The position numbers and the translations under genes were made by a program. The notes beneath the pieces were generated by a model, which saw only the letters and a list, made by a program, of their open reading frames with translations, searched no databases and was not told where the DNA came from. From assembly GCF_000744285.1 (NCBI RefSeq), contig NZ_JQLQ01000002.1:1302001-1366000 (forward strand): a DNA stretch of 64,000 nt, read 5' to 3'. The stretch comes from Carnobacterium pleistocenium FTR1 (lineage in GTDB: Bacteria; Bacillota; Bacilli; Lactobacillales; Carnobacteriaceae). Shown in pieces: positions 1 through 64,000 of this stretch; position 1 is the first letter of the stretch; each line of letters opens with the position of its first letter.

Positions 1-1625
1 ACGCACTTTCTGAGTGGCTTACGGTTACGATCATTCGAGACGGTGTCCACTATCAACAAAAATTTGTGAATGGCGGTAAAGCCAAAGGATCATTAAAGAA
101 AATAAAAACAAGTAATGAAAAAAATGGGACCGTTGTTCATTTCAAACCCGATACGACAATCTTTACAACGGTCAATTTATCCTATGACGTTTTAGCAGAG
201 CGCTTAAGAGAATCGGCTTTTCTTCTAAAAGGTCTACGGATAACATTAAGTGATGAACGAAACGATCAATCAGACGTTTTTTATTATGAAGAAGGCATTA
301 AGGAATTTGTAAAATATTTAAATGAAGATAAAGATCATCTAACACCAGTAGCCTATTTCGAAGGAGAGAACAACGAAATTGAGGCTGAATTTTCTTTTCA
401 ATACAATGATGGTTACTCTGAAACCATTTTATCTTTCGTTAACAATGTGCGCACGAAAGACGGCGGTACACATGAAGCAGGGATGAAAACAGCCATTACA
501 AAAACATTTAATGAATACGCCCGTAAGGTTAACTTACTAAAAGAAAAAGATAAAAATTTAGAAGGTACTGACTTTAGAGAAGGATTAGCAGCCGTTATTT
601 CTATTCGTATCCCTGAAAACCTGTTGCAATTTGAAGGGCAAACCAAAAGTAAATTAGGGACTCCTCAAGCCCGGTCAGCTGTTGAAACTGTCATCGGTGA
701 ACAATTGAGTTATTACTTGATTGAAAATGGCGATTTAAGCCAACAGTTGATCCGTAAAGCGCTCAAGGCACGCGAAGCACGTGATGCAGCTAGAAAAGCA
801 CGTGAAGAAAGCCGTAATGGGAAGAAACGCAAAAAAAATGACACACTTTTGTCTGGAAAATTAACGCCTGCTCAAAGCAAAAATGCTAAACGAAATGAAT
901 TGTATTTAGTTGAGGGAGATTCAGCTGGCGGTTCGGCCAAACAAGGTCGAGACCGTAAGTTTCAGGCCATCTTGCCGCTTCGTGGAAAAGTAATCAATAC
1001 GGAAAAAGCTAAATTGCAAGATGTGATGAAAAATGAAGAAATCAGTACAATGATCTATACGATTGGTGCGGGTGTCGGACCTGAATTTGATATCGCTGAT
1101 TGTAATTACGATAAAATCATTATTATGACGGATGCGGATACCGATGGGGCACACATTCAAACCCTTTTACTAACCTTCTTTTATCGTTACATGAAACCTT
1201 TGTTTGAAGCAGGGAAAATTTATTTAGCTATGCCACCACTATATAAATTATCAAAAGGAAGCAGTAAAAAAGAAAAAATTGCGTATGCTTGGACAGATGA
1301 TGAATTGATTCAAGTAACAAAAGATTTTGGCAAAAATTATATTTTACAACGGTATAAAGGTCTGGGTGAAATGAACGCGGACCAATTATGGGATACAACG
1401 ATGAATCCTGAAACTCGAACGTTGATCCGTGTTAAAATCGATGATGCAGCTCAAGCTGAGAAACGCATCTCTATTCTAATGGGAGATAAAGTAGAACCTA
1501 GACGGAAATGGATCGAATCTCATGTTGAATTTACGTTTGAAGAAGGCGGCAGTCTTTTAGAAAATAGCCAAATTATGGATCAAATAGAACCAGGAGATGA
1601 AGGAAGTGTCGAAAATGGACAATAG
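1..1625 (+). CDS. parE: DNA topoisomerase IV subunit B (5'-truncated by window edge)
   Basis: ATPase and TOPRIM subunit of topoisomerase IV, which decatenates daughter chromosomes together with ParC. The reading frame is open from base 3, so the true start is outside the window; about 540 C-terminal residues are present and roughly the first 120-140 (the ATP-binding GHKL part) are missing. The TOPRIM motifs are visible: [13 protein letters not shown], the Mg-binding DADTDGAHI, and the conserved [15 protein letters not shown]. It overlaps parC, which follows in another frame. ParE rather than GyrB is favoured because the next gene is ParC-like and there is no gyrA-type neighbour. Confidence 0.96.
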
Positions 1626-4065
1626 AGCGGAGATCCAAGAATTAACTTTGGAAGAAGTCATGGGGGATCGTTTTGGGCGCTATTCAAAATACATTATTCA
1701 AGAACGAGCATTGCCAGATATTCGAGATGGGTTAAAACCCGTGCAACGACGAATCTTATACGCCATGAATGTAGAAGGCAATACATCTGATAAGGGCTTT
1801 AGAAAATCAGCTAAAACGGTCGGAAACGTTATCGGGAACTATCATCCACATGGAGATAGCAGTGTCTATGAAGCCATGGTACGTTTAAGCCAGGATTGGA
1901 AGCAACGGGAAGTATTGATTGAGATGCACGGGAATAATGGGAGTATGGACGGAGATCCTCCGGCAGCTATGCGGTATACGGAAGCACGTCTATCCAAAAT
2001 TTCTGCTGAATTAGTAAGAGACATTGATAAAGAAACGGTTGACTTCATCTTAAACTTTGATGATACAGATGAAGAGCCAACCGTATTTCCTGCTAGTTAC
2101 CCTAACTTACTAGTAAACGGAGCAACTGGTATCTCAGCCGGTTATGCAACAGATATTCCTCCGCATAATTTAGGAGAAATCATTGATGCAACCATTCATT
2201 TAATTGATAACCCTGCTGCGTCTGTGAACGATTTGATGCAGTACGTTAAGGGACCTGATTTTCCAACTGGAGCTATTCTTCAAGGCGTAGATGGCGTCAA
2301 AAAAGCCTACGAGACAGGAAAAGGAAAAGTTATCGTACGTTCTAAGACAAGAATTGAGGAAGTAAGAGGCGGTAAAGAACAAATCGTCATCAACGAAATT
2401 CCCTATGAAGTGAATAAGGCTGTTTTAGTTCGTAAAATGGATGAAATTCGTTTGAATAAAAGAGTTGACGGCATTTCTGAAGTCCGTGATGAGTCTGACC
2501 GCAATGGTCTTCAAATCGTTATTGAATTAAAAAAAGAGGCTAACGCAGGTGGTATTTTAAATTACTTATTAAAAAATACTGATCTACAAGTCGCTTATAA
2601 TTTTAACATGGTGGCCATTGATAAAAAAAGACCTAAGCAAGTAGGCATTGTTAGAATGATCCAAGCCTATTTGGATCATAAACGAGAAGTGATCACTAGA
2701 CGAACGAACTATAACCTTCGTAAAGCTGAAAGCAGACAACACATCGTTTCTGGATTGATCAAAGCTTTATCTATTTTAGACCAAGTAATCGAGGCCATTC
2801 GTAGCAGTAAAGATAAGAAAAATGCCAAAGACAATTTGATTGAGCGTTTTGATTTCACTGAAATCCAGGCTGAAGCTATTGTTTCATTGCAACTGTATCG
2901 ATTAACCAATACCGATATAACAGCATTAGAAAATGAAGCTGCTTCTTTAAATAAAGATATCTTATCTTATAATAAAATTTTAGCTAGTTCAAAGGAACTG
3001 GATAAAATCATGAAAAAAGAACTGATCGAAGTGAGAAAAAAATATGCTTCTCCTCGACTAACTGTCATTGAGGCTGAAATCGAAGAATTAAAAATCGATA
3101 CTGAAGTTTTGATTGCTTCAGAAGAAGTGATGGTTTCAGTTACCAAAGAAGGCTACATCAAAAGGACCAGTTTGCGTTCATATGGGGCTTCTAAACCGAA
3201 TGAGATCGGAATCAAAGAAGGCGATTATCCAATTTATATTCAACAGCTGAATACATTGAATCACCTGTTGATCTTTACCAGCAAAGGAAATATTATCTAC
3301 CGCCCAGTTAATGAAATTTCTGATTTAAGATGGAAGGATATGGGAGATCACTTATCGCAAAATATTGCTTTTGAAGCAGACGAAACCGTTGTAAAAGTTT
3401 TTGGATTAGAAAAAAATCTACCTCCTGCAACATTCACTTTCATCACAAAAGAGGGGTATATTAAGCAAACGGCTGTTTCAGAATACGTTATCGGGCGCAA
3501 CTATAAGAATAAATCTTTTTCAGCAATAAAACTTAAAACAGTAAACGATGAATTGATAAATATCATTTATACAGACCAACCGGAATTAAAAGACGTTTTC
3601 TTAGTCACCAATAGAGGATTCGGATTACGCTATTCTTTAGATGAAGTTCCCTCTGTTGGTTCAAAAGCAGCAGGTGTGAAATCAATCAACCTTAAAGACG
3701 GTGACTATGTTGTGAATGGGGTGTTGATCGATGTTGAAGCTTCAAAATCAGAATTAATGATTTTAACTCAACGTGGTTCGGTCAAGAAAATGAATATCCT
3801 TGATTTTGAATCCCTTGGAAGGGCCAAGAGAGGCTTATTGCTCTTGAGAGAACTGAAGAAAAATCCTCATCGTGTAGCTTTTGCTTTCGAAGCATCTAAG
3901 GAAGATTTATACACGATCCTAACAGCCAAAGGAAAAGAAATTAAGTTATCTAGTCGTTCTTATGCAATAAGCGATCGCTACTCAAATGGCTCCTTTATTT
4001 TAGATGAAGTTGCTGATGGCGCACCTGTTGAGGTAAAAAAAGATTTAATAACTAAAGATAATTAA
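1615..4065 (+). CDS. parC: DNA topoisomerase IV subunit A
   Basis: Breakage-reunion subunit of topoisomerase IV. I chose the ATG at 1615 (protein starts MDNRAEIQ, 816 aa) because AGGAAG at 1601-1606 lies 8 nt upstream; an in-frame ATG at 1597 has a worse-spaced site. The catalytic tyrosine is Tyr121 in the [10 protein letters not shown] motif. The quinolone-resistance region reads [10 protein letters not shown], with the usual Ser and Glu, so there is no sign of target-site resistance. The second half carries the beta-pinwheel repeats typical of the C-terminal domain. The start lies inside the end of parE (11-bp overlap), indicating translational coupling. A strong terminator follows. Confidence 0.97.
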
Positions 4066-4109
4066 CAGACAAAAAAGTGTAGTATATCAGCTACACTTTT
4101 TTTGTCTGT
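4066..4109 (+). terminator. Rho-independent terminator after parC
   Basis: An inverted repeat (ACAGACAAAAAAGTGTAG against CTACACTTTTTTTGTCTGT, 8-nt loop) begins right after the parC stop codon and carries a T tract in its second arm. It closes the parEC operon. Confidence 0.9.
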
Positions 4110-4238
4110 TTTCATTATTTAGTAGTACAGTTTTTTTGTGAAAAAATATACTAAAATAAAAACATAGACCAAAAAACAATAAACACATTCAAATCAACGT
4201 TTATAAAGTTATTTTCTTAATTAATTGTTACAAACCAA

Positions 4239-4266
4239 TTGATTTAATTAGATTTCGTGTTATAAT
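4239..4266 (+). promoter_or_regulatory. Promoter of pflB
   Basis: A perfect -10 box TATAAT (4261-4266) preceded by TG one base upstream (extended -10) and by a TTGATT -35-like box at 4239-4244 with 16-nt spacing. It lies about 55 bp upstream of the pflB start and after the parC terminator, in an AT-rich 200-bp gap. A TTGTG half-site at 4136-4140 could be part of a redox-repressor (Rex) site, but only one arm is visible. Confidence 0.7.
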
Positions 4267-4320
4267 GAGCATGAAGAATCTGTTAGATTAACTGAACAAC
4301 TAAAAGGAGGAATTTTGATT

Positions 4321-6549
4321 ATGGAAGAATGGAAGGGCTTTAAAGGGAAAACATGGAAAGAAGAAATCAATGTACGAGACTTTATTCAACAAAATTATAA
4401 ACCTTATGATGGAACAGATGAATTTTTAGAAGGACCCACACAAGCAACTGAAACTTTATGGGAACAAGTGATGGATTTAAATACAAAAGAACGTGATGCT
4501 GGCGGAGTACTAGATATGGATACAAAAGTAGTGTCAACTATCGTATCTCATAAAGCTGGTTATTTAAACAAAGAATTAGAACGCATTGCCGGTTTCCAAA
4601 CGGAAAAACCTTTCAAACGTGGATTGCAACCATTTGGTGGGATTCGAATGAGTGAACTAGCTGCTGAAGCATATGGGTATGAAATCGACCCTGAAGTTTC
4701 TCATATTTTTAGAGACTACCGTAAAACCCATAATCAAGGTGTTTTCGATGCGTATACACCTGAAATTCGTTCTGCCAGACGTAGCGGAATCATCACAGGC
4801 TTACCAGATGCTTATGGTCGTGGACGTATTATCGGAGATTACAGAAGAGTAGCTTTATATGGTGTAGATCGTTTAATACAAGAAAAGAAACATGATTTAG
4901 CTGATAAAGGATACGGTACTATGAGTGAAACCATCATTCGTGACCGTGAAGAGTTAAATGAACAAATCCGTTCTTTAAACGAATTAAATGAATTAGGACA
5001 AATTTATGGCTTCGATATTTCACAACCGGCTCAAACGACTCAAGAAGCTTTCCAATGGTTATATCTAGGCTATCTAGCTGCTGTTAAAGAACAAAATGGA
5101 GCTGCAATGTCATTAGGACGTACATCTACCTTTTTAGATATTTATATTGAACGTGATCTAGCTAGCGGTGTTCTTACTGAAGTTGAAGCGCAAGAAATTA
5201 CGGACCACTTCATTATGAAATTACGTTTAGTAAAATTTGCACGTACACCTGAATACAATGACCTATTCTCAGGCGACCCAACTTGGGTAACTGAAGCTAT
5301 AGCTGGTGTAGGGCATGACGGCCGCCACATGGTCACTAAAAACAGCTATCGTTTCTTACACACATTATCAAATCTTGGACCAGCTCCAGAACCTAACTTG
5401 ACGGTATTGTGGTCAGTCAGATTACCAGAGGCATTTAAAAGATTCTGTGCAAAAGTTTCCATTGTTTCAAGCGCAATCCAATATGAAAACGATGACATTA
5501 TGCGCTTAGAGTGGGGCGATGACTATGGAATAGCTTGTTGTGTTTCAGCTATGCAAATAGGGAAGCAAATGCAATTTTTCGGTGCACGAGCTAACCTTGC
5601 TAAAACACTTTTATATGCAATCAATGGTGGAGTCGATGAAAGAACAAAAGATCAAGTTGCGCCAAAATACCAATCAATTACTTCTGAATATTTAGATTAT
5701 GATGAAGTAATGGAAAAATATGACGTCATGATGGAATGGGTAGCTGGTATGTATCTAAATACATTAAACATCATTCATTTTATGCATGATAAATATTCTT
5801 ATGAACGTATTGAAATGGCTCTACATGATAGCGAAATTGTTAGAACGATGGCAACTGGAATTGCTGGATTTTCAGTAGCAATTGATTCATTATCTGCTAT
5901 CAAATATGCAAAAGTCAAAACGATCCGTGACGAAACCGGTTTAGTAATCGATTATGAAATAGAAGGCGATTACCCTAAATTCGGAAATAATGATGATCGT
6001 GCAGATGAAATTGGAATTTGGTTGTTAAAAGCTTTCATATCAAAAGTTAAAAAACACCCAGCATACCGCAATGCCGTTCATACTACTTCAATTTTAACAA
6101 TTACATCTAACGTAGTGTATGGTAAGAAGACAGGGAATACTCCTGATGGAAGACGTTCTGGAGAACCTTTTGCACCTGGTGCTAACCCAATGCATGGCAG
6201 AGATACTCATGGAGCTTTAGCTAGCTTGACTTCAGTAGCTAAAATCCCATACAAATATTCACTAGATGGCATCTCAAATACTTTTTCTATTATACCTAAA
6301 GCTTTAGGTAAAGAAGATGAGATCCAACAAGAAAACTTATCTAGCTTGCTAGATGGCTATGTCAAAAAAGGCGGTCACCATTTAAACGTTAACGTCTTTA
6401 ATCGTGAAACATTAGTTGACGCAATGGATCATCCTGAAAACTATCCTCAATTAACGATTCGTGTATCAGGATATGCCGTTAATTTTATTAAATTAACACG
6501 TGAACAACAGTTAGAAGTTATTAATCGTACCATGCATGAAAGCATGTAA
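4321..6549 (+). CDS. pflB: Formate C-acetyltransferase (pyruvate formate-lyase)
   Basis: Glycyl-radical enzyme converting pyruvate and CoA to acetyl-CoA and formate during anaerobic fermentation. The ATG at 4321 has AAAGGAGG at 4303-4310 with good spacing; an upstream in-frame TTG at 4315 is too close to it. The protein has 742 aa, normal for PflB. The adjacent catalytic cysteines are Cys406-Cys407 (IACCVSAM). The glycyl-radical loop RVSGYAV is near the C terminus (Gly about 717). The activating enzyme gene follows 31 bp later, so both are probably transcribed together from the extended -10 promoter upstream. Confidence 0.97.
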
Positions 6550-6580
6550 CCACTAAATAAACCATAGAGGAGTTGCTAAT

Positions 6581-7342
6581 ATGACTGAACCAGCAATTGG
6601 ATACGTGCATTCCACTGAAAGTTTTGGATCAGTAGATGGACCAGGTATTCGTTTTGTAACTTTTATGCAAGGATGCCGTATGCGTTGCGAGTTCTGCCAT
6701 AATCCTGATACGTGGAATATGGGTGGTGGAACTCCTTATACAGCGGATGAATTACTAGAAGAAGCCTTATCTTACCGAGAATATTGGGGTAGTAAGGGTG
6801 GCATTACAGTAAGTGGAGGAGAACCGCTGTTGCATATCGACTTTCTAATTGAGTACTTTAAAAAAGCAAAAGAAGAGGGCGTACACACAACTTTGGATAC
6901 TTGTGGCCAACCGTTTACCTACGATGAACCTTTCTTTAGCCGCTTTGAAGAGCTTATGAAGTATACCGATTTACTTTTATTTGATATCAAACATATTGAC
7001 AATGAAAAACATAAGCGCTTAACGATGCATGGCAATGAAAACATTTTAAACATGGCCACTTATTTATCAAAAATCAATAAACCCGTTTGGATTCGTCATG
7101 TGTTAGTTCCTGAACGTTCTGACGACGATCATGATTTGATGCGTTTGAGTGAGTTTATTCAATCACTAGGAAATGTTTATAAAGTAGAAATATTGCCTTA
7201 CCATAAATTAGGTGTCTACAAGTATGCAGCTCTAAATATTCCTTATAAATTAAAGGATATCGAACCGCCTACGCTTGAACGAGTCAACAATGCAAATCAA
7301 CTATTACGTGTACAAGAGTACAAAGGTTACCAAACAATTTAA
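6581..7342 (+). CDS. pflA: Pyruvate formate-lyase activating enzyme (radical SAM)
   Basis: Radical SAM protein that installs the glycyl radical on PflB. At 253 aa it has the expected length. The CX3CX2C cluster motif is CRMRCEFC near residue 31, within the typical QGCRMRCEFCHNPDTW context, followed by the GGEP motif (VSGGEPLLHIDF). AGAGGAG at 6566-6572 precedes the ATG. It is the second gene of the pfl operon and ends at a hairpin terminator. Confidence 0.97.
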   Translation: MTEPAIGYVHSTESFGSVDGPGIRFVTFMQGCRMRCEFCHNPDTWNMGGGTPYTADELLEEALSYREYWGSKGGITVSGGEPLLHIDFLIEYFKKAKEEGVHTTLDTCGQPFTYDEPFFSRFEELMKYTDLLLFDIKHIDNEKHKRLTMHGNENILNMATYLSKINKPVWIRHVLVPERSDDDHDLMRLSEFIQSLGNVYKVEILPYHKLGVYKYAALNIPYKLKDIEPPTLERVNNANQLLRVQEYKGYQTI

Positions 7343-7346
7343 ATCA

Positions 7347-7408
7347 AAAAGAAGCAATAAACTGAAAGGGTGAAACGCTACCTTTCCGGATTATTGTTTC
7401 TTTTTTAC
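7347..7408 (+). terminator. Terminator of the pflBA operon
   Basis: The arms AAAAAGAAGCAATAA and TTATTGTTTCTTTTTT flank a loop that contains a second small stem (GAAAGGGT against ACCTTTC). The T-rich right arm fits a Rho-independent terminator directly after pflA. Confidence 0.85.
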
Positions 7409-7504
7409 CTAGATTTCTTTAAAAAGCAAGATAATACTAGCTAAACAGGCTTATTTAAGCTAAAATTTTAATGGTAGCTATAATTTAAAAGGAGAGATAA
7501 TAAT

Positions 7505-8434
7505 ATGAGTAAAGTACTAGTTTTTGGTCATAGAAATCCGGATACAGATGCCATCACATCTGCTATTTCATTTGCTTATCTTCAAAATCAACTGGGTTTT
7601 GAAACAGAAGCCGTTGCATTAGGAGAAGTAGGTGAGGAGACACAGTACGCTTTAGATCATTTTAAAGTTGACGCACCGCGTGTCATAAAAACAGCAGCAA
7701 ACGAAACAGATAAAGTCATGCTGGTAGATCACAATGAATTCCAACAGAGTGTAGAGGATATCGCATCTGTTGAAGTTTTATCTGTCGTTGATCATCACCG
7801 TATTTCTAATTTTGAAACAGCTAATCCTTTGTATTATCGTGCAGAACCTGTAGGATGTACCAATACGATTATCGCTAAGTTATTTAAAGAAAAAGATATT
7901 GCTATTCCAAAAGAAATTGCCGGATTAATGGTATCCGCAATTATCGCTGATACATTATTATTTAAATCACCAACTTGTACCGATGAAGATATCAAGATTG
8001 CAAAAGAACTTGCAGCAATCGCTGAAGTTGACATTGATTCATATGGTCTTGAAATGTTAAAAGCTGGAACAGACTTAAGCAATAAATCAGCAGCTGAATT
8101 ATTAGACATGGATGCTAAAAGTTTTCCAATGGCTGATAAAAGTGTTCGGATTGCACAAATCAATGTTGTCGACGTGAATGATGTGCTTTCTATCCAAACT
8201 GAATTAGAAAAAGCAATGTTAAACGAAAATCGTTCTAACCATTACGATTTATTCATATTGGTCGTTACAAACATTTTAGATAGCGATTCAGTGATCCTTG
8301 CTTTAGGAAATCCAATCAACGCAGTAGAAGAAGCCTTTAATATAACTTTAGAAAATAACCGTGCTTTATTAAAAGGTGTCGTTTCACGTAAGAAACAAAT
8401 TGTACCGCAATTAACAGCAGTATTAACAAAATAA
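7505..8434 (+). CDS. ppaC: Manganese-dependent inorganic pyrophosphatase (family II)
   Basis: DHH-family phosphoesterase that hydrolyses pyrophosphate in the cytoplasm to drive biosynthesis. The 309 aa match the family length. Visible metal-binding motifs are [14 protein letters not shown] at the N terminus, DHNE around residue 77, and the DHH motif in VVDHHRI around residue 98. The C-terminal DHHA2 domain carries the [10 protein letters not shown] stretch expected for substrate binding. GGAGAG precedes the ATG, and a TATAAT box is at 7479-7484. It is monocistronic, with its own terminator. Confidence 0.97.
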
Positions 8435-8440
8435 GATAGC

Positions 8441-8483
8441 AAACCTAATTCATGACAATTCAGTCATGAATTAGGTTTTTTTG
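8441..8483 (+). terminator. Terminator of ppaC
   Basis: AAACCTAATTCATGAC and GTCATGAATTAGGTTT form a long perfect stem followed by a T run, 7 nt after the ppaC stop. Confidence 0.93.
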
Positions 8484-9068
<585 letters not shown>

Positions 9069-9266
9069 GATGAAAATTTCTTCTGGAATGTACGGGTTTG
9101 CTTGTAAAGCCATGAGGACCACCTGAAGCCTGAAAAACACAGTTTTAAGGTTTTTAAGCCTCAACAGTCCGTAATCGCTGAAGCGTTAACGTTTTTTTAT
9201 TCGCATTGAATCCCATGCACGGCTACAAGCAACCCTATTCCGCCAGAATTTTTGGACTAGTCATTT
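9069..9266 (-). repeat. Dispersed long-inverted-repeat element, copy A
   Basis: A 198-bp element, on the minus strand relative to copies B-D. One end (on minus) has AAATGACTAG then AAAAATTCTGGCGGAATAGG and GGTTGCTTGTAGCCGTG; the other has CCCGTACATTCCAGAAG and AAATTTTCATC. The two ends are imperfect inverted repeats of about 40 bp. Its interior closely matches copy D, including CGTTAACGCTTCAGCGATTA and AGGCTTCAGGTGGTCCTCAT. No protein is encoded. Confidence 0.85.
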
Positions 9267-9540
9267 AATTAATTTAATAGTGTTTAGCTCTTTAAAGAAT
9301 ATAACTGCTGAGGAGTTATATTCTTTATTTTTGTTAGCTGCAAGATATTCAAGCACTTCTAATAGAGCTTTTTTATCCATTAATTTTACAATCGGAGATA
9401 TATAAATTTATCTCCTAATAATTCCGTAAATACTTCATACATATAAAGCTGAATGGATTCTTCTTTAGCGATTAAATCGCTTGATTCCTTTATTTTTGCT
9501 AGTAAAATAATAGTATCCTCTCGAGAACTATTTTATACCT
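9261..9540 (-). pseudogene. Decayed reading-frame remnants of unknown origin
   Basis: Two short minus-strand open stretches lie side by side: one of 39 codons (9261-9380, beginning MDKKALLEVLEYL, last stop inside the outer end of repeat A) and one of about 48 codons ending at 9386 (contains ESIQLYMYEVFTELLGDKF) that has no plausible start. Both look protein-like in composition but I recognise no family. They may be pieces of one lost gene broken by a frameshift. Confidence 0.25.
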
Positions 9541-9566
9541 GCGATGCTATCTCCTACTATTCGACA

Positions 9567-9605
9567 TAAAAAGAGAGGAGAGAAGGTTATTTCTCCTCTC
9601 TCCCC
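9567..9605 (-). terminator. Terminator of the M16 peptidase gene
   Basis: On the minus strand AGAGAGGAGA and TCTCCTCTCT form a GA/CT-rich stem followed by TTTTTATG, about 105 bp after the peptidase stop codon. Confidence 0.8.
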
Positions 9606-9708
9606 CTACTTTTATCTAACTTTTATGCTTGTTAATGTTATCTCCTAGAAACTCTCATACGCTTTTGAAGCTTATTGCACTAAAGCCGTGACTTCATGAC
9701 CTCTTTTA

Positions 9709-12603
9709 TTAATACAGTTCGTATACTTTATCAAACAAGTCTTTTTCGGTTTCGATTTGGCCCTTATTCCCTATTACGACCACCGTGCTCTCTTCCAATA
9801 CACTGTCTAGGATCTTATTAAGCATCTGTAAGGCATTTGAATCAACCGCTAGAATCTCTTCCTTCAAATGAACCAACTCTTCACGAGTCACGCCTGTTTT
9901 TAGACGATTGAATGCGGTTAAACCTTTGCTGAAAGCTGATTTTGGCTGTTCCATGGGACTGATCGTGCCAATAATGTATTTTAATAATTCGCTGTCAGAC
10001 AACTCCATTTGTGCTACATAGTTTGGCAAACCTTTATAGGTTTCTAATGTTTTACGGATATTGGGGTCACGATAAGAACTCAAGGCAAATTCACCAGTTC
10101 GTTGATGGTTATAAAGCGAACCATAAGCACCACCTTTGACACGTATCTCATTCCACAAGTAACTGTAACGAATAGTTGTTGCCAATACTTTCGCTGCGCC
10201 AGTGTAGTCAAATTTATCATTGGCATTTGAAGCAACAGCTACATAGTTCACGTCTTGAGCAGTGACATAAGCTTCATGCTGCTTCGCACCCGGATTAATG
10301 ACGGCTGGTTCACCTAATTCAACACTAGGCAACTCAGAAAATGCTGCTTGTAATTTTTCTTTGACCAATACTCCTCGATCTTTCTCACCGACGTATAAAA
10401 TGTTCAAACGATTTTTATTTAGCAAACCCTTTACTGTCTGCTTGATACGCTCTGTTGCCTCTTTTGACTTATTGGATTGTAAATCAGCACGAATGTCTTT
10501 CAAAAAAAGGAATTGATCCATTCCACTGATCAGTTCATTTAATTTGGCTGAAGATTTCACTTGACTCAAGGCCCGGTTTGCAGCTAGCACATGGGAACTG
10601 GAATTAATGCGTCGTTCGAAATTAGAAATCAACTGTTGCGTGATTTTCAAAATCTCATCTTTATTTTCAAATTGCGTGTGGCACAGGATTTCTTGCATTA
10701 ATGAGACCAATTCCTCAAAAGAAGATTCCAAAGATTTTCCGTGTAAAACAAAATAAGGCTGCAGCTGTCCTGCTTTATCTTCATAAATATCTATCTTTCC
10801 GTAAATACCGCCTGTATACAAATCTTTTTGACGCTGCAAAGTTGCGACATCATATTTCTCAGTGGCTAGCTTCCCAAGCAGATGACTCAATAAACTCAAC
10901 CACTGATATTCTTCGGCTGCAACATCTTTCAAATCAATGTACAAACTAAGATAATCAATGCCGGAAGTGAATTGTCCAGCCTGATAAAAATGAGTTCCTT
11001 CATTAAAAGGAATTTCCGTTAGTGGATACTCTTCTACCTGTGTGCTTAAATCTTCTTTCGTCAGTGTTGGAATCTTTGCTAGATCTTCCGGTTTATCCGG
11101 CGTTTCTTGACGCTTGATCAATTCTTGTGTTTGAGCTATCATTTTATCGATTTCTTCTTTTGATAGATTAGCTTTATATTCTTGCAATTGCTGATGCGAT
11201 TTGGCTTCAAATTGATCGCTTTTACCCGGTTCAGCTTTTAAAATCACTGCAGTACGCAAAGGATTGTTTAATAGTTTTTCTTTGATCAGTTGCTCAAAAT
11301 ACCCCCTACCTGCCAATGCTGCTAATTCTTTCAAATAGCCCGAAAATTGCAAGTTCACATAGGGGCTCTTGTCATACAACCAAGATTGATAAGCATTGAT
11401 GGCATAAATGACTCCACGTGGGTTGTCTTCCGAAATAGCCGCTTCTTTCGTTTGAAAAGTAATTTTATTCAACGCTGAATCAATCAGCCCTTCGTCAATC
11501 CCTTCAGTCATTAACTGTTTTAAAGTCTCTTGAACAACTTCTTTGAATCGAGTCATCTTAGAAGCATCAGAATATTTAGCAGTGATCATAAATCCCGTTG
11601 GATAGCCAAAATCAGCAACGCCACCTATTATGTCTCCACCTATATCCGCATCCAATAAAGCTTTTTTAAGCGGTGATTGATTATTGCCAAATAAAATCTC
11701 TTCCAAAACTTCTAGTCCATACATATCCAGTACATCGTTCGGTTCAGATACATGCCACCCTAAAGCCAAATAATCTTTTCCTTCAGGGTTATCTCCTGCA
11801 GTTATTGAGTAAGTATCTTCAAATACAGCATCATCAGGAACAGCTGGTTCAAAAGATAAGTCGACTTTTTCACTCTGTTTGCCTGCGCCACTGAAATAGT
11901 CCTCTAATGCAGCAAAAGTTTCTTTTTTATCAATGTCTCCATATAAGACAGTCAGAGAATTACTTGGGTGGTAATAAGTTTGATGGAACGCAACAAATTC
12001 TTCTTGCGTTAAACTAGGGATGGTTTTTGGATTTCCACCAGATTCGTGACGGTAAATACTGTTGGGGTACAACTGATGAGTCAACTGCTGTTGAACTTGT
12101 CTTTCAGGAGAGGCTGTCGCCCCTTTCATTTCATTGTAAACAACGCCTTTATAAATCAGGTCATCTTCTGCTGACTCTAAATGATGATGCCAACCTTCTT
12201 GCGCTAATATTTGTGCATTACCGTAAAAGTTCGGCTTAAACACAGCATCTAAATAAACACTCATTAAATGCATAAAGTCTTTTTTATTAGTAGAAGCAAC
12301 TGGATAAATTGTCTTATCTGAAAAAGTCATTGCATTGACGAACGTATTCAATGACCCTTTGACTAATTCAACAAATGGTTCTTTTGAAGGGTATTTTTCA
12401 GATCCATTTAAAACTGAATGCTCTATGATATGAGCAATTCCGTTATCGTTATACGGAGGTGTCTTAAACCCAATCGTAAACGCCTTATTGGAATCGTCAT
12501 TTGCTAGATAAAAAACCTTGGCTCCTGTCTCAACGTGTTCATAAATGGTTCCCACGGATTGAATATCCGGTAACTCTTGTGTCTCAATTTGCTTAAATAC
12601 CAT
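9709..12603 (-). CDS. M16C-family zinc metallopeptidase (PreP-like presequence protease)
   Basis: A 964-aa protein of the insulinase superfamily. The inverted zinc motif HIIEH is at residues 58-62, within GIAHIIEHSVLNGSEKYP, with a downstream glutamate in the VVYNEMKGA region. The length and PFVELVKGSLNTFVNAMTF context match the M16C (PreP/Cym1) type, in which all four half-domains are in one chain and form a closed chamber that degrades peptides. There is no signal peptide, so it is presumably cytosolic. It stands alone between its own terminator and the DUF3307 gene. GGAGAA precedes the ATG. Its physiological substrates in Firmicutes are not evident from the sequence. Confidence 0.9.
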   Translation of the reverse strand: MVFKQIETQELPDIQSVGTIYEHVETGAKVFYLANDDSNKAFTIGFKTPPYNDNGIAHIIEHSVLNGSEKYPSKEPFVELVKGSLNTFVNAMTFSDKTIYPVASTNKKDFMHLMSVYLDAVFKPNFYGNAQILAQEGWHHHLESAEDDLIYKGVVYNEMKGATASPERQVQQQLTHQLYPNSIYRHESGGNPKTIPSLTQEEFVAFHQTYYHPSNSLTVLYGDIDKKETFAALEDYFSGAGKQSEKVDLSFEPAVPDDAVFEDTYSITAGDNPEGKDYLALGWHVSEPNDVLDMYGLEVLEEILFGNNQSPLKKALLDADIGGDIIGGVADFGYPTGFMITAKYSDASKMTRFKEVVQETLKQLMTEGIDEGLIDSALNKITFQTKEAAISEDNPRGVIYAINAYQSWLYDKSPYVNLQFSGYLKELAALAGRGYFEQLIKEKLLNNPLRTAVILKAEPGKSDQFEAKSHQQLQEYKANLSKEEIDKMIAQTQELIKRQETPDKPEDLAKIPTLTKEDLSTQVEEYPLTEIPFNEGTHFYQAGQFTSGIDYLSLYIDLKDVAAEEYQWLSLLSHLLGKLATEKYDVATLQRQKDLYTGGIYGKIDIYEDKAGQLQPYFVLHGKSLESSFEELVSLMQEILCHTQFENKDEILKITQQLISNFERRINSSSHVLAANRALSQVKSSAKLNELISGMDQFLFLKDIRADLQSNKSKEATERIKQTVKGLLNKNRLNILYVGEKDRGVLVKEKLQAAFSELPSVELGEPAVINPGAKQHEAYVTAQDVNYVAVASNANDKFDYTGAAKVLATTIRYSYLWNEIRVKGGAYGSLYNHQRTGEFALSSYRDPNIRKTLETYKGLPNYVAQMELSDSELLKYIIGTISPMEQPKSAFSKGLTAFNRLKTGVTREELVHLKEEILAVDSNALQMLNKILDSVLEESTVVVIGNKGQIETEKDLFDKVYELY

Positions 12604-12771
12604 AGAATTCTCCTTTTCCTTATGCGTAATGACTTTATTTTACACCTTGTCCTTATAGTTTATAATACATAAAGGAACAAATGCTACTTTGATTATTTAA
12701 ATACCAATTCAAAAGTCCAATGATTCAACAATAAGCGAATCTCAGCAATTGATTCTTTTACAGCTGCATCA

Positions 12772-13518
12772 TCAGAAAATAAAGAAGTAACTGACTAGAA
12801 TCAACAAAGTGCTCAATAAGGTTCCTAATAAATAGTATTCTGCAAACTGAGGATTTTCTGAAATTTTATTGTACCGAGCAATAGACTTCGCTGTCAGAAC
12901 AAATCCAATAGCAGTAAATTGATTAGCATACAGCATCAGCAAAATAAAGAAACGTTCAAAAACACCAATCAACGCCCCCGCACTTGGGATACCCTCATCT
13001 ACTTGATTTTCATTGGTTGGTCGATAGTGATTCAATACTTTTTTTATCGTTACACTACATGGCCGGATCATCACCAATAGAATCAGTATCCATGACAAAA
13101 TATTTTTCATATCCAAATCTAAACTGCTCGACAAGGTCTCTAATCCTGGCATATATTCAATCTCTATATAAGATACTGTGATATAGACAACTGCCGCAAG
13201 TAATACAAGGATGTGTAACCCTTGGTCTACTAGAAAGATAGCCGTATCTTTCTCATTACGAATGAAAAAGCGATTCGTAAGCAAAAATTTCAGACCATCT
13301 ATCATGAGATGCAGCACTGAAATCCCTATGACCACTTTCAATAAAGGCCAACTAAAAATAGGAATAATCACACCTACCATAGTGATCAAATAGATAAAAC
13401 AATGGAGCACTAATTTCTTACCAGATACTTCCTTTTCTCTCGCTAACGCAGACGATTGGAAATAAAAATCTCCCAAGATATGTCCGATAAATAATACTAT
13501 CCATACGACTTGATTCAA
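12772..13518 (-). CDS. DUF3307 integral membrane protein
   Basis: A 248-aa membrane protein with about six hydrophobic segments. The N terminus (LFIGHILGDFYFQSSALAREK) and a HLMIDGLKFLL segment are typical of DUF3307, a family of unknown function. Its start is directly adjacent to the satD stop codon, so the two are co-transcribed and probably translationally coupled. Such a satD-DUF3307 pair suggests a joint role, but no reaction can be deduced. Confidence 0.85.
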   Translation of the reverse strand: MNQVVWIVLFIGHILGDFYFQSSALAREKEVSGKKLVLHCFIYLITMVGVIIPIFSWPLLKVVIGISVLHLMIDGLKFLLTNRFFIRNEKDTAIFLVDQGLHILVLLAAVVYITVSYIEIEYMPGLETLSSSLDLDMKNILSWILILLVMIRPCSVTIKKVLNHYRPTNENQVDEGIPSAGALIGVFERFFILLMLYANQFTAIGFVLTAKSIARYNKISENPQFAEYYLLGTLLSTLLILVSYFFIF

Positions 13519-14205
13519 CTATTCATCCTCCTCAATATCTTGAATTAAAAAGTGGCTAGCGTTTCTCAAAGCTGTTTTATAGGTATAATATTTCGCTGTA
13601 TTCAGAGCTTTGTTAACGCTAGATTGGCCAATTCCTAATTCTTCAGCTGTCTTATATTGATTTTCTCCATGCGTGAAATAAGCATACATAACTTCTTTTT
13701 GTCTAGCAGACCACTTTGATTTCAAGGCTGTGGCCAGTGACAGAATAGTATTCAATAGCTGATCTGTTCGTTGATAGCCTTCTCCGGAACAAATCATCAT
13801 ATTGGTCTCGCTTGTGGTATATTTATTTTCATTTCCTTCAATGGTTTCAATCATTTGCCTTGCGCGGTGGTAGGCTGTGCCATCCATCTCCATAGAATTA
13901 TCTCGTTGGATCGGTGTACTGATACTGCCTAAGCCAATGCCAAATCGTAATTCAATGGGAGCCATGGACAATTCGATTTCAAAAATAATGCTTAAAATCA
14001 CTTGTTTATTTTTTAGTAATCCTTGGAAGCTGTCTCCTAAAGTAATAATGAAATTAGAAGCAATGTCTTCTGCATATTTCTCATTTATTATTTGCAAAAT
14101 AGAATGAAATTGTTCTTGCACTTCTTTTCGATCCGCAATTTTACGAGAGTCTTTAATATCCCCTATAATGGCTGCATATGGAGTCCCTACAGTTTGTCTG
14201 GTCAT
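13519..14205 (-). CDS. satD: SatD-family protein with C-terminal HTH
   Basis: A 228-aa protein beginning with the SatD signature AAIIGDIKDSRKI and the FIITLGDSFQGLL segment, which resembles nucleotide-cyclase-like folds. The last 60 residues (WSARQKEVMYAYFTHG, then YKTAEELGIGQSSVNKAL) form a sigma-factor-like helix-turn-helix. The family is named from Streptococcus mutans satD, a gene of an acid-tolerance locus; its biochemical function is not established. Two dyad repeats lie in its promoter region and could be its own operators (inference). Confidence 0.82.
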   Translation of the reverse strand: MTRQTVGTPYAAIIGDIKDSRKIADRKEVQEQFHSILQIINEKYAEDIASNFIITLGDSFQGLLKNKQVILSIIFEIELSMAPIELRFGIGLGSISTPIQRDNSMEMDGTAYHRARQMIETIEGNENKYTTSETNMMICSGEGYQRTDQLLNTILSLATALKSKWSARQKEVMYAYFTHGENQYKTAEELGIGQSSVNKALNTAKYYTYKTALRNASHFLIQDIEEDE

Positions 14206-14221
14206 CTGATCACCTCTTTCT

Positions 14222-14288
14222 TTGATTATACCATAAGATTCACCTTAAAGTGAATCTTTATATAAAATTCATCTAAGAATGAATCTTT
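14222..14288 (-). promoter_or_regulatory. satD promoter with two tandem dyad repeats
   Basis: On the minus strand a -10 box TATAAT lies at 14225-14230, and a TTCACT -35-like box lies 18 nt further upstream. Overlapping it is the perfect dyad AAGATTCAC - 6 nt - GTGAATCTT (14235-14258). A second dyad, ATTCAT - 6 nt - ATGAAT (14267-14284), is centred 29 bp away. Two GATTCA-type dyads about three helical turns apart look like operators for a dimeric regulator. Confidence 0.55.
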
Positions 14289-14318
14289 AAAGGGAACATC
14301 ATTCAATAGTGCTAAATC

Positions 14319-14364
14319 GTTCTATGTAGTTAACATAAATAAATTATGGTTAACTACATAGAAC
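14319..14364. repeat. Very stable palindrome in a gene-poor gap
   Basis: Perfect 15-bp arms (GTTCTATGTAGTTAA against TTAACTACATAGAAC), extended by CATAA/TTATG with a single bulged G, leaving a 5-nt loop. There is no T tract on either strand, so it is not an ordinary terminator. It lies between satD and the terminator of the GTPase gene. The rest of the 14289-14576 gap shows nothing I can name. Confidence 0.7.
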
Positions 14365-14576
14365 TGTAAAAAAATTCCGATCCCTTAACTCTTCTTATTA
14401 TTAACTGATAAAAGTGGCTACTTTCTTAAAAAAGCTCTAATCCATTACTTTTTTTCGTAAATACTGTAAAGTTTATATCGTTGATGAACTGACTATTATT
14501 CAATATGATGTAGAGGTTTCGGTGACCAAGAGTAAGATTTTCTGAAAGGAATTAATATAGAATTAGTGTAACTAAT

Positions 14577-14606
14577 GAAAAAACCAAAATAATTATTTTG
14601 GTTTTA
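14577..14606 (-). terminator. Terminator of the GTPase gene
   Basis: AAAACCAAAATAATTATTTTGGTTTT is split into the arms AAAACCAAAATAA and TTATTTTGGTTTT, with Ts following on the minus strand, 42 bp after the stop codon of the GTPase gene. Confidence 0.85.
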
Positions 14607-14647
14607 AAGTATTTTTTGCTATTTTTTTAATTTAGAACAAACTGTAG

Positions 14648-15898
14648 TTATGAATCATTTTTAGAATTTTTTCGCTTGATCAACCTTTTAAATTTACTTA
14701 AAAAATAATCTTTTTTTGAATCGTCTAATTCTAAATTTTCTTTTGGTAAGTCAGTTGTTATATCAATTTTTTTATCGATTTTAGAACCTTTTTTTAACCG
14801 TTCTTGAAATTTTTCTCTCATTAAAATTTCAATGTTTTTGAGATCTGGATATTTTCCATCTTTTTCTCCAGCAGCTATAATGGTCAACACCTCAATATAG
14901 CTCATAGAAAGAGCGGTTGTAATGATTGCAGCTGTTGAACCACTAATGAATCCTCCAACGACTGTACCTGCACCAGGTATCATTTTTATAACATTAGAAA
15001 CGATATACCTTCCGGCAAAGGTCGCTCCGCCAGTCCCACCTATTGCTGCTACAAGACTTGCAATGGTTGATTTATCCATTGAAATACCAAATATTGCTGT
15101 GATATGAGCCAATAAAGTTACTTGCATAGGTACAAGAACGGATGCATCAGAAAAAGGTATTGGTAAAAAACCAACTCCAAATGATGTTCCAATGTATCTT
15201 AACGCCCAACTGCGCGCGGAATTAGCTTTGCGAGCTATATCTACTTGTTGGGCATTGTTAAAAGCTTTTTTTACCTCTTCCGGTATAATTTCAAAGCTTA
15301 ATTCAATCAATTCTTTTAAGCCAAATGATGAAACTGAAAAATCTTCCGTTACTTTAAAATCTTCAGCCATAACAGCTACCACACCATAAATCGGCAAATT
15401 CAAATTTTCAATGTACTCTTTAAACAATGTTGCAGATTCACCAATAGACTGAGTTAAAACAATAACTACTGGAATTTTCCCACTCAATTCACTGATTAAT
15501 TCAAGTTCTGTAGGCTCTATACGAGAGGAATTTGCATTAATGCAATAATAAGCAATATGGATTTCTTCCTTAATACCTGATTTCTTCTTTTCTTTAATAG
15601 TATCAAAAACCTCGTCTTTTATTTCTTTTTGTACTTCTAGACTCAATTCTAACCCTCTAGTATCATACAAAACCATTGGGATTCCTTCTTTAGAAATACG
15701 TCTTAAATGCTTCGTTATAGGTCTTCCAATACCTGTTAAAGCTAGATTTTCTCTGAAGACATTATTGATTAATGTACTCTTCCCTACTCCTGTCTTCCCG
15801 ATTACCAACACGTTAACGGGGCTCATCTTTTTTAGCTCTTCTTCGGTTTTGTTTAAAATATCTTGAACCATATTGAAATTTTTATCTAAATTCTTCAT
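14648..15898 (-). CDS. Membrane-associated GTPase with DUF697-like C terminus
   Basis: A 416-aa protein. The start ATG at 15898 follows GGAGGG; a longer frame to 15934 lacks a ribosome-binding site. The P-loop GKTGVGKST is at residues 34-42, the G3 motif is DTRG (LYDTRGLEL), and the G4 position reads VVIVLTQSI, which deviates from NKxD. The second half has alternating glycine-rich hydrophobic stretches (FGVGFLPIPFSDASVLVPMQ, GTGGATFAGRY, GAGTVVGGFISGSTAA) as in DUF697/YcjF-like proteins that associate with membranes. The C-terminal tail is highly charged. Related proteins are annotated as Era-like or dynamin/IRG-like; the role here is unknown. Confidence 0.8.
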   Translation of the reverse strand: MKNLDKNFNMVQDILNKTEEELKKMSPVNVLVIGKTGVGKSTLINNVFRENLALTGIGRPITKHLRRISKEGIPMVLYDTRGLELSLEVQKEIKDEVFDTIKEKKKSGIKEEIHIAYYCINANSSRIEPTELELISELSGKIPVVIVLTQSIGESATLFKEYIENLNLPIYGVVAVMAEDFKVTEDFSVSSFGLKELIELSFEIIPEEVKKAFNNAQQVDIARKANSARSWALRYIGTSFGVGFLPIPFSDASVLVPMQVTLLAHITAIFGISMDKSTIASLVAAIGGTGGATFAGRYIVSNVIKMIPGAGTVVGGFISGSTAAIITTALSMSYIEVLTIIAAGEKDGKYPDLKNIEILMREKFQERLKKGSKIDKKIDITTDLPKENLELDDSKKDYFLSKFKRLIKRKNSKNDS

Positions 15899-16010
15899 AA
15901 TAACCCTCCGTTTATTTAAAAAAAGCAAACACATTCTTTTAGTCTATACTTGATTTTACCATTATCTCTATCTTGAAGAAATAAATATGTGCCTACAAAT
16001 CATTATCAAC

Positions 16011-16052
16011 TAAAAAACCTAACTGTAATAGAGCCACAGTTAGGTTTTTTAA
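16011..16052 (-). terminator. Terminator of the YrrS-like gene
   Basis: The arms AAAAACCTAACTGT and ACAGTTAGGTTTTT, with a 9-nt loop, lie just downstream of the stop at 16057. Confidence 0.9.
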
Positions 16053-16056
16053 TTTT

Positions 16057-16722
16057 TTATCGTTTATCATTTTCTTTTAATTGTTCTACTTTCGCTGGCT
16101 GCCATCCTTCACCGTCTATCCAGTTCAAGTATACGCGGTACGTTTTTGTTTGGTCACTATCTGAGACAGTTGCTACTACCTGCCCTTCCCCGCCATTTCC
16201 AACCCACCATTCAGTCATATCTGATTCATTTAAGCCAGTTGCAACTGCTGCAGCTTTTTTGATTTCGATACGGTCTTGAGAACCTTCGTTAAAATTAGTT
16301 GTATGTTCTCCTTCTTGTTCCGTTTCTACTGGTTTCCAATCCTCTGTATATGCTTCTGCTACATTATCATCGGTCGGTTCAGCTTCTTCTTTCTCATCAG
16401 ATTCAGATTCTTCACTTTCCTCTGACTCCGCTGATTCACTTGCTACTGATTCAGAACTGCTCTCAGAACTGCTCTCAGAACTACTTTCAGAGCTTTGTGC
16501 TTCACTTTGAGTTGAATCATTACTATCTTCTATGACTACACTTGAACTCTCAGTTATTCCTTCTTGCTGACTATCTCCTCCACTAAAAAGTGACATTATC
16601 AACAATATAACAACGATTAAGGCCGCAATCACTACTGCAAAAGTCAATATTTTTACCGTTTTTCTTTCTTTATCATATTTATTTGAACGAGTATTCTTTT
16701 TATTATCTTTAGAATTTTTCAT
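16057..16722 (-). CDS. YrrS/DUF1510-family membrane-anchored protein
   Basis: A 221-aa protein with a positively charged N terminus, one transmembrane helix at about residues 24-46, a low-complexity Ser/Glu/Asp linker at about 55-125 (repeats of SSES), and a C-terminal globular domain containing EWWVGNGGEGQVVATVSDSD and a WQP motif typical of DUF1510. It is predicted to face outside the membrane, tethered by the acidic serine-rich spacer. In Bacillus YrrS is linked to cell-wall enzymes; the exact role is unknown here. It is monocistronic. Confidence 0.8.
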   Translation of the reverse strand: MKNSKDNKKNTRSNKYDKERKTVKILTFAVVIAALIVVILLIMSLFSGGDSQQEGITESSSVVIEDSNDSTQSEAQSSESSSESSSESSSESVASESAESEESEESESDEKEEAEPTDDNVAEAYTEDWKPVETEQEGEHTTNFNEGSQDRIEIKKAAAVATGLNESDMTEWWVGNGGEGQVVATVSDSDQTKTYRVYLNWIDGEGWQPAKVEQLKENDKR

Positions 16723-17522
16723 GTTGAGTCCCCAATCTTCTTAAATAATTTTCATTCTGTTTTCAGTATTTCTAAAAACTACTTAAATTAGTATACCATT
16801 GAAATGGATTAAATACGTTAAACTAGTATTACCATTCTATTTCGTTTCTAAGTTTCTTTGTCTTTAACTGTTATTTTTGTTCGAAAAGGATTCTTAAAGA
16901 GCGTTTTTTTATTGGGAAATAGCGTTAGACCTATTAAACTATGAATGAAAAGAGAGATATGCGTCAACTTATCTTTCTTTTAGATAAAACCGTTAAAGAC
17001 GGCAGCAACTATAGAACATAATACAGAAGAAATCGTCCTACTCGCTAAAGCTTAGATGGTTACCTTTTTTTGTCTGACGAGATTTTTTAAAACAAGAACT
17101 GTAAAAGCTTACGCGACAATCAAATTATCATAACTACTCATAGGATTTTCTTTCTTAGGGAATCCCATACAAAAACAGCGGCATTACTCTGTTTTAAATA
17201 TGTTGAGCAAAGACGATATTTAATTCCATATAGTCAATACATGGAATTACTTAGAACTATGTATCTATATTTTTATGATACATTTCAAACGTATTGACAA
17301 TCAATCACTTTACATTGATTGTACTAAGAAATAGTGGGAAAATAAATATGAAATTCACAGATCATTTTTATATTATGGCCTTTGTGGCTAACTTTATTTT
17401 TATAATGCAACTAAAAAATAAGCCATAAAACCAGGATGCTTTACTCTAATAAAGTGGCAAACCAATTTTTATAGCTTTTTTATAGGATTATATAATTTTT
17501 GGTATGGAAATATAAATTAATT
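16723..17522. other. Gene-poor gap with small dyads and a possible 26-codon ORF
   Basis: There is no confident gene. A dyad AATTCCAT...ATGGAATT lies near 17221-17250. A perfect dyad ACAATCAAT-8-ATTGATTGT (17297-17322) overlaps a TTGACA box (17294-17299). A 26-codon plus-strand frame at 17348-17428 (MKFTDHFYIM start) with a hydrophobic core follows, but its ribosome-binding site is weak and no good -10 box is spaced correctly. It may be remnant sequence. Confidence 0.4.
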
Positions 17523-17926
17523 AAATGACTCACCCATAAATTCTGGCGGAATAGGGTTGCTTGTAGCCGTGCATTGGATTCAATGAGAATTACAAACCGT
17601 TGGCGTTTTAGCGCGATTACGACTTGCTTGGAGAGCGTTTGACTAAAAACGTTCAGACCCGAAATCTTCTAACGCATACCTTAGCTCTAATGTGGCTAAA
17701 GCCACTAGAGCTAGGGCAACTGGAACGAATAAGCACAAGATGGTCACTGACCACCTTGCGAAAGCATGTAGGCTACGCCTACGTGTATCATGCCTGTGCG
17801 TAGCTGAAGCAACTACAGTCATGACACAGTGGACGTTGGTCTGCTTTTTGGAACACGTTTTAGAATGACACTCACAGGCGTTCCTATGGCTCCAGAAGCA
17901 AACCCGTCTATTACAGAAGAAAATTT
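17523..17926 (+). repeat. Dispersed long-inverted-repeat element, copy B (long form)
   Basis: A 404-bp member. Its left end (AAATGACTCA, then AAATTCTGGCGGAATAGGG, TTGCTTGTAGCCGTGCATTG) and right end (TCCTATGGCT, AGCAAACCCGTCTATTACAG, AAGAAAATTT) match the other copies. The interior is about 200 bp longer and contains further hairpins, such as GTAGGCTACGCCTAC near 17770. The right end stops 4 bp from the stop codon of the ECF S-component gene on the minus strand. Confidence 0.82.
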
Positions 17927-17929
17927 GTT

Positions 17930-18523
17930 TTATTCATTAGTTCTAAATTTTTTCAACGAGCGTGCGATAATGGGTGCAATAATAGCAGCTGCTATTGCTT
18001 CACCCACACCGTTTGTTAATACAACTGTTGCTAATACTCCTAAAAGATTCGAGTAATCAACTTCTAAAAGTGAAGCATAGGTTTCACCATAGATCACATA
18101 AATCAAACCTAAAACGGTAACTGTGTTCGTTAATGAGGCTAAAACCGAAGAAACAATCATTGCTGTTGAATCTTTTGAAAATCTTTTTTTACATACATTA
18201 TACGCATATCCAGCCACAAATCCCACAAGGATTCGAGGAATAACTGCAATAATTGGATTTCTCCATAAAAAATAATCAAATGGCGAAGCAGGCATTGTAA
18301 AGGCCTTGATCATCCGTGTTACCCCCCAAACAGATCCAATAATCATGCCATCTTTTGTTCCAAGCGTAATAGAAACCACAATAACAGTGATATGAATGAT
18401 TGTAGGATTTAAAGGAGGGATAGGAATATATCCCAGTAGTGGAACGAAATTTTGAATAATAACAATAGCTGTAAGAATACCTAAAATAGCGGTTCTATAA
18501 GCGCTTCTATTTTTTTTGTACAC
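17930..18523 (-). CDS. ECF transporter S component (substrate uncertain, possibly pantothenate)
   Basis: A 197-aa membrane protein with about six hydrophobic helices, translated from a GTG start preceded by AAGAAGGGAT. The N-terminal segment GYIPIPPLNPTIIHITVIV followed by LGTKDGMIIGSVWGVTRMI is characteristic of substrate-binding (S) components of energy-coupling-factor vitamin importers. These combine with a shared EcfA/A'/T module encoded elsewhere. The proline-rich loop resembles PanT-type proteins, but that assignment is tentative. The stop codon abuts repeat copy B. Confidence 0.78.
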   Translation of the reverse strand: MYKKNRSAYRTAILGILTAIVIIQNFVPLLGYIPIPPLNPTIIHITVIVVSITLGTKDGMIIGSVWGVTRMIKAFTMPASPFDYFLWRNPIIAVIPRILVGFVAGYAYNVCKKRFSKDSTAMIVSSVLASLTNTVTVLGLIYVIYGETYASLLEVDYSNLLGVLATVVLTNGVGEAIAAAIIAPIIARSLKKFRTNE

Positions 18524-18723
18524 CGTATCCCTTCTTTCTATAAAAATTTACTTCTTTTGTATCCATTGTTATTTTACATTATTCTGTTAAGAATATCATT
18601 ATAAATTTCTTTGCTTTCAAGTCCATTAACGCACTAAAAGGCATACGTCTATTTTCAGAATCCTATCTATTTTTTTACAGTCCAGTAGAATAGGTTGCCT
18701 AATAAATAAATTCATCTAAGCAT

Positions 18724-18795
18724 AAAAAAACTCAAGGTAGTGAACTTCAAAAATGAGGTTTCACACAAATTTTTGAAGTCTATCCATCCTTAAGC
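18724..18795 (-). terminator. Nested terminator hairpin after the MetQ-like gene
   Basis: On the minus strand CTTAAGG pairs with CCTTGAG across an inner perfect stem (ACTTCAAAA against TTTTGAAGT), followed by TTTTTTT. It lies about 50 bp after the stop codon. Confidence 0.8.
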
Positions 18796-18841
18796 ATTTT
18801 CTCTTATTAGTATAGAAATACGCTAAAGTCCAACTTGATTT

Positions 18842-19696
18842 TTACTCGCCTACGTTAAAAGCTGGCTCTAAGTGACCGGTTTCTGAGAGTTCATCCAAGT
18901 AATCATGCACTTCTGGAGAAGTAAAAGCTTTAAGTAAAGCTTGAATTTCAGCTGAATCTTGGTTATCTTCTCGTGTAATCAATTGTAAAGCAAAAGTAAG
19001 GTCTTCGTCATCTTCTAATATCAATGCATCTTCCGTTGTTAACCCAATACTGTCAATGTAGGTAGGATAATTAAAAACTAATTCTACTCCATCTTCATAA
19101 GCACCAGTTAAATTCAATAGGTCAATGTGTGTAAATGTAAAATTATGAGGGTTTTCTGTTACATCATCTGCAGTTACTTCATATTTATTTACTTCTGGAT
19201 CCAATGTTAGCAATTCATAATCTTCTAGTATCGCCAAAGCTCGTGCTTCATTAGAAGAGTCGCTAGGAAGAGCAACTTCTGCGCCATCTTCAATTTCCTC
19301 AACGGAATCATAAACAGGTGAATAAAAACCGACAATCGGATTATAAATAGTTTGAAGTGCCACTAAATCACCTTCACGCTCTTGATTGAATTTTTCCATA
19401 AATGGTTCATGTTGGGCAAAGTTGGCATCTACTTCATCATTCAAAAGGGCCTCATTGTATTGGATATTATCTGATACTTCCACTAACTCCACTTTATACG
19501 GTTCTTCAATAACATCTCCAGCAATCTCAACAATATCAGTCATCGGTGGCAAATGTGAAGCAACCTTGATCACAATCTCTTCTTGATCAGTTGATCCTTC
19601 ACTTGAAGCGACTTCAGTTGACTCATCTGAATCTCCTGTACCACACGCTGCTAATAATAATGCTAAACTGCTTAAAACTAATCCTTTTTTTATCAT
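18842..19696 (-). CDS. metQ: MetQ/NlpA-family substrate-binding lipoprotein
   Basis: A 284-aa lipoprotein. The signal peptide ends in the lipobox LLAAC with the lipidated cysteine at residue 18, followed by an acidic/serine-rich linker. The mature part has the NlpA fold signatures (VASHLPPMTDIVEIAGDVI, FAQHEPFMEKFN, LPSDSSNEARAL, LTLDPEVNKYEVT). It is probably the methionine or oligopeptide-methionine receptor of the MetNI transporter encoded just upstream on the same strand. No SAM riboswitch is visible upstream of the operon, so methionine specificity rests on family membership only. Confidence 0.88.
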   Translation of the reverse strand: MIKKGLVLSSLALLLAACGTGDSDESTEVASSEGSTDQEEIVIKVASHLPPMTDIVEIAGDVIEEPYKVELVEVSDNIQYNEALLNDEVDANFAQHEPFMEKFNQEREGDLVALQTIYNPIVGFYSPVYDSVEEIEDGAEVALPSDSSNEARALAILEDYELLTLDPEVNKYEVTADDVTENPHNFTFTHIDLLNLTGAYEDGVELVFNYPTYIDSIGLTTEDALILEDDEDLTFALQLITREDNQDSAEIQALLKAFTSPEVHDYLDELSETGHLEPAFNVGE

Positions 19697-19728
19697 AATA
19701 AACTCTCTCCTTTAAAATATGAATTTTA

Positions 19729-20415
19729 CTATCGTTTATCTATTTTTCGAGCGATTTGTAGTCCTAACCACTGTACAAAGACTACGAAAATAATAATAAT
19801 AACAATTGCCGTATACATAATATCTGTTTCATACCGTTGGTAACCATAGCGAATCGCAAAATCTCCAATTCCACCACCGCCAATTACTCCCATAATAGTA
19901 GAGTACGAAATGAAACTAACAAAAGCAGTCGTAAAGCCGATCAATAAAGAACTTCTTGCTTCCACATATAAAAATTTCCATACTAGTTGAGGAATAGTGG
20001 CTCCCATTGACTGAGCCGTTTCTATTACGCCCTTAGGTACGTCAATCAATGACTGCTCAACAAAACGCGCGTATAAAACAATGGCAATAAGCATCATTGG
20101 AAATGAAGCAGCAATTGGGTCACCTGTTGCACGTCCGTAAAGATACCGGATGGCGGGCTGCATAGCTATCACCAATAGTAAAAAAGGAAAAGAACGAATG
20201 ATATTGACAAAGACATTTGCTAAGCGATATAAGACCTTATTTTCCATTGGTTTACCTTTTGCGGTCAAAAAAAGTAAAGTTCCCAATGGCAGTCCTAAAA
20301 TAATAGCCGCAACCATTGCAAAGCCCATCATGATACCTGTTTCATAAAGACTTTCAATCAAATTTGGCGCATAATCAATGACACGCTCAGTATAAATTTC
20401 AAACGTATTAGACAT
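19729..20415 (-). CDS. metI: MetI-like ABC transporter permease
   Basis: A 228-aa inner-membrane permease with five to six hydrophobic helices. The EAA-type coupling loop is visible (ETAQSMGATIPQLVWKFLYVE region), as is the MGVIGGGGIGDFAIRYGYQRY stretch common in MetI proteins. Its start overlaps the end of the ATPase gene by 8 bp, and MetQ follows 32 bp later, giving an ATPase-permease-receptor operon. Confidence 0.92.
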   Translation of the reverse strand: MSNTFEIYTERVIDYAPNLIESLYETGIMMGFAMVAAIILGLPLGTLLFLTAKGKPMENKVLYRLANVFVNIIRSFPFLLLVIAMQPAIRYLYGRATGDPIAASFPMMLIAIVLYARFVEQSLIDVPKGVIETAQSMGATIPQLVWKFLYVEARSSLLIGFTTAFVSFISYSTIMGVIGGGGIGDFAIRYGYQRYETDIMYTAIVIIIIFVVFVQWLGLQIARKIDKR

Positions 20416-21145
20416 CTCCTAACACCTCCAATGCCCGTTGGTGATACGATTGGAATTCTTTTTGATTTATTTTTTGCTTCACTTGAATCGTATCGATTAG
20501 TTTTCCCTCTTCAATCACCGCAGCACGAGTACATAATTCTTTTATAACTTCTAGCTCATGTGTCACGATCACTACGGTCATCCCGAATTGTTGATGAGCT
20601 TTTTTCAAAACATCGACAATTTCTTTCGTTGTGCCTTGGTCTAATGCAGATGTTGGTTCATCACATAATAGAATGGTTGGACGGGTAATCAATGCACGAG
20701 CAATACCGACGCGCTGTTTTTGCCCACCAGACAGCTCAGCAGGATAACTGTGCCGCTTATCTTTCAAACCAACAAAATCCAAAACTTTTTCCATTGGTAA
20801 AGTATGCTCATACTCATACATTTCCAATGGCAAATGAATATTTTCTTCCACTGTTTTATTGCTAAGCAAATTAAATTGTTGGAAAATCATGCTGATTTTT
20901 TTTTGATGCAGTCGCAATTCTTTTTTTGTCAATTGTTGGACGTCCACACCATCAACGAGTACTTGCCCACCATCAGGTTTTTCTAAAGCATTAATAAAAC
21001 GTAGTAAAGTTGATTTTCCAGCCCCACTCTCCCCAATTATTCCAAATAATTCATTTTTTTCAATAGACAAACTAATATCATCCACCGCTTTGAATTGGCC
21101 ATTTTGCCCATTAAATTTTTTTGAAATACCTTTTAGCTCAATCAA
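20408..21145 (-). CDS. metN: MetN-like ABC transporter ATPase lacking the regulatory C-domain
   Basis: A 245-aa ATPase starting at a TTG codon with AGGTGG upstream. It has Walker A GESGAGKST, signature LSGGQKQRVGIARAL, Walker B ILLCDEPTSALD and switch His VTHE. Typical MetN proteins have about 340 residues, the extra 100 forming a NIL/ACT-like domain that binds methionine and shuts the transporter. Here the chain ends soon after the ABC domain, so that feedback domain is absent. Confidence 0.88.
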   Translation of the reverse strand: MIELKGISKKFNGQNGQFKAVDDISLSIEKNELFGIIGESGAGKSTLLRFINALEKPDGGQVLVDGVDVQQLTKKELRLHQKKISMIFQQFNLLSNKTVEENIHLPLEMYEYEHTLPMEKVLDFVGLKDKRHSYPAELSGGQKQRVGIARALITRPTILLCDEPTSALDQGTTKEIVDVLKKAHQQFGMTVVIVTHELEVIKELCTRAAVIEEGKLIDTIQVKQKINQKEFQSYHQRALEVLGDV

Positions 21146-21461
21146 ATAAGGACACCACCTCTTGTTTTTAACCTAGTTACATTTACTAAAATAAAACGCT
21201 TAAAAACATTTCTTTCCTAAACATAGAACTTAACAGAAACGTGTACTTTCTTTCACACAAATCATAGTATAGATATTTTCAAAAATAGAAGCAATGAAAC
21301 GTTGAATTCTACAGCGAATTTTAAAAAATCTATTAATTAAAAGTATGAGTAAAACGTTGGCTTAATAAGGTTTTTTTTTTTTTAACCCATTTTTTAAAAG
21401 ACAATATTGTTTTTATTGGTTCGCTTTATTCATTTTATCCATTTGTTTTCTAAAATTCCCG
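21146..21461. other. Upstream region of metNIQ
   Basis: About 315 bp, AT-rich. I looked for an S-box (SAM-I) or T-box leader on the minus strand and see neither. No clear -35/-10 pair stands out. No gene is supported here. Confidence 0.5.
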
Positions 21462-21495
21462 AAAAAAAAAGACCAGAAACGATTCCTAGTCTTTT
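21462..21495 (-). terminator. Terminator of the PfpI-family gene
   Basis: On the minus strand AAAGACTAGGA pairs with TTCTGGTCTTT and is followed by a run of Ts. It lies about 20 bp after the stop codon at 21517. Confidence 0.8.
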
Positions 21496-21516
21496 GCACT
21501 CAATACGAGAACTCAT

Positions 21517-22035
21517 TTATTCAAATGAAGCGATGTATTGTTTCATGTATTCTGGAAGGTCAGGAGGTCTGCGACTTGAAATGATGTGACCATCTGTAAT
21601 AGCAGGAACGTCATGCCAAATTGCACCTGCATTCGTCATGTCATCTTTTATTCCTGGAGTACTCGTAACATTTATTCCCTTAAGGATCCCTGCTGAGATC
21701 AATACCCAACCAGCATGACAGATTTGTCCGATAGGTTTCTTTTGTTGGTCAAAATATTGGACAAATTCAATAACTTTAGGAAAGCGTCTTAATTTATCAG
21801 GAGACCAACCTCCAGGAACTAAAATACCATCGTAATCTTCTTTAGTGATTTCTTCAAAACTATAGTCAGACGTTACTGGTACACCGTACTTCCCATGATA
21901 AACAGTATCTTTCTTTTCGGCTACTAGATGTACCGTCGCTCCAGCTTCTCTTAAGCGCAAAACAGGGTACCATAGTTCTAAATCTTCAAAGTCATCACTG
22001 ACTAAAGCAATCAGTTTCTTGTTTTCTACAGACAC
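21517..22035 (-). CDS. DJ-1/PfpI family protein (type 1 glutamine amidotransferase-like)
   Basis: A 172-aa single-domain protein. The nucleophile elbow GQICHAGW places Cys106 followed by His107, and Glu17 (DDFEDLEL) is the usual acidic partner. The SRRPPDLPEYM tail is typical of the PfpI/YraA subgroup. Members act as protein deglycases, chaperones or peptidases in stress responses; which activity applies here cannot be told. GGAGGAA precedes the ATG. It is the last gene of a possible three-gene set with the small acidic protein and the MarR regulator upstream. Confidence 0.9.
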   Translation of the reverse strand: MSVENKKLIALVSDDFEDLELWYPVLRLREAGATVHLVAEKKDTVYHGKYGVPVTSDYSFEEITKEDYDGILVPGGWSPDKLRRFPKVIEFVQYFDQQKKPIGQICHAGWVLISAGILKGINVTSTPGIKDDMTNAGAIWHDVPAITDGHIISSRRPPDLPEYMKQYIASFE

Positions 22036-22117
22036 AATCTATTCCTCCTTTAAATTTTCACGTTAAACATAAGTGTAGTCTATCAATTCTGCCTATGAAG
22101 CGCAACTAATGAGCACC

Positions 22118-22432
22118 TTAAATATGTTCTTCGATAAACTCTTCCGTCAACTCACGAACCGGTTCGCTACCATAATCATTGATGAAATCTTCTAGAATCC
22201 CTAAAAAAACGCTCCCTTTTTTAGCTGTTCCATCACTCTCATCTTCAAAAAAACGAATAAAGTAATTTTGATAGTTTTTGTAACCATCTACAAAACCGAG
22301 ACTTTTTATAAATCGATTTTCTTCTACTTCAGCTTCTAATTGGATATCTTGCTCTTTTAATTCTTCACTCTGATTAATGACAAGCTCTATTAAATCTTCC
22401 TTTGATAAAGCATTAAGTGTTTTTGGATCCAT
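22118..22432 (-). CDS. Small acidic protein of unknown function
   Basis: A 104-aa acidic protein with a predicted helical N-terminal half (SKEDLIELVINQSEEL, then EQDIQLEAEVEENRF), possibly coiled-coil, and a C-terminal half containing YFIRFFEDESD and FLGILEDFINDYG. No signal peptide or membrane segment. AAGGGG lies before the ATG. I do not recognise a family. It sits between the MarR regulator and the PfpI gene on the same strand. Confidence 0.7.
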   Translation of the reverse strand: MDPKTLNALSKEDLIELVINQSEELKEQDIQLEAEVEENRFIKSLGFVDGYKNYQNYFIRFFEDESDGTAKKGSVFLGILEDFINDYGSEPVRELTEEFIEEHI

Positions 22433-22500
22433 TTATTCGTCCCCTTTCTTATTCATTCTTTTGTAATTGTAAGTGCTTTTTAAGTAATTGTAAACTTCTG

Positions 22501-22947
22501 CTACTCTACTACTTGAAAAGACTGGATACTTCTATTCACTCTCCCCATTAGTACAAGTAAAAGTTGTTTTTCATCAGCTGGCCAACTTTTCAAAATTAGA
22601 CTATAGGATTTTTCAAACTCAAATGAATATGCAAGAATAAGTTTTCGTGATTCAGTAGTTAGAGAAAGATACATATATCGTTTGTCAGTTCCAGGTTCTT
22701 TCGTTATAAAACCCTTTTTTTCTAAATTTTTAACTTGTCTACTTAGAGTAGATTTATCTAAATCGGATTGATCCGACAATTCATTTAGAGATATTTTTTC
22801 ATCATTAATAACCGACATAATTGAAAAACCTGATTTAGTAATCTTATATTTGGCGAGCAATTGTTTTTCTAACCTCAGATAATTTTGATTAAATTCGATA
22901 AACCGTTCGATCAACGAGTGTATGGGTATTTCTGGCTGGTTTTCCAT
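22501..22947 (-). CDS. MarR-family transcriptional regulator
   Basis: A 148-aa winged-helix protein. The DNA-binding part reads KISLNELSDQSDLDKSTLSRQVKNLEKKGFI, followed by the wing TKEPGTDKRYMYLSLT, which fits MarR. A perfect 15-bp dyad lies 22 bp upstream of the start, the expected place for an autoregulatory operator. The co-oriented downstream genes (small acidic protein, PfpI protein) are candidate targets. The ligand is unknown. Confidence 0.92.
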   Translation of the reverse strand: MENQPEIPIHSLIERFIEFNQNYLRLEKQLLAKYKITKSGFSIMSVINDEKISLNELSDQSDLDKSTLSRQVKNLEKKGFITKEPGTDKRYMYLSLTTESRKLILAYSFEFEKSYSLILKSWPADEKQLLLVLMGRVNRSIQSFQVVE

Positions 22948-22968
22948 CAGAATCCTCCTATATCAGTG

Positions 22969-23009
22969 TAGTTGTATAATACAATTGATTTATATGTATT
23001 ATACAACTA
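22969..23009 (-). promoter_or_regulatory. Probable MarR operator and promoter
   Basis: Perfect 15-bp arms, TAGTTGTATAATACA (22969-22983) and TGTATTATACAACTA (22995-23009), are separated by 11 nt. The dyad contains -10-like TATTAT/TATAAT elements and lies directly upstream of the MarR gene. This is the architecture of an autorepressed MarR promoter. Confidence 0.75.
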
Positions 23010-23033
23010 TAGCCTTTAAATGTCGATTGAAAA

Positions 23034-23068
23034 TAAAAAACCCAAGAATATATCTCGGGTTTTTTTTG
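23034..23068. terminator. Bidirectional terminator beyond the Trp-type ABC operon
   Basis: AAAAAACCCAAGA pairs with TCTCGGGTTTTTT around a 5-nt loop, with A/T tracts on both sides. On the minus strand it lies after repeat copy C and so would terminate the ABC operon transcript beyond the repeat. Confidence 0.82.
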
Positions 23069-23108
23069 GAAAGATAAAAACGGATTTATACTTTCAGTGT
23101 AACTGATT

Positions 23109-23300
23109 AAATCACTCACTAAAAATTTCTAGCAGAATAGAGTTGCTTGTAACCATGTAGAGGATTCAATGAGAATTACAAAACGATAGCTTTTAAACGA
23201 TTACGCTGTGTTTGGAGCTTGAAAGACTTTCTCTTTTAAGGCCTAAGGTGTTCCCATGGCTCACTACAAGCAAATCCACTCATTCCAAAAGAATTTTTTA
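23109..23300 (+). repeat. Dispersed long-inverted-repeat element, copy C
   Basis: A 192-bp, more diverged member. Left end: AAATCACTCACTAAAAATTT, CTAGCAGAATAGAGTTGCTT, GTAACCATG. Right end: CCCATGGCTCACTACAAGC, AAATCCACTCATTCC, AAAAGAATTTTTT. Interior stems differ from copies A and D, but the terminal inverted-repeat plan is kept. It lies between the stop of the ABC ATPase gene (23318) and its terminator (23034-23068). Confidence 0.78.
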
Positions 23301-23317
23301 AAAAGATAAACACTAAT

Positions 23318-24142
23318 TTAGCGGCTTAATAAAAGTTCATCTGGCAATTGGCCAGACCCATCTTTTTTGTCTGTTGCCGTTTGAAAAAGAACCAACACAT
23401 CCGAAACAGTTAAGTTTGCTTTTTCCTCACCAGATAAATCTACAATGACTTGACCGCCATCTAACATGATCAATCGATTGCCATAATTTAAAGCATCATT
23501 CATATTGTGAGTGATCATTAAAACGGTTAATTCTTCTTGCTCGATTCGCTTTTGAGTGAGCTGTAAAACAATTTTAGCTGTTTTAGGATCCAATGCTGCC
23601 GTGTGTTCATCTAATAATAAAAGTTCCGGTTTGTTCATAGTAGCCATCAAAAGAGCAATAGCTTGTCGTTGTCCACCCGATAATAATCCCATTTCACTAT
23701 CTAACCTGTTTTCTAGACCTAAACCTAATTCAAACAAACTACTTTTAAAGAATTCGCGTTCTTTATCGGTTGTACCTTTTCGTAAAGACCGCTTCTTGCC
23801 TCTGCGATAAGCAATAGCTAAGTTTTCGCCTACAGTCATTCGAGGTGCAGTTCCCATTACGGGATCTTGGAAGACACGTCCAATAAATCCGGCCCGTTTT
23901 TCTTCTTTCAAAGTGGTCAAGTCTCTTTCCCCAAGCATGATCGTTCCTTGATCAATCATGAAATTCCCTGCTATACTATTCAACAAAGTCGATTTACCAG
24001 CTCCATTGCCTCCAATAATAGTAATAAAGTCCCCTTTTTTTACTTCTAAGTCTAGTTGGTTTAATACCGTATTCTGGTTGGCTGTCCCTTTATTAAACTG
24101 TTTAACGATTCCTTTTAAAGTTAAGACGGGTGCAATACTCAT
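23318..24142 (-). CDS. ABC transporter ATPase, TrpXYZ-like
   Basis: A 274-aa ATPase with Walker A GGNGAGKST, signature LLSGGQRQAIALLMA, Walker B LLLLDEHTAALD (His in place of the usual Pro) and MITHNM switch. The DEHTAALD variant and the neighbouring permease and receptor identify the ABC family often annotated as tryptophan/tyrosine transport (TrpZ). The gene starts 1 bp after the permease stop. Repeat copy C follows its stop codon. Confidence 0.88.
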   Translation of the reverse strand: MSIAPVLTLKGIVKQFNKGTANQNTVLNQLDLEVKKGDFITIIGGNGAGKSTLLNSIAGNFMIDQGTIMLGERDLTTLKEEKRAGFIGRVFQDPVMGTAPRMTVGENLAIAYRRGKKRSLRKGTTDKEREFFKSSLFELGLGLENRLDSEMGLLSGGQRQAIALLMATMNKPELLLLDEHTAALDPKTAKIVLQLTQKRIEQEELTVLMITHNMNDALNYGNRLIMLDGGQVIVDLSGEEKANLTVSDVLVLFQTATDKKDGSGQLPDELLLSR

Positions 24143-24143
24143 G

Positions 24144-25034
24144 TTACAACAACTCCTTTTTTTGGAAGAAATTTAGATTAAACCGATTACGTATGCTTGG
24201 CAATGCAAGACATAAAGCTAATATAACGGCTGAAATGATTTTCAGGTCATTTGGTTGTAGGCCGATCAATAACACAAACATGATAATGAAGCGATAAATA
24301 ATGGCTCCTAAGATAACACATATGAGGCGATTAACAAAAGATAAGTTGCCAAAAATAACTTCTCCGATGATTACTGATGCTAAACCGATAACGATCGTAC
24401 CTATTCCCATACTGATATCAGCATAACCATTATCTTGTGCGATCAACGCACCAGCAGCGGAAATAAGTCCATTTGAAAGCATAAGACCTAGCATTTTTGT
24501 TTGATTTGTTGATATTCCTAACGAGCGTGCCATTTTTTCGTTATCTCCAGTAGCAATAACGGCTTGACCAAGTTCTGTTTTAAAGAATAAGACAAGTAAA
24601 GTAATCATAATAACTACCAGAATAATTCCCATAAAGATCGTATCAAATTGGCCTGGTAAGTTAAATCGAGTGAAAAAATCTGTTAACTTTTCTGTTCCAA
24701 GTAAACTTAAATTTGCACGACCCATTATCCGTAAATTAATTGAATACAATCCAGTCATAGTCAAAATTCCAGCTAGTAAGCCAGGAATATGGGCTTTCGT
24801 AATTAAAAATCCAGTAACCGCCCCAGCCAAAGTTCCTGTTAAAAATGCAATGGCCGTCGCCGCTAAAGGATGAACACCTGAAATGATAAGTTGAGCACAT
24901 ACAGCGGCTCCTAAAGGAAAAGAACCTTCTGCGGTCATGTCTGGTAGATCTAAAATACGATAGGTAATAAAAATACCTAAAGCCATCATTCCCCATAATA
25001 ACCCTTGTGCTGTTGCAGTAACAATTAAATCCAT
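24144..25034 (-). CDS. ABC transporter permease, TrpXYZ-like
   Basis: A 296-aa membrane protein with eight or more hydrophobic helices, of the branched-chain-amino-acid permease type (LPDMTAEGSFPLGAAV near the N terminus; TGDNEKMARSLGIS as coupling loop). In streptococci and related genera this family (TrpY) forms a tryptophan importer with an ABC receptor and ATPase. GGAGGAAG precedes the ATG. It is the middle gene of a three-gene operon. Confidence 0.88.
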   Translation of the reverse strand: MDLIVTATAQGLLWGMMALGIFITYRILDLPDMTAEGSFPLGAAVCAQLIISGVHPLAATAIAFLTGTLAGAVTGFLITKAHIPGLLAGILTMTGLYSINLRIMGRANLSLLGTEKLTDFFTRFNLPGQFDTIFMGIILVVIMITLLVLFFKTELGQAVIATGDNEKMARSLGISTNQTKMLGLMLSNGLISAAGALIAQDNGYADISMGIGTIVIGLASVIIGEVIFGNLSFVNRLICVILGAIIYRFIIMFVLLIGLQPNDLKIISAVILALCLALPSIRNRFNLNFFQKKELL

Positions 25035-25066
25035 TTGACTTCCTCCACCCTCGCTAATTAATCTGT

Positions 25067-26044
25067 CTATTTTGCTTGTTCTAGTAATTGAGTTGGAATA
25101 GTAATACCAAGCTCGCTGGCTTTCTCCTCGTTTATAATAATCTCACCTTGATCAAGGTAACGAATAGGTGTCGTTGCCGGATCTGAGTCGCCATCTAAGA
25201 TTGCCGCAACCATTTCCCCAGTCAAACGTCCTAATGCATATTGATCTAATCCCACAGTAGCTAATCCGCCTTCTTCAACCATCGTATCTACAGCTGGAAA
25301 AATAGGGATACCATTTTGATCAGAAGCTGAAACGAGTGTGTTCATTGCACTGGCTATCGTATTATCTGTCGGTACCCAAATGGCATCTACTTGCGAAGCC
25401 AATGTAGCTCCAACTTGTGAGACATCATTTGTTGATGAAACAGTCATTACTTCGGTTTTGAGTCCCATTTCTTTCGCAATCTCAATCGCTTGATCTGCTT
25501 GAACGATTGAATTATCTTCGCTAGAAGAATATAAGATACCGATTGTTTGAGCTTCGGGAAGAATTTCTGTAATCAATGAAAATTGTTCTTCGATTGGTGT
25601 CAAGTCACTCACACCCGTTATATTCCCTCCAGGGGCATCATTATTAGCAACTAATCCTGAACCTTCAGGGTCAGTGACCGCTCCTAATACAATCGGTATC
25701 TCTTGTGAGCTGTTCGCTAATGCTTGTGCAGAAGGAGTTGCAATACCGACCATAACAGCTGCCCCTCTGCTGACGAAACGAGTACTCATTGAATTCAAAT
25801 TACTTTGATCTCCTTGAGCATTTTGAAAATCTAATGTCATTGTTTCTCCGTCAATATATCCGGCATCATTTAGTGCATCTACCGTTCCTTGATAGATCAG
25901 ATCTAATGCTGGGTGACTAGTGAGTTGTAAAATACCAACTATTGGTTTATCCATTTCCGTCGTTTCTAGTTCATTTGAAGAAGTAAAGAAGGCAATCGTT
26001 AAAAGTGCTGTCAAGCCAATAATGAACCCAATCATTTTTTTCAT
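25067..26044 (-). CDS. ABC transporter substrate-binding protein, TrpX-like
   Basis: A 325-aa periplasmic-binding-type protein (PF04392-like) with VGILQLTSHPALDLIYQGT, FVSRGAAVMVGIATPSAQAL and TDPEGSGLVANN segments. The N-terminal hydrophobic segment ends FFTSSNEL without a lipobox cysteine, so unlike most Firmicute receptors it seems to be anchored by an uncleaved helix or released, not lipidated. It is the first structural gene of the operon, preceded by a 400-nt structured leader with Trp-containing mini-ORFs, which supports tryptophan as the substrate. Confidence 0.86.
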   Translation of the reverse strand: MKKMIGFIIGLTALLTIAFFTSSNELETTEMDKPIVGILQLTSHPALDLIYQGTVDALNDAGYIDGETMTLDFQNAQGDQSNLNSMSTRFVSRGAAVMVGIATPSAQALANSSQEIPIVLGAVTDPEGSGLVANNDAPGGNITGVSDLTPIEEQFSLITEILPEAQTIGILYSSSEDNSIVQADQAIEIAKEMGLKTEVMTVSSTNDVSQVGATLASQVDAIWVPTDNTIASAMNTLVSASDQNGIPIFPAVDTMVEEGGLATVGLDQYALGRLTGEMVAAILDGDSDPATTPIRYLDQGEIIINEEKASELGITIPTQLLEQAK

Positions 26045-26087
26045 TTCTTTTTATCCCCCAGTAATTATTGATTTCCGTTTGTTTTTT

Positions 26088-26117
26088 TCAATACAATCGC
26101 CATCGCTTCTTTTCCAT
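26088..26117 (-). CDS. Nine-residue mini-ORF with one Trp, before the receptor gene
   Basis: ATG to TGA encodes MEKKRWRLY, preceded by AGAGGTG at proper distance, and lies after the last leader hairpin, 44 bp before the receptor start. It could be a second sensing peptide or a chance frame. Confidence 0.3.
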   Translation of the reverse strand: MEKKRWRLY

Positions 26118-26327
26118 TTTCTACACCTCTTAAATTAGATTAATAAAAAACAACTGCCACAAAAGATACGTGGAAGTTGTTTTTTGCAAAACAAAATCCA
26201 CATAGAAATAGAATGAACTATTCTCTCTATGTGGATCAGAAGTCTAATTTATCTTCAAATAAACCAACATAGATACATACATTCAGTATACTGAAGGTTG
26301 CATCTATGAGCGTTCTCATGGATCAAC

Positions 26328-26393
26328 CTATCTATCTTGGCTTTGCCAACTGCTATTCAATTGTGCATCATAAGAAAAGTTGATCATCATCAT
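26328..26393 (-). CDS. Putative leader peptide with a single Trp codon
   Basis: AAAGGAG at 26399-26405 is followed by ATGATGATG and a 21-codon frame (MMMINFSYDAQL then NSSWQSQDR). Its only tryptophan is codon 16, six codons before the stop, embedded in a TTGGC-GCCAA stem. Position right after the promoter, a strong ribosome-binding site and following terminator-like stems suggest that translation of this peptide controls the tryptophan-type ABC operon, comparable in logic to TnaC-type or classical trp leader peptides. Confidence 0.55.
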   Translation of the reverse strand: MMMINFSYDAQLNSSWQSQDR

Positions 26394-26479
26394 AAGAACT
26401 CCTTTGTTATTTTTCTATTAAAGTTATCTTACTAAATGTTCGTATATGTGTCAAGCTTTAAATGAGAATTTAATTACAA

Positions 26480-27178
26480 TTAGTGATTTGATAAGTAAAT
26501 TGGTCTATCCATTATAGGCTGCAATGGTCTATTTGTTTTTCCGATAGTCCTTTTAAAAGCTTGAAGCAAGCCTTGACGCATAAATGTTTGATGACGAAAT
26601 ACGATCCAATCTACTGGTCCAGAAGTTGGAGGTGTGGTCAATGATCCTGCATAATGAAAAAATTGTTTGTTTTCAGGCAACAACCGTGTCAATTCAATTG
26701 GAACTGTTAGTCCTCTGCCAGCTACGCGTGGTTGTAATGCTCTTTCATCCACTGCGGCAAATAGTGTATTCATTGGACGTTCAGATGGCAATACTGTCAC
26801 ACCAACCACAAGAAGCTCATTCTTCGCAGAGCGATGAACTAGATGAAGTTCTAATGGGAAGGATTCCTGATTGATTTCATGCTCGCTTGGCAAATGAAAA
26901 TGCAGATCTTCTAAAAAATATCTTTTGTGATTAAATATAACGGTGTTCAGCTTTTCATTTGTTTTTGGTGATAAATGAACTGTATGGGTAAAAAAAGATG
27001 ATTCAAATAACGTTTTATTATAGTTAAATATCAGCGACTGCTGCGAAATCGTTGAGGTTATCTGATCCTCATCCAACGCTATGGGCGATTGCAAACTTTC
27101 TGTTTCTGCTTGATAAAAAGCGGAACAAATCGTTTTCCAATTGTCTGGTCCTCTATCTCCTTGGTAATTCCATTCCAT
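26480..27178 (-). CDS. Alpha-class carbonic anhydrase, apparently cytoplasmic
   Basis: A 232-aa alpha-carbonic anhydrase: start MEWNYQGDRGPDNW, QSPIAL, the zinc-binding LHFHLPSEHEI and LELHLVH stretches supplying three histidines, and YAGSLTTPPTSGPVDWIVF near the end. Bacterial alpha enzymes usually carry a signal peptide; here the catalytic domain begins at residue 1, so the enzyme should stay in the cytosol. It interconverts CO2 and bicarbonate, which the carbamoyl-phosphate synthase encoded nearby consumes. That link is only suggestive. Confidence 0.92.
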   Translation of the reverse strand: MEWNYQGDRGPDNWKTICSAFYQAETESLQSPIALDEDQITSTISQQSLIFNYNKTLFESSFFTHTVHLSPKTNEKLNTVIFNHKRYFLEDLHFHLPSEHEINQESFPLELHLVHRSAKNELLVVGVTVLPSERPMNTLFAAVDERALQPRVAGRGLTVPIELTRLLPENKQFFHYAGSLTTPPTSGPVDWIVFRHQTFMRQGLLQAFKRTIGKTNRPLQPIMDRPIYLSNH

Positions 27179-27244
27179 TTGTTTCCCCTCCTACAGGCTT
27201 TCAAGAATTATTGTAACTTTTTTTGTGAAAAGGTTGCAACTATT

Positions 27245-27297
27245 TCGTACTAATTTTCTAATACCATTTTTCTTACAAAAAGTGGTATAATTAAAAA
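27245..27297 (+). promoter_or_regulatory. Promoter region of rqcH
   Basis: A TATAAT box near 27286-27292 is embedded in a dyad AATACCATTTTT...AAAAAGTGGTAT, roughly 90 bp upstream of the rqcH start. A second small dyad (CTAATAG...CTATTAG) lies between the box and the gene. Confidence 0.45.
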
Positions 27298-27377
27298 TAC
27301 AGCACTAATAGGACTAACTGACTCTATTAGTTAAATAGAATCGATTGAAACAATTGATTACGAAAGAAGGGATATAT

Positions 27378-29087
27378 ATGTCATTTGATGGTATTTTTAC
27401 CCATGTGATGGTAGATGAATTAAGCACCGCACTAAAAAATGGACGAGTATCAAAAATCCATCAGCCTTATCCAAATGAAATGATTATTGTTATGCGAGCA
27501 AATGGTAAAAATCATAAGCTGCTATTATCCGCTCACCCAAGCTATGCCCGTATTCAATTAACGGAAATTCCTTACGAAAACCCAAGCTCTCCCCCAAATT
27601 TTTGTATGATCATGAGAAAACATCTTGAAGGAGCTATCTTAGAAGATATCCAACAAGTCGGCAATGATCGTGTCATCCATTTTAGATTTAAAAGTCGAGA
27701 TGAAATCGGAGATGTCCAAAATGTTATCTTGATCGTAGAGTTAATGGGTCGCCATAGTAATATATTGCTTATTGAGCAAGACACACAACGCATTTTAGAT
27801 ACAATCAAACATGTTCCGACTAGTCAAAATTCGTTTCGCTTTATTATGCCGGGGGCTACGTACCAAACTCCGCCCCATCAAGATAAATTGAATCCTTTTG
27901 AAACAAGTAGTGCTGAACTTGCTGAATTAATGACTTCGTTTGAAGATCAAGAGTTACCGTATGAAAAAAGATTGCAACATCTCTATCAAGGAATCGGTGC
28001 GGATACAGCTAAGGAACTTTTGTATCGTAGCGAAAATAACGTTCAAAATTTACCGGTCTTATTTGATTCGTTTATGACCAGTGTTCGTAAAGGGAATATT
28101 TCTCCAACCTTGACGATTGGTCCGAAAAAAGAATTTTTCACTCCCCTTCCCTATTTAAGTATTGAAGGAGAACGGGTGGGCCTTTCTACTTTGAGTGAAT
28201 TGTTAGATAGATACTATGAAAGTAAAGCAGACCGAGACCGTGTTAAGCAACAAGGATCAGATCTGATCCATTTGATTCAAACAGAACTTCAACGCAATAA
28301 GAAAAAGATGAAAAAACTCAAAAACACGTTAGCTGAAACAGAATTAGCCGATGATTATAGAGTACGAGGCGAATTGTTGACGGCTTATCTTTATAAAATG
28401 ACTAAAGGACAAAAAGAAGTGTCCTTAACGAACTTTTATGATGAAGAAAAACCAATGACGATTCCGCTTGATCCAAGAAAAACACCTTCTCAAAATGCGC
28501 AAAAATATTTTTCGAAATATCAAAAATTAAAAAATGCAATCGCATTTGTAAACGAACAAATGCGGCTAACGCAAGAAGAAATCGTTTATTTGGAATCCGT
28601 TTCAACCCAAGTGGAATTAGCTACTCCAAAAGATATGGCGGATATTAAAGAAGAATTGATCCAGCAAGGCTATATCAAGAAAAAGAAAACGAAGAAAAAA
28701 CAAAAACAAGCTAAATTAAGCAAGCCAGATCAGTACCAATCTTCAGATGGGACAACGATTTTAGTTGGGAAAAACAATCTACAAAATGATCAGTTAACCC
28801 TTAAGACAGCACGAAAATCCGATATTTGGCTACACACAAAAAACATTCCTGGGTCACATGTGATAATCCAATCTGCTGATCCTAGTGAAGAAACGATTTT
28901 AGAAGCTGCTAATATTGCGGCATATTTTTCTAAATCACAGTTATCAGCATCCGTTCCAGTAGATTATGTTGAAGTAAAGAAAATAAAAAAACCAAATGGT
29001 GCAAAACCAGGTTTTGTCATTTACGAGGGGCAACGGACCGTATTTGTAACACCTGATAAAGAGTTAGTGAACCAATTAAAAGAGTAA
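27378..29087 (+). CDS. rqcH: Rqc2/RqcH-type NFACT protein (ribosome quality control; FbpA family)
   Basis: 569 aa from the ATG at 27378 (MSFDGIFTH), preceded by AAGAAGGGAT. The upstream in-frame codons to 27345 lack a ribosome-binding site. The NFACT-N domain starts at residue 1, a long coiled coil with many lysines lies around residues 280-430, and the NFACT-R domain carries the conserved KSDIWLHTKNIPGSHVII segment. Bacterial RqcH binds obstructed 50S subunits with peptidyl-tRNA and recruits tRNA-Ala to add alanine tails that mark chains for degradation. Homologues are also annotated as fibronectin-binding protein. Confidence 0.93.
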   Translation: MSFDGIFTHVMVDELSTALKNGRVSKIHQPYPNEMIIVMRANGKNHKLLLSAHPSYARIQLTEIPYENPSSPPNFCMIMRKHLEGAILEDIQQVGNDRVIHFRFKSRDEIGDVQNVILIVELMGRHSNILLIEQDTQRILDTIKHVPTSQNSFRFIMPGATYQTPPHQDKLNPFETSSAELAELMTSFEDQELPYEKRLQHLYQGIGADTAKELLYRSENNVQNLPVLFDSFMTSVRKGNISPTLTIGPKKEFFTPLPYLSIEGERVGLSTLSELLDRYYESKADRDRVKQQGSDLIHLIQTELQRNKKKMKKLKNTLAETELADDYRVRGELLTAYLYKMTKGQKEVSLTNFYDEEKPMTIPLDPRKTPSQNAQKYFSKYQKLKNAIAFVNEQMRLTQEEIVYLESVSTQVELATPKDMADIKEELIQQGYIKKKKTKKKQKQAKLSKPDQYQSSDGTTILVGKNNLQNDQLTLKTARKSDIWLHTKNIPGSHVIIQSADPSEETILEAANIAAYFSKSQLSASVPVDYVEVKKIKKPNGAKPGFVIYEGQRTVFVTPDKELVNQLKE

Positions 29088-29092
29088 AAACT

Positions 29093-29137
29093 AAAAGTAG
29101 CGCATACCTGTTAAAAAAGGTGTGCGTTACTTTTTTA
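29093..29137. terminator. Bidirectional terminator between rqcH and pyrE
   Basis: AAAAGTAGCGCATACCT pairs with AGGTGTGCGTTACTTTT. It serves rqcH on plus; on minus it directly follows the pyrE stop, so it also ends the pyr operon. Confidence 0.88.
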
Positions 29138-29767
29138 TTTATTTAGCCAATTGGTTGGATCTTTTTTCCACTCTTTTAAAAGAGCGATTTCAGTTGCATC
29201 AATTAGTCCTTTTTTTAATGCTACTTCAATCAAAGCAGAATAATTGGTCAACGTATTTAATTGAATCTTATTTTCCGAAAAATTCCCTATTCCTTGTGGT
29301 AACTCATAAGTAAAGATTGCAGCAACTCCTAAAACGTGAGCTCCTTCGCTGGTTGCTGCTTTCACCGCTTCAATGACACTTCCCCCAGTGGAAATCAAAT
29401 CTTCGATTACGACCATTTTCTGATTAGGCGCTATTCGCCCTTCGATTTGATTTCCTTTGCCATGATCTTTCGCTTTGCTTCGGATATAAACCATCGGCAA
29501 ATCCAATAATTCTGCTACCCATGCCGCATGAGGAATGCCAGCCGTTGCCGTTCCAGCAATAACTTCTACTTCTGGATAATGGGCTTTGATCATTTCGGCT
29601 AATCCATTTGCTATGTCCCGGCGCACTGCTGGGTAACTCATCGTAATTCGATTGTCACAATAAATTGGACTTTTCATTCCACTAGCCCACGTAAAGGGAT
29701 CTGTGGGATTTAGACTTACCGCTTCTATCGTTAACAGTTTTTCAGCGATCTTTTTTTCATTCGTCAT
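29135..29767 (-). CDS. pyrE: Orotate phosphoribosyltransferase
   Basis: A 210-aa type I phosphoribosyltransferase making OMP from orotate and PRPP. The PRPP-binding motif is [16 protein letters not shown], and the Ser-Lys-rich loop [15 protein letters not shown] is the flexible catalytic loop. It is the last gene of the pyr operon, 1 bp after pyrF. Confidence 0.97.
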
Positions 29768-29768
29768 G

Positions 29769-30485
29769 TTACTTGTTCACTCCATTCCATTGTTCTTTTA
29801 TTGCCTGATAAGCCGCTAAAGGGTCTTCCGCTTGCGTGATAGGACGGCCAACAACAATATAGGAAGCTCCTTCTTTTTTAGCCATAGCGGGCGTAGCGAC
29901 TCGTTTTTGATCGCCAATAGCGATTCCTTCTGGACGTATTCCTGGAGTGACACATAAAAATTCATTAGCTGTATATTCTTTTATTTTGCGTGCTTCTAAA
30001 GCAGAACAAACGACACCATCTAACCCTGCTGATCGCGTTAGTTTGGCATAATGGATGACACTCTCCATTAAGGACACAGGAATCAGTTGTTCTTGCTGCA
30101 TGGCTTCTTGTGTGGTCGAAGTTAATTGGGTGACCGCAATTAGTTTAGGCCGTTTCTGACCAATTGGTGTGCCTGAAACGATTCCTTCCATCGCAGCTTC
30201 CATCATTGCTCGTCCGCCCGCAGCATGGACCGTTAGCATGTCGACCTCTAATGCAGCTATTCCTTTCATAGAACGTTGGACCGTATTAGGAATATCGTAC
30301 AGTTTTAAATCTAAAAAAACACTATGACCTAACTGCTTAAGTCTTGTTACGATCTCCGGTCCGTTTTGATAAAACAATTCCATCCCCACCTTAACAAATA
30401 ACGATTCCGTATTAAACTGGTCTAGAAACTGGTTAACTTGAGGCAACGTTTCAAAATCTAACGCGATAATGGGCCTATTTGTCAT
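29769..30485 (-). CDS. pyrF: Orotidine 5'-phosphate decarboxylase
   Basis: A 238-aa TIM-barrel enzyme converting OMP to UMP. The catalytic Asp-Lys-Asp array is visible as [12 protein letters not shown]; the N terminus (PIIALDFET) and the [10 protein letters not shown] phosphate-binding end are typical. Its start overlaps the pyrD end by 11 bp. Confidence 0.97.
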
Positions 30486-31404
30486 CTTTTTGGCCTGCCT
30501 TTACCTCTTCTATCAGTGATTCAATAGATGCAATGCCCAACTCGTCCATTCGTTTAGGCAACGCCTCGATCAATTCTTTGCAAATCATTGGATTAGCATA
30601 ATTCGCCGTACCAATTGCGACTGCACTGGCCCCAGCCATAAACATCTCAAGCACATCATCGACGGTTGAAAGTCCGCCCATGCCAATAATGGGAATCGAT
30701 ACTGCCCGCGAGACTTGATAGACCATCCGGATCGCGATCGGTTTGATGGCTGCACCAGAAAGTCCGCCTGTCTTATTCGCTAAGACAGGTTTTTTGGTCT
30801 TTAGGTCAATGCTCATTCCCAATACCGTATTGATCATACTGATCCCATCCGCTCCACCTTTTTCAGCCGCTTGGGCTATTTCTACGATATTGGTTACATT
30901 CGGAGTCAACTTAACATAGATTGGAACGGTGGCCACTTCTTTAACGGCTTTAGTGATTTCATAAACAGATTCCGGACTAGAACCAAAAGTTAATCCGCCT
31001 TCTTTTACATTTGGACAAGAAACATTGATCTCAAGTGCCCGGACTACCGGAGATTGGCACAATTTTTTTGTGACTTCACAGTAATCTTCAATCGTTGTAC
31101 CGGCTACACTTGCGATCACTGGTGTATTAAATTGAGCTAATACAGGCAACTTTTCGGCTACGATCACATCTACACCCGGATTTTTCAAACCTACTGCATT
31201 CAAGACCCCCGTTTCTAAATGGTGGTAGCGTGGATTCGCATTCCCAGCACGGGCATCAATCGTCGTTGATTTAATGATGATGGCACCTAATAAATCGTAA
31301 TCATACTTGTCCAGGTAACTTTCGCCAAAACCAAATGTTCCACTGGCTGGCATAATCGGATTCTTCAACTCTAGTCCTGGTAGTTTTACTGCTAAGCGAT
31401 TCAT
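30475..31404 (-). CDS. pyrD: Dihydroorotate dehydrogenase, class 1B-type catalytic subunit
   Basis: A 309-aa FMN enzyme oxidising dihydroorotate to orotate. The catalytic base Cys is in [12 protein letters not shown], as in class 1B (PyrDB); class 1A and class 2 enzymes differ here. The N-terminal [21 protein letters not shown] and [16 protein letters not shown] also fit 1B. Class 1B enzymes normally form a heterotetramer with the iron-sulfur/FAD subunit PyrK to pass electrons to NAD. No pyrK is found between carB and pyrD, where it usually lies, nor elsewhere in this window. Confidence 0.95.
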
Positions 31405-31461
31405 TTAATAGCCCCCATTTTTTTTAGTCCGATGGATCTTGTTATCTTTTTAACCTGTTAA

Positions 31462-34400
31462 TTATAACGGGCTAGTCATGAGGTTACGTGATTCAAGTAC
31501 ATTAAGAATGGCTGATACTGTATCCAGTGACGTTAATAAAGGGATGCCTTGCTCGATGGCTGCTTTCCGGATCACTTTCCCATCATTTACTACCCCGATT
31601 CCGATAGTCATCGTATTGATCACTACTTGAACCTTGTTTTCTTGGATAAGACCCAATACGGTCTCATCAGCTGCTTGTTGGATCTTTGCCACGATTCTTA
31701 CGGGCAGGTGATGTTCCGCGAAGTACTGTCCGGTCCCTTCCGTTGTTACGATCGTGTAGCCAATCTCATAAAAACGTTTGGCTAAGGCTAGGGCTTCTTC
31801 TTTATCTTCATCAGAGATGGTGAATAAAACCGATCCATGGTCATACAAATGCATGTAGCTTCCTTCAAAAGCTTTATAAAGGGCCTTCTCTAGCGTTGTA
31901 TCGCTTCCCATGACTTCTCCTGTCGATTTCATTTCAGGTCCTAGTAAGGCGTCTACCTTTTGCAATTTAGTGAAGGAGAACACGGGAGCTTTTACATGGA
32001 TCAGCGCAGACTCTTTGTACAATCCATCGGTATACCCTTGTTCTTTTAACGATTGGCCTAAAATTGCTTTTGTCGCTACTTGAGCCATCGGAATCCCAGT
32101 CACTTTACTTAAAAACGGCACCGTACGACTGGCACGAGGATTTACCTCGATGACATAGACCGTATCGTTATTGATCACAAACTGAACATTCATCATGCCC
32201 AAACAATTCAGACCAAGAGCTAAGCGCGTGGTGTAGTCGACGATCGTATCTTGGATTTCTTTTGACAAGGATTGAGGCGGATAAACGGCCATTGAATCTC
32301 CTGAATGGACACCCGAGCGTTCAATATGCTCCATAATGCCCGGAATAAGGACCGATTCCCCATCACAGATCGCATCTACTTCCACTTCTTTTCCGACTAA
32401 ATAGCGGTCAATCAAAACGGGGTGTTCAGGTGAAGCTTTGACTGCATTTCGCATGTAATTTTCTAAATCTGGCTGTGTGTCTACGATCTGCATCCCACGC
32501 CCGCCTAAAACGTAACTTGGACGAACTAACACGGGGTAGTTGATTCGATCGGCAATGGCGACAGCTTCTTTTTCAGTTGTCGCTGTCGCTCCTAAGGGTT
32601 GAGGAACTTGAAGTTCATTCAAGGCTTGTTCAAATAAATCACGATTTTCAGCTCGATCCAAATCTTCTACACGCGTTCCTAATAAGGTCACACCCATTTC
32701 CGTTAACGGCTCTGCCAAGTTAATGGCTGTTTGCCCTCCGAACTGAACGATCACACCAATGGGTTGCTCTAGGCGAATGACGTGCATCACGTCTTCTAAA
32801 GTCAGTGGCTCAAAATACAATTTGTCTGAAATTGAAAAGTCAGTCGAAACGGTTTCTGGATTGCTGTTCATGATGATGGCTTCATAGCCTGCTTGTTGGA
32901 TGGCTTTAACCGAGTGGACTGTGGCGTAATCAAATTCTACCCCTTGTCCGATTCGAATGGGACCAGATCCTAAAACTAAAACCGATGGCTTTTCTGACAC
33001 GATGCTCTCGTTTTCTTCTTCATACGAACTATAGAAATAAGGCGTGTTGGATTCGAACTCTGCTGCACATGTATCGACTGTTTTGTAAACCGGGACAATC
33101 GCATGTTCATAGCGGATAGCCATCACTTCTCGTTCGGTAATATTCCATAATTGAGCAATCGCGTTATCCGAGAAGCCGTATTCTTTGGCCGTAGTCAATA
33201 CATCAATATCTTTAACATGTTGCTTCAGTTCCTCTTCTAACTCTACAACATGTAGCAACTTATCTAAGAAAAACAAATCTATTTTGGTTAAGTTTGCCAA
33301 GTCTTCAATCGTATAGCCGCGGCGAATACCTTCTACCAAGTAGAATAAGCGATCATCTTCGGCTTTGATGATTTTTTCAATCAGCGCTTCATCTTCGGCT
33401 TGGGAAGCTTCCTCTAATAAGACATGAGGTGCTCCTATTTCTAGCGAACGTACCGCTTTTAACAACGCCTCTTCGAGTGTCCGGCCGATTGCCATAACTT
33501 CACCTGTAGCTTTCATCTGTGTCCCAAGTCGACGATCGCCGTGTTCAAATTTATCAAACGGCCAACGCGGGATCTTCGCAACGACATAATCAAGTGCGGG
33601 TTCAAACTCAGCATACGTTGTCCCAGTCACTGGGTTCTTCATCTCATCAAGCGTTAAACCGACGGCGATTTTTGCGGCTAATTTAGCGATTGGGTAACCC
33701 GTTGCTTTACTTGCTAAAGCTGAAGAGCGACTGACACGCGGGTTCACTTCAATGATGTAATAATTTGAACTAGCTGGGTCAAGGGCTAATTGAACATTAC
33801 ACCCTCCTTCAATCTCTAAAGCGCGAATAATTTTTAAGGATGCATCGCGTAGCATTTGATGCTCTCTATCCGTTAAAGTTTGGGTGGGAGCAAAAACGAT
33901 TGAATCGCCGGTATGGATCCCAACTGGATCGAAATTTTCCATGTTGCAGACCACGATCGCATTATCGTTTTTGTCTCGCATCACTTCGTACTCAATTTCT
34001 TTATAGCCAGCTATACTGATTTCGACTAAACATTGACTAACTGGCGATAATTTTAGCCCATTCGTAACGGTCTCTTTCAACTCTTCCTCATTATCACAAA
34101 TTCCTCCACCAGTTCCCCCTAAGGTAAAGGCTGGACGAACGATGACTGGAAAGCCAACTTTTTCAGCAAATAACAAAGCTGCTGCAACGGTATGGACGAT
34201 ATCGCTTTCGGGTACAGGTTCATTTAATTCATGCATCAATTGACGAAATAAATCTCTATCCTCTGCTTGGTCGATCGCGCTTAATTTGGTTCCAAGCAAT
34301 TCAATACCTAATTCCTCAAGGATGCCAGAATTGGCTAATTCCATAGCCATGTTGAGTCCCGTTTGTCCGCCTAGCGTTGGCACGATAGCATCTGGGCGTT

Positions 34401-34641
34401 CCTTGCGTAAGATACGCGAGACAAACTCTAAGGTGATCGGTTCGATGTAAACTTTATCCGCAATTTCTTTATCCGTCATGATCGTAGCTGGATTAGAGTT
34501 GACCAATACGACTTCGTACCCTTCTTCTCTTAAAGCTAGACACGCTTGAGTACCCGCGTAATCGAATTCAGCTGCTTGACCAATAACGATCGGCCCTGAG
34601 CCAATCACCATGATTTTCGTTAAATCTGTCCGTTTAGGCAT
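31462..34641 (-). CDS. carB: Carbamoyl-phosphate synthase large chain
   Basis: 1059 aa from the ATG at 34641 ([19 protein letters not shown]), preceded by GGAAGGAGA; a longer frame to 34665 is not needed. It consists of two homologous ATP-grasp halves: the first with the [16 protein letters not shown] loop, the second with [14 protein letters not shown], followed by a C-terminal allosteric domain. It makes carbamoyl phosphate from glutamine-derived ammonia, bicarbonate and 2 ATP. The start overlaps the end of carA by 8 bp. Confidence 0.97.
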
Positions 34642-35722
34642 TCTTTTTTGTCTCCTTCCAAGCATCCATTAATTCCATAAATTGATCAAACAAGTGAGCC
34701 GCATCGTGTGGTCCAGGAGCAGCGTCCGGGTGGTATTGGACACTGAACACGGGATGATAGCGGTGCTTGATTCCTTCTACCGTTTCGTCATTCAATTCGA
34801 TATGGGTCACAAGCAGTTTTTCTTTATCAATCGAATTGGCGTCGACTGCATAGCCATGATTTTGTGAAGTGAAATCGATTCGTCCCGTTGCGATCTCTTT
34901 AACTGGATGATTAAATCCGCGGTGACCGAACTTCATTTTAAACGTACTAGCTCCATTGGCTAACGCTATCAATTGATGACCTAAACAAATACCAAATACG
35001 GGCAGTTGCTCTTGGATGCTTTGGATCATCGTAAGTACCGTTGGGATGGAAGTCGGATCTCCTGGACCGTTAGTCAACATCACTCCGTCTGGATGTAAGC
35101 TGAGGATCGTTTCAGCCGTTGTATCATAAGGCAGTACCGTCACGTGACAATCTCTTTTATTTAATTCTTTTAAAATGCTATGTTTTAGTCCGAAATCAAT
35201 CACAACCACATGTTTGCCTTCACCTGGACTAACGTATGGCCGAGTGGTTGACACTTGAGCCACTTGGTTCGGTGGGAAAACAGTCGCTTTTAATTGATCA
35301 AAGGCATGCTTGATATCATCTTCAGCATCAATGATCAATCCGCGCATCGTTCCTTGTTCGCGAATCAGTCGTGTGAGCTTTCTTGTATCGATACCCGCTA
35401 TTCCAGGTATGTTTTTGATTTTCAAGAATTCATCTAAACTCATTTGAGTTTTCCAATGAGAGGGCACGCGCGCAAATTCTTTTACGATCACAGCTTTCGT
35501 GGTTGGGTCAATGGATTCAAAATCTTCTCGGTTGATTCCGGTATTCCCAATCAAGGGATAAGTAAAGATCAACATTTGGCCATTATAGGATTGATCCGTA
35601 ATGGATTCTTGATACCCTGTCATGCCCGTTGAAAAAACGACTTCGCCGGTTGCATCATTTGCAGAGCCAAAACCTCTTCCTTTAAAAATACTTCCATCTT
35701 CTAGCAGTAATAATCGTTTCAT
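34634..35722 (-). CDS. carA: Carbamoyl-phosphate synthase small chain (glutaminase)
   Basis: A 362-aa protein with the N-terminal CPSase_sm domain and a C-terminal class I glutamine amidotransferase: nucleophile Cys in [14 protein letters not shown] and His-Glu partners in [15 protein letters not shown]. It supplies ammonia to CarB. It lies in the pyr operon between pyrC and carB and so serves pyrimidine synthesis under PyrR control. Confidence 0.97.
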
Positions 35723-35727
35723 TTTCT

Positions 35728-37008
35728 TTATCCCTCCTGATAGACTAATTTGCCATCGACAAACGTCATGGTTGTTGTCCCTTTAACAGCCCATCCGATA
35801 AAAGGGGTATTGCTGGCTAACGAAAGAAACTCTTCGGCTCTGATTTTTTTGGTAGTGGTTAAATCGAAGAAAGCTAGATCCGCTTTTTGACCAATTCCAA
35901 GCGTTCCGCCGGCTAACTGAAATACTTTTGCTGGTTTGTAAGCCATCCAATCGATCAGTTGAGCAAGCGTTACGATCCCTGTCTCAACCAAATAGGTGTA
36001 CAACAATGAGAAAGCTGTTTCACTGCCCACAATCCCAAAGGGTGAACCCACCATACCCCCTGCTTTTTCTGCTTGACTATGCGGCGCATGATCTGTTGCG
36101 ATCAAATCGATTGTGCCGTCTAGTAATCCATCGAGCAACGCTTGCCGATCTTCTTCTCCTCTCAATGGAGGATTCATCTTATAGATGCTAGAGTCCGTTG
36201 GGATATCGTTCTCCGTTAACAACAAATGATGTGGGCTTACTTCAGCCGTTACGTTGATACCTGCCCGTTTGGCATCACGAATGACCCGCACGCTTTCTTT
36301 TGTTGAAACATGGCAAACATGGTAGTGAGCTCCGGTTGCCTCACTCAACAAAACATCTCGTGCGATTTGACTGGCTTCAGTCACATTCAGGATCCCTGGC
36401 AGCCCCAATTCCTTGTTGCGCGTTCCTTCATGCATCACCCCGCCAAACAATAGCGAATCATCTTCGGTATGGGCCACGACAACCGTTTGATTTTTGGCGG
36501 CTTCTTTCATGGCTAGATACATCGTACCAGCTGTTTGAACTCCTACACCGTCATTTGTGAAGGCAAAAGCTCCTGCTGCTAATAAATCGGTTTGGTTGGT
36601 CAAGGTGTCACTGCGTAAGTCCATTGTAAGTGGCGCATATTGCTTCACTTTTACAACAGCATCTTGGGTTATTTTTGCTTGTAAAGCGTTCATTTTTTCA
36701 GCTGTATCCGGTGCTGGTTGTACATTTGGCATGGCACAAATGGTTGTAAATCCACCGCGTGCGGCTGCCATCGTGCCTGATTTGATGGTTTCCTTGTAAG
36801 AAAAACCTGGTTCTCTTAAATGAACATGGACATCGATCAAACCTGGTGTAACGAATGCTCCGTGAGCATCAATGATTTCATCTGTGGCTGAACTAAGCGC
36901 AGCCAGATCTTCTCCAATGGCTTGAATCGTTTCTTGCTTGATCAACAATTCAATGGGCATATATTCTTCTTTTTGATTCAACATGGTGGCATTTTTTATC
37001 CAAATCAT
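35728..37008 (-). CDS. pyrC: Dihydroorotase
   Basis: A 426-aa amidohydrolase cyclising carbamoyl-aspartate. The metal-binding HxH is in [13 protein letters not shown], with a catalytic Asp in [12 protein letters not shown] and histidines in VAHTEDD and YHVCHVST. The type I dihydroorotase length (about 425) fits Gram-positive enzymes. Fifth gene upstream of pyrE in the operon; carA follows 5 bp later. Confidence 0.97.
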
Positions 37009-37055
37009 CTAGTCATCTCCTGAGGTAAGCATTAATAGCAGTTTTTTAAGTTAAC

Positions 37056-37985
37056 TTAGTTTCGTCCAGCGATGATGGCTTCTAAAATAGCCATTCTGGT
37101 AAATACGCCATTTGACATCTGGGTCACGATTCTTGACCGGTCACACTCAACAAGTGAGCTTTGCAATTCCACATCGCGATTGACCGGTGCTGGATGCATG
37201 ATGATCGCTGAAGGTTGCATTTTTTGTTCCCGTGTTTCGTTCAAGCCATAATCAGTCAGATACGTTTCAATGCTGACTGCTTCGTGGATTTCATGACGTT
37301 CATGCTGCACACGCAACAACATCACAACATCTACTTCAGGTACCAGCTCATCCATCGCTACATAGGTGCCATAGTCACTAAAAGACTCGTCTATCCATTG
37401 AACCGGACCAGAAAAGAATATTTCTGCTCCAAGACGCTTTAGCATAGTCATGTTTGACTTAGCGACTCTTGAATGTTTCAAATCGCCTACAATGGCTATT
37501 TTCAAGCCGTCAAAATGGCCATATTCCTCATAAATCGTCATTAAATCCAGTAAACATTGGCTTGGGTGCTGACCTGTGCCGTCTCCTCCATTGATGATGG
37601 CGCATTTAATGGAAGGACTAGTAATCAATTCCGTATAGAAAGCTTCTTTACTGTCACGAATGACTGCAATGTTCGTTCCTAAAGCTGACATGGTCAATAC
37701 TGTGTCGTAAAGGCTCTCCCCTTTTTTGATGCTGCTTGTGGAAGGTTCAAAGTCAATGATTTCAATGCCTAATTTCTTTTCCGCCATTTCAAAACTTTTA
37801 TGGGTACGCGTGCTATTTTCAAAAAACAAGTTTACCGCATAAAGAGGTTCCACTAATGGAGGCAAAATCGTTCCTTTTTTAAATTGCATTGCCCGTTTAA
37901 TTAAAGTCAGTACTTCTTTATTGGTCAGATCCTCTACAGAAACAAAATGGTTTAAAGAAATTGGTGCAGCAATTTTAGTCATCAT
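37056..37985 (-). CDS. pyrB: Aspartate carbamoyltransferase catalytic chain
   Basis: A 309-aa enzyme joining carbamoyl phosphate and aspartate. The carbamoyl-phosphate motif is [15 protein letters not shown]; the [11 protein letters not shown] and MHPAPVNRD motifs are present. No regulatory PyrI gene is nearby, as usual for Firmicutes. The second PyrR attenuator lies just upstream; a uracil permease gene, frequent at this place in related operons, is absent. AGGAGGAA precedes the ATG. Confidence 0.97.
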
Positions 37986-38030
37986 CTTTTTCCTCCTGGT
38001 CTTTTTTTGTGAGAGTAGCCAGACGGTATA

Positions 38031-38168
38031 AAAAAAGAACCTAAAGTTTTATTGAGAACTTTAGGTTCTAGCATAATTCTCCCTGATTTCGTGTTGGCTG
38101 TACATTTTCAGCACAAAATCTAGGCGATATTATAGTCATGACCTTATTAGTCTCACTGGGCTAATTTA
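38031..38168 (-). promoter_or_regulatory. PyrR attenuator between pyrR and pyrB
   Basis: In transcript order: a PyrR-binding element (AGCCCAGTGAGACTAATAAGG, split as AGCCCAGTGAGACT + AATAAGG at 38141-38168), then a terminator stem AGAACCTAAAGTT / AACTTTAGGTTCT followed by TTTTTTT (38031-38070). UMP-bound PyrR stabilises the anti-antiterminator so that the terminator forms. This is the well-known Bacillus-type arrangement. Confidence 0.88.
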
Positions 38169-38184
38169 AAGTTTCATTTGATTG

Positions 38185-38754
<570 letters not shown>

Positions 38755-38783
38755 TCATACCACTTTAATAGAATTGGCCAATA

Positions 38784-38962
38784 AAAAATGCCCTCTTAAC
38801 CTTTAATGGTCGAAGAGGGCATATTACGGTTGAGTAATATAAGAGAAGGCAGAATTGCCTTTTCTTACTATGCTCCTTCTTAGTCTCACAGGACTAGGAT
38901 TAAAGGATAAATTTTATTGTTCTGTTACCACTGACTATACAGAGCGTCTTTAAAAAAGTCAA
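38784..38962 (-). promoter_or_regulatory. pyr operon promoter and first PyrR attenuator
   Basis: Promoter TTGACT (38957-38962) - 17 nt - TATAGT (38934-38939). The leader then carries the PyrR-binding loop CCTAGTCCTGTGAGACTAAG (about 38876-38898) and a terminator ATGCCCTCTT / AAGAGGGCAT with TTTTTTATT (38784-38822), just upstream of pyrR. Confidence 0.9.
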
Positions 38963-38970
38963 TTAAAAAC

Positions 38971-39876
38971 TTATTCTTCTCTTAGTTTTGTTAATGTCTC
39001 TTCAAACAATTGCGGTAACGGCGCCTCGAAAGTAAGAAATTCATCAGTCGTTGGATGTTTGAATCCTAGTACTTGGGCATGTAAAAATTGTCCTTTGCCT
39101 TCTAAGGTTTTTCTAGGGCCATAGATTGGATCTCCAGCTAACGGATAACCAATATATTTCATATGCACTCTGATTTGGTGCGTTCTGCCCGTTTCTAGTT
39201 TCAATGAAACTAACGTGAAGTCTTTAAACCGTTCAAGAACAGTAAAGTGGGTGACAGCTTCTCTTCCGCCATCAATAATATCTTGTTTTTTACGGTCTAA
39301 TTTTGAGCGTCCCAGTGGAGCATCGATCGTTCCTTTTTCATGAGGGATCACACCATGAACGAGGGCAATATACTCTCTCAAAGAGGTTTTATCTTTTAAT
39401 TGAGCGGCCAATTTTTCGTGAGCGACATCATTTTTAGCAACCATCAACAAACCAGAAGTATCTTTGTCGATACGGTGAACGATCCCAGGACGAATAGTCC
39501 CATTGATTCCAGACAAATCTGTGATGTGGTACATCAATGCATTCACTAAGGTTCCTGTTTGATGACCAGCAGAAGGATGAACGACCATTCCTTGTGCTTT
39601 ATTTACCACTACGACAACGTCATCTTGGTAAACGATTTCGATGGGGATATTTTCTGCAAGCACTTCTAAAGAGACAAGCTCTGGTTCGATAACGACAATA
39701 GTGTCTCCCACTTGTACTTTGTAATTGGATTTTAATTGTTCGCCATTTACTAGTACTTGTCCTTCTTTGATCCATTGTTGGATATGTGAACGGGTGATAG
39801 TTGGCAACAATTCAGTCAACACTTTATCTAAACGGCCCGTTTCTTCTTTGATAATAAAATTATGTTCTTGTAACAT
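38971..39876 (-). CDS. RluD-like 23S rRNA pseudouridine synthase
   Basis: A 301-aa protein with an N-terminal S4 RNA-binding domain (TRSHIQQWIKEGQVLVNGEQ) and the RluA-type catalytic motif GIVHRIDKDTSGLLMVAK containing the active Asp. The RTHQIRVHMKYIGYPLAGDP motif is also typical. It modifies uridines in large-subunit rRNA; the usual Firmicute annotation is RluD/YlyB. It lies directly downstream of lspA (47 bp), the common lspA-rluD-pyr gene order. Confidence 0.93.
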   Translation of the reverse strand: MLQEHNFIIKEETGRLDKVLTELLPTITRSHIQQWIKEGQVLVNGEQLKSNYKVQVGDTIVVIEPELVSLEVLAENIPIEIVYQDDVVVVVNKAQGMVVHPSAGHQTGTLVNALMYHITDLSGINGTIRPGIVHRIDKDTSGLLMVAKNDVAHEKLAAQLKDKTSLREYIALVHGVIPHEKGTIDAPLGRSKLDRKKQDIIDGGREAVTHFTVLERFKDFTLVSLKLETGRTHQIRVHMKYIGYPLAGDPIYGPRKTLEGKGQFLHAQVLGFKHPTTDEFLTFEAPLPQLFEETLTKLREE

Positions 39877-39923
39877 ACTTGATCTCCTTTTTTTAAACCT
39901 TCTCTTTGAAATATAAAAATGGT

Positions 39924-40385
39924 TTAGTGTTTCTTTTTTTCATTTCTTTCGTCTATGAAAACAAAAATAATCATTAGGAAAACTCCAACGCTTAAAGACA
40001 TATCCGCTACATTAAAAATCGGAAAATTAATAAATTCTAAACGAACCATATCAATAACATATTCAAATCGAATGCGGTCAATGAAATTCCCTACTGAACC
40101 AGCTAAAATAAGTGCTAACGCAGTGGAAAATAAGCGGCTTTGTTTGCCAAATTTTTGCAAATAATAAATAACCACACTTACTACTACGATGGTTACAAGA
40201 TAAAAGAACCACATCTGCCCTTCTAAAATGCTCCAAGCCGCGCCGGAATTTTGAATGTACATCCAAGATAAGACATTTGGAATAACTTCTACTATTTCAA
40301 ATAAGTCAATATTTTGCACGGTTAAATATTTAGTGAACTGATCAACGGCCACTATGATGGCTGCTAAGATATAATATATAAACAT
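39924..40385 (-). CDS. lspA: Lipoprotein signal peptidase II
   Basis: A 153-aa membrane aspartyl protease that cleaves prolipoprotein signal peptides after lipidation. Four hydrophobic helices; the catalytic aspartates are in GNFIDRIRFEYVIDMV and IFNVADMSLSVGV. It is needed by the many lipoproteins seen in this window (MetQ-like, YkyA-like, deacetylase, the array lipoprotein). Confidence 0.96.
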   Translation of the reverse strand: MFIYYILAAIIVAVDQFTKYLTVQNIDLFEIVEVIPNVLSWMYIQNSGAAWSILEGQMWFFYLVTIVVVSVVIYYLQKFGKQSRLFSTALALILAGSVGNFIDRIRFEYVIDMVRLEFINFPIFNVADMSLSVGVFLMIIFVFIDERNEKKKH

Positions 40386-40641
40386 ATTAGCCCTCTCTTT
40401 ACCTCATTCTGTTTTACACTTACTCTGCCATTTTACACGATTCTCTAGTCAAGAGATAGTTTTTTATTTTTTTATCGGTTGCTTTTCTAGATTAAATAAT
40501 TGCGCATATTGCTTTAGAAAACATGAAGCGTTTGCTATAATGAAAAAAGTTGTTCATTTAAACCTGAATATGCTAGTGGATTTTTTGGACAGGCTTTTAT
40601 TAAATCAATGGTGGTTAAACTATAAAGGAGTTTTGTAGAAA

Positions 40642-41283
40642 ATGAAGAAAAAATACTTAGTGACACATCTATTTGCAGTATCGTTTTTTTTAGCTGCTTG
40701 TGGAAACAATGATGTTGCAGAAGCTTTAGAATCAACTTCATCAGTTGACAGTCAAAAAGAACAAATCGTTAGTGACTTAAATGCCATTACCGAGCAAGAA
40801 AAAAGTTTGCAAAGTGCCTTTGAAACAACTCTCTCTCAAGATGAGTCTTTGAGTACTCTTGCAGATGGGACTTCTAGTGTTTTTGAAAATGTTGCTACTC
40901 GTTCCAACTCTCTTTCAAAACTAAAAGAAACGACCTCATCTATGAAAGATGAACAGATTCTCTTAGACGAAAAAACAAGCGCTAAATTGCCACAAGATGA
41001 GATAGATAGATTAACAACGAGTATGGCAGAATTAACGGGTACACTAGAGGAATATGTCACTCATTATGAAACAGTATTAGCAGAGCAAGAAACATACTTT
41101 ACAGATCTTGGTAAAGAGGAAGCCACTTATGAAACACTCACTACTGGCATGGAAACGATCAATGAACATGATAGCAAAACAAAAGAAGTGCTCTTACAAT
41201 TGGATCAACAACTGGTTGAAGTCCAAGATGTGTATAACAACACAACAGAATCTCTTAATAAATTAGATGAATCTTCAAACTAA
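40642..41283 (+). CDS. YkyA-family lipoprotein
   Basis: A 213-aa lipoprotein: the signal peptide ends FFLAACGNN with lipidated Cys20. The mature part is almost wholly helical with heptad-like repeats (SSMKDEQILLDEKT, MAELTGTLEEYVTHYETVL), i.e. coiled coil, as in the YkyA/DUF-type putative cell-wall binding lipoproteins. AAAGGAG precedes the ATG. It heads a plus-strand run with a polysaccharide deacetylase and a glycoside-hydrolase-like protein, all exported, suggesting envelope or polysaccharide work. Confidence 0.82.
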   Translation: MKKKYLVTHLFAVSFFLAACGNNDVAEALESTSSVDSQKEQIVSDLNAITEQEKSLQSAFETTLSQDESLSTLADGTSSVFENVATRSNSLSKLKETTSSMKDEQILLDEKTSAKLPQDEIDRLTTSMAELTGTLEEYVTHYETVLAEQETYFTDLGKEEATYETLTTGMETINEHDSKTKEVLLQLDQQLVEVQDVYNNTTESLNKLDESSN

Positions 41284-41307
41284 CTTAACTACAAAGGAGT
41301 CCTTAAA

Positions 41308-42162
41308 GTGAAAAGAATCTTATTAGGAGTATCCCTTATGAGTGCTTTTGTCTTAAGTGGATGCCAAACGTCTAGCGCAGCAGATCAAGATACGCGCAGT
41401 TCAGTTGTTGCTGTCACGAGTGAAAGTCAACTAATTGAAGAAGCGGCCAATGAAGCAAGTAGTACCGTTCAACGGTCAACAGAAGCTGACCAAGAAGTCC
41501 CTGAGAAACAAGAAGCTTACCGTTATCGAATCAACGCGGCTACTTCAGTTGTTGAACCAATTGATGCAGAAAGCGACTCGAAAGTGGCTCTTTTAACTTT
41601 TGATGACTCTCCTGACCAACATGCGGTAGAGATAGCTGAAAAATTAAAATCAATTAACGCACCTGCCATTTTCTTTGTAAACGGGATGTACATAGAATCA
41701 GATGAAGGAAAAGAAAAGTTAAAACAACTTTATGATATGGGATTTGACATTGGGAATCATACCCAAACTCACCCCAACTTAAGTACGATCAGTCCTGAAG
41801 AACAACGAGAAGAAATTTTAAAAACCAATGAATTGATTTATGAAGTAACAGGTGAAAAGCCGCACTTCTTCCGTGCACCACATGGGGTAACAACTGAAAT
41901 GTCAGACACTGTTATGGCAGAAGAAGGCATGGTTTCAATGAATTGGACTTATGGATACGACTGGGAAGCTGATTATCAAACTAGTGAAGCCTTAACGGAT
42001 ATCATGCTAAACACCGAGTATTTAAATGACGGAGCCAACTTATTGATGCATGATCGTAAGTGGACTAATGAAGCAGTCCTTTCAATTGCGGAAGGTTTGA
42101 TTGACAAAGGTTATACATTAGCGGATCCTAAACTTATTGAACTACCTGAAAGAGAGGAATAA
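41308..42162 (+). CDS. Polysaccharide deacetylase lipoprotein (NodB homology domain)
   Basis: 284 aa, GTG start with AAAGGAG 8 nt upstream. Lipobox VLSGC (Cys19), a serine/glutamate-rich linker, then a NodB domain: LLTFDDSPDQ (metal Asp; the usual second His-containing motif GNHTQTHPNLS follows) and RAPHG. The family removes N-acetyl groups from peptidoglycan or other N-acetylglucosamine polymers outside the cell. The stop is followed directly by the start region of the next gene. Confidence 0.92.
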   Translation: MKRILLGVSLMSAFVLSGCQTSSAADQDTRSSVVAVTSESQLIEEAANEASSTVQRSTEADQEVPEKQEAYRYRINAATSVVEPIDAESDSKVALLTFDDSPDQHAVEIAEKLKSINAPAIFFVNGMYIESDEGKEKLKQLYDMGFDIGNHTQTHPNLSTISPEEQREEILKTNELIYEVTGEKPHFFRAPHGVTTEMSDTVMAEEGMVSMNWTYGYDWEADYQTSEALTDIMLNTEYLNDGANLLMHDRKWTNEAVLSIAEGLIDKGYTLADPKLIELPEREE

Positions 42163-43405
42163 ATGACTATGAAAAACAAAGCATCATTCTGGCTTGGATT
42201 ACTAGCAACAGCAACTGTTGGGTTCTCCCCTCTTGTTGTATCTGCTGAGGAAAATCCTGAACCGACTTTACTAGAAATAAATACAAAACCCATCTTGAAC
42301 ACTCCTGCTGAATTTCCTTCAAAATTTATTTATGATAGCGGAGTTGATATTGTCTATCCCGAAAATGGCGTCAAAGGCATTTATGTTACGGCCTATTCGG
42401 CTGGTGGAACAGATAAACTGAAAGAATTAACGAACTTTGTTCATTCTAGTGGCTTAAATGCTATGGTCATTGACGTCAAAGATGATGTTGGACATATGAC
42501 AATGGATCTTAAATCTGAAAATGAGATCGTTCAAAAGAGTACTCAAAATTACGTTTCTGATCCAGCGTCTATGATGAAACAACTTGAAGAAAATGAAATC
42601 TACCCTATCGCTCGTGTTGTGGTATTTAAAGACACCTTATTAGCCGAAGCTAAACCTGACCTTTCATTTAAAAAAGCAGACGGCACTGTTTGGAAAAACG
42701 GTAATGGAGATGCTTTTGTTAATCCCTTTTCTAAAGAGGTGTGGGATTACAATATCGAAAGAGGTGTGGGATTACAATATCGAAGTGGCTAAACAAGCTG
42801 CTAAAATGGGCTTTAAAGAAATCCAATTTGATTATGTTCGCTTCCCAGAAGGTTTTGAAAACGAGAGCGAATCATTGAACTACTCTCTTGGCGATTACGA
42901 AACTAGCGACTTAGATGACGTTCAACAGCGAGTTACAGCGGTTGGTGATTTCGTGAAATATGCTCGTGAAGAGTTAGATCCATATGGTGTTGAAATTTCG
43001 GTAGATATCTTTGGTTATGCCGCTACTGTTCCAGAAGCACCTGGTATCGGACAAAACTTTGCTAAAATCTCTGAAAATGTGGATGTCATTTCTTCAATGA
43101 TTTACCCAAGCCATTGGAACGCTTACTTTGGGATCAACAAACCTGATTTAGAACCTTATAATTTGGTCTCTGAATATATGAAAGTAGAAAATAACTTACT
43201 TTCGGGATTAGACACACCGCCTAAATCTAGACCTTGGTTGCAAGATTTTACCGCTTCTTACTTAGGAGCAGGAAATTACCAAAACTATGGTGCAGCGCAA
43301 GTCGAAGATCAAATACGTGCTTTGCATGACGCGGGAGTAAATGAATTCTTGCTTTGGGATGCTTCTAACAGTTATACGCCAGGCGTCAATTATAATATGG
43401 AATAA
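42163..43405 (+). pseudogene. DUF4015 putative glycoside hydrolase, frameshifted by a 25-bp tandem duplication
   Basis: Two overlapping frames, 42163-42792 and 42704-43405, together encode one secreted protein. The N part has a signal peptide (start MKNKASFWLGLL at 42169, cleavage after VVSA) and the KGIYVTAYSAGG and MVIDVKDDVGH motifs. The C part has IQFDYVRFPEGFE and PWLQDFTASYLGAG, as in DUF4015 (GH13-like barrel). At 42734-42783 a 25-bp unit is present twice in tandem, which shifts the frame; with one copy removed the gene reads through as about 405 aa (ending cleanly at 43405). Loss of one unit would restore it. Confidence 0.9.
42734..42783. repeat. Perfect 25-bp tandem duplication inside the DUF4015 gene
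   Basis: Units 42734-42758 and 42759-42783 are identical (AAGAGGTGTGGGATT followed by ACAATATCGA). Because 25 is not a multiple of 3, the second unit causes the frameshift and a stop a few codons later. Confidence 0.95.
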
Positions 43406-43439
43406 ACAGGCATATAATAAAAAGCTTCATATCTTTTTC

Positions 43440-43499
43440 AAACCAGTAACCAAAGTACCCCCTTCTATTATGGAGGGGGTACTTTGGTTACTGGTTTTT
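43440..43499. terminator. Very strong terminator after the envelope gene cluster
   Basis: Arms AAACCAGTAACCAAAGTACC+CCCT and AGGGGG+TACTTTGGTTACTGGTTT pair over about 24 bp with a short loop and flanking A/T runs. Confidence 0.92.
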
Positions 43500-43708
43500 A
43501 TGTTAACTATTGAATTATCAGTGGGCTCTTTTATTTTTTAGTCTGCTGCAAAGTTTAAAATGACGGTTGTTTAATTTTGTTTTTTGATTCAGAATATATT
43601 ATATGATCGAATCTTTTAGAAGGTTTTTATCAAAAAATAATTATACATATTTTTTCAAGCAGCATGACAATAAAAATAGACTTTTTCTTGTACTAAAGGA
43701 GTGACATA

Positions 43709-43912
43709 ATGAAAATAAACAAAAAACAATTTTGGATCCTAGCAATTTCATATGCAGCTGTAACATTTATTTTGAATAATGTACTTCATACGACTATAGG
43801 TAGCTTTTTAATGCAATTAAGTTCCTTAGCTTTAGCCCTTGGACTAATGTTATTTACATATAAAATACTTGAAATCTTGATCAAACAATTTATCTACAAT
43901 CGTAAAAAATAA
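43709..43912 (+). CDS. Small two-helix membrane protein
   Basis: 67 aa: basic N terminus (MKINKKQFW), two hydrophobic segments, and a basic tail (YNRKK). AAAGGAG precedes the ATG. No family recognised. It lies just before a region with a probable bacteriocin-immunity pseudogene; small membrane proteins of this kind are common there, but a role is not evident. Confidence 0.6.
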   Translation: MKINKKQFWILAISYAAVTFILNNVLHTTIGSFLMQLSSLALALGLMLFTYKILEILIKQFIYNRKK

Positions 43913-44034
43913 TACGCTACTTTTTCACTTTTAAGTTTACAGACCATTTTCTTTATACTTGTCATTATCTAATCATAACTAACTTTTTTTTAACGGATAA
44001 CTATAAAAGTAGGATAAGGAGAACTGAACTACTA

Positions 44035-44232
44035 GTGATTACTTTATTAGAAAATATCAATGAAGTAGCAACAATCTTGTTACTTTTAAGCACACTAATT
44101 TATTATATAAGTTTACGAAGAAAGCGAAAGAACCAATCACTAACAGCATTCGAAAAAGCAATGTATATAATAACATCTATTTCAATATTTTTATACGTTT
44201 ATAGTTTCTTTGCTCTCTATTTTAGAACTTAA
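44035..44232 (+). CDS. Small two-helix membrane protein
   Basis: 65 aa from a GTG start with AAGGAGA 12 nt upstream (rather long spacing). Two hydrophobic helices flank a basic loop (SLRRKRKNQS). No family recognised; similar in plan, not in sequence, to the gene 120 bp upstream. Confidence 0.5.
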   Translation: MITLLENINEVATILLLLSTLIYYISLRRKRKNQSLTAFEKAMYIITSISIFLYVYSFFALYFRT

Positions 44233-44284
44233 TAAAAAACAGAAATCTATAATGACACCAAAAAGTTACATAGAATAGTTCATT

Positions 44285-44362
44285 ATGAAAAAAATAATTG
44301 AGTTTGTAACAGTTTTTATTTTGGTAAGTGGATTAGGTTTGTTGTTTGATTCTAGAATATAG
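44285..44362 (+). CDS. Possible 25-residue hydrophobic peptide
   Basis: ATG to TAG: MKKIIEFVTVF then a hydrophobic stretch ending LFDSRI. It looks like a signal-peptide or toxin-like fragment; no clear ribosome-binding site. It may be the broken start of a lost gene. Confidence 0.25.
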   Translation: MKKIIEFVTVFILVSGLGLLFDSRI

Positions 44363-44488
44363 AAGTTGCAATTGATTATCCAAATAGTGGGTAGACTGGA
44401 ATAAAGCACAGAGTAAAATGGGTACAATTATAGTTAGTGGTTGGCTCCAAAATGATTAATGATCTTAATACGAGAAAGGAGCTAATTT

Positions 44489-44770
44489 ATGAAGAATAAT
44501 GATGAATAAAAAATTATAGATGCCATTAGCAAAGCCTATTCAGATCCAGAAATAAAAAAAGATAGTGAATTTTCTCAAGCATTATTTGACTAGGCTAAAA
44601 AGATTTCTGATGGGGATGATTAAAAACTTATTTGTGTAAAATTAAGTAGAAAAATCAACTCTTACTTAATGGCTAACAAGTTTAATTTAAATGCGATTGT
44701 TGGCAAAGAAGTTGCGAATTACAGAGGAGCTTCTTCTATTAGTATGTGGGGTTCCAATCTTTTCTACTAA
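44489..44770 (+). pseudogene. Bacteriocin immunity-like gene with three in-frame stops
   Basis: AAAGGAG at 44475-44481 precedes an ATG and a 94-codon frame interrupted by TAA (codon 7), TAG (codon 35) and TAA (codon 45), with no frameshift. The readable parts (IIDAISKAYSDPEIKKDSEF, SQALFD, then KLICVKLSRKINSYLMANKF) resemble the helical EntA-type immunity proteins that protect producers of class IIa bacteriocins. The assignment is from pattern only; the pseudogene state is plain. Confidence 0.6.
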
Positions 44771-44818
44771 ACTTTTGACTATCATAATTTTTTAAAAAAA
44801 ACAATACAATTGTATGAA

Positions 44819-44950
44819 TTAAAATCCCAAACAGCAATTTAATAACGTCTCGCTAATTTCAACTTCATTGATTCCAACATAGCGCTTCGTGATTTTCTCG
44901 CTACTATGACCAAAAATTTCCATCAGAGTGGCCACGTCTTTGGTTAATTC
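44819..44950 (-). pseudogene. C-terminal fragment of a second short tyrosine recombinase
   Basis: The minus strand encodes KDVATLMEIFGHSSEKITKR then YVGINEVEISETLL, nearly the same as the end of the recombinase at 46119-46670 (DNA identity is obvious by eye over 44842-44935). It carries the conserved FGHSS and the catalytic Tyr (TKRYVG) but lacks everything upstream. It ends with its own stop at 44819. Confidence 0.85.
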
Positions 44951-44956
44951 ATATAA

Positions 44957-45283
44957 TTACTAAATAATAGTGGATTTAGGTACAATATTAAAGCTAATAT
45001 TAAAAATAATCCTGTTGTTGCCCAAGGTGTAACTAGTATAGTAATAACCGCAATTAGTATGTCTAAACTACTACTTATGTAGATGGAAATTTCCAATTTT
45101 TTGTTGTTCTCTAGATAATTCTTTAAAATCTTTTAATTTAAAAGGTGCAATAGTTCAGTACCTCACTATTGCGGAAGAAAAATTATCTTTTGAAACTTTA
45201 ATCATAGCGATTATTTTCATCAAAATTAGAAAGACCATAACCGAAATTAATATGTAACTCATCATTAAAAAAACTTCTTTCAT
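44957..45283 (-). pseudogene. Decayed small membrane protein upstream of the recombinase remnant
   Basis: From ATG at 45283 a 42-codon hydrophobic frame (MKEVFLMMSYILIS start) ends at TGA 45155. The same frame continues open with KLKDFKELSREQQKIGNF, and a further hydrophobic stretch (TPWATTGLFLILALILYL) follows in another frame. It looks like a membrane protein broken by a stop and a frameshift. Its position before the recombinase mirrors the membrane gene before the better-preserved recombinase. Confidence 0.45.
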
Positions 45284-45334
45284 TTTTTATTTCTAATCTG
45301 TCTTAAAAAGGCATATTAAACAAATTATGTAATT

Positions 45335-45988
45335 TTAAGGAATTTTAATAATATAAATTGGTTTTCCTTTGTCATCGACAATGTTAAGCGTTTCAGCCTT
45401 TTCAGCAAAAGAATTATCCCATCTTACTTTTAATTCCTCACTGTTTGCACGTAATAAATTGAGGTCAGTTCGTAACATTAAATTAACTTCTTTTCCTCCT
45501 TCAGTTCGGTCTAATGAATAGAGAGAGAGCGTTCTATATGCCGGGAGATAATTAACTTTCAACTCTAAAGTATACCCTTCATCATTATTTTCTAAAGAAG
45601 CAGACTTAATTTGATTATAGTTAGAAATTGTTTCTACTCGACCGGGTTGTCCTGTTGAAATCCAAACAGCAACTAGACTAATCAAAATTATAAGAATAGA
45701 CAAAATAATTATTGTCTTTTTGTTTTTCTTTCTTACGTTTGTATCTTTGGTGATTTTTTTTACTAAGAATTTATCATTCTTTAACAATTCATCTAAAGAA
45801 ATGTTCAATTCATCAGATAACAAAACAATGGTTTGAATATCAGGATACTGACTTCCAATTTCCCAGTCAGAAACTGTAGAATGAGCAACATTAGTTTTCT
45901 TAGCCAACTCTTCTTGGGTCATACCAAATTCTTTCCGCTTCTGTTTTATTCTTTCCCATATTTCTATTAGAGTTTCCTCCTCATTCAA
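45335..45988 (-). CDS. XRE-family regulator with a transmembrane segment
   Basis: 217 aa. The N-terminal HTH_3 domain (IKQKRKEFGMTQEELAKKTN, VAHSTVSDWEIG) is followed by a basic linker, one transmembrane helix at about residues 91-110, and an external C-terminal domain (VETISNYNQIKSAS; NLMLRTDLNLLRA). Membrane-tethered XRE proteins of this type often sense cell-surface conditions. It lies between the two recombinase relics; whether it belongs to the mobile region is unclear. No target site was identified. Confidence 0.85.
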   Translation of the reverse strand: MNEEETLIEIWERIKQKRKEFGMTQEELAKKTNVAHSTVSDWEIGSQYPDIQTIVLLSDELNISLDELLKNDKFLVKKITKDTNVRKKNKKTIIILSILIILISLVAVWISTGQPGRVETISNYNQIKSASLENNDEGYTLELKVNYLPAYRTLSLYSLDRTEGGKEVNLMLRTDLNLLRANSEELKVRWDNSFAEKAETLNIVDDKGKPIYIIKIP

Positions 45989-46118
45989 TTAACCATAAGT
46001 TTAATTAAAAGTAGCAACAGTAATGGTAAATTGCAAATTTTATATATAACCATACTATACTAGAAATAGAGACAAAATTAAAATTTATAAGTGGTAGTTT
46101 ATTTCTCATCTCCATAAA

Positions 46119-46670
46119 TTAAAAACCTAATCTAAAATTCAATAAAGTCTCGCTGATTCCATCTTCATTGATCCCGATATAGCGTTTCGTGATTTCCTCG
46201 CTGCTGTGACCGAATATTTCCATCAGTGTGGCCACGTCTTTGGTTTTCTTGTAATAGTTGGTAACCAACTGTCTTGCGCAACGTGTGTGGCCAAATATCG
46301 TCTCTTACTAACAGCTTAGCGACCTTTTGAAACATCTGGTAGACTGTATTGACTTCTAAATGCCCACCTTTAGTACTGGGAAACAAATAGTCCTCTGGTT
46401 CTAGGTCTTTTGTATAATCTTGGATCAAGTCCTGCAAACTACTCAAATATAAAATACGTGTTTTTCCTGTTTTATTTTCGACAATACGGGGGGTTTTTGA
46501 GGAAATCAGGTCTTTTTTCTTTAATTTAATAATGTCTGACATACGTAAACCGCTATTAATCACGATCAAAATAGGAAAACGTCCCGATTCGCATTTTTAT
46601 TGCGCCTTAAACAAAATAAAAAGTCGTTTATTTCTTGCTGCGTTCTTAATGGTTGGACGTTATAACTCAT
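46119..46670 (-). pseudogene. Short tyrosine recombinase (integrase), broken by two single-base indels
   Basis: Reconstructed, the gene encodes about 183 aa, only the catalytic domain. From the ATG at 46670 it reads MSYNVQPLRTQQEINDF... NRDVFLF; a missing base in the A run at 46568-46571 shifts the frame to LIVINSGLRMSDIIKLK. An extra base near 46258 shifts it again before YYKKTKDVATLMEIFGHSS. Across the frames all catalytic residues are present: Arg (SGLRMSD), Lys (ENKTGKTRIL), HxxR (PHTLRKT), His (FGHSS) and Tyr (TKRYIG). It adjoins the array of eight 28-bp sites, for which it is the obvious candidate recombinase. Start overlaps the preceding membrane gene by 11 bp. Confidence 0.88.
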
Positions 46671-46884
46671 TATGACCCCACTTACTTTTAACAAAAAATA
46701 TAATTTTAGATATAATGTAAAAGTATATTACATAGAAGATTAAAAAGTATCCCCAACTAACTAAACTATTCCCTACTGTTAAAAAATCTAGCATAGGTAA
46801 CTGACTTTGAGTGAAAAAAGTTAAAAAAATAGCCAAAATAACTGTTATGATTGTTAATAAAATGTCTTTTGCTTTTTCCTTCAT
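46660..46884 (-). CDS. Small membrane protein overlapping the recombinase start
   Basis: 74 aa from the ATG at 46884 (MKEKAKDILLTIITV), preceded by TGGAGG; two hydrophobic segments and a basic tail (FVKSKWGHNEL). Its stop overlaps the recombinase start by 11 bp, so the two were translated together. No family recognised. Confidence 0.65.
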   Translation of the reverse strand: MKEKAKDILLTIITVILAIFLTFFTQSQLPMLDFLTVGNSLVSWGYFLIFYVIYFYIISKIIFFVKSKWGHNEL

Positions 46885-46961
46885 CTTAAGTCCTCCATAA
46901 TTTAAATTTAACACATGCTTTTGTCTATCATATCACGAAATCGTGTATTGGAGAGCACTAT

Positions 46962-46992
46962 AAAAAAAAGAACCCTATAGAGGTAGGATTCT
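46962..46992 (-). terminator. Terminator next to array site 1
   Basis: On minus, AGAATCCTA pairs with TAGGGTTCT, followed by TTTTTTTT. It directly follows site 1, which itself follows the ASCH gene: gene, site, terminator. Confidence 0.82.
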
Positions 46993-46994
46993 GG

Positions 46995-47022
46995 ATACCC
47001 GTTTTTATCCAATTTCATGTAT
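46995..47022 (+). repeat. Array site 1
   Basis: ATACCCGTTT left half, AATTTCATGTAT right half; flanked by GG and CC that extend the terminal inverted repeat (GGATAC...GTATCC). It lies 13 bp after the stop of the ASCH gene. Confidence 0.85.
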
Positions 47023-47035
47023 CCATAAAAAATAA

Positions 47036-47476
47036 TTATTTATAAACTACTTGAAATTCTTCGCAAACAACTGGAATGTTATCATGAATCTCAAGATTTC
47101 CTTCTTCATACCATTTTGTAAATAATTCAGTGTGCTCTTTTCTCCAAGATTCTAATGATTTATCGCCTTCGCCTTCTTTAAAGGCATGCTTCTCAGAAAC
47201 TTCAAGAAATGGAATAATCGAAACTTTGGTAGTTTTTGTTATACAAAAAGCCTCATCTTTGCTATCTAATATAATGTTAAAATCATTTACTTGTGGCAAT
47301 GGATCACTATCTAATGCATATAACTCATAAGCTGAAGCTGTAGCAGTTTTAATACCTTGCAATGTCAATTCTGCTAGTTCATCAGGAATGGCTCCAAAAC
47401 TCCATGCATTGTAGCTGCTATCCTTATATTCTGACTGTTGTTTTATAAAATTCTCCCACATTTGTTTTGCTTCCAT
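47036..47476 (-). CDS. ASCH-domain protein (cassette 1)
   Basis: 146 aa from the ATG at 47476 (MEAKQMWENFIKQQ), with GGGGGAG 8 nt upstream. The ASCH signature GIKTATASAYELY and the FCITKTTKVSIIPFLEVSE strand are visible, as in YqfB-like/ASCH proteins that resemble RNA-binding PUA folds. Some homologues hydrolyse modified nucleosides; the function here is unknown. Only gene of the first inter-site block. Confidence 0.88.
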   Translation of the reverse strand: MEAKQMWENFIKQQSEYKDSSYNAWSFGAIPDELAELTLQGIKTATASAYELYALDSDPLPQVNDFNIILDSKDEAFCITKTTKVSIIPFLEVSEKHAFKEGEGDKSLESWRKEHTELFTKWYEEGNLEIHDNIPVVCEEFQVVYK

Positions 47477-47547
47477 AAAAATCTCCCCCTTGGCTATCTT
47501 CAATTATGAGTTATTCTATTCAAATTTCAAGATACGATTACTACTTG

Positions 47548-47575
47548 ATACATGATTTTATGTAATTTCATGTAT
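47548..47575 (+). repeat. Array site 2
   Basis: ATACATGATT left half, TTATGT spacer, AATTTCATGTAT right half. Lies 45 bp after the stop of the 57-aa membrane gene (minus). Confidence 0.9.
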
Positions 47576-47620
47576 CTAATATCTAATATCTAAATTGATA
47601 AAAAGACTTTATTTGAGCAT

Positions 47621-47794
47621 TTATTTATTCTTATCCTTTTTTTTAGCATTCTCATAATAGAACCAACATCCAAGTAGCACAAAAAATAGCAAAATTAAAT
47701 TATCTACAGCTGGTGTAAAATCTATAGTCATTTTTAGCATAACGGCTAGTATTACTAATGTTAATCCAATAGCAAATTGTTTTTTAGTTCTCAT
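47621..47794 (-). CDS. Small membrane protein, 57 aa (cassette 2)
   Basis: ATG at 47794 with GGGAGTG upstream. The sequence MRTKKQFAIGLTLVILAVML is followed by a second helix (NLILLFFVLLGCWFYY) and a lysine-rich tail, i.e. two membrane segments. No family recognised. It shares the block between sites 2 and 3 with relBE, from which it is separated by a terminator. Confidence 0.6.
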   Translation of the reverse strand: MRTKKQFAIGLTLVILAVMLKMTIDFTPAVDNLILLFFVLLGCWFYYENAKKKDKNK

Positions 47795-47873
47795 ATCAAA
47801 TCACTCCCGTTTTTTTATTCTATTGCTTTAATTATACAGTATGTTTAAAAAATAAAAATATTCCGTACAATTA

Positions 47874-47914
47874 ATAAAAAAAATCGACTATTTTTTAAGT
47901 AGTCGATTTTTTTT
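47874..47914 (-). terminator. Terminator of relBE
   Basis: AAATCGACTA pairs with TAGTCGATTT, with A and T runs on both sides; 33 bp after the relE stop on the minus strand. Confidence 0.9.
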
Positions 47915-47946
47915 ATTATTAATCTGCTAGACTGAATTTTAATGAA

Positions 47947-48219
47947 TCATTTATAAATATCTTTCCTGTGGCCAATCTCTAACATTAAAATAATGACTGT
48001 CTCGTCATTGATATCGGCAATTAAGCGATAATCTCCAATTCTATACCGCCATTCTCCTGAACGATTGGCGGTCAGTCCTTTTCCTTGTTTCCTAGGATCT
48101 GTACAATTCACTAGATTCTTTTGAATCCATCCCATAACTAAAAGAGATTGGTGTTTATCCATCTTTTTTAAAGCTTTTTGTGCTCCTTTTTCAAACGTTA
48201 CTTGATAACGTGAATTCAT
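47947..48219 (-). CDS. relE: RelE/ParE-family toxin (cassette 2)
   Basis: 90 aa. GEWRYRIGDYRLIADIND followed by VIILMLEIGHRKDIYK is the characteristic RelE core and C terminus; MNSRYQVTFEKGAQKALKKM is the usual N-terminal part. It is probably a ribosome-dependent mRNA interferase neutralised by the preceding antitoxin. The start codon follows the antitoxin stop directly. Confidence 0.92.
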   Translation of the reverse strand: MNSRYQVTFEKGAQKALKKMDKHQSLLVMGWIQKNLVNCTDPRKQGKGLTANRSGEWRYRIGDYRLIADINDETVIILMLEIGHRKDIYK

Positions 48220-48441
48220 TTAATCCGCTAACTCCTTTAGCATATCTTCAAAAGAAATACTTTGCGGATTTTCTTTGTGCTCAGACATAGCTTGGTTATA
48301 TAAACTCAAATCAATTTCATCTTCAATTTTTTCTAAAACAGCATTTCTAAATAAAGCTGAAACAGAGATATTATTAGCTTTAGCATATTCTTTGATTAGT
48401 TGATCTTCTTGGTTATCAATTCTTAGGGATACTACAGTCAT
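48220..48441 (-). CDS. relB: RelB-type (ribbon-helix-helix) antitoxin (cassette 2)
   Basis: 73 aa from the ATG at 48441 (MTVVSLRIDNQEDQLIKEYA), GAGGAG upstream. N-terminal ribbon-helix-helix (SLRIDNQEDQLI, NNISVSALFRNAVLEKIE), C-terminal toxin-binding tail rich in Glu (SISFEDMLKELAD). A perfect 15-bp dyad overlaps its ribosome-binding site region and is the likely autoregulatory operator. Confidence 0.9.
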   Translation of the reverse strand: MTVVSLRIDNQEDQLIKEYAKANNISVSALFRNAVLEKIEDEIDLSLYNQAMSEHKENPQSISFEDMLKELAD

Positions 48442-48452
48442 TAGAATCAACT

Positions 48453-48492
48453 CCTCTTCTTTTGTATATACATTGTAATACAAAAGAAGAGG
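48453..48492 (-). promoter_or_regulatory. Operator dyad of relBE
   Basis: Perfect arms CCTCTTCTTTTGTAT (48453-48467) and ATACAAAAGAAGAGG (48478-48492), 10-nt loop, overlapping the Shine-Dalgarno sequence of relB. It could act as an operator or as an RNA hairpin hiding the ribosome-binding site. Confidence 0.75.
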
Positions 48493-48554
48493 AATTTCAA
48501 TCTATTTTCTCTATAAAATGGATTAGCTCACTCAAAAATTAACTCTAATTAGCG

Positions 48555-48586
48555 AAAAAAATCCATAACCTTGATAGGTTATGGAT
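48555..48586 (-). terminator. Terminator fused to array site 3
   Basis: On minus, ATCCATAACC pairs with GGTTATGGAT and is followed by TTTTTTCGC. The first arm uses the last bases of site 3, so the terminator starts within the site flank. Confidence 0.88.
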
Positions 48587-48612
48587 ACACTATTCTATAT
48601 AATTTCATGTAT
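48585..48612 (+). repeat. Array site 3
   Basis: ATACACTATT left half, CTATAT spacer, AATTTCATGTAT right half. Lies 58 bp after the stop of the lipoprotein gene (minus). Confidence 0.9.
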
Positions 48613-48670
48613 TTCAAATGTTTTCTTAGTGTTATCTGAATTGAGAGGATAAAATCTTATTAATGAGTAT

Positions 48671-49246
48671 TTAAGGTTCTACTATAATCGCTTCAGAAGA
48701 CATTTTTTCTAGTAAATCTCCATCGTCATTAATATCTAAAGAAGCTATTTTTCCATCTTCAAACTCAGCTCGACCAGTTGCAACAACGTTCTTCGTCTCG
48801 TCTTCATCTGTAGTATATTCTAGTGTTACTTTGAAAGAATATCTGTTAGGATTCTCTTTATCTTTAGTCACTTCAACATTTTTGACAATTATTTGGTATC
48901 CTGCACCATCTGCATACAATGAATAACTTGAAGGAATTGAAGTTTGGATAGTAAATTTTTCATACCCATATTCTGTAAAATAATCTTCATATGTATCTTT
49001 TAAAAGTGTATCCAGATCGTTTTCAGATTTCAAAACAGCTGATTCCGTTACTTCCTCACCCGATTGTACTTTATCTATAGGGCCTAATATTGCATTTACT
49101 AGTTGTTCATTTGGAGCCGTTAAAGCTTCTTTTAAAACAGTTTTAATAGATTGAACATTTGAATCCTCTTCAGATTTTGAGGAACAAGCTCCTACAGTAG
49201 TTAAAATAATGAGTAAGCAACAAATAAATAAGCTCTTTTTTTTCAT
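48671..49246 (-). CDS. Lipoprotein of unknown function (cassette 3)
   Basis: 191 aa. The signal peptide MKKKSLFICCLLIIL ends in the lipobox TVGACSS. The mature part has an N-terminal helix region (SIKTVLKEALTAPNEQLVNA) and a beta-rich C-terminal half (YSFKVTLEYTTDEDE, VVATGRAEFEDGKIASLDIN), resembling small extracytoplasmic lipoproteins of Lactobacillales. GGAGAG precedes the ATG. It is the single gene of its block and has a site and a terminator at its 3' end. Confidence 0.8.
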   Translation of the reverse strand: MKKKSLFICCLLIILTTVGACSSKSEEDSNVQSIKTVLKEALTAPNEQLVNAILGPIDKVQSGEEVTESAVLKSENDLDTLLKDTYEDYFTEYGYEKFTIQTSIPSSYSLYADGAGYQIIVKNVEVTKDKENPNRYSFKVTLEYTTDEDETKNVVATGRAEFEDGKIASLDINDDGDLLEKMSSEAIIVEP

Positions 49247-49351
49247 TTTTTCACTCTCCTTTAATATTAAATTACTTATAAAATAGTATACATTATTTAA
49301 TGTTGAAAAATGTGAACATAAAAAGATAAACCTGTTTTAATAATATTCTAT

Positions 49352-49379
49352 ATACATGATTCTATGTAATTTCATGTAT
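49352..49379 (+). repeat. Array site 4
   Basis: ATACATGATT left half, CTATGT spacer, AATTTCATGTAT right half: the copy closest to the consensus. Followed at 49383-49410 by a palindrome AACAAGTACAAAT / ATTTGTACTTGTT without a T tract. Confidence 0.92.
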
Positions 49380-49474
49380 CTAAACAAGTACAAATATATT
49401 TGTACTTGTTATTCTTAGGTAACACTTTTTATTATCTACTCGTTATTAACTATAACAAGTAGTAGGTGATCATC

Positions 49475-49624
49475 ATGCCATCAGAAAACAGCCACGTACT
49501 AATCAATAGCACTATTCAGGTCCTTGTTGAAGAAATAAAAGAGTGTCTAGAAACGAAATTTCTAATTCAGGATACTCAACAAGATATTATTGAAAATGCA
49601 ATTATTGCCCTAAGATCTCAATAA
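49475..49624 (+). CDS. Small protein of unknown function, 49 aa (cassette 4)
   Basis: ATG at 49475, weak GGTGATC upstream. Encodes MPSENSHVLINSTIQVLVEE then IKECLETKFLIQDTQQDI; predicted largely helical and soluble. Not recognised. Confidence 0.45.
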   Translation: MPSENSHVLINSTIQVLVEEIKECLETKFLIQDTQQDIIENAIIALRSQ

Positions 49625-49732
49625 ATTAACTTTATATAAAGAAGAGAGGAACACTTAAATTGAGAACTCCTTTTGCCCTTTAGATTATTTGATAATAGAG
49701 AAAAATTCACTTTTTGATTTCTGGCGTTTTAA

Positions 49733-49761
49733 TTAACAAATCTTTTGGTTGGTGGTAAAAT
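49733..49761 (+). promoter_or_regulatory. Promoter of the DinB gene
   Basis: TTAACA (49733-49738), 17-nt spacer, TAAAAT (49756-49761), 20 bp before the DinB start. It shows that this block carries its own promoter. Confidence 0.65.
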
Positions 49762-49781
49762 CACTTCAAGGAGTGATAGAG

Positions 49782-50285
49782 ATGACAACTATACAAGTAG
49801 AACTATTAGATCGTGTTCAAGAACGTTTTGAAGAAACTTTGGACAAAATGACGGTAGAAGAGGCCAATAAAATGCCACATCCTTTACTTAAATCAGTAAC
49901 TTGGCTCTTTTGGCATACTGCTCGTGAAATTGATATGCAGATTTCTGATCTAAAAGGCGAAGAAGCAATGTATACAAGTAATGGGTGGAATAAACGTTTT
50001 GATTTGCCACTCCCAGATGATACGCTCGAATACAAACATACATCAGAGGAAGCTGAAAAAGTCACCGTTTCTGACAAAAATCTCTTAAGTGATTATTTAG
50101 ATGTCAGTATCAAATTAGCAAAGGATTATCTAGATAATTTAAATGAAGATACTTTAGATAAAATTGTTGATGAAAATTGGTCGCCACCAGTAACTCATCA
50201 AGCTCGACTTATTTCTATTATTGATGATGCCGTTATGCATTCAGGACAAGCCATTTATACACGTCGTTTGGTGATTAATGAATAA
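49782..50285 (+). CDS. DinB-family protein (cassette 4)
   Basis: 167 aa from the ATG at 49782 (AAGGAG at 49768-49773). DinB four-helix fold: VTWLFWHTAREIDMQISDL with the first metal His, and MHSGQAIYTRRLV near the end with another; the family binds a divalent metal and often acts as a thiol-dependent transferase. The in-frame codons upstream to 49749 are not needed. Opposite strand to most genes of the array. Confidence 0.88.
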   Translation: MTTIQVELLDRVQERFEETLDKMTVEEANKMPHPLLKSVTWLFWHTAREIDMQISDLKGEEAMYTSNGWNKRFDLPLPDDTLEYKHTSEEAEKVTVSDKNLLSDYLDVSIKLAKDYLDNLNEDTLDKIVDENWSPPVTHQARLISIIDDAVMHSGQAIYTRRLVINE

Positions 50286-50334
50286 TAGAAAGTGCGATTA
50301 ATTAACTTTCTCGCTTAATTACAGCTTATTCGTT

Positions 50335-50535
50335 GTGTATTTAGTTGCGGTAGATCAGAAGGCCTATTCGTTGCATGGCTCTTTAGCTCAATGTAATAAA
50401 TTGAAAAATAAAAAAATGAGACTTCGTGTTATTTTTAGAGAAGTACAAGGTAAATTTGAAGTGATCCAAGTTGTTGTTATTAGAAAAAGAGATAAAGAAA
50501 CCGTCTATAAAATCGCTGAAAATCGTACAAATTAA
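50335..50535 (+). pseudogene. Probable truncated RelE-like toxin gene (cassette 4)
   Basis: The C-terminal half reads RLRVIFREVQGKFEVIQVVV then IRKRDKETVYKIAENR, the pattern of RelE-family toxin C termini (R-V-F-R ... I-G-K-R-D ... VY..A..R). The N-terminal part is missing or degenerate (QKAYSLHGSLAQCNKLK) and no ribosome-binding site or antitoxin gene is visible. I consider it a relic. Confidence 0.6.
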
Positions 50536-50540
50536 CTAAA

Positions 50541-50586
50541 CAAAAGCTCTAACACTATAATGAAAAGTGTTAGAGCTCTTGTTTTA
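50541..50586. terminator. Bidirectional terminator next to array site 5
   Basis: AGCTCTAACACT pairs with AGTGTTAGAGCT, loop of 9 nt, with CTTGTTTT on plus and TTTTGTTT on minus. Confidence 0.88.
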
Positions 50587-50588
50587 CA

Positions 50589-50616
50589 ATACATGACTTT
50601 ATCAAATTTCATGTAT
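50589..50616 (+). repeat. Array site 5
   Basis: ATACATGACT left half, TTATCA spacer, AATTTCATGTAT right half. The TGA stop codon of the minus-strand gene ending at 50609 lies inside the invariant right half (ACATGAAATT on minus). Confidence 0.9.
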
Positions 50617-51073
50617 TGTTTATTTTTATTGTTAAAAATTTTAATTCTTCATAAAATAAATCATTTGCAGATAATTCATTGTAGTTGATAGAATAACTAT
50701 GTTTTAAAGGGGCATTTTCAAAACCATTTAAACAAAATAATATTTCAACATAATTGGCATTACTATTATCAAAATGATTTTTTATATATCCCAAAAGCTC
50801 CTCTAGAGCTTTTTTATTTCTTTTACTTATTTTTTTGTCATCTTTCTCCGGTAAATTTAAATCTATGGAAGCTACTTGATACTTTTCAGAAGAAAAATAT
50901 TTGCTAAAGTTTAAAACTTTTTGTTCATCTGTATCATAGTTGTTTTCAAAGAAAAAAGATTCCATAGAAATTAATGAAGGATAAAATGTAGTTTGAAAAA
51001 CTTTTAAACCTTTATCTCCAATAGGTCCATCTGGTAATAACGCATCGCTGGATAAATATATGTATGAAGACAT
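50609..51073 (-). CDS. Unknown soluble protein, 154 aa (cassette 5)
   Basis: No recognised family. The sequence is mixed alpha/beta (SLISMESFFFENNYDTDEQK; NYVEILFCLNGFENAPLKH), no signal peptide, Asn/Lys-rich and of lower GC than the core genes. GGGAGG precedes the ATG. Its stop codon is formed by bases of site 5, so the coding sequence reaches into the repeat. Confidence 0.7.
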   Translation of the reverse strand: MSSYIYLSSDALLPDGPIGDKGLKVFQTTFYPSLISMESFFFENNYDTDEQKVLNFSKYFSSEKYQVASIDLNLPEKDDKKISKRNKKALEELLGYIKNHFDNSNANYVEILFCLNGFENAPLKHSYSINYNELSANDLFYEELKFLTIKINNT

Positions 51074-51120
51074 CTAAATCCTCCCTTCTTCATAAACAAA
51101 TAAGCCTGGCATTATACTCA

Positions 51121-51148
51121 ATACAAGGTTATATGTAATTTCATGTAT
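51121..51148 (+). repeat. Array site 6
   Basis: ATACAAGGTT left half, ATATGT spacer, AATTTCATGTAT right half. Lies 13 bp after the stop of the 64-aa membrane gene (minus). Confidence 0.88.
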
Positions 51149-51161
51149 CTTTTATACGTAT

Positions 51162-51356
51162 TCACTTTTTATCCTTACTTAATTTATTAAACAATCTCGA
51201 ATAAAGGTACCAATTAAAACAAATTCCAAAAAATAATAAAACACCAGGGATCCATAATAAGCTACCGTCACGTTTGGCATATGCAGCATATAAAAATCCA
51301 AGTACAATTAACAACACAATCGAAACCAAATGAACGAGTATTTTCATTGTTTTCAT
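51162..51356 (-). CDS. Small membrane protein, 64 aa (cassette 6)
   Basis: Two hydrophobic helices (HLVSIVLLIVLGFLYAAYA; SLLWIPGVLLFFGICFNWYL) with a KRDG loop and a basic tail. Follows the 36-aa ORF by 22 bp with AGGGGAA upstream. Not recognised; resembles other short membrane genes of mobile regions. Confidence 0.6.
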   Translation of the reverse strand: MKTMKILVHLVSIVLLIVLGFLYAAYAKRDGSLLWIPGVLLFFGICFNWYLYSRLFNKLSKDKK

Positions 51357-51378
51357 ATCAATTTTCCCCTGTCCTTAT

Positions 51379-51489
51379 TTAAAATAATTTTAAAAGGTAA
51401 TTAATCAAGAAGGCAAAAGTAGTTCCATAAATGAGCCATTTTCTATTAATCCAATTTTTTTTAATTCTTTCTAACAGTTTAGTTAACAT
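51379..51489 (-). CDS. Small membrane peptide, 36 aa (cassette 6)
   Basis: ATG at 51489 with AGGAG 8 nt upstream. Basic N terminus (MLTKLLERIKKNW) then one hydrophobic segment (LIYGTTFAFLINYLLKLF). First gene of a two-gene unit with the 64-aa membrane protein. Confidence 0.55.
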   Translation of the reverse strand: MLTKLLERIKKNWINRKWLIYGTTFAFLINYLLKLF

Positions 51490-51584
51490 TGAATTGTCTC
51501 CTAACGAGTTGTTATCAAATAGTATACCATTTCTCATTATATTCTATATCAACATATCATTTTAATTTACATAAAATGAAAATA

Positions 51585-51608
51585 CAAAAAAATCTATTTT
51601 AAAGATTC
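51585..51608 (-). terminator. Weak terminator next to array site 7
   Basis: On minus, AGAATCTTTAAAATAGATTT forms a 5-6 bp stem followed by TTTTT, directly after site 7. Confidence 0.5.
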
Positions 51609-51611
51609 TGT

Positions 51612-51639
51612 ATACACTATTATAAGCAATTTCATGTAT
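51612..51639 (+). repeat. Array site 7
   Basis: ATACACTATT left half, ATAAGC spacer, AATTTCATGTAT right half. It precedes the DinJ/YafQ block. Confidence 0.88.
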
Positions 51640-51668
51640 TTACATAAAATTAAACGCACTACAGTGTA

Positions 51669-51697
51669 TTTACATCTGCATTACAATAGCTCATAAT
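51669..51697 (+). promoter_or_regulatory. Promoter of the DinJ/YafQ pair
   Basis: TTTACA (51669-51674), 17-nt spacer, CATAAT (51692-51697), 26 bp before the antitoxin start. Lies inside the block, right of site 7. Confidence 0.55.
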
Positions 51698-51722
51698 TAA
51701 AGTTAATAATGCGGCGATTTAA

Positions 51723-52022
51723 GTGGAAAAAAAACAAAAAAAAGCGGTCGTACAAGTTCGTATTGACGAAACCTTTAAACGTCAGGCTTTAGCCGTTTTA
51801 AATAACCTAAGTATGGACACGAGCAACGCTATTAAAGTCTTTTTCAGACAAGTAATTGCAGAAAATGGTCTACCATTTCAACCAAAACAAGCAAAATTCA
51901 ATACCGAAACTCTTGCAGCAATTAAGGAATCGGACGAAATGGTCAAAAATGGAACCGGAAAAAGCTACACTTCTGTTGACGATCTTTTTAAAGATGCTTT
52001 AGGAGATTTGTTGGTATGTTAG
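51723..52022 (+). CDS. RelB/DinJ-family antitoxin (cassette 7)
   Basis: 99 aa from GTG 51723 (MEKKQKKAVVQVRIDETFKR). The ribbon-helix-helix (VVQVRIDETFKRQALAVLNN, LSMDTSNAIKVFFRQVI) matches RelB/DinJ antitoxins; the Glu-rich tail binds the toxin. The ribosome-binding site is weak. Its end overlaps the toxin start by 7 bp. Confidence 0.9.
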   Translation: MEKKQKKAVVQVRIDETFKRQALAVLNNLSMDTSNAIKVFFRQVIAENGLPFQPKQAKFNTETLAAIKESDEMVKNGTGKSYTSVDDLFKDALGDLLVC

Positions 52023-52306
52023 AAATGAAGCAGAAAGCTAAATTCAAAAAAGACCTGAAACGACTAAAGAAACGAAATGCTCATCTTAAAAAACTCAAAA
52101 CGGTTATGCAAATGATCGTTGAAGAAGTACCCTTACCGGAAGAAGAATACCGTGCTCATATTTTAGAGCCGACAAAAGATTATCTCGATTGTTGGGATTG
52201 TCATATTTCTGGACGAAATAGCGATTGGCGATTAATCTATAAATTTTACCCTTCTCAAAAGCTTGTCTCTTTTATCCGAACGGGGACGCATTCGGATGTT
52301 TTTTAG
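52016..52306 (+). CDS. YafQ-family mRNA interferase toxin (cassette 7)
   Basis: 96 aa. FKKDLKRLKKRNAHLKKL at the N terminus, YRAHILEPTKDYLDCWDCHI and NSDWRLIYKFY followed by LVSFIRTGTHSDVF give the YafQ pattern with the C-terminal catalytic His and Phe. Coupled to the antitoxin gene by overlap. A second toxin-antitoxin module in the same array. Confidence 0.92.
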   Translation: MLEMKQKAKFKKDLKRLKKRNAHLKKLKTVMQMIVEEVPLPEEEYRAHILEPTKDYLDCWDCHISGRNSDWRLIYKFYPSQKLVSFIRTGTHSDVF

Positions 52307-52322
52307 TTTTTATCTGCGCAAT

Positions 52323-52368
52323 AAAAAGGGAAACAGCCGCTTGATTTTAGCAGCTGTTTCCCTTTTTG
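52323..52368 (+). terminator. Terminator of the DinJ/YafQ pair
   Basis: AAAAAGGGAAACAGC pairs with GCTGTTTCCCTTTTT, 16 bp after the toxin stop. Confidence 0.92.
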
Positions 52369-52397
52369 TATAAGCCTTTAATTTAATTAGTTTATGG

Positions 52398-52425
52398 ATA
52401 CACGATTCTATCTAATTTCATGTAT
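52398..52425 (+). repeat. Array site 8 (right-most)
   Basis: ATACACGATT left half, CTATCT spacer, AATTTCATGTAT right half. It closes the array; no further copy is seen to the right. Confidence 0.9.
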
Positions 52426-52463
52426 TAAAAATAACAACAAAATAAATTTTACAATATTGCGCC

Positions 52464-52890
52464 GATTGTAAAATTAAGCTAGACAAACTAAAGAAGACAG
52501 GTAGTGATCATGAATGGCCTACACACATCTTACCAATGATTAGCTTGTGATGATAGAATCTTATTACCACCAAAAGATTTCAGTTGCCCAAATAGCCACT
52601 TTTTTAAACCGAGCGCGAACACCCATTTACACCGTCATTAATTTTTTTAAAGAAGGCCATACGACAATTGAATATTACCAACAATACAAGGAGAATAAAA
52701 GGCATTGTGGCGTCAAAGAATCGTTCTTCCAAAGAAACAACAGTCCTACATCAAAGAGAAAGTCACTCAGGGTTGGACTCCTGACGTTACTATTGGTCGG
52801 GCAGAAGAGTCTATTCAGTGCTCTTTTCCGCCAATTCAAAGAAAAAATTTTTGATGAAACTACACTCGCCAATAGCCCTTTCGAGAATTA
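52464..52890 (+). mobile_element. IS30-family element remnant
   Basis: A degenerate transposase begins at ATG 52514 (MAYTHLTND, then an in-frame TAG). It continues LVMIESYYHQKISVAQIATF and YTVINFFKEGHTTIEYYQQY, the helix-turn-helix part of IS30 transposases, then is frameshifted (the second frame shows KKQQSYIKEKVTQGWTPDV). It is cut off at about 52890, where the group II intron fragment begins. A possible left end is the inverted repeat TTTTACAAT / ATTGTAAAA at 52447-52473. DDE catalytic residues are missing. Confidence 0.8.
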
Positions 52891-52891
52891 G

Positions 52892-53119
52892 ACACCTCCC
52901 AAGCTTCTTCTTCCTCTATGCCATACTTTCTTAACATGCAAAAGCTAGTCCGTCTCAATTCACCCTTATACAAGGTTTCTGTTCATCAGTGCGAGTGTTT
53001 GCGTCCGACTTCCTTCAGATTCCACTTCACAATGGACACTCTTGTCATTCACTAACAGTTCCTACTGCAAAGTCTATAGTGGACTTTCACCACCGAGTTA
53101 TCACCCATGCCGGGCGCAC
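52892..53119 (-). mobile_element. 5' fragment of a group II intron
   Basis: The minus strand starts at 53119 with GTGCGCCCGGCATGGGTG, the classical 5' end of bacterial group II introns, and continues with domain I-like sequence (GGTGGTGAAAGTCCACTATA, GAAGGAAGTCGGACGCAAAC, ACTGATGAACAGAAACC). After about 228 bp it ends at the IS30 remnant; the later domains and the reverse transcriptase gene are missing, so it cannot splice or move by itself. Confidence 0.75.
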
Positions 53120-53262
53120 TAAAAAGAGAATAGATTCAATTAAGCATCTACCCTCTTCAAAAGAAGCTATTCTTATATATTTTATGACAGATAAGTTACT
53201 ATAAAATCAGCTATTAGATCAGCATGTCTACATACATTTCCTAACAGACTAGCCTCTCTTTT

Positions 53263-56200
53263 TTATGGAACAAATACGATTTCACCTGTATCCAGCAGAC
53301 AAAGATAGGTTTCAGTGACTTTTTTATCTAAAATTGATTCCAATGCAGAGCGGTATAGATTCATTTGTCCTTTATACTTCTCTATCATATTTTGCCCAGC
53401 TTGCGGCCCATAATGACTAACTCGATCTGTTTTATAATCAAATAATACGATATGATCGTCCAATTCGATGAAGCCATCAATAATTCCGTGAATCAAAATT
53501 TTATCTTCAGCGTCACCATTCATATCGGTAAAGATTTTTTCAGCTTCCAGCAAAAGTGAAAAAGGTTCTTCACGATGGACAGCTTTTGCATCATTTAAAA
53601 TCATTTTTCCTAGTGGTGTAGTAAAAAACTGAACCAGCTGTCCTACTTTGATTTTTGAAGCAACTTCTTCTTTTAGAACCCCATCCTTGATCAGGGTTGC
53701 AATTAAATCCTGAATCGATTCTTCAGTAGGCAGCCGTTTCAAGTCAACGGCTTGCATGACTGAGTGAGTGGCCGTTCCTATCTCGGCACTGGAAGGAGCG
53801 GTCAATTCGGCCATAAATAAAGGACGTTCTAAGGTTTCTTCAACATACCGATTTCGATTTCTTGGTTGATTAACATCAATTTTTACCATTTGATCACTTT
53901 CGGGCTCTTCAAATAAGCGTTTAATCTCAGAAACAGATTGATAACTCGTTGTATGAGAAGCACCTTCATGTTCATAGGTATAATTCATCAAGGCTAACGC
54001 TTTTTGAACCGTTTGCTTTGTTGGTTCATCTGTCGTTGCTTGTTCTTTTAGTTGATCTAACTTTTCTAACCAGTTTTCGTCTAAATTCGTATTTTTTGAA
54101 ACCAGTTGTTCTTGGATGGCACTTTCATCGTAAAAGTGGATGGTAAAATGAGCCGGGTGGTTTGTGATTTCACCATTGCGAGCAGTGAAAGGAGTAAACT
54201 CATTTTTGCTTGCTGGGTGACGAATCAGGGCTAATCCAATCCATTTCATTAGACTGCCAGATGTGAACCGGATATCAGCTGGCAAAACAGTTGGTGCATG
54301 GGAACTGACAACGCCCCATTCTTTCCAAGCAGCTTCTTCATCTTTATAGGAACCCACTAAAAATAATTTTTCTTCTGCCCGAGTTAAAGCGACGTATAGC
54401 TTCCGCATTTCCTCCGATAATAATTTCGTTTTCTTTTCTACTTTTAAGGCCGTTTCTGGTAAAGACGGGTACCGGATGCGCCGCTCCAAATCTTTATAGT
54501 CCGTACCGACACCATATTTTTCATTAAAAATATAACTTTTCTTGATATCTTGCAAATTAAATTTCTTCGTTAAATCAAGGACAAATACAACCGGAAACTC
54601 CAGTCCTTTGCTAGCATGGATCGTCATGACGCGAACCGCATCTTCATCCTCCGATATGGCTGTAGGTTCTGCCAAATCTTTGTCCTTTTCTTGCATTTTT
54701 TCAATAAAGCGCACAAATTGGAATAACCCTTTAAAACTCGTTTTTTCATAACTAGCTGCCCGCTCATATAAAGCGTGCAGGTTAGCTTTGCGTTGTTTTC
54801 CCGAACTCATGCCTCCGACATAGTCTAAAAACCCTGTATCGTCATAAATCGTCCAGATAAGCGCGACTAAATGGTCGCGACGAGCAATTTCACGCCATTT
54901 ATTTAAGCGACTCATAAAACCAGCGATTTTATTGTAAGCATTTGAAATAAACCGACTAGCTTTTTCTGTACCAGGATAAGTCTGATAAAATGTTTTTAGC
55001 GCTTCGTAATAATCCCCCGTTTTTTGGCTGATCCTGATCGCAGCCAATTCATTTTCATCTAACCCAACAAGCGGTGAGCGTAAGACCGCTGCTAAAGGAA
55101 TATCTTGATAAGGATTATCAATAACCTTTAATAGCGACATCATGATCGTGATCTCCGTCGTTTGAAAATAATTCTGCGTATCATTTACTTGAAGTGGGAT
55201 CGCTAGCCGCTTAAATATTTCCATTAAAATCAAATTATTCTTTTTTGTCGGCGTCAATAAAACGATATCTTTGTAACTGATCGGTCGAGTTGTTTTGGAA
55301 CGTTTGTCATAGATTGGAAATTGGGTAGCAATCAATTCTTGGATTTTTTGTCCGACCATCAATAATTCGCCTTCTGTTTTATCCTCGATACGAATATCCC
55401 ATTTGATCGATTCGGTCTCTTCTTCCTCATCTTCACTGTCGCTGGTTCCTTTTTCATAAATCAACAATTCAGGCTGATGCTTTTGCAGTTCTGGAAAACC
55501 GGTAAATCCTTGTACTAATCGAGCGGCTTCATCATAATCCATTTGTCCGACGGCTTTATCCATTAATTGTTCAAAAATCAAATTAGTGAACTGCAAGACT
55601 TCCCCTCTAGAACGGAAATTCTCAGCTAATATAATCCGCTCACCAGATTGATGGTGTTCATATTTTTCATATTTTTCTAAAAATAATCCTGGATCCGCTA
55701 AACGAAAAGAATAAATCGATTGTTTAACGTCCCCTACCATGAACAAGTTTCCCTGATCCGCTTGGTCCTGTGCTAACCAGCGTAAAATATTTTCTTGCAG
55801 TTGGTTGATGTCTTGGTATTCATCGACCATGACTTCTTTAAATTTATTGCGGTAGTGCGTAGCTGCCTCCGTTTGGACCCATTCTTCATCTTGGATCCGG
55901 GCTAAGATCTGCAGCGTCAAATGTTCTAAATCATTAAAATCCAATACATTGCGGTCATCTTTACGTTGGCGGTAGGCATCGGTAAACAACTGCGTGACCC
56001 GTGCCATTTCTTCTACCAGCGGCGCTGCATTTAACATAAGATCAATTTGTTCTTGCGGTGAAGCAGAAAAATAATCAGTGGCTAATTCTTTAAAGCGCTT
56101 CTTATATTCATCTCTTAACTGTTTCATTTCTTCAGCTGTTTCTTTTATCGCTTCATCCGTATCTTTTTTGACCGACTTCCAACGAGCAAATTCAACTACT

Positions 56201-57063
56201 TTGCAGCAATTGTACGCTTCTTGATAGTTGTTTTCTTTGATATGGGCTTGGATTTCTTGTAAAGCTACCCATTCACTACGCACCATCTCAGTTTGTTTTT
56301 GCAATTCATCGCTGCCTTCTCCTTGTTGAACAGCCACTTGAGAAAGCTCGACCAGACTGTCTAATACGGATAGTATTTGCGGTTTTAACAATTTTTGGAA
56401 TAAAACACCCTTCGTTAGATCTTTGTCTTCAACGTGGTATAAATAAGACAATTGTTCCAACCATACAGCTGGTCTAGGATTGGCTCTTGAAAATTCATAT
56501 AAGGAAAAAATCAAATCTGTTAAACCAGCATCGCTTCGATCATTGGAATAAGAGGCGGTCAGCGTTTTAAAAAACGTGTCTTCTTCGCCGTATAACGCTT
56601 CGCGTACTTCTTCCCAGACGCTATCCTTTAATAAAAGAATCTCGGTTTCATCTGTCAATAAACGGAAAATCGGGTCTAAATCGATCAAGTAATAATACCG
56701 GCGAATGACCTGAAGACAGAAAGCATGCAGCGTACTGATGGACGCTTGGTTGATCAATGTGACTTGTCTGGTAAGGTGTTGTTTTAAAGCTAGTTCACTT
56801 TCAGACGTGACCGCTTCTTGGATTGCAACTTGGATCCGAGCTTTCATCTCTTTAGCTGCTGCTTCCGTATACGTCACGATCAGCATTTCATCCACATTTG
56901 TGCCTGCTTTTATTTTTTCGATCACCCGTTGGACGAGAACGGTCGTTTTACCTGAACCAGCTGAAGCAGAAACCAATATGTTGTGCCCTGACTCATAGAT
57001 CGCCTGCCATTGTCCATCGGTATACTGACTATTTTCAGGTTTTAGCGGAAGTGGGTTCATCAT
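53263..57063 (-). CDS. rexA: ATP-dependent helicase/nuclease subunit A (AddA/RexA)
   Basis: A 1266-aa UvrD-type helicase with a C-terminal RecB-like nuclease. Visible motifs: Walker A SASAGSGKTTVLVQRV, motif II VMVDEYQDINQLQ, motif III-IV region LAENFRSRGEVL, motif V VMTIHASKGLEFPVVF, motif VI YVALTRAEEKLFLVG, and the nuclease active site VLFDYKTDRVSHYG near the C terminus. With RexB it processes double-strand breaks for recombination. ATGA overlap with the end of rexB indicates coupled translation. Confidence 0.97.
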   Translation of the reverse strand: MMNPLPLKPENSQYTDGQWQAIYESGHNILVSASAGSGKTTVLVQRVIEKIKAGTNVDEMLIVTYTEAAAKEMKARIQVAIQEAVTSESELALKQHLTRQVTLINQASISTLHAFCLQVIRRYYYLIDLDPIFRLLTDETEILLLKDSVWEEVREALYGEEDTFFKTLTASYSNDRSDAGLTDLIFSLYEFSRANPRPAVWLEQLSYLYHVEDKDLTKGVLFQKLLKPQILSVLDSLVELSQVAVQQGEGSDELQKQTEMVRSEWVALQEIQAHIKENNYQEAYNCCKVVEFARWKSVKKDTDEAIKETAEEMKQLRDEYKKRFKELATDYFSASPQEQIDLMLNAAPLVEEMARVTQLFTDAYRQRKDDRNVLDFNDLEHLTLQILARIQDEEWVQTEAATHYRNKFKEVMVDEYQDINQLQENILRWLAQDQADQGNLFMVGDVKQSIYSFRLADPGLFLEKYEKYEHHQSGERIILAENFRSRGEVLQFTNLIFEQLMDKAVGQMDYDEAARLVQGFTGFPELQKHQPELLIYEKGTSDSEDEEEETESIKWDIRIEDKTEGELLMVGQKIQELIATQFPIYDKRSKTTRPISYKDIVLLTPTKKNNLILMEIFKRLAIPLQVNDTQNYFQTTEITIMMSLLKVIDNPYQDIPLAAVLRSPLVGLDENELAAIRISQKTGDYYEALKTFYQTYPGTEKASRFISNAYNKIAGFMSRLNKWREIARRDHLVALIWTIYDDTGFLDYVGGMSSGKQRKANLHALYERAASYEKTSFKGLFQFVRFIEKMQEKDKDLAEPTAISEDEDAVRVMTIHASKGLEFPVVFVLDLTKKFNLQDIKKSYIFNEKYGVGTDYKDLERRIRYPSLPETALKVEKKTKLLSEEMRKLYVALTRAEEKLFLVGSYKDEEAAWKEWGVVSSHAPTVLPADIRFTSGSLMKWIGLALIRHPASKNEFTPFTARNGEITNHPAHFTIHFYDESAIQEQLVSKNTNLDENWLEKLDQLKEQATTDEPTKQTVQKALALMNYTYEHEGASHTTSYQSVSEIKRLFEEPESDQMVKIDVNQPRNRNRYVEETLERPLFMAELTAPSSAEIGTATHSVMQAVDLKRLPTEESIQDLIATLIKDGVLKEEVASKIKVGQLVQFFTTPLGKMILNDAKAVHREEPFSLLLEAEKIFTDMNGDAEDKILIHGIIDGFIELDDHIVLFDYKTDRVSHYGPQAGQNMIEKYKGQMNLYRSALESILDKKVTETYLCLLDTGEIVFVP

Positions 57064-60000
57064 TCTTCATCTTCCTCCTCTTCTTGCATTTTCTTAAGAA
57101 TATCTTCTCTTTTTAATGATTCCATCCGGCGGTAATTATTTTCAGGCAACATCGCGTCGAACTGAGAAACCGCACGCAACGGTCCATTAACGGTTGGAAT
57201 AAACTGTCTTTTTTCATAAAAAGGATTTAGCGTTGTGACACCTTCGACGATTTTATTGCCGGCATCAATGATCAATTTTTTATTGTGCTGACGCAAAGCG
57301 GTCATTTCGTTTAACGTAACGAATTTAGTGGATTTTAAAGCTTCACTTTTTAATTGATTAAACGGATAAACCAGTGAAGCCATTGTCGGTTCGATCGTTG
57401 GATCAAGGGATAACAGCATTTTTTCGTCTTCAAGCAACAAGCCATCCATTTTATACGACTTCAGTAATTCTTTGATATACGTATCCTCATCTAAAAACGT
57501 TCCTTTTTTCATAAACGGATTGGATACGTGCAGGTAAAACGCACCAGCGGGTTTGGCTTCATGGCCGATCAAGCCAACCGCATTTTGAAGCGCCGTATCC
57601 AAGTAGGTAATCATCTGCATCGCTAGTCCATAATAAGCATCCTGGTAATTAAATTTATGGGCACTTGACTTGTAATCTACTACACTTAAATAATGCTCAT
57701 CCCCAAGTGACATAGCATCCACTCGGTCGATCTTGCCCCGCAAGTAGAGAGTACCGCCATTATTCAGTGGAAAGGATAATCCTTCAATGCCTTTTTGAAG
57801 CGCCACTTGACCAAATAAAACTTCAGTCTGAACGTTCTTCATATTTGTGCGTCGGCTTTGATTGCCGATGACCCACACCATTTTTTTGATGGTCTGGCCT
57901 AATTGATCACGAATGTATTTCATTCGATTAGAGGCACTTAAGATAGAAAATTTCGCCTTACCATAAAGTTCAGTCAACACTTCTGCCGTAAGTTGTTCAA
58001 GAGTCTCTTCATTTAGTTGATCAAAACTCAGATTTTTTTGAATAATCGTTTTAAATAACTGATCCAGCGCGTCATGAAAAAATTCTCCCGTACCTGCTGG
58101 TGACAGTTCAAAAACATCTCGTTCTTTTAGTTTCAACCCATAAGTCAAGAAATGACTATAATGATCCGCATAAAAAGCTTCTAATCGAGAAACGGATAAA
58201 TACAAGTCTTTGCCATACAGATCCGTCGCAATCGAACTTTTTAAAGGCATTGGCAGATTCTTTTTAACTAAACTAACAAGCAAATGATTAAAATCACGGG
58301 CGACTTGTTTATCGCGTTTAAAGAACATATATAGATTTTGCCAAAAGACAGCAAGTTGTCCTTTTTGATCTTGTTCTTTGCGCAAAACCATTAGAAGCTG
58401 GCTAATGGTACTTTTTTTTGTGCCAATAAACTGCAATAATTCTTTTTCAGATGGGTTTTCTAAGGATGTAATCTCCATTAATTTTGTTTGAATAGGCAGC
58501 TGGAATGCTTTTGCTATCCGATCCACGTAAGGCGATAATTTTGGGCCATTTTTTGTTTCATCGCTTGTCGGGTAACTAAAAATCAGTTTTTCAGAAGAAT
58601 CCAAGAAAGCTTGATACGCAATAAATGGTTCGGAAGCCATAACCGCTTCAACAGCTGGATTTAAATACTGCGTGTCGTCTAAGAAATAGGAAAAGAAATC
58701 GCGGTCTTCTTCCGTCAAAATACTTTTATTTTCTGTTTTAGCCGGCAAATGAGCATCTGTAACGCCCAGCATGAACGTGACTTTCGCTGTTCCGATGCGG
58801 GTTCCTGCAATTCCTGAAAAGGTCACTTGATCAATACTTGGTGGGACCATGCTGTAAGTGGCATTATCAAAGCCGGTCATTAAAATAGCATAAAAGCTAT
58901 CCAAATCAAACGGTTCATCTCCCAGTACCTCTACATACTCATCTAACAGTTGCAAAAAGGTTTGCCAGGTTTGTTCATGTTTACGCGCTTTTTCAAGATC
59001 ATTGTCTTCAATAGCTTGATCGCGCCAAAAACCAATTTGGTCTTTAACGCCAACATTTTCCATAAATAAATAGAGTTCTTTAGCAGCCTCTCTACTTGTT
59101 TTGGCTTTTTCTAAGCGTTTGAAAAATGGTAGCAATAAGCCTGAGAGATCTGTTTTGATCGAATTGGCAATTTGTTCAATACGCTGATCATTATCTGACT
59201 GAAACTCCCCATCTTCATAAAAATAACGTGTATAGTGCCAAGCTTCTGTTTTTGTCCAGTGATACCCTTCGTATCCATAAGCTAGCACTACATTCTCCGT
59301 GGTGTCTACCCGTTCCCTGAATGCCTGTGTACGCTGGATATGCTGACTCACACGTTGTGCGCGTTCTTTTGCAAGCGGCTCTAACTCATCTGTTATAGGG
59401 ATCACTAGTTCTGTCCTAAGCAACCGCATCACGTCTGCGTAGCGCCAATTGCGTTTATAAATACTCACTAACGCGTCTATCACCTCAATGAGCGGATGTT
59501 GATTCATCACTTCTGCGCTATCAACGAATAACTCAATGGCCTGATTGGTAAATAAAGGTTCTATAATGGCTAAATAATCATCCATATTGCGCGTTAAGAC
59601 TAAAATATCTTTATACCGGTAATGGCCAGAAGCAACCAGTTTACGAATCTCTTTCGCAACATGTGTGATTTCTGCTTGTTTATTTTCTGCTGCCCATACC
59701 TCAATGCAATTTCCCACTGTATCGGAATCCGCTAAAGGAGCATGAATGGCTGGAGTGAGCTGACTTGTCTCTACCCAAAATTCTTCCAGTTGATTTAATT
59801 CCTCGCAATAAGCTGCATCTATTTCGTGAATGATCTTGTCTTTATAAACAGGCACATTATTTTGGCGAGCCAATTGATACAATTTGTAGTACGTTGTACC
59901 CGATGTTTGAAACAAATTATGCATTTCTGGTTTTTCAACGGCATAGCCTTTATCTGCGGTCAATGCAATCGTCACTTTTTTAGCGACTTTCATCAACGCC

Positions 60001-60680
60001 AGAATAAGAGCTTGTTCTTGAGCCGTAAATTGATAGTAGCTTTCAATGTAAATCGTCGTTTCGGATAAATCGATTTCTCCTACTTTTTGGATCAATGCGG
60101 ACACGATATCTTCAGACTCGATATATTTATTCAGCAAAGCTGTATCAAACGCTTGATAAATCATAGACAAATCTTGCAACTTCAATTTGAAATCGGCTTC
60201 TTTAGGTGAATTTCCTAAATTAAGGATCATTTGATCTAAATCAACTTGTGAGATCCGTCCGCTGCGCAATTCTAAAAACAAATCAGTCATTTGCTGAACA
60301 AAACCATCTTTTCTAACTTCCCCACGGTAAATGGTCAAATCTTCTTCATGTTCAATCAATAATTTACGAATAAGCATCGATAATCCGGTCGTTGTCAACT
60401 GCGGTTTAGCATAAATATCCGTATCTTTTAACCAATACCAAGCCAAGCGCGTAAAACTGAATACTTGTAAATGCATCATGCCCATTAGTGGTTTCTTTTT
60501 AAAATAAGGATAGTCACTTAATTTTTCTAACATCGTCATCTCAGCTTGAAATTTAATATGGTCTGGCACTAAATAAAAAATAGACTCTTCAGTATTGTTG
60601 GTCAAACTTTCGGCTATCTCATCAAGCAATACGGAACGTTTGTCACGATTCGCACGGCCTAAAACAAATTGCAATCCCAT
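57060..60680 (-). CDS. rexB: ATP-dependent nuclease subunit B (RexB)
   Basis: A 1206-aa partner of RexA. The N-terminal segment VLGRANRDKRSVLLDEIAES replaces a Walker A, and the C-terminal nuclease motif is YLSVVDYKSSAHKFNYQDA. I see no cluster of four cysteines around the nuclease domain, which Bacillus AddB uses for an iron-sulfur cluster; the RexB type of Lactobacillales lacks it. First gene of the rexBA operon. Confidence 0.95.
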   Translation of the reverse strand: MGLQFVLGRANRDKRSVLLDEIAESLTNNTEESIFYLVPDHIKFQAEMTMLEKLSDYPYFKKKPLMGMMHLQVFSFTRLAWYWLKDTDIYAKPQLTTTGLSMLIRKLLIEHEEDLTIYRGEVRKDGFVQQMTDLFLELRSGRISQVDLDQMILNLGNSPKEADFKLKLQDLSMIYQAFDTALLNKYIESEDIVSALIQKVGEIDLSETTIYIESYYQFTAQEQALILALMKVAKKVTIALTADKGYAVEKPEMHNLFQTSGTTYYKLYQLARQNNVPVYKDKIIHEIDAAYCEELNQLEEFWVETSQLTPAIHAPLADSDTVGNCIEVWAAENKQAEITHVAKEIRKLVASGHYRYKDILVLTRNMDDYLAIIEPLFTNQAIELFVDSAEVMNQHPLIEVIDALVSIYKRNWRYADVMRLLRTELVIPITDELEPLAKERAQRVSQHIQRTQAFRERVDTTENVVLAYGYEGYHWTKTEAWHYTRYFYEDGEFQSDNDQRIEQIANSIKTDLSGLLLPFFKRLEKAKTSREAAKELYLFMENVGVKDQIGFWRDQAIEDNDLEKARKHEQTWQTFLQLLDEYVEVLGDEPFDLDSFYAILMTGFDNATYSMVPPSIDQVTFSGIAGTRIGTAKVTFMLGVTDAHLPAKTENKSILTEEDRDFFSYFLDDTQYLNPAVEAVMASEPFIAYQAFLDSSEKLIFSYPTSDETKNGPKLSPYVDRIAKAFQLPIQTKLMEITSLENPSEKELLQFIGTKKSTISQLLMVLRKEQDQKGQLAVFWQNLYMFFKRDKQVARDFNHLLVSLVKKNLPMPLKSSIATDLYGKDLYLSVSRLEAFYADHYSHFLTYGLKLKERDVFELSPAGTGEFFHDALDQLFKTIIQKNLSFDQLNEETLEQLTAEVLTELYGKAKFSILSASNRMKYIRDQLGQTIKKMVWVIGNQSRRTNMKNVQTEVLFGQVALQKGIEGLSFPLNNGGTLYLRGKIDRVDAMSLGDEHYLSVVDYKSSAHKFNYQDAYYGLAMQMITYLDTALQNAVGLIGHEAKPAGAFYLHVSNPFMKKGTFLDEDTYIKELLKSYKMDGLLLEDEKMLLSLDPTIEPTMASLVYPFNQLKSEALKSTKFVTLNEMTALRQHNKKLIIDAGNKIVEGVTTLNPFYEKRQFIPTVNGPLRAVSQFDAMLPENNYRRMESLKREDILKKMQEEEEDEE

Positions 60681-60741
60681 AGTGTTTCACACGTCCTCTC
60701 ATTCAACTTCCTTCTGTCTTATTTTAACATACGCAAAAAAT

Positions 60742-60779
60742 AAGACCTATACGAAATAAAAATCGTATAAGTCTTTTTA
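60742..60779 (-). terminator. Terminator beyond repeat copy D
   Basis: AAGACCTATACGA pairs with TCGTATAAGTCTT; A/T runs on both sides. On minus it lies after repeat D and would end the trmK-Nif3-pepT-DUF1294 transcript. Confidence 0.85.
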
Positions 60780-60825
60780 GTTTATTTTAGCTTTATAATT
60801 TTTGGTGTAGCTAAATCAATGAATG

Positions 60826-61021
60826 AAATGACTCATCTAAAAATTCTAGCGGAATAGGGTTGCTTGTAGCCGTGCATTGGATTCAATGCGAATAACAGTC
60901 CGTTAACGCTTCAGCGATTACGGACTGTTGAGGCTTGAAAACCTTAAGACTATGGTTTTCAGGCTTCAGGTGGTCCTCATGGCTTCACAAACAAACCCGT
61001 ACATTCCAGAAGAATTTTCAT
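60826..61021 (+). repeat. Dispersed long-inverted-repeat element, copy D
   Basis: 196 bp. Left end AAATGACTCATCTAAAAATT, CTAGCGGAATAGGGTTGC, TTGTAGCCGTGCATTG; right end TCCTCATGGCTTCAC, AAACAAACCCGTACATTCC, AGAAGAATTTTCATC. Inside, ACAGTCCGT pairs with ACGGACTGT (hairpin 1) and GGCTTGAAAACC with GGTTTTCAGGCT (hairpin 2). The outer ends pair with each other. It lies between the DUF1294 gene stop (61069) and the terminator at 60742. Confidence 0.87.
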
Positions 61022-61068
61022 CTTGAAGCAGCCACACTATTTGATCTAAGACCTTTATTTTCATACAT

Positions 61069-61326
61069 TTATAAAAAATAGACAACTAAAAAAATGGCAA
61101 CTGCCGTTCCTAAAGTATAGATTACTTTGAAAGAGGCTTTGGTCGTTTTATGGCGAAACAACTGCATACTTAAGATGCCGCCAAATCCACCACCAACAAG
61201 ACCTAAACCTAAAAGCGTCTTTTCAGGGATCCGCCATTGTCTCTTGATAGCCTTTTGTTTATCGATGCGCATCAGCAAGAACAGAAGAACATTGCACAAC
61301 AAAAGGTAACCGACTACAAAAATCAT
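61069..61326 (-). CDS. DUF1294-family membrane protein
   Basis: 85 aa with three hydrophobic segments. The family pattern is clear: MRIDKQKAIKRQWRIPEKTL, GLVGGGFGGILSMQLFRHKT and TKASFKVIYTLG. Function unknown. It starts 3 bp after pepT and ends before repeat D. Confidence 0.9.
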   Translation of the reverse strand: MIFVVGYLLLCNVLLFLLMRIDKQKAIKRQWRIPEKTLLGLGLVGGGFGGILSMQLFRHKTTKASFKVIYTLGTAVAIFLVVYFL

Positions 61327-61329
61327 TCT

Positions 61330-62565
61330 CTACACTCCTTTTACAGCATTTAGGCGCGCGATTTCGACAATAACAGCAGTCGCTTTTTCCATACTTTCAA
61401 CTGCAACAAATTCATAACGGCCATGAAAGTTTTCTCCACCAGCAAAGATATTCGGTGTTGGAAGACCCATAAAGGAAATTTTAGACCCATCTGTTCCGCC
61501 ACGAATCGGTTCAATGATGGGTTTAATAGCAAGATTTTTCATTGCTTCTTCAGCGATATCGACTACGGTCATATTTTTTTCAATGATTTCGCCCATATTG
61601 TAGTAAGAATCATTTAAGTCAATAGTGATTCGTTCGCTTCCATAACCTTCGTTTAATTTGGCCGCTTGTTCCAGCATAAAGGCTTTACGCGCTTCAAATT
61701 TAACGCGGTCATGGTCTCGAATAATATACGTTAATGTTGCTTCATCAACTTCACCAGTGATTCCCACCAAGTGATAAAATCCTTCACGACCTTCTGTTTT
61801 TTCTGGCACTTCCTCTTGAGGCAGTAAAGCATCAAAAGTCATACCGATTTTCGCAGCATTTACCATCGTATTTTTAGCTGTACCTGGATGAACATTTTTT
61901 CCTTGGATCTTAACGACAGCTGCTGCAGCATTAAAACTTTCGAATTCTAATTCGCCAACTGGACCGCCATCCATAGTGTAAGCAAAGGTTGCATTAAATC
62001 CTGGGACATCAAATCGGTCGGCTCCGATACCGATTTCTTCATCTGGACCAAAACCAACACGAATATCGCCGTGTTCAATCGATTGATCATGAAGCAATAT
62101 TTCCATTGCCGTCATAATTTCAGCAATCCCAGCTTTATCGTCCGCTCCTAATAAAGTTGTTCCATCGGTCGTGATCAATGTTTGGCCAATATAATTTTTT
62201 AAATTAGGAAACTCGTTAGGATCTAAAACAATTTGTTGTTCTTCGTTTAAAACAATTGTTTCTCCATTGTACTGCTCGTGGAATTGCGGGTTTACATTTT
62301 TTGCATTAAAGTCAGCCGTATCTAAATGAGCAATAAAACCAACAGTTGGAACTTCTTTTTTGGTATTGCTTGGCAAAGTGGCCGTCACATAGCCATTGTC
62401 TTTATTGTAAGCAATGTCGCTTAGTCCAATCGTTTTTAATTCTTCCATCAACGTCTTAGCAAATTCAACTTGGTTTTGCGTTGAAGGAATCGTTGAACTG
62501 TTCTCATCAGATCGGGTTTCTGTTTTCACATAACGAATAAAGCGTGGCACAAGATTTTCATACAT
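61330..62565 (-). CDS. pepT: Peptidase T (tripeptide aminopeptidase)
   Basis: A 411-aa M20B metallopeptidase removing the N-terminal residue from tripeptides. Zinc ligands and catalytic residues: [12 protein letters not shown] (His, Asp), [12 protein letters not shown] (bridging Asp), [16 protein letters not shown] (Glu pair), [14 protein letters not shown], and [13 protein letters not shown] with the last His region. GGAAGG precedes the ATG. Cytoplasmic. Confidence 0.97.
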
Positions 62566-62593
62566 AAAAGATACCTTCCTTCCAAAACTGTTT

Positions 62594-63718
62594 TTAGATA
62601 AATCTATAAGGATCCGTATTTAACTCCGACTGAATGATGTCAAAATCCCAGTCAGCTTCTGTTTTCCATTGTGTAAACAAGTCGACCAACCGTGGTTTAC
62701 AAATACTTTCGACGTGATGACCTGGATCAATCACGCTTAGTCCATCAGCTAACATATCATGGGCCGTATGGTAATAGACATCACCAGTGATAAAAACATC
62801 TGCTTCTTTTTTAAGCGCATCCGGGTAATATTTCCCTGCATCTCCGCCACATACTGCTACACGTTGGATCAGTTTATCTTTATCAGGCGTAACATAACGC
62901 AACCCTGCTACTCCAAAAATAGCCTTCACTTTTTGAGCAAAGTCATGAACCGAAATGGGTTCCGCTAAGTTCCCTACTCTTCCTAAACCATATTCATCAC
63001 CAAAATTTTCAATGGTATATAAATCATATGGCGGTTCTTCATATGGATGAGCCTCAAACAAAGCTTTTTCAATCGTTTGAGTCAAGTGTTCCGGAAAAAC
63101 GACTTCAATTCGAACTTCAGCTACACGTTCAGCTTGGTCAACTTCTCCAATCGTAGGATCAGCCTGATTGATTGGTGTAAACCGGCTTACACCTTCAAAC
63201 GTATACGTACAATCTTTATAATTGGGGCCTATTTGGCCTGCTCCCGCATCCGTTAACGCTTTTCGAACCTCTGATTCATTTTCTTTAGGAACAAATACCG
63301 CAATTTTTTTATAGGAGAATCTTTTTGTTACATGCATAATTTCGGTGTCTTTTAATGCTAATGCATCCGCTAACCAAGTATTCATACCATTGGTCGCTAC
63401 ATCAAGATTCGTATGAGCTGCATAAACGGTAATATCATACTTCAATAAATCAGCGTACATCTTGATTTGTGCATCGTCTGTAGCTAAGTTTTTGATGGGA
63501 CGAAAAATAGGTGGATGATGAGCAAAGATAAAATCAACTTGTCGTTCGATCGCTTCTTGCACGACTTCAGGTCGGATATCTAACGTGACCATCATTTTTT
63601 TAATCGGTTTCTTTAAGCTTCCTACTGCTAACCCAACCGGATCCCCCGCTTCGGCCAATTCTATTGGAGCAAATGATTCAAATTTTTGGATAAACTCACT
63701 TCCATATGTCTCAGTCAT
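62594..63718 (-). CDS. Nif3-like dinuclear metal centre protein (YqfO type)
   Basis: A 374-aa member of the NIF3/GTP cyclohydrolase I type 2 family, hexameric in solved structures. Metal ligands: [10 protein letters not shown] near residue 66, AAHTNLDVA, and near the C terminus ISDVYYH-type [13 protein letters not shown] with DPGHHVES. The long form carries the PII-like insert ([29 protein letters not shown]). Function not settled. ATGA overlap with trmK upstream, a conserved pairing in Firmicutes. Confidence 0.94.
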
Positions 63719-64000
63719 TTCAGCACCCCTTCTATTTCTTGGATTTCTGCTTGGAATTTTTCACTTTTAGCTGTTTGAGCTGTACTTGATTTTGATAAAC
63801 TAGCAAGAATGCGTTGATTTTTTTCAAGTTCTTTTTGCCACTTCTTTTTAAAAATAGCAGAGTTTTCATCTTTCAAATGAAAACCAAATGTTAATTGAGT
63901 TGCGGTGGCTGTTGGTTTCTTTGCCGGATCTTTCACCGCGACCATCAATTCATAGATTTTGTCATTTTCTTCAATCAGTTCTTCAGCCGTAACGGTGTAA
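63715..64000 (-). CDS. trmK: tRNA (adenine(22)-N1)-methyltransferase, C-terminal part (cut by window edge)
   Basis: The minus frame is open from the window end (LIEENDKIYELMVAV...) to the stop at 63715, about 94 codons. The TQLTFGFHLKDENSAIFKKK segment and the helical tail (WQKELEKNQRILASL) match the C terminus of TrmK, which methylates A22 of tRNAs; the SAM-binding domain lies outside the window. Overlaps the Nif3 gene by 4 bp, the standard trmK-Nif3 arrangement. Confidence 0.88.
   Translation of the reverse strand, partial: YTVTAEELIEENDKIYELMVAVKDPAKKPTATATQLTFGFHLKDENSAIFKKKWQKELEKNQRILASLSKSSTAQTAKSEKFQAEIQEIEGVLK

Follow-up and report, generated by a model that had tools for sequence, protein, structure and literature searches.

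Within the window, i.e. the whole stretch of 64,000 nucleotides of the Carnobacterium pleistocenium FTR1 genome analyzed here, seven cassettes bordered by eight 28-bp sites adjoin a tyrosine recombinase pseudogene (Table 1). Eight such sites, directly repeated and spaced 0.5–1.2 kb apart, had been proposed in a preliminary description and were recovered at the same positions: AATTTCATGTAT is present in eight copies, all on the plus strand, versus a chance mean of 0.09 per window (maximum 1; none of 100 dinucleotide shuffles reached eight). On a single matrix, which was partly trained on them, all eight 28-mers scored 30–42 bits. The right 12 bases, thought to be invariant, are so in the window sites, but other arrays also feature variants such as AAAATAGTGTAT. 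An even genome-wide spread of sites, which had been taken to speak against cassettes, was not observed; the sites form few clusters in the Carnobacterium genome.

Table 1. Positions of the array, its cassettes and sites, and related features in the window.
Feature	Position	Strand	Basis
Whole inserted block	43406..53258		present in window, absent from sister genome G001
67-aa membrane ORF	43709..43912	+	64/67 identical to ORF adjoining intact recombinase paralogue (L014)
Tyrosine recombinase pseudogene	46115..46671	-	frame split; relative of 183-aa plasmid recombinase
A-run and hairpin, intrinsic-terminator-like on minus strand	46962..46994	-	sequence; same type at other recombinase-proximal sites
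Site 1, recombinase-proximal, attI-like	46995..47022	+	motif search, matrix score
Cassette C1: ASCH-domain protein	47023..47547	-	ORF, domain match
Site 2	47548..47575	+	motif search, matrix score
Cassette C2: 57-aa membrane protein, ParE/DUF6290 toxin-antitoxin pair	47576..48584	-	ORFs, domain match
Site 3	48585..48612	+	motif search, matrix score
Cassette C3: 191-aa putative lipoprotein (judged by N-terminus)	48613..49351	-	ORF
Site 4	49352..49379	+	motif search, matrix score
Cassette C4: DinB_2 protein, small ORFs	49380..50588	+	ORFs, domain match
Site 5	50589..50616	+	motif search, matrix score
Cassette C5: 154-aa protein of unknown family	50617..51120	-	ORF
Site 6	51121..51148	+	motif search, matrix score
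Cassette C6: 64-aa and 52-aa ORFs	51149..51611	-	ORFs
Site 7	51612..51639	+	motif search, matrix score
Cassette C7: RelB/DinJ-YafQ toxin-antitoxin pair	51640..52397	+	ORFs, domain match
Site 8, final site of array	52398..52425	+	motif search, matrix score
Ninth site, solitary	17237..17264	-	matrix score

The ASCH, ParE/DUF6290, DinB_2, RelB and YafQ genes predicted for the blocks were confirmed, and several cassettes were found again in other genomes. C1 is flanked by two sites on the C. inhibens plasmid pWNCR47 and is also present in G001. C4 (about 1200 of 1265 bp matched) is flanked by two sites in C. sp. 17-4 (L141) and in sister genome G004 (L134), and C6 was matched between two sites in L141 and with the right-hand site only in L129. 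For C7, 764 of 814 bp were matched, starting at the left site, in a Vagococcus intermedius plasmid, and the match in G001 covered 803 of 814 bp and included no scored site. Partial matches were obtained for C2 and C3 in other loci and for C5 on plasmid pWNCR9. Furthermore, the 67-aa membrane ORF is identical in 37–38 of 72 columns to ORFs on small contigs of relatives (L121, L036). An Rfam scan of the window reported only PyrR and a group II intron, the hairpins matching no known RNA family. PADLOC returned scattered hits only.

In G001, the flanks of the array place are about 80 bp apart, and window positions 30000–43405 and 53259–58418 align adjacent to each other (L242). C. sp. 17-4 harbors a different array at the same chromosomal place. 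At the addA place in the sister genomes G002, G004 and G005, the left flank gave no alignment within the 20 kb compared. A Rep_3 gene (PF01051), as a trace of an integrated plasmid, was not detected in the Carnobacterium genome at an E-value of 0.001.

Recombinase and sites across genomes

A tyrosine recombinase gene had been placed at the left end of the array; it is present there but disrupted, the coding sequence being distributed over different frames, and an 84-aa ORF (46660–46914) is located between it and site 1. An intact relative of 183 aa is encoded elsewhere in the Carnobacterium genome and on many Lactobacillales plasmids; the recombinase was found at an identity of at least 90% in 116 of 72,556 plasmid records. 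It possesses the catalytic domain of the tyrosine recombinase superfamily with R, K, H-x-x-R, H and Y, and the presumed catalytic residues R43, K67/K70, H129, R132, H155 and Y164 are invariant in all 27 aligned homologues, which were chosen from 80 recombinase loci.

Intact homologues beside the same sites, anticipated in the preliminary description, were indeed encountered: in 59 of 61 distinct copies, a site lies 108–112 bp upstream of the start codon. The recombinase gene forms one end of the array and reads away from it. In 59 relatives, labeled by hand from the matches listed, recombinase and sites occurred together in 16, the recombinase alone in none, sites alone in three and neither in 40; judged by the matches listed, 43 genomes lacked a close recombinase, and sites were present in three of them. 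Recombinase relatives of 37–68% identity mostly lack such a site upstream, and none was present at the nine loci of 37–45% identity (49 of the 80 loci examined). Three Macrococcus loci feature their own inverted repeat of comparable size upstream. Phage records yielded 139 recombinase matches at E-values up to 1e-20, 138 of them below 60% identity, and in the sole 60% record (L249, 2.4 kb) no site was found.

Altogether, 447 sites were found in 102 loci, with arrays reaching 12 blocks. The site layout is 11-6-11, i.e. two arms around a 6-bp centre, and of 326 pairs of neighbouring sites no more than 5 kb apart, 317 share the same direction, a count which, like those of homology, neighbours, switch and array order, includes stretches that overlap and contigs with repeated copies. 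Sites show an enrichment of hairpins in front of them, and many are directly preceded by a hairpin and an A-run. Many plasmids carry the recombinase gene with one site only, and a 3.3-kb contig has a site and a replication-like gene and lacks a recombinase ORF. Cassette genes, initially described as mostly reading toward the recombinase, follow no such rule: in 151 of 216 cassette clusters (56 were omitted for length and nine had no ORF of 60 aa), the longest ORF shared the strand of the site in 81 and lay opposite in 70.

Adjacent sites share their centre less often than expected (15 of 318 versus 32.4 in shuffles, sd 5.2), as if such pairs delete the intervening DNA. With one cassette per cluster, the depletion amounted to 12–14 of 216 versus about 21 (P 0.018–0.04); for cassettes of up to 2.5 kb, it was not significant (12 of 170 versus 16.8, P 0.11). 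The centre of one cassette's site in two contexts was the same in 10 of 32 and 12 of 25 cases. Since the spacers of one cassette often differ between contexts, spacer identity is not strictly required.

Cassettes shared between genomes

Homologous full-length cassettes of at least 85% identity formed 137 pairs, overlapping stretches included, of which 72 differed in both neighbours; 67 of these were between genomes, representing 38 genome pairs. Moreover, 45.7% of 1281 HSP ends fell within 20 bp of a site centre versus 3.1% at random, and 54% were farther away. Block borders coinciding with sites, which the preliminary description had proposed to look for among strains of the species, are supported by both of these cross-genome results. 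Segment homologies were partial in 351 pairs versus full-length in 152.

In near-identical cassettes, homology is mostly lost within the site, near its centre. In the average of all pairs, the switch in half-site identity falls at about positions 14–18; at positions 15–16, differences are about as frequent on one side as on the other, which fits staggered cuts. Inheritance of these two positions with either side favours double-strand exchange, as judged from sequence. Single pairs also showed changes outside the expected half, e.g. at position 28 of the left site or at positions 2–11 of the right site. Blocks recur with changed neighbours and order on plasmids and chromosomes of different species; cassette orders are mosaic (e.g. 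1-0-4-10-3-21 versus 1-0-4-6-3-14-26-7), and three array comparisons fit additions at the recombinase-proximal end. An automatic test revealed no simple A-x-C versus A-C events within arrays; such cases occurred only in comparisons starting at the recombinase-proximal site. Modules shuffled between replicons with the 28-bp sites as borders, as in dif modules, and a tandem array of exchanged cassettes adjoining a recombinase gene with a proximal site, as in integrons, were both observed.

Proposed cassette platform and its relation to known systems

Based on the breakpoints, cassette shuffling, the unoccupied place in the G001 chromosome and the fixed distance between recombinase gene and site, the idea of a cassette array is strongly supported. 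The array very likely represents a cassette platform served by a tyrosine recombinase of its own, unusually short at 183 aa, recombination being deduced from sequence comparison. The best reading is that this platform would work like integrons and Acinetobacter dif modules and belong to neither.

The attC core motif of integrons is GTTRRRY/RYYYAAC. Of the integron-like array in the preliminary description, the cassettes, their site-specific borders, the terminal recombinase and the first site next to its gene are upheld. Further likenesses are a recombinase gene that reads away from the array, direct arrays of small mixed-function cassettes, chromosomal and plasmid forms, and arrays without a recombinase (cf. 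CALINs). An integron proper was rejected: the 183-aa enzyme is not of the IntI type, scoring 29.5 bits on NCBIfam TIGR02249 (a profile of 315 positions) versus a cut-off of 265, and the attC core motif was found in none of 390 28-bp cores (in 40 of 390 when a 78-bp stretch was scanned). Here, in contrast to integrons, spacer positions are inherited with either side, cassette genes lie on either strand without bias, and a terminator-like hairpin precedes many sites. No model listed in the NCBIfam search of the enzyme reached its cut-off. FimB and FimE are short tyrosine recombinases consisting of the catalytic domain only, which invert a promoter; the present enzyme resembles them in size and single domain but is tied to cassette arrays. 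The 195-aa integrases of the L. curvatus plasmids pRC12 and pRC18 are likewise similar in size and single catalytic domain and are encoded next to toxin-antitoxin genes on LAB plasmids, the passages on them mentioning no cassette role (PMC7117683), whereas the enzyme described here is linked to arrays.

The dif modules (pdif) of Acinetobacter Rep_3 plasmids share 11-6-11 sites, spacer types, movement between plasmids, toxin-antitoxin and metal-resistance cargo and the replicon as a possible module. Assignment to dif modules proper was rejected on site sequence, the genome's single dif-like match (window position 8666) scoring -48 and -40 on the site matrix, and on orientation, as C/D site orientation alternates in dif modules (PMC13141974) whereas the present sites are direct. 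Furthermore, the part of XerC/XerD appears to be taken here by a short recombinase of the system's own, and the hosts are Lactobacillales, while dif modules have been called unique to Acinetobacter (PMC13141974).

Regarding the mechanism, the recombinase would bind the arms ATACAYGA and TCATGTAT and cut in a staggered manner at the edges of the site centre. A block would then leave as a circle, or two replicons would fuse, and blocks could enter at another site, perhaps preferring the one beside the recombinase gene. The hairpin and A-run before sites may end opposite-strand transcripts and thereby insulate cassettes. The window array is a chromosomal copy with a dead recombinase; because the local gene is a pseudogene, the array would depend on the intact paralogue at 76 kb, which could serve in trans. 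The system appears to be at home on plasmids, from which chromosomal arrays would be secondary. Its ancestral role was probably plasmid multimer resolution, as suggested by the many plasmids on which the gene is accompanied by a single site.

A literature search revealed no description of such a cassette system. With moderate confidence, a third separate bacterial cassette system is proposed, native to Lactobacillales plasmids, with its own minimal recombinase, an attI-like site and insulated cassettes. It would be active now, and cassettes for toxin-antitoxin, stress and metal-resistance functions would be passing between Carnobacterium, Enterococcus, Vagococcus, Tetragenococcus, Desemzia and lactobacilli, spacer types influencing which sites are compatible. 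Cassette shuffling by site-specific recombination is already known from integrons and dif modules; a seemingly independent system of like working type in food, environmental and human-derived Gram-positive bacteria would be a case of convergent cassette platforms and suggests a possible route from plasmid resolution to gene capture. Moreover, its simple site motif can serve to predict mobile blocks in lactobacilli and Enterococcus, and its recombinase is very small and comes with variant sites.

Other explanations were considered. That dispersed repeats recombined by a RecA-type homologous route or by transposition, the sites being terminator-linked repeats only, is highly improbable: hairpin enrichment and the many partial homologies agree with it, but identity switches at the site centre, the repeats accompany a single recombinase gene, and imperfect repeats of 28 bp are a short substrate for homologous recombination. 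Very unlikely, too, is movement of the blocks by host XerC/XerD, as for dif modules on Acinetobacter plasmids, with the short recombinase as a bystander. Recombinases of this size (297 and 300 aa) are encoded in the genome, RepB-type initiators are annotated on several site-bearing plasmids, spacer types seem to matter, and site layout and cargo are shared with dif modules (PMC13141974); against this stand the poor score of the dif-like match, the direct order of the sites and their tracking of the short recombinase at a near-fixed distance from its gene.

A role in plasmid resolution only, in which multimers are resolved by the recombinase at one site and arrays arise passively when plasmids occasionally recombine via cointegrates, is possible but doubtful. 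The plasmids with a single site and the 3.3-kb contig fit this role, and Xer sites of A. baumannii were reported to give cointegrates and not excised modules (PMC11705084). However, arrays of this length, with direct orientation, hairpin enrichment and proximal-end additions in three comparisons, look like a maintained platform. The chemistry would be the same for resolution and for the cassette platform, purpose and route being different.

A directly repeated 28-bp site

Eight copies of the 12-mer AATTTCATGTAT, all on the + strand, were found in the window exactly where the preliminary description had placed them, compared with a mean of 0.09 and a maximum of 1 copy in 100 shuffles of the window. 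In the 2.66-Mb genome, on whose main contig the window spans bases 1302001–1366000, the full 28-bp motif occurs in a few clusters (approximately 77, 148, 171, 672–685 and 2210–2224 kb, and the window array); the even genome-wide spread previously named as an argument against cassettes was not seen. A position matrix of the site was trained on 170 distinct sites and gave 0 matches of at least 13 bits in 20 random sequences (first-order Markov, from four loci). The consensus is about ATACAYGATTY-TATNYA-ATTTCATGTAT, which by analogy with dif may be divided into 11-bp arms flanking a 6-bp centre. In total, 447 sites were recorded in 102 loci of this genome, its relatives and named plasmids, with 317 neighbours at most 5 kb apart in the same and 9 in opposite direction; these counts of sites, and those of segments, are not all independent, because some stretches overlap and some contigs resemble repeated copies of small circles. 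Six contigs of relatives (L036, L037, L038, L039, L125 and L126) resemble small site-bearing circles repeated head to tail, which may stem from the assembly of small plasmids.

Immediately ahead of many of the 331 distinct sites examined, an A-run and a hairpin were observed. Five A in the expected stretch preceded 66% of them (random: 17%), and folding at -5 kcal/mol or below preceded 40% (random: 12%; downstream side: 8%). Judged by sequence, the hairpin and A-run are terminator-like when read on the opposite strand. The hairpin at the recombinase-proximal site has a distinct sequence (near GAACCCTAT...ATAGGATTC), a type carried by window site 1.

Of 318 pairs of adjacent sites, 15 have identical 6-bp centres, versus 32.4 expected. 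For arm positions 6–11, no significant lack of equality between adjacent sites was found (9 versus 13.2, P 0.14). The lack of equal centres was weaker with one cassette per cluster (12–14 of 216 versus approximately 21, P 0.018–0.04) and not significant for cassettes of at most 2.5 kb (P 0.11).

Probable exchange of cassettes between arrays

Comparison of 292 context-distinct inter-site segments yielded 152 full-length and 351 partial homologous pairs. Among the 137 full-length pairs with at least 85% identity, the left neighbour differed in 84, the right in 81 and both in 72; pairs from different genomes make up 104 of all 137 and 67 of these 72. For example, an 808-bp cassette is identical in the Carnobacterium viridans plasmid pDC01-2 and in a relative's genome (G005), with different neighbours. 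Homology ended within 20 bp of a site centre in 45.7% of 1281 cases versus 3.1% of random points (83 loci with at least two sites), and in 35% of 749 when each position was counted once. Averaged over pairs, the cassette-side half of the site is conserved and the far half changes; identity switches at approximately positions 14–18, and positions 15–16 may follow either side. Deviations were seen among pairs of at least 95% identity, the outermost left-site difference lying at position 19 or beyond in 9 of 32 pairs and the first right-site difference at position 11 or before in 6 of 25.

Clustering of 368 segments resulted in 216 clusters, 64 of them multi-member, of which 43 occur in at least two and 17 in at least three genomes or records. 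Cluster 0, a hardly gene-sized segment of 108 bp including its sites, always precedes cassette 4 in the arrays L122, L123, L132, L146 and L153, from several genomes.

Of the window cassettes, C1 (ASCH) is flanked by two sites on the C. inhibens plasmid pWNCR47 and in the sister genome G001, and 764 of 814 bp of C7 (RelB/YafQ) were matched, starting at the site, in a Vagococcus plasmid. C6 and C4 (DinB) are adjacent in Carnobacterium sp. 17-4 in the order C6-C4, compared with C4-C5-C6 in the window; C2, C3 and C5 gave partial matches only. Cassette genes occupy both strands (81 versus 70), contrary to the earlier impression that they mostly read toward the recombinase. Among 115 cassette proteins scanned, models for GNAT acetyltransferase (8), HTH (8), YcxB (4), NUDIX (2) and glyoxalase (2) were represented within the 25 commonest of 82 families. 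Furthermore, a cassette with cadmium genes (in the E. faecalis record, cadD/arsR), approximately 1.23 kb long except for one member of 1.57 kb, was detected in E. faecalis, E. lactis, Tetragenococcus solitarius, Desemzia and Carnobacterium, and an E. faecium plasmid carries merR-merA and a TA pair flanked by two sites.

Cassette 2 leads the array in L110, L182 and L185 and follows cassette 13 in L151; cassette 19 leads in L172 and L189 and follows 33-34 in L188; cassette 1 leads in L146 and follows three other cassettes in L132. All three cases are compatible with cassettes entering at the recombinase-proximal site, a polarity that is only suggested, since loss would give the same pattern and arrays also differ distally (cassette 20 stands alone or has others after it).

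Recombinase and classification

Among the matches listed for 59 relatives, 16 possess a close recombinase and sites, 0 the enzyme only, 3 sites only and 40 neither, the close class (at least 75% identity) being labelled by hand with fragments and pseudogenes included and a missed fragment possible. Based on sequence comparison, the arrays form a real, active-looking cassette system with a dedicated short recombinase that would recombine the sites. The array noted beforehand stands as a cassette system and is not an integron. Strict identity with the dif modules of Acinetobacter plasmids was likewise rejected: the sole dif-like match in the genome does not score on the site matrix, and site neighbours are direct. 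The system is a site-specific cassette platform outside both integrons and dif modules. No description of such a Gram-positive system was found in the titles and abstract openings covered, most subscription journals and preprints lying outside that coverage; the literature drawn on comprised PMC6449649, PMC7117683, PMC8138268, PMC8618304, PMC13141974 and PMC11705084.

In Macrococcus homologues (L207, L208 and L213; approximately 45% identity), the region upstream of the recombinase start contains a hairpin and a separate 28-bp inverted repeat that is close to ATGTAACACAA-N6-TTATGTTACAT, which may point to a sister system of different specificity. In L014, the locus of the intact paralogue, and similarly in L162, an inverted repeat with site-arm sequence (ATACATGAT...ATCATGTAT) precedes the recombinase gene and encloses a TATAAT-like box, perhaps for autoregulation. 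A 3338-bp contig (L121, G002:C1) contains a replication-like gene and one site, no recombinase ORF being seen; here the replicon itself may travel as a module.

Chromosomal place

In G001, the window flanks lie approximately 80 bp apart; therefore, the 9.85-kb block is absent there. At the same place in Carnobacterium sp. 17-4 lie an array with no cluster in common with that of the window and a broken, related recombinase gene with 87% DNA identity. In the other three sister genomes (G002, G004 and G005), no alignment of the left flank was obtained within 20 kb. The dif-like match lies approximately 38 kb from the window array, which probably places this array close to the replication terminus.

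Coordinates of features in the window and in locus L014
Feature	Sequence	Position	Strand	Remark
dif-like match	window	8666-8693	+	sole match in genome, 3 mismatches allowed
Left flank	window	up to 43405		
Right flank	window	from 53259		
IS30-type transposase remnant	window	52547-52891		apparent, by eye; beside group II intron match
Group II intron D1-D4 match	window	52887-53036	-	Rfam RF02001; directly after array
Inverted repeat	L014	~6695-6733
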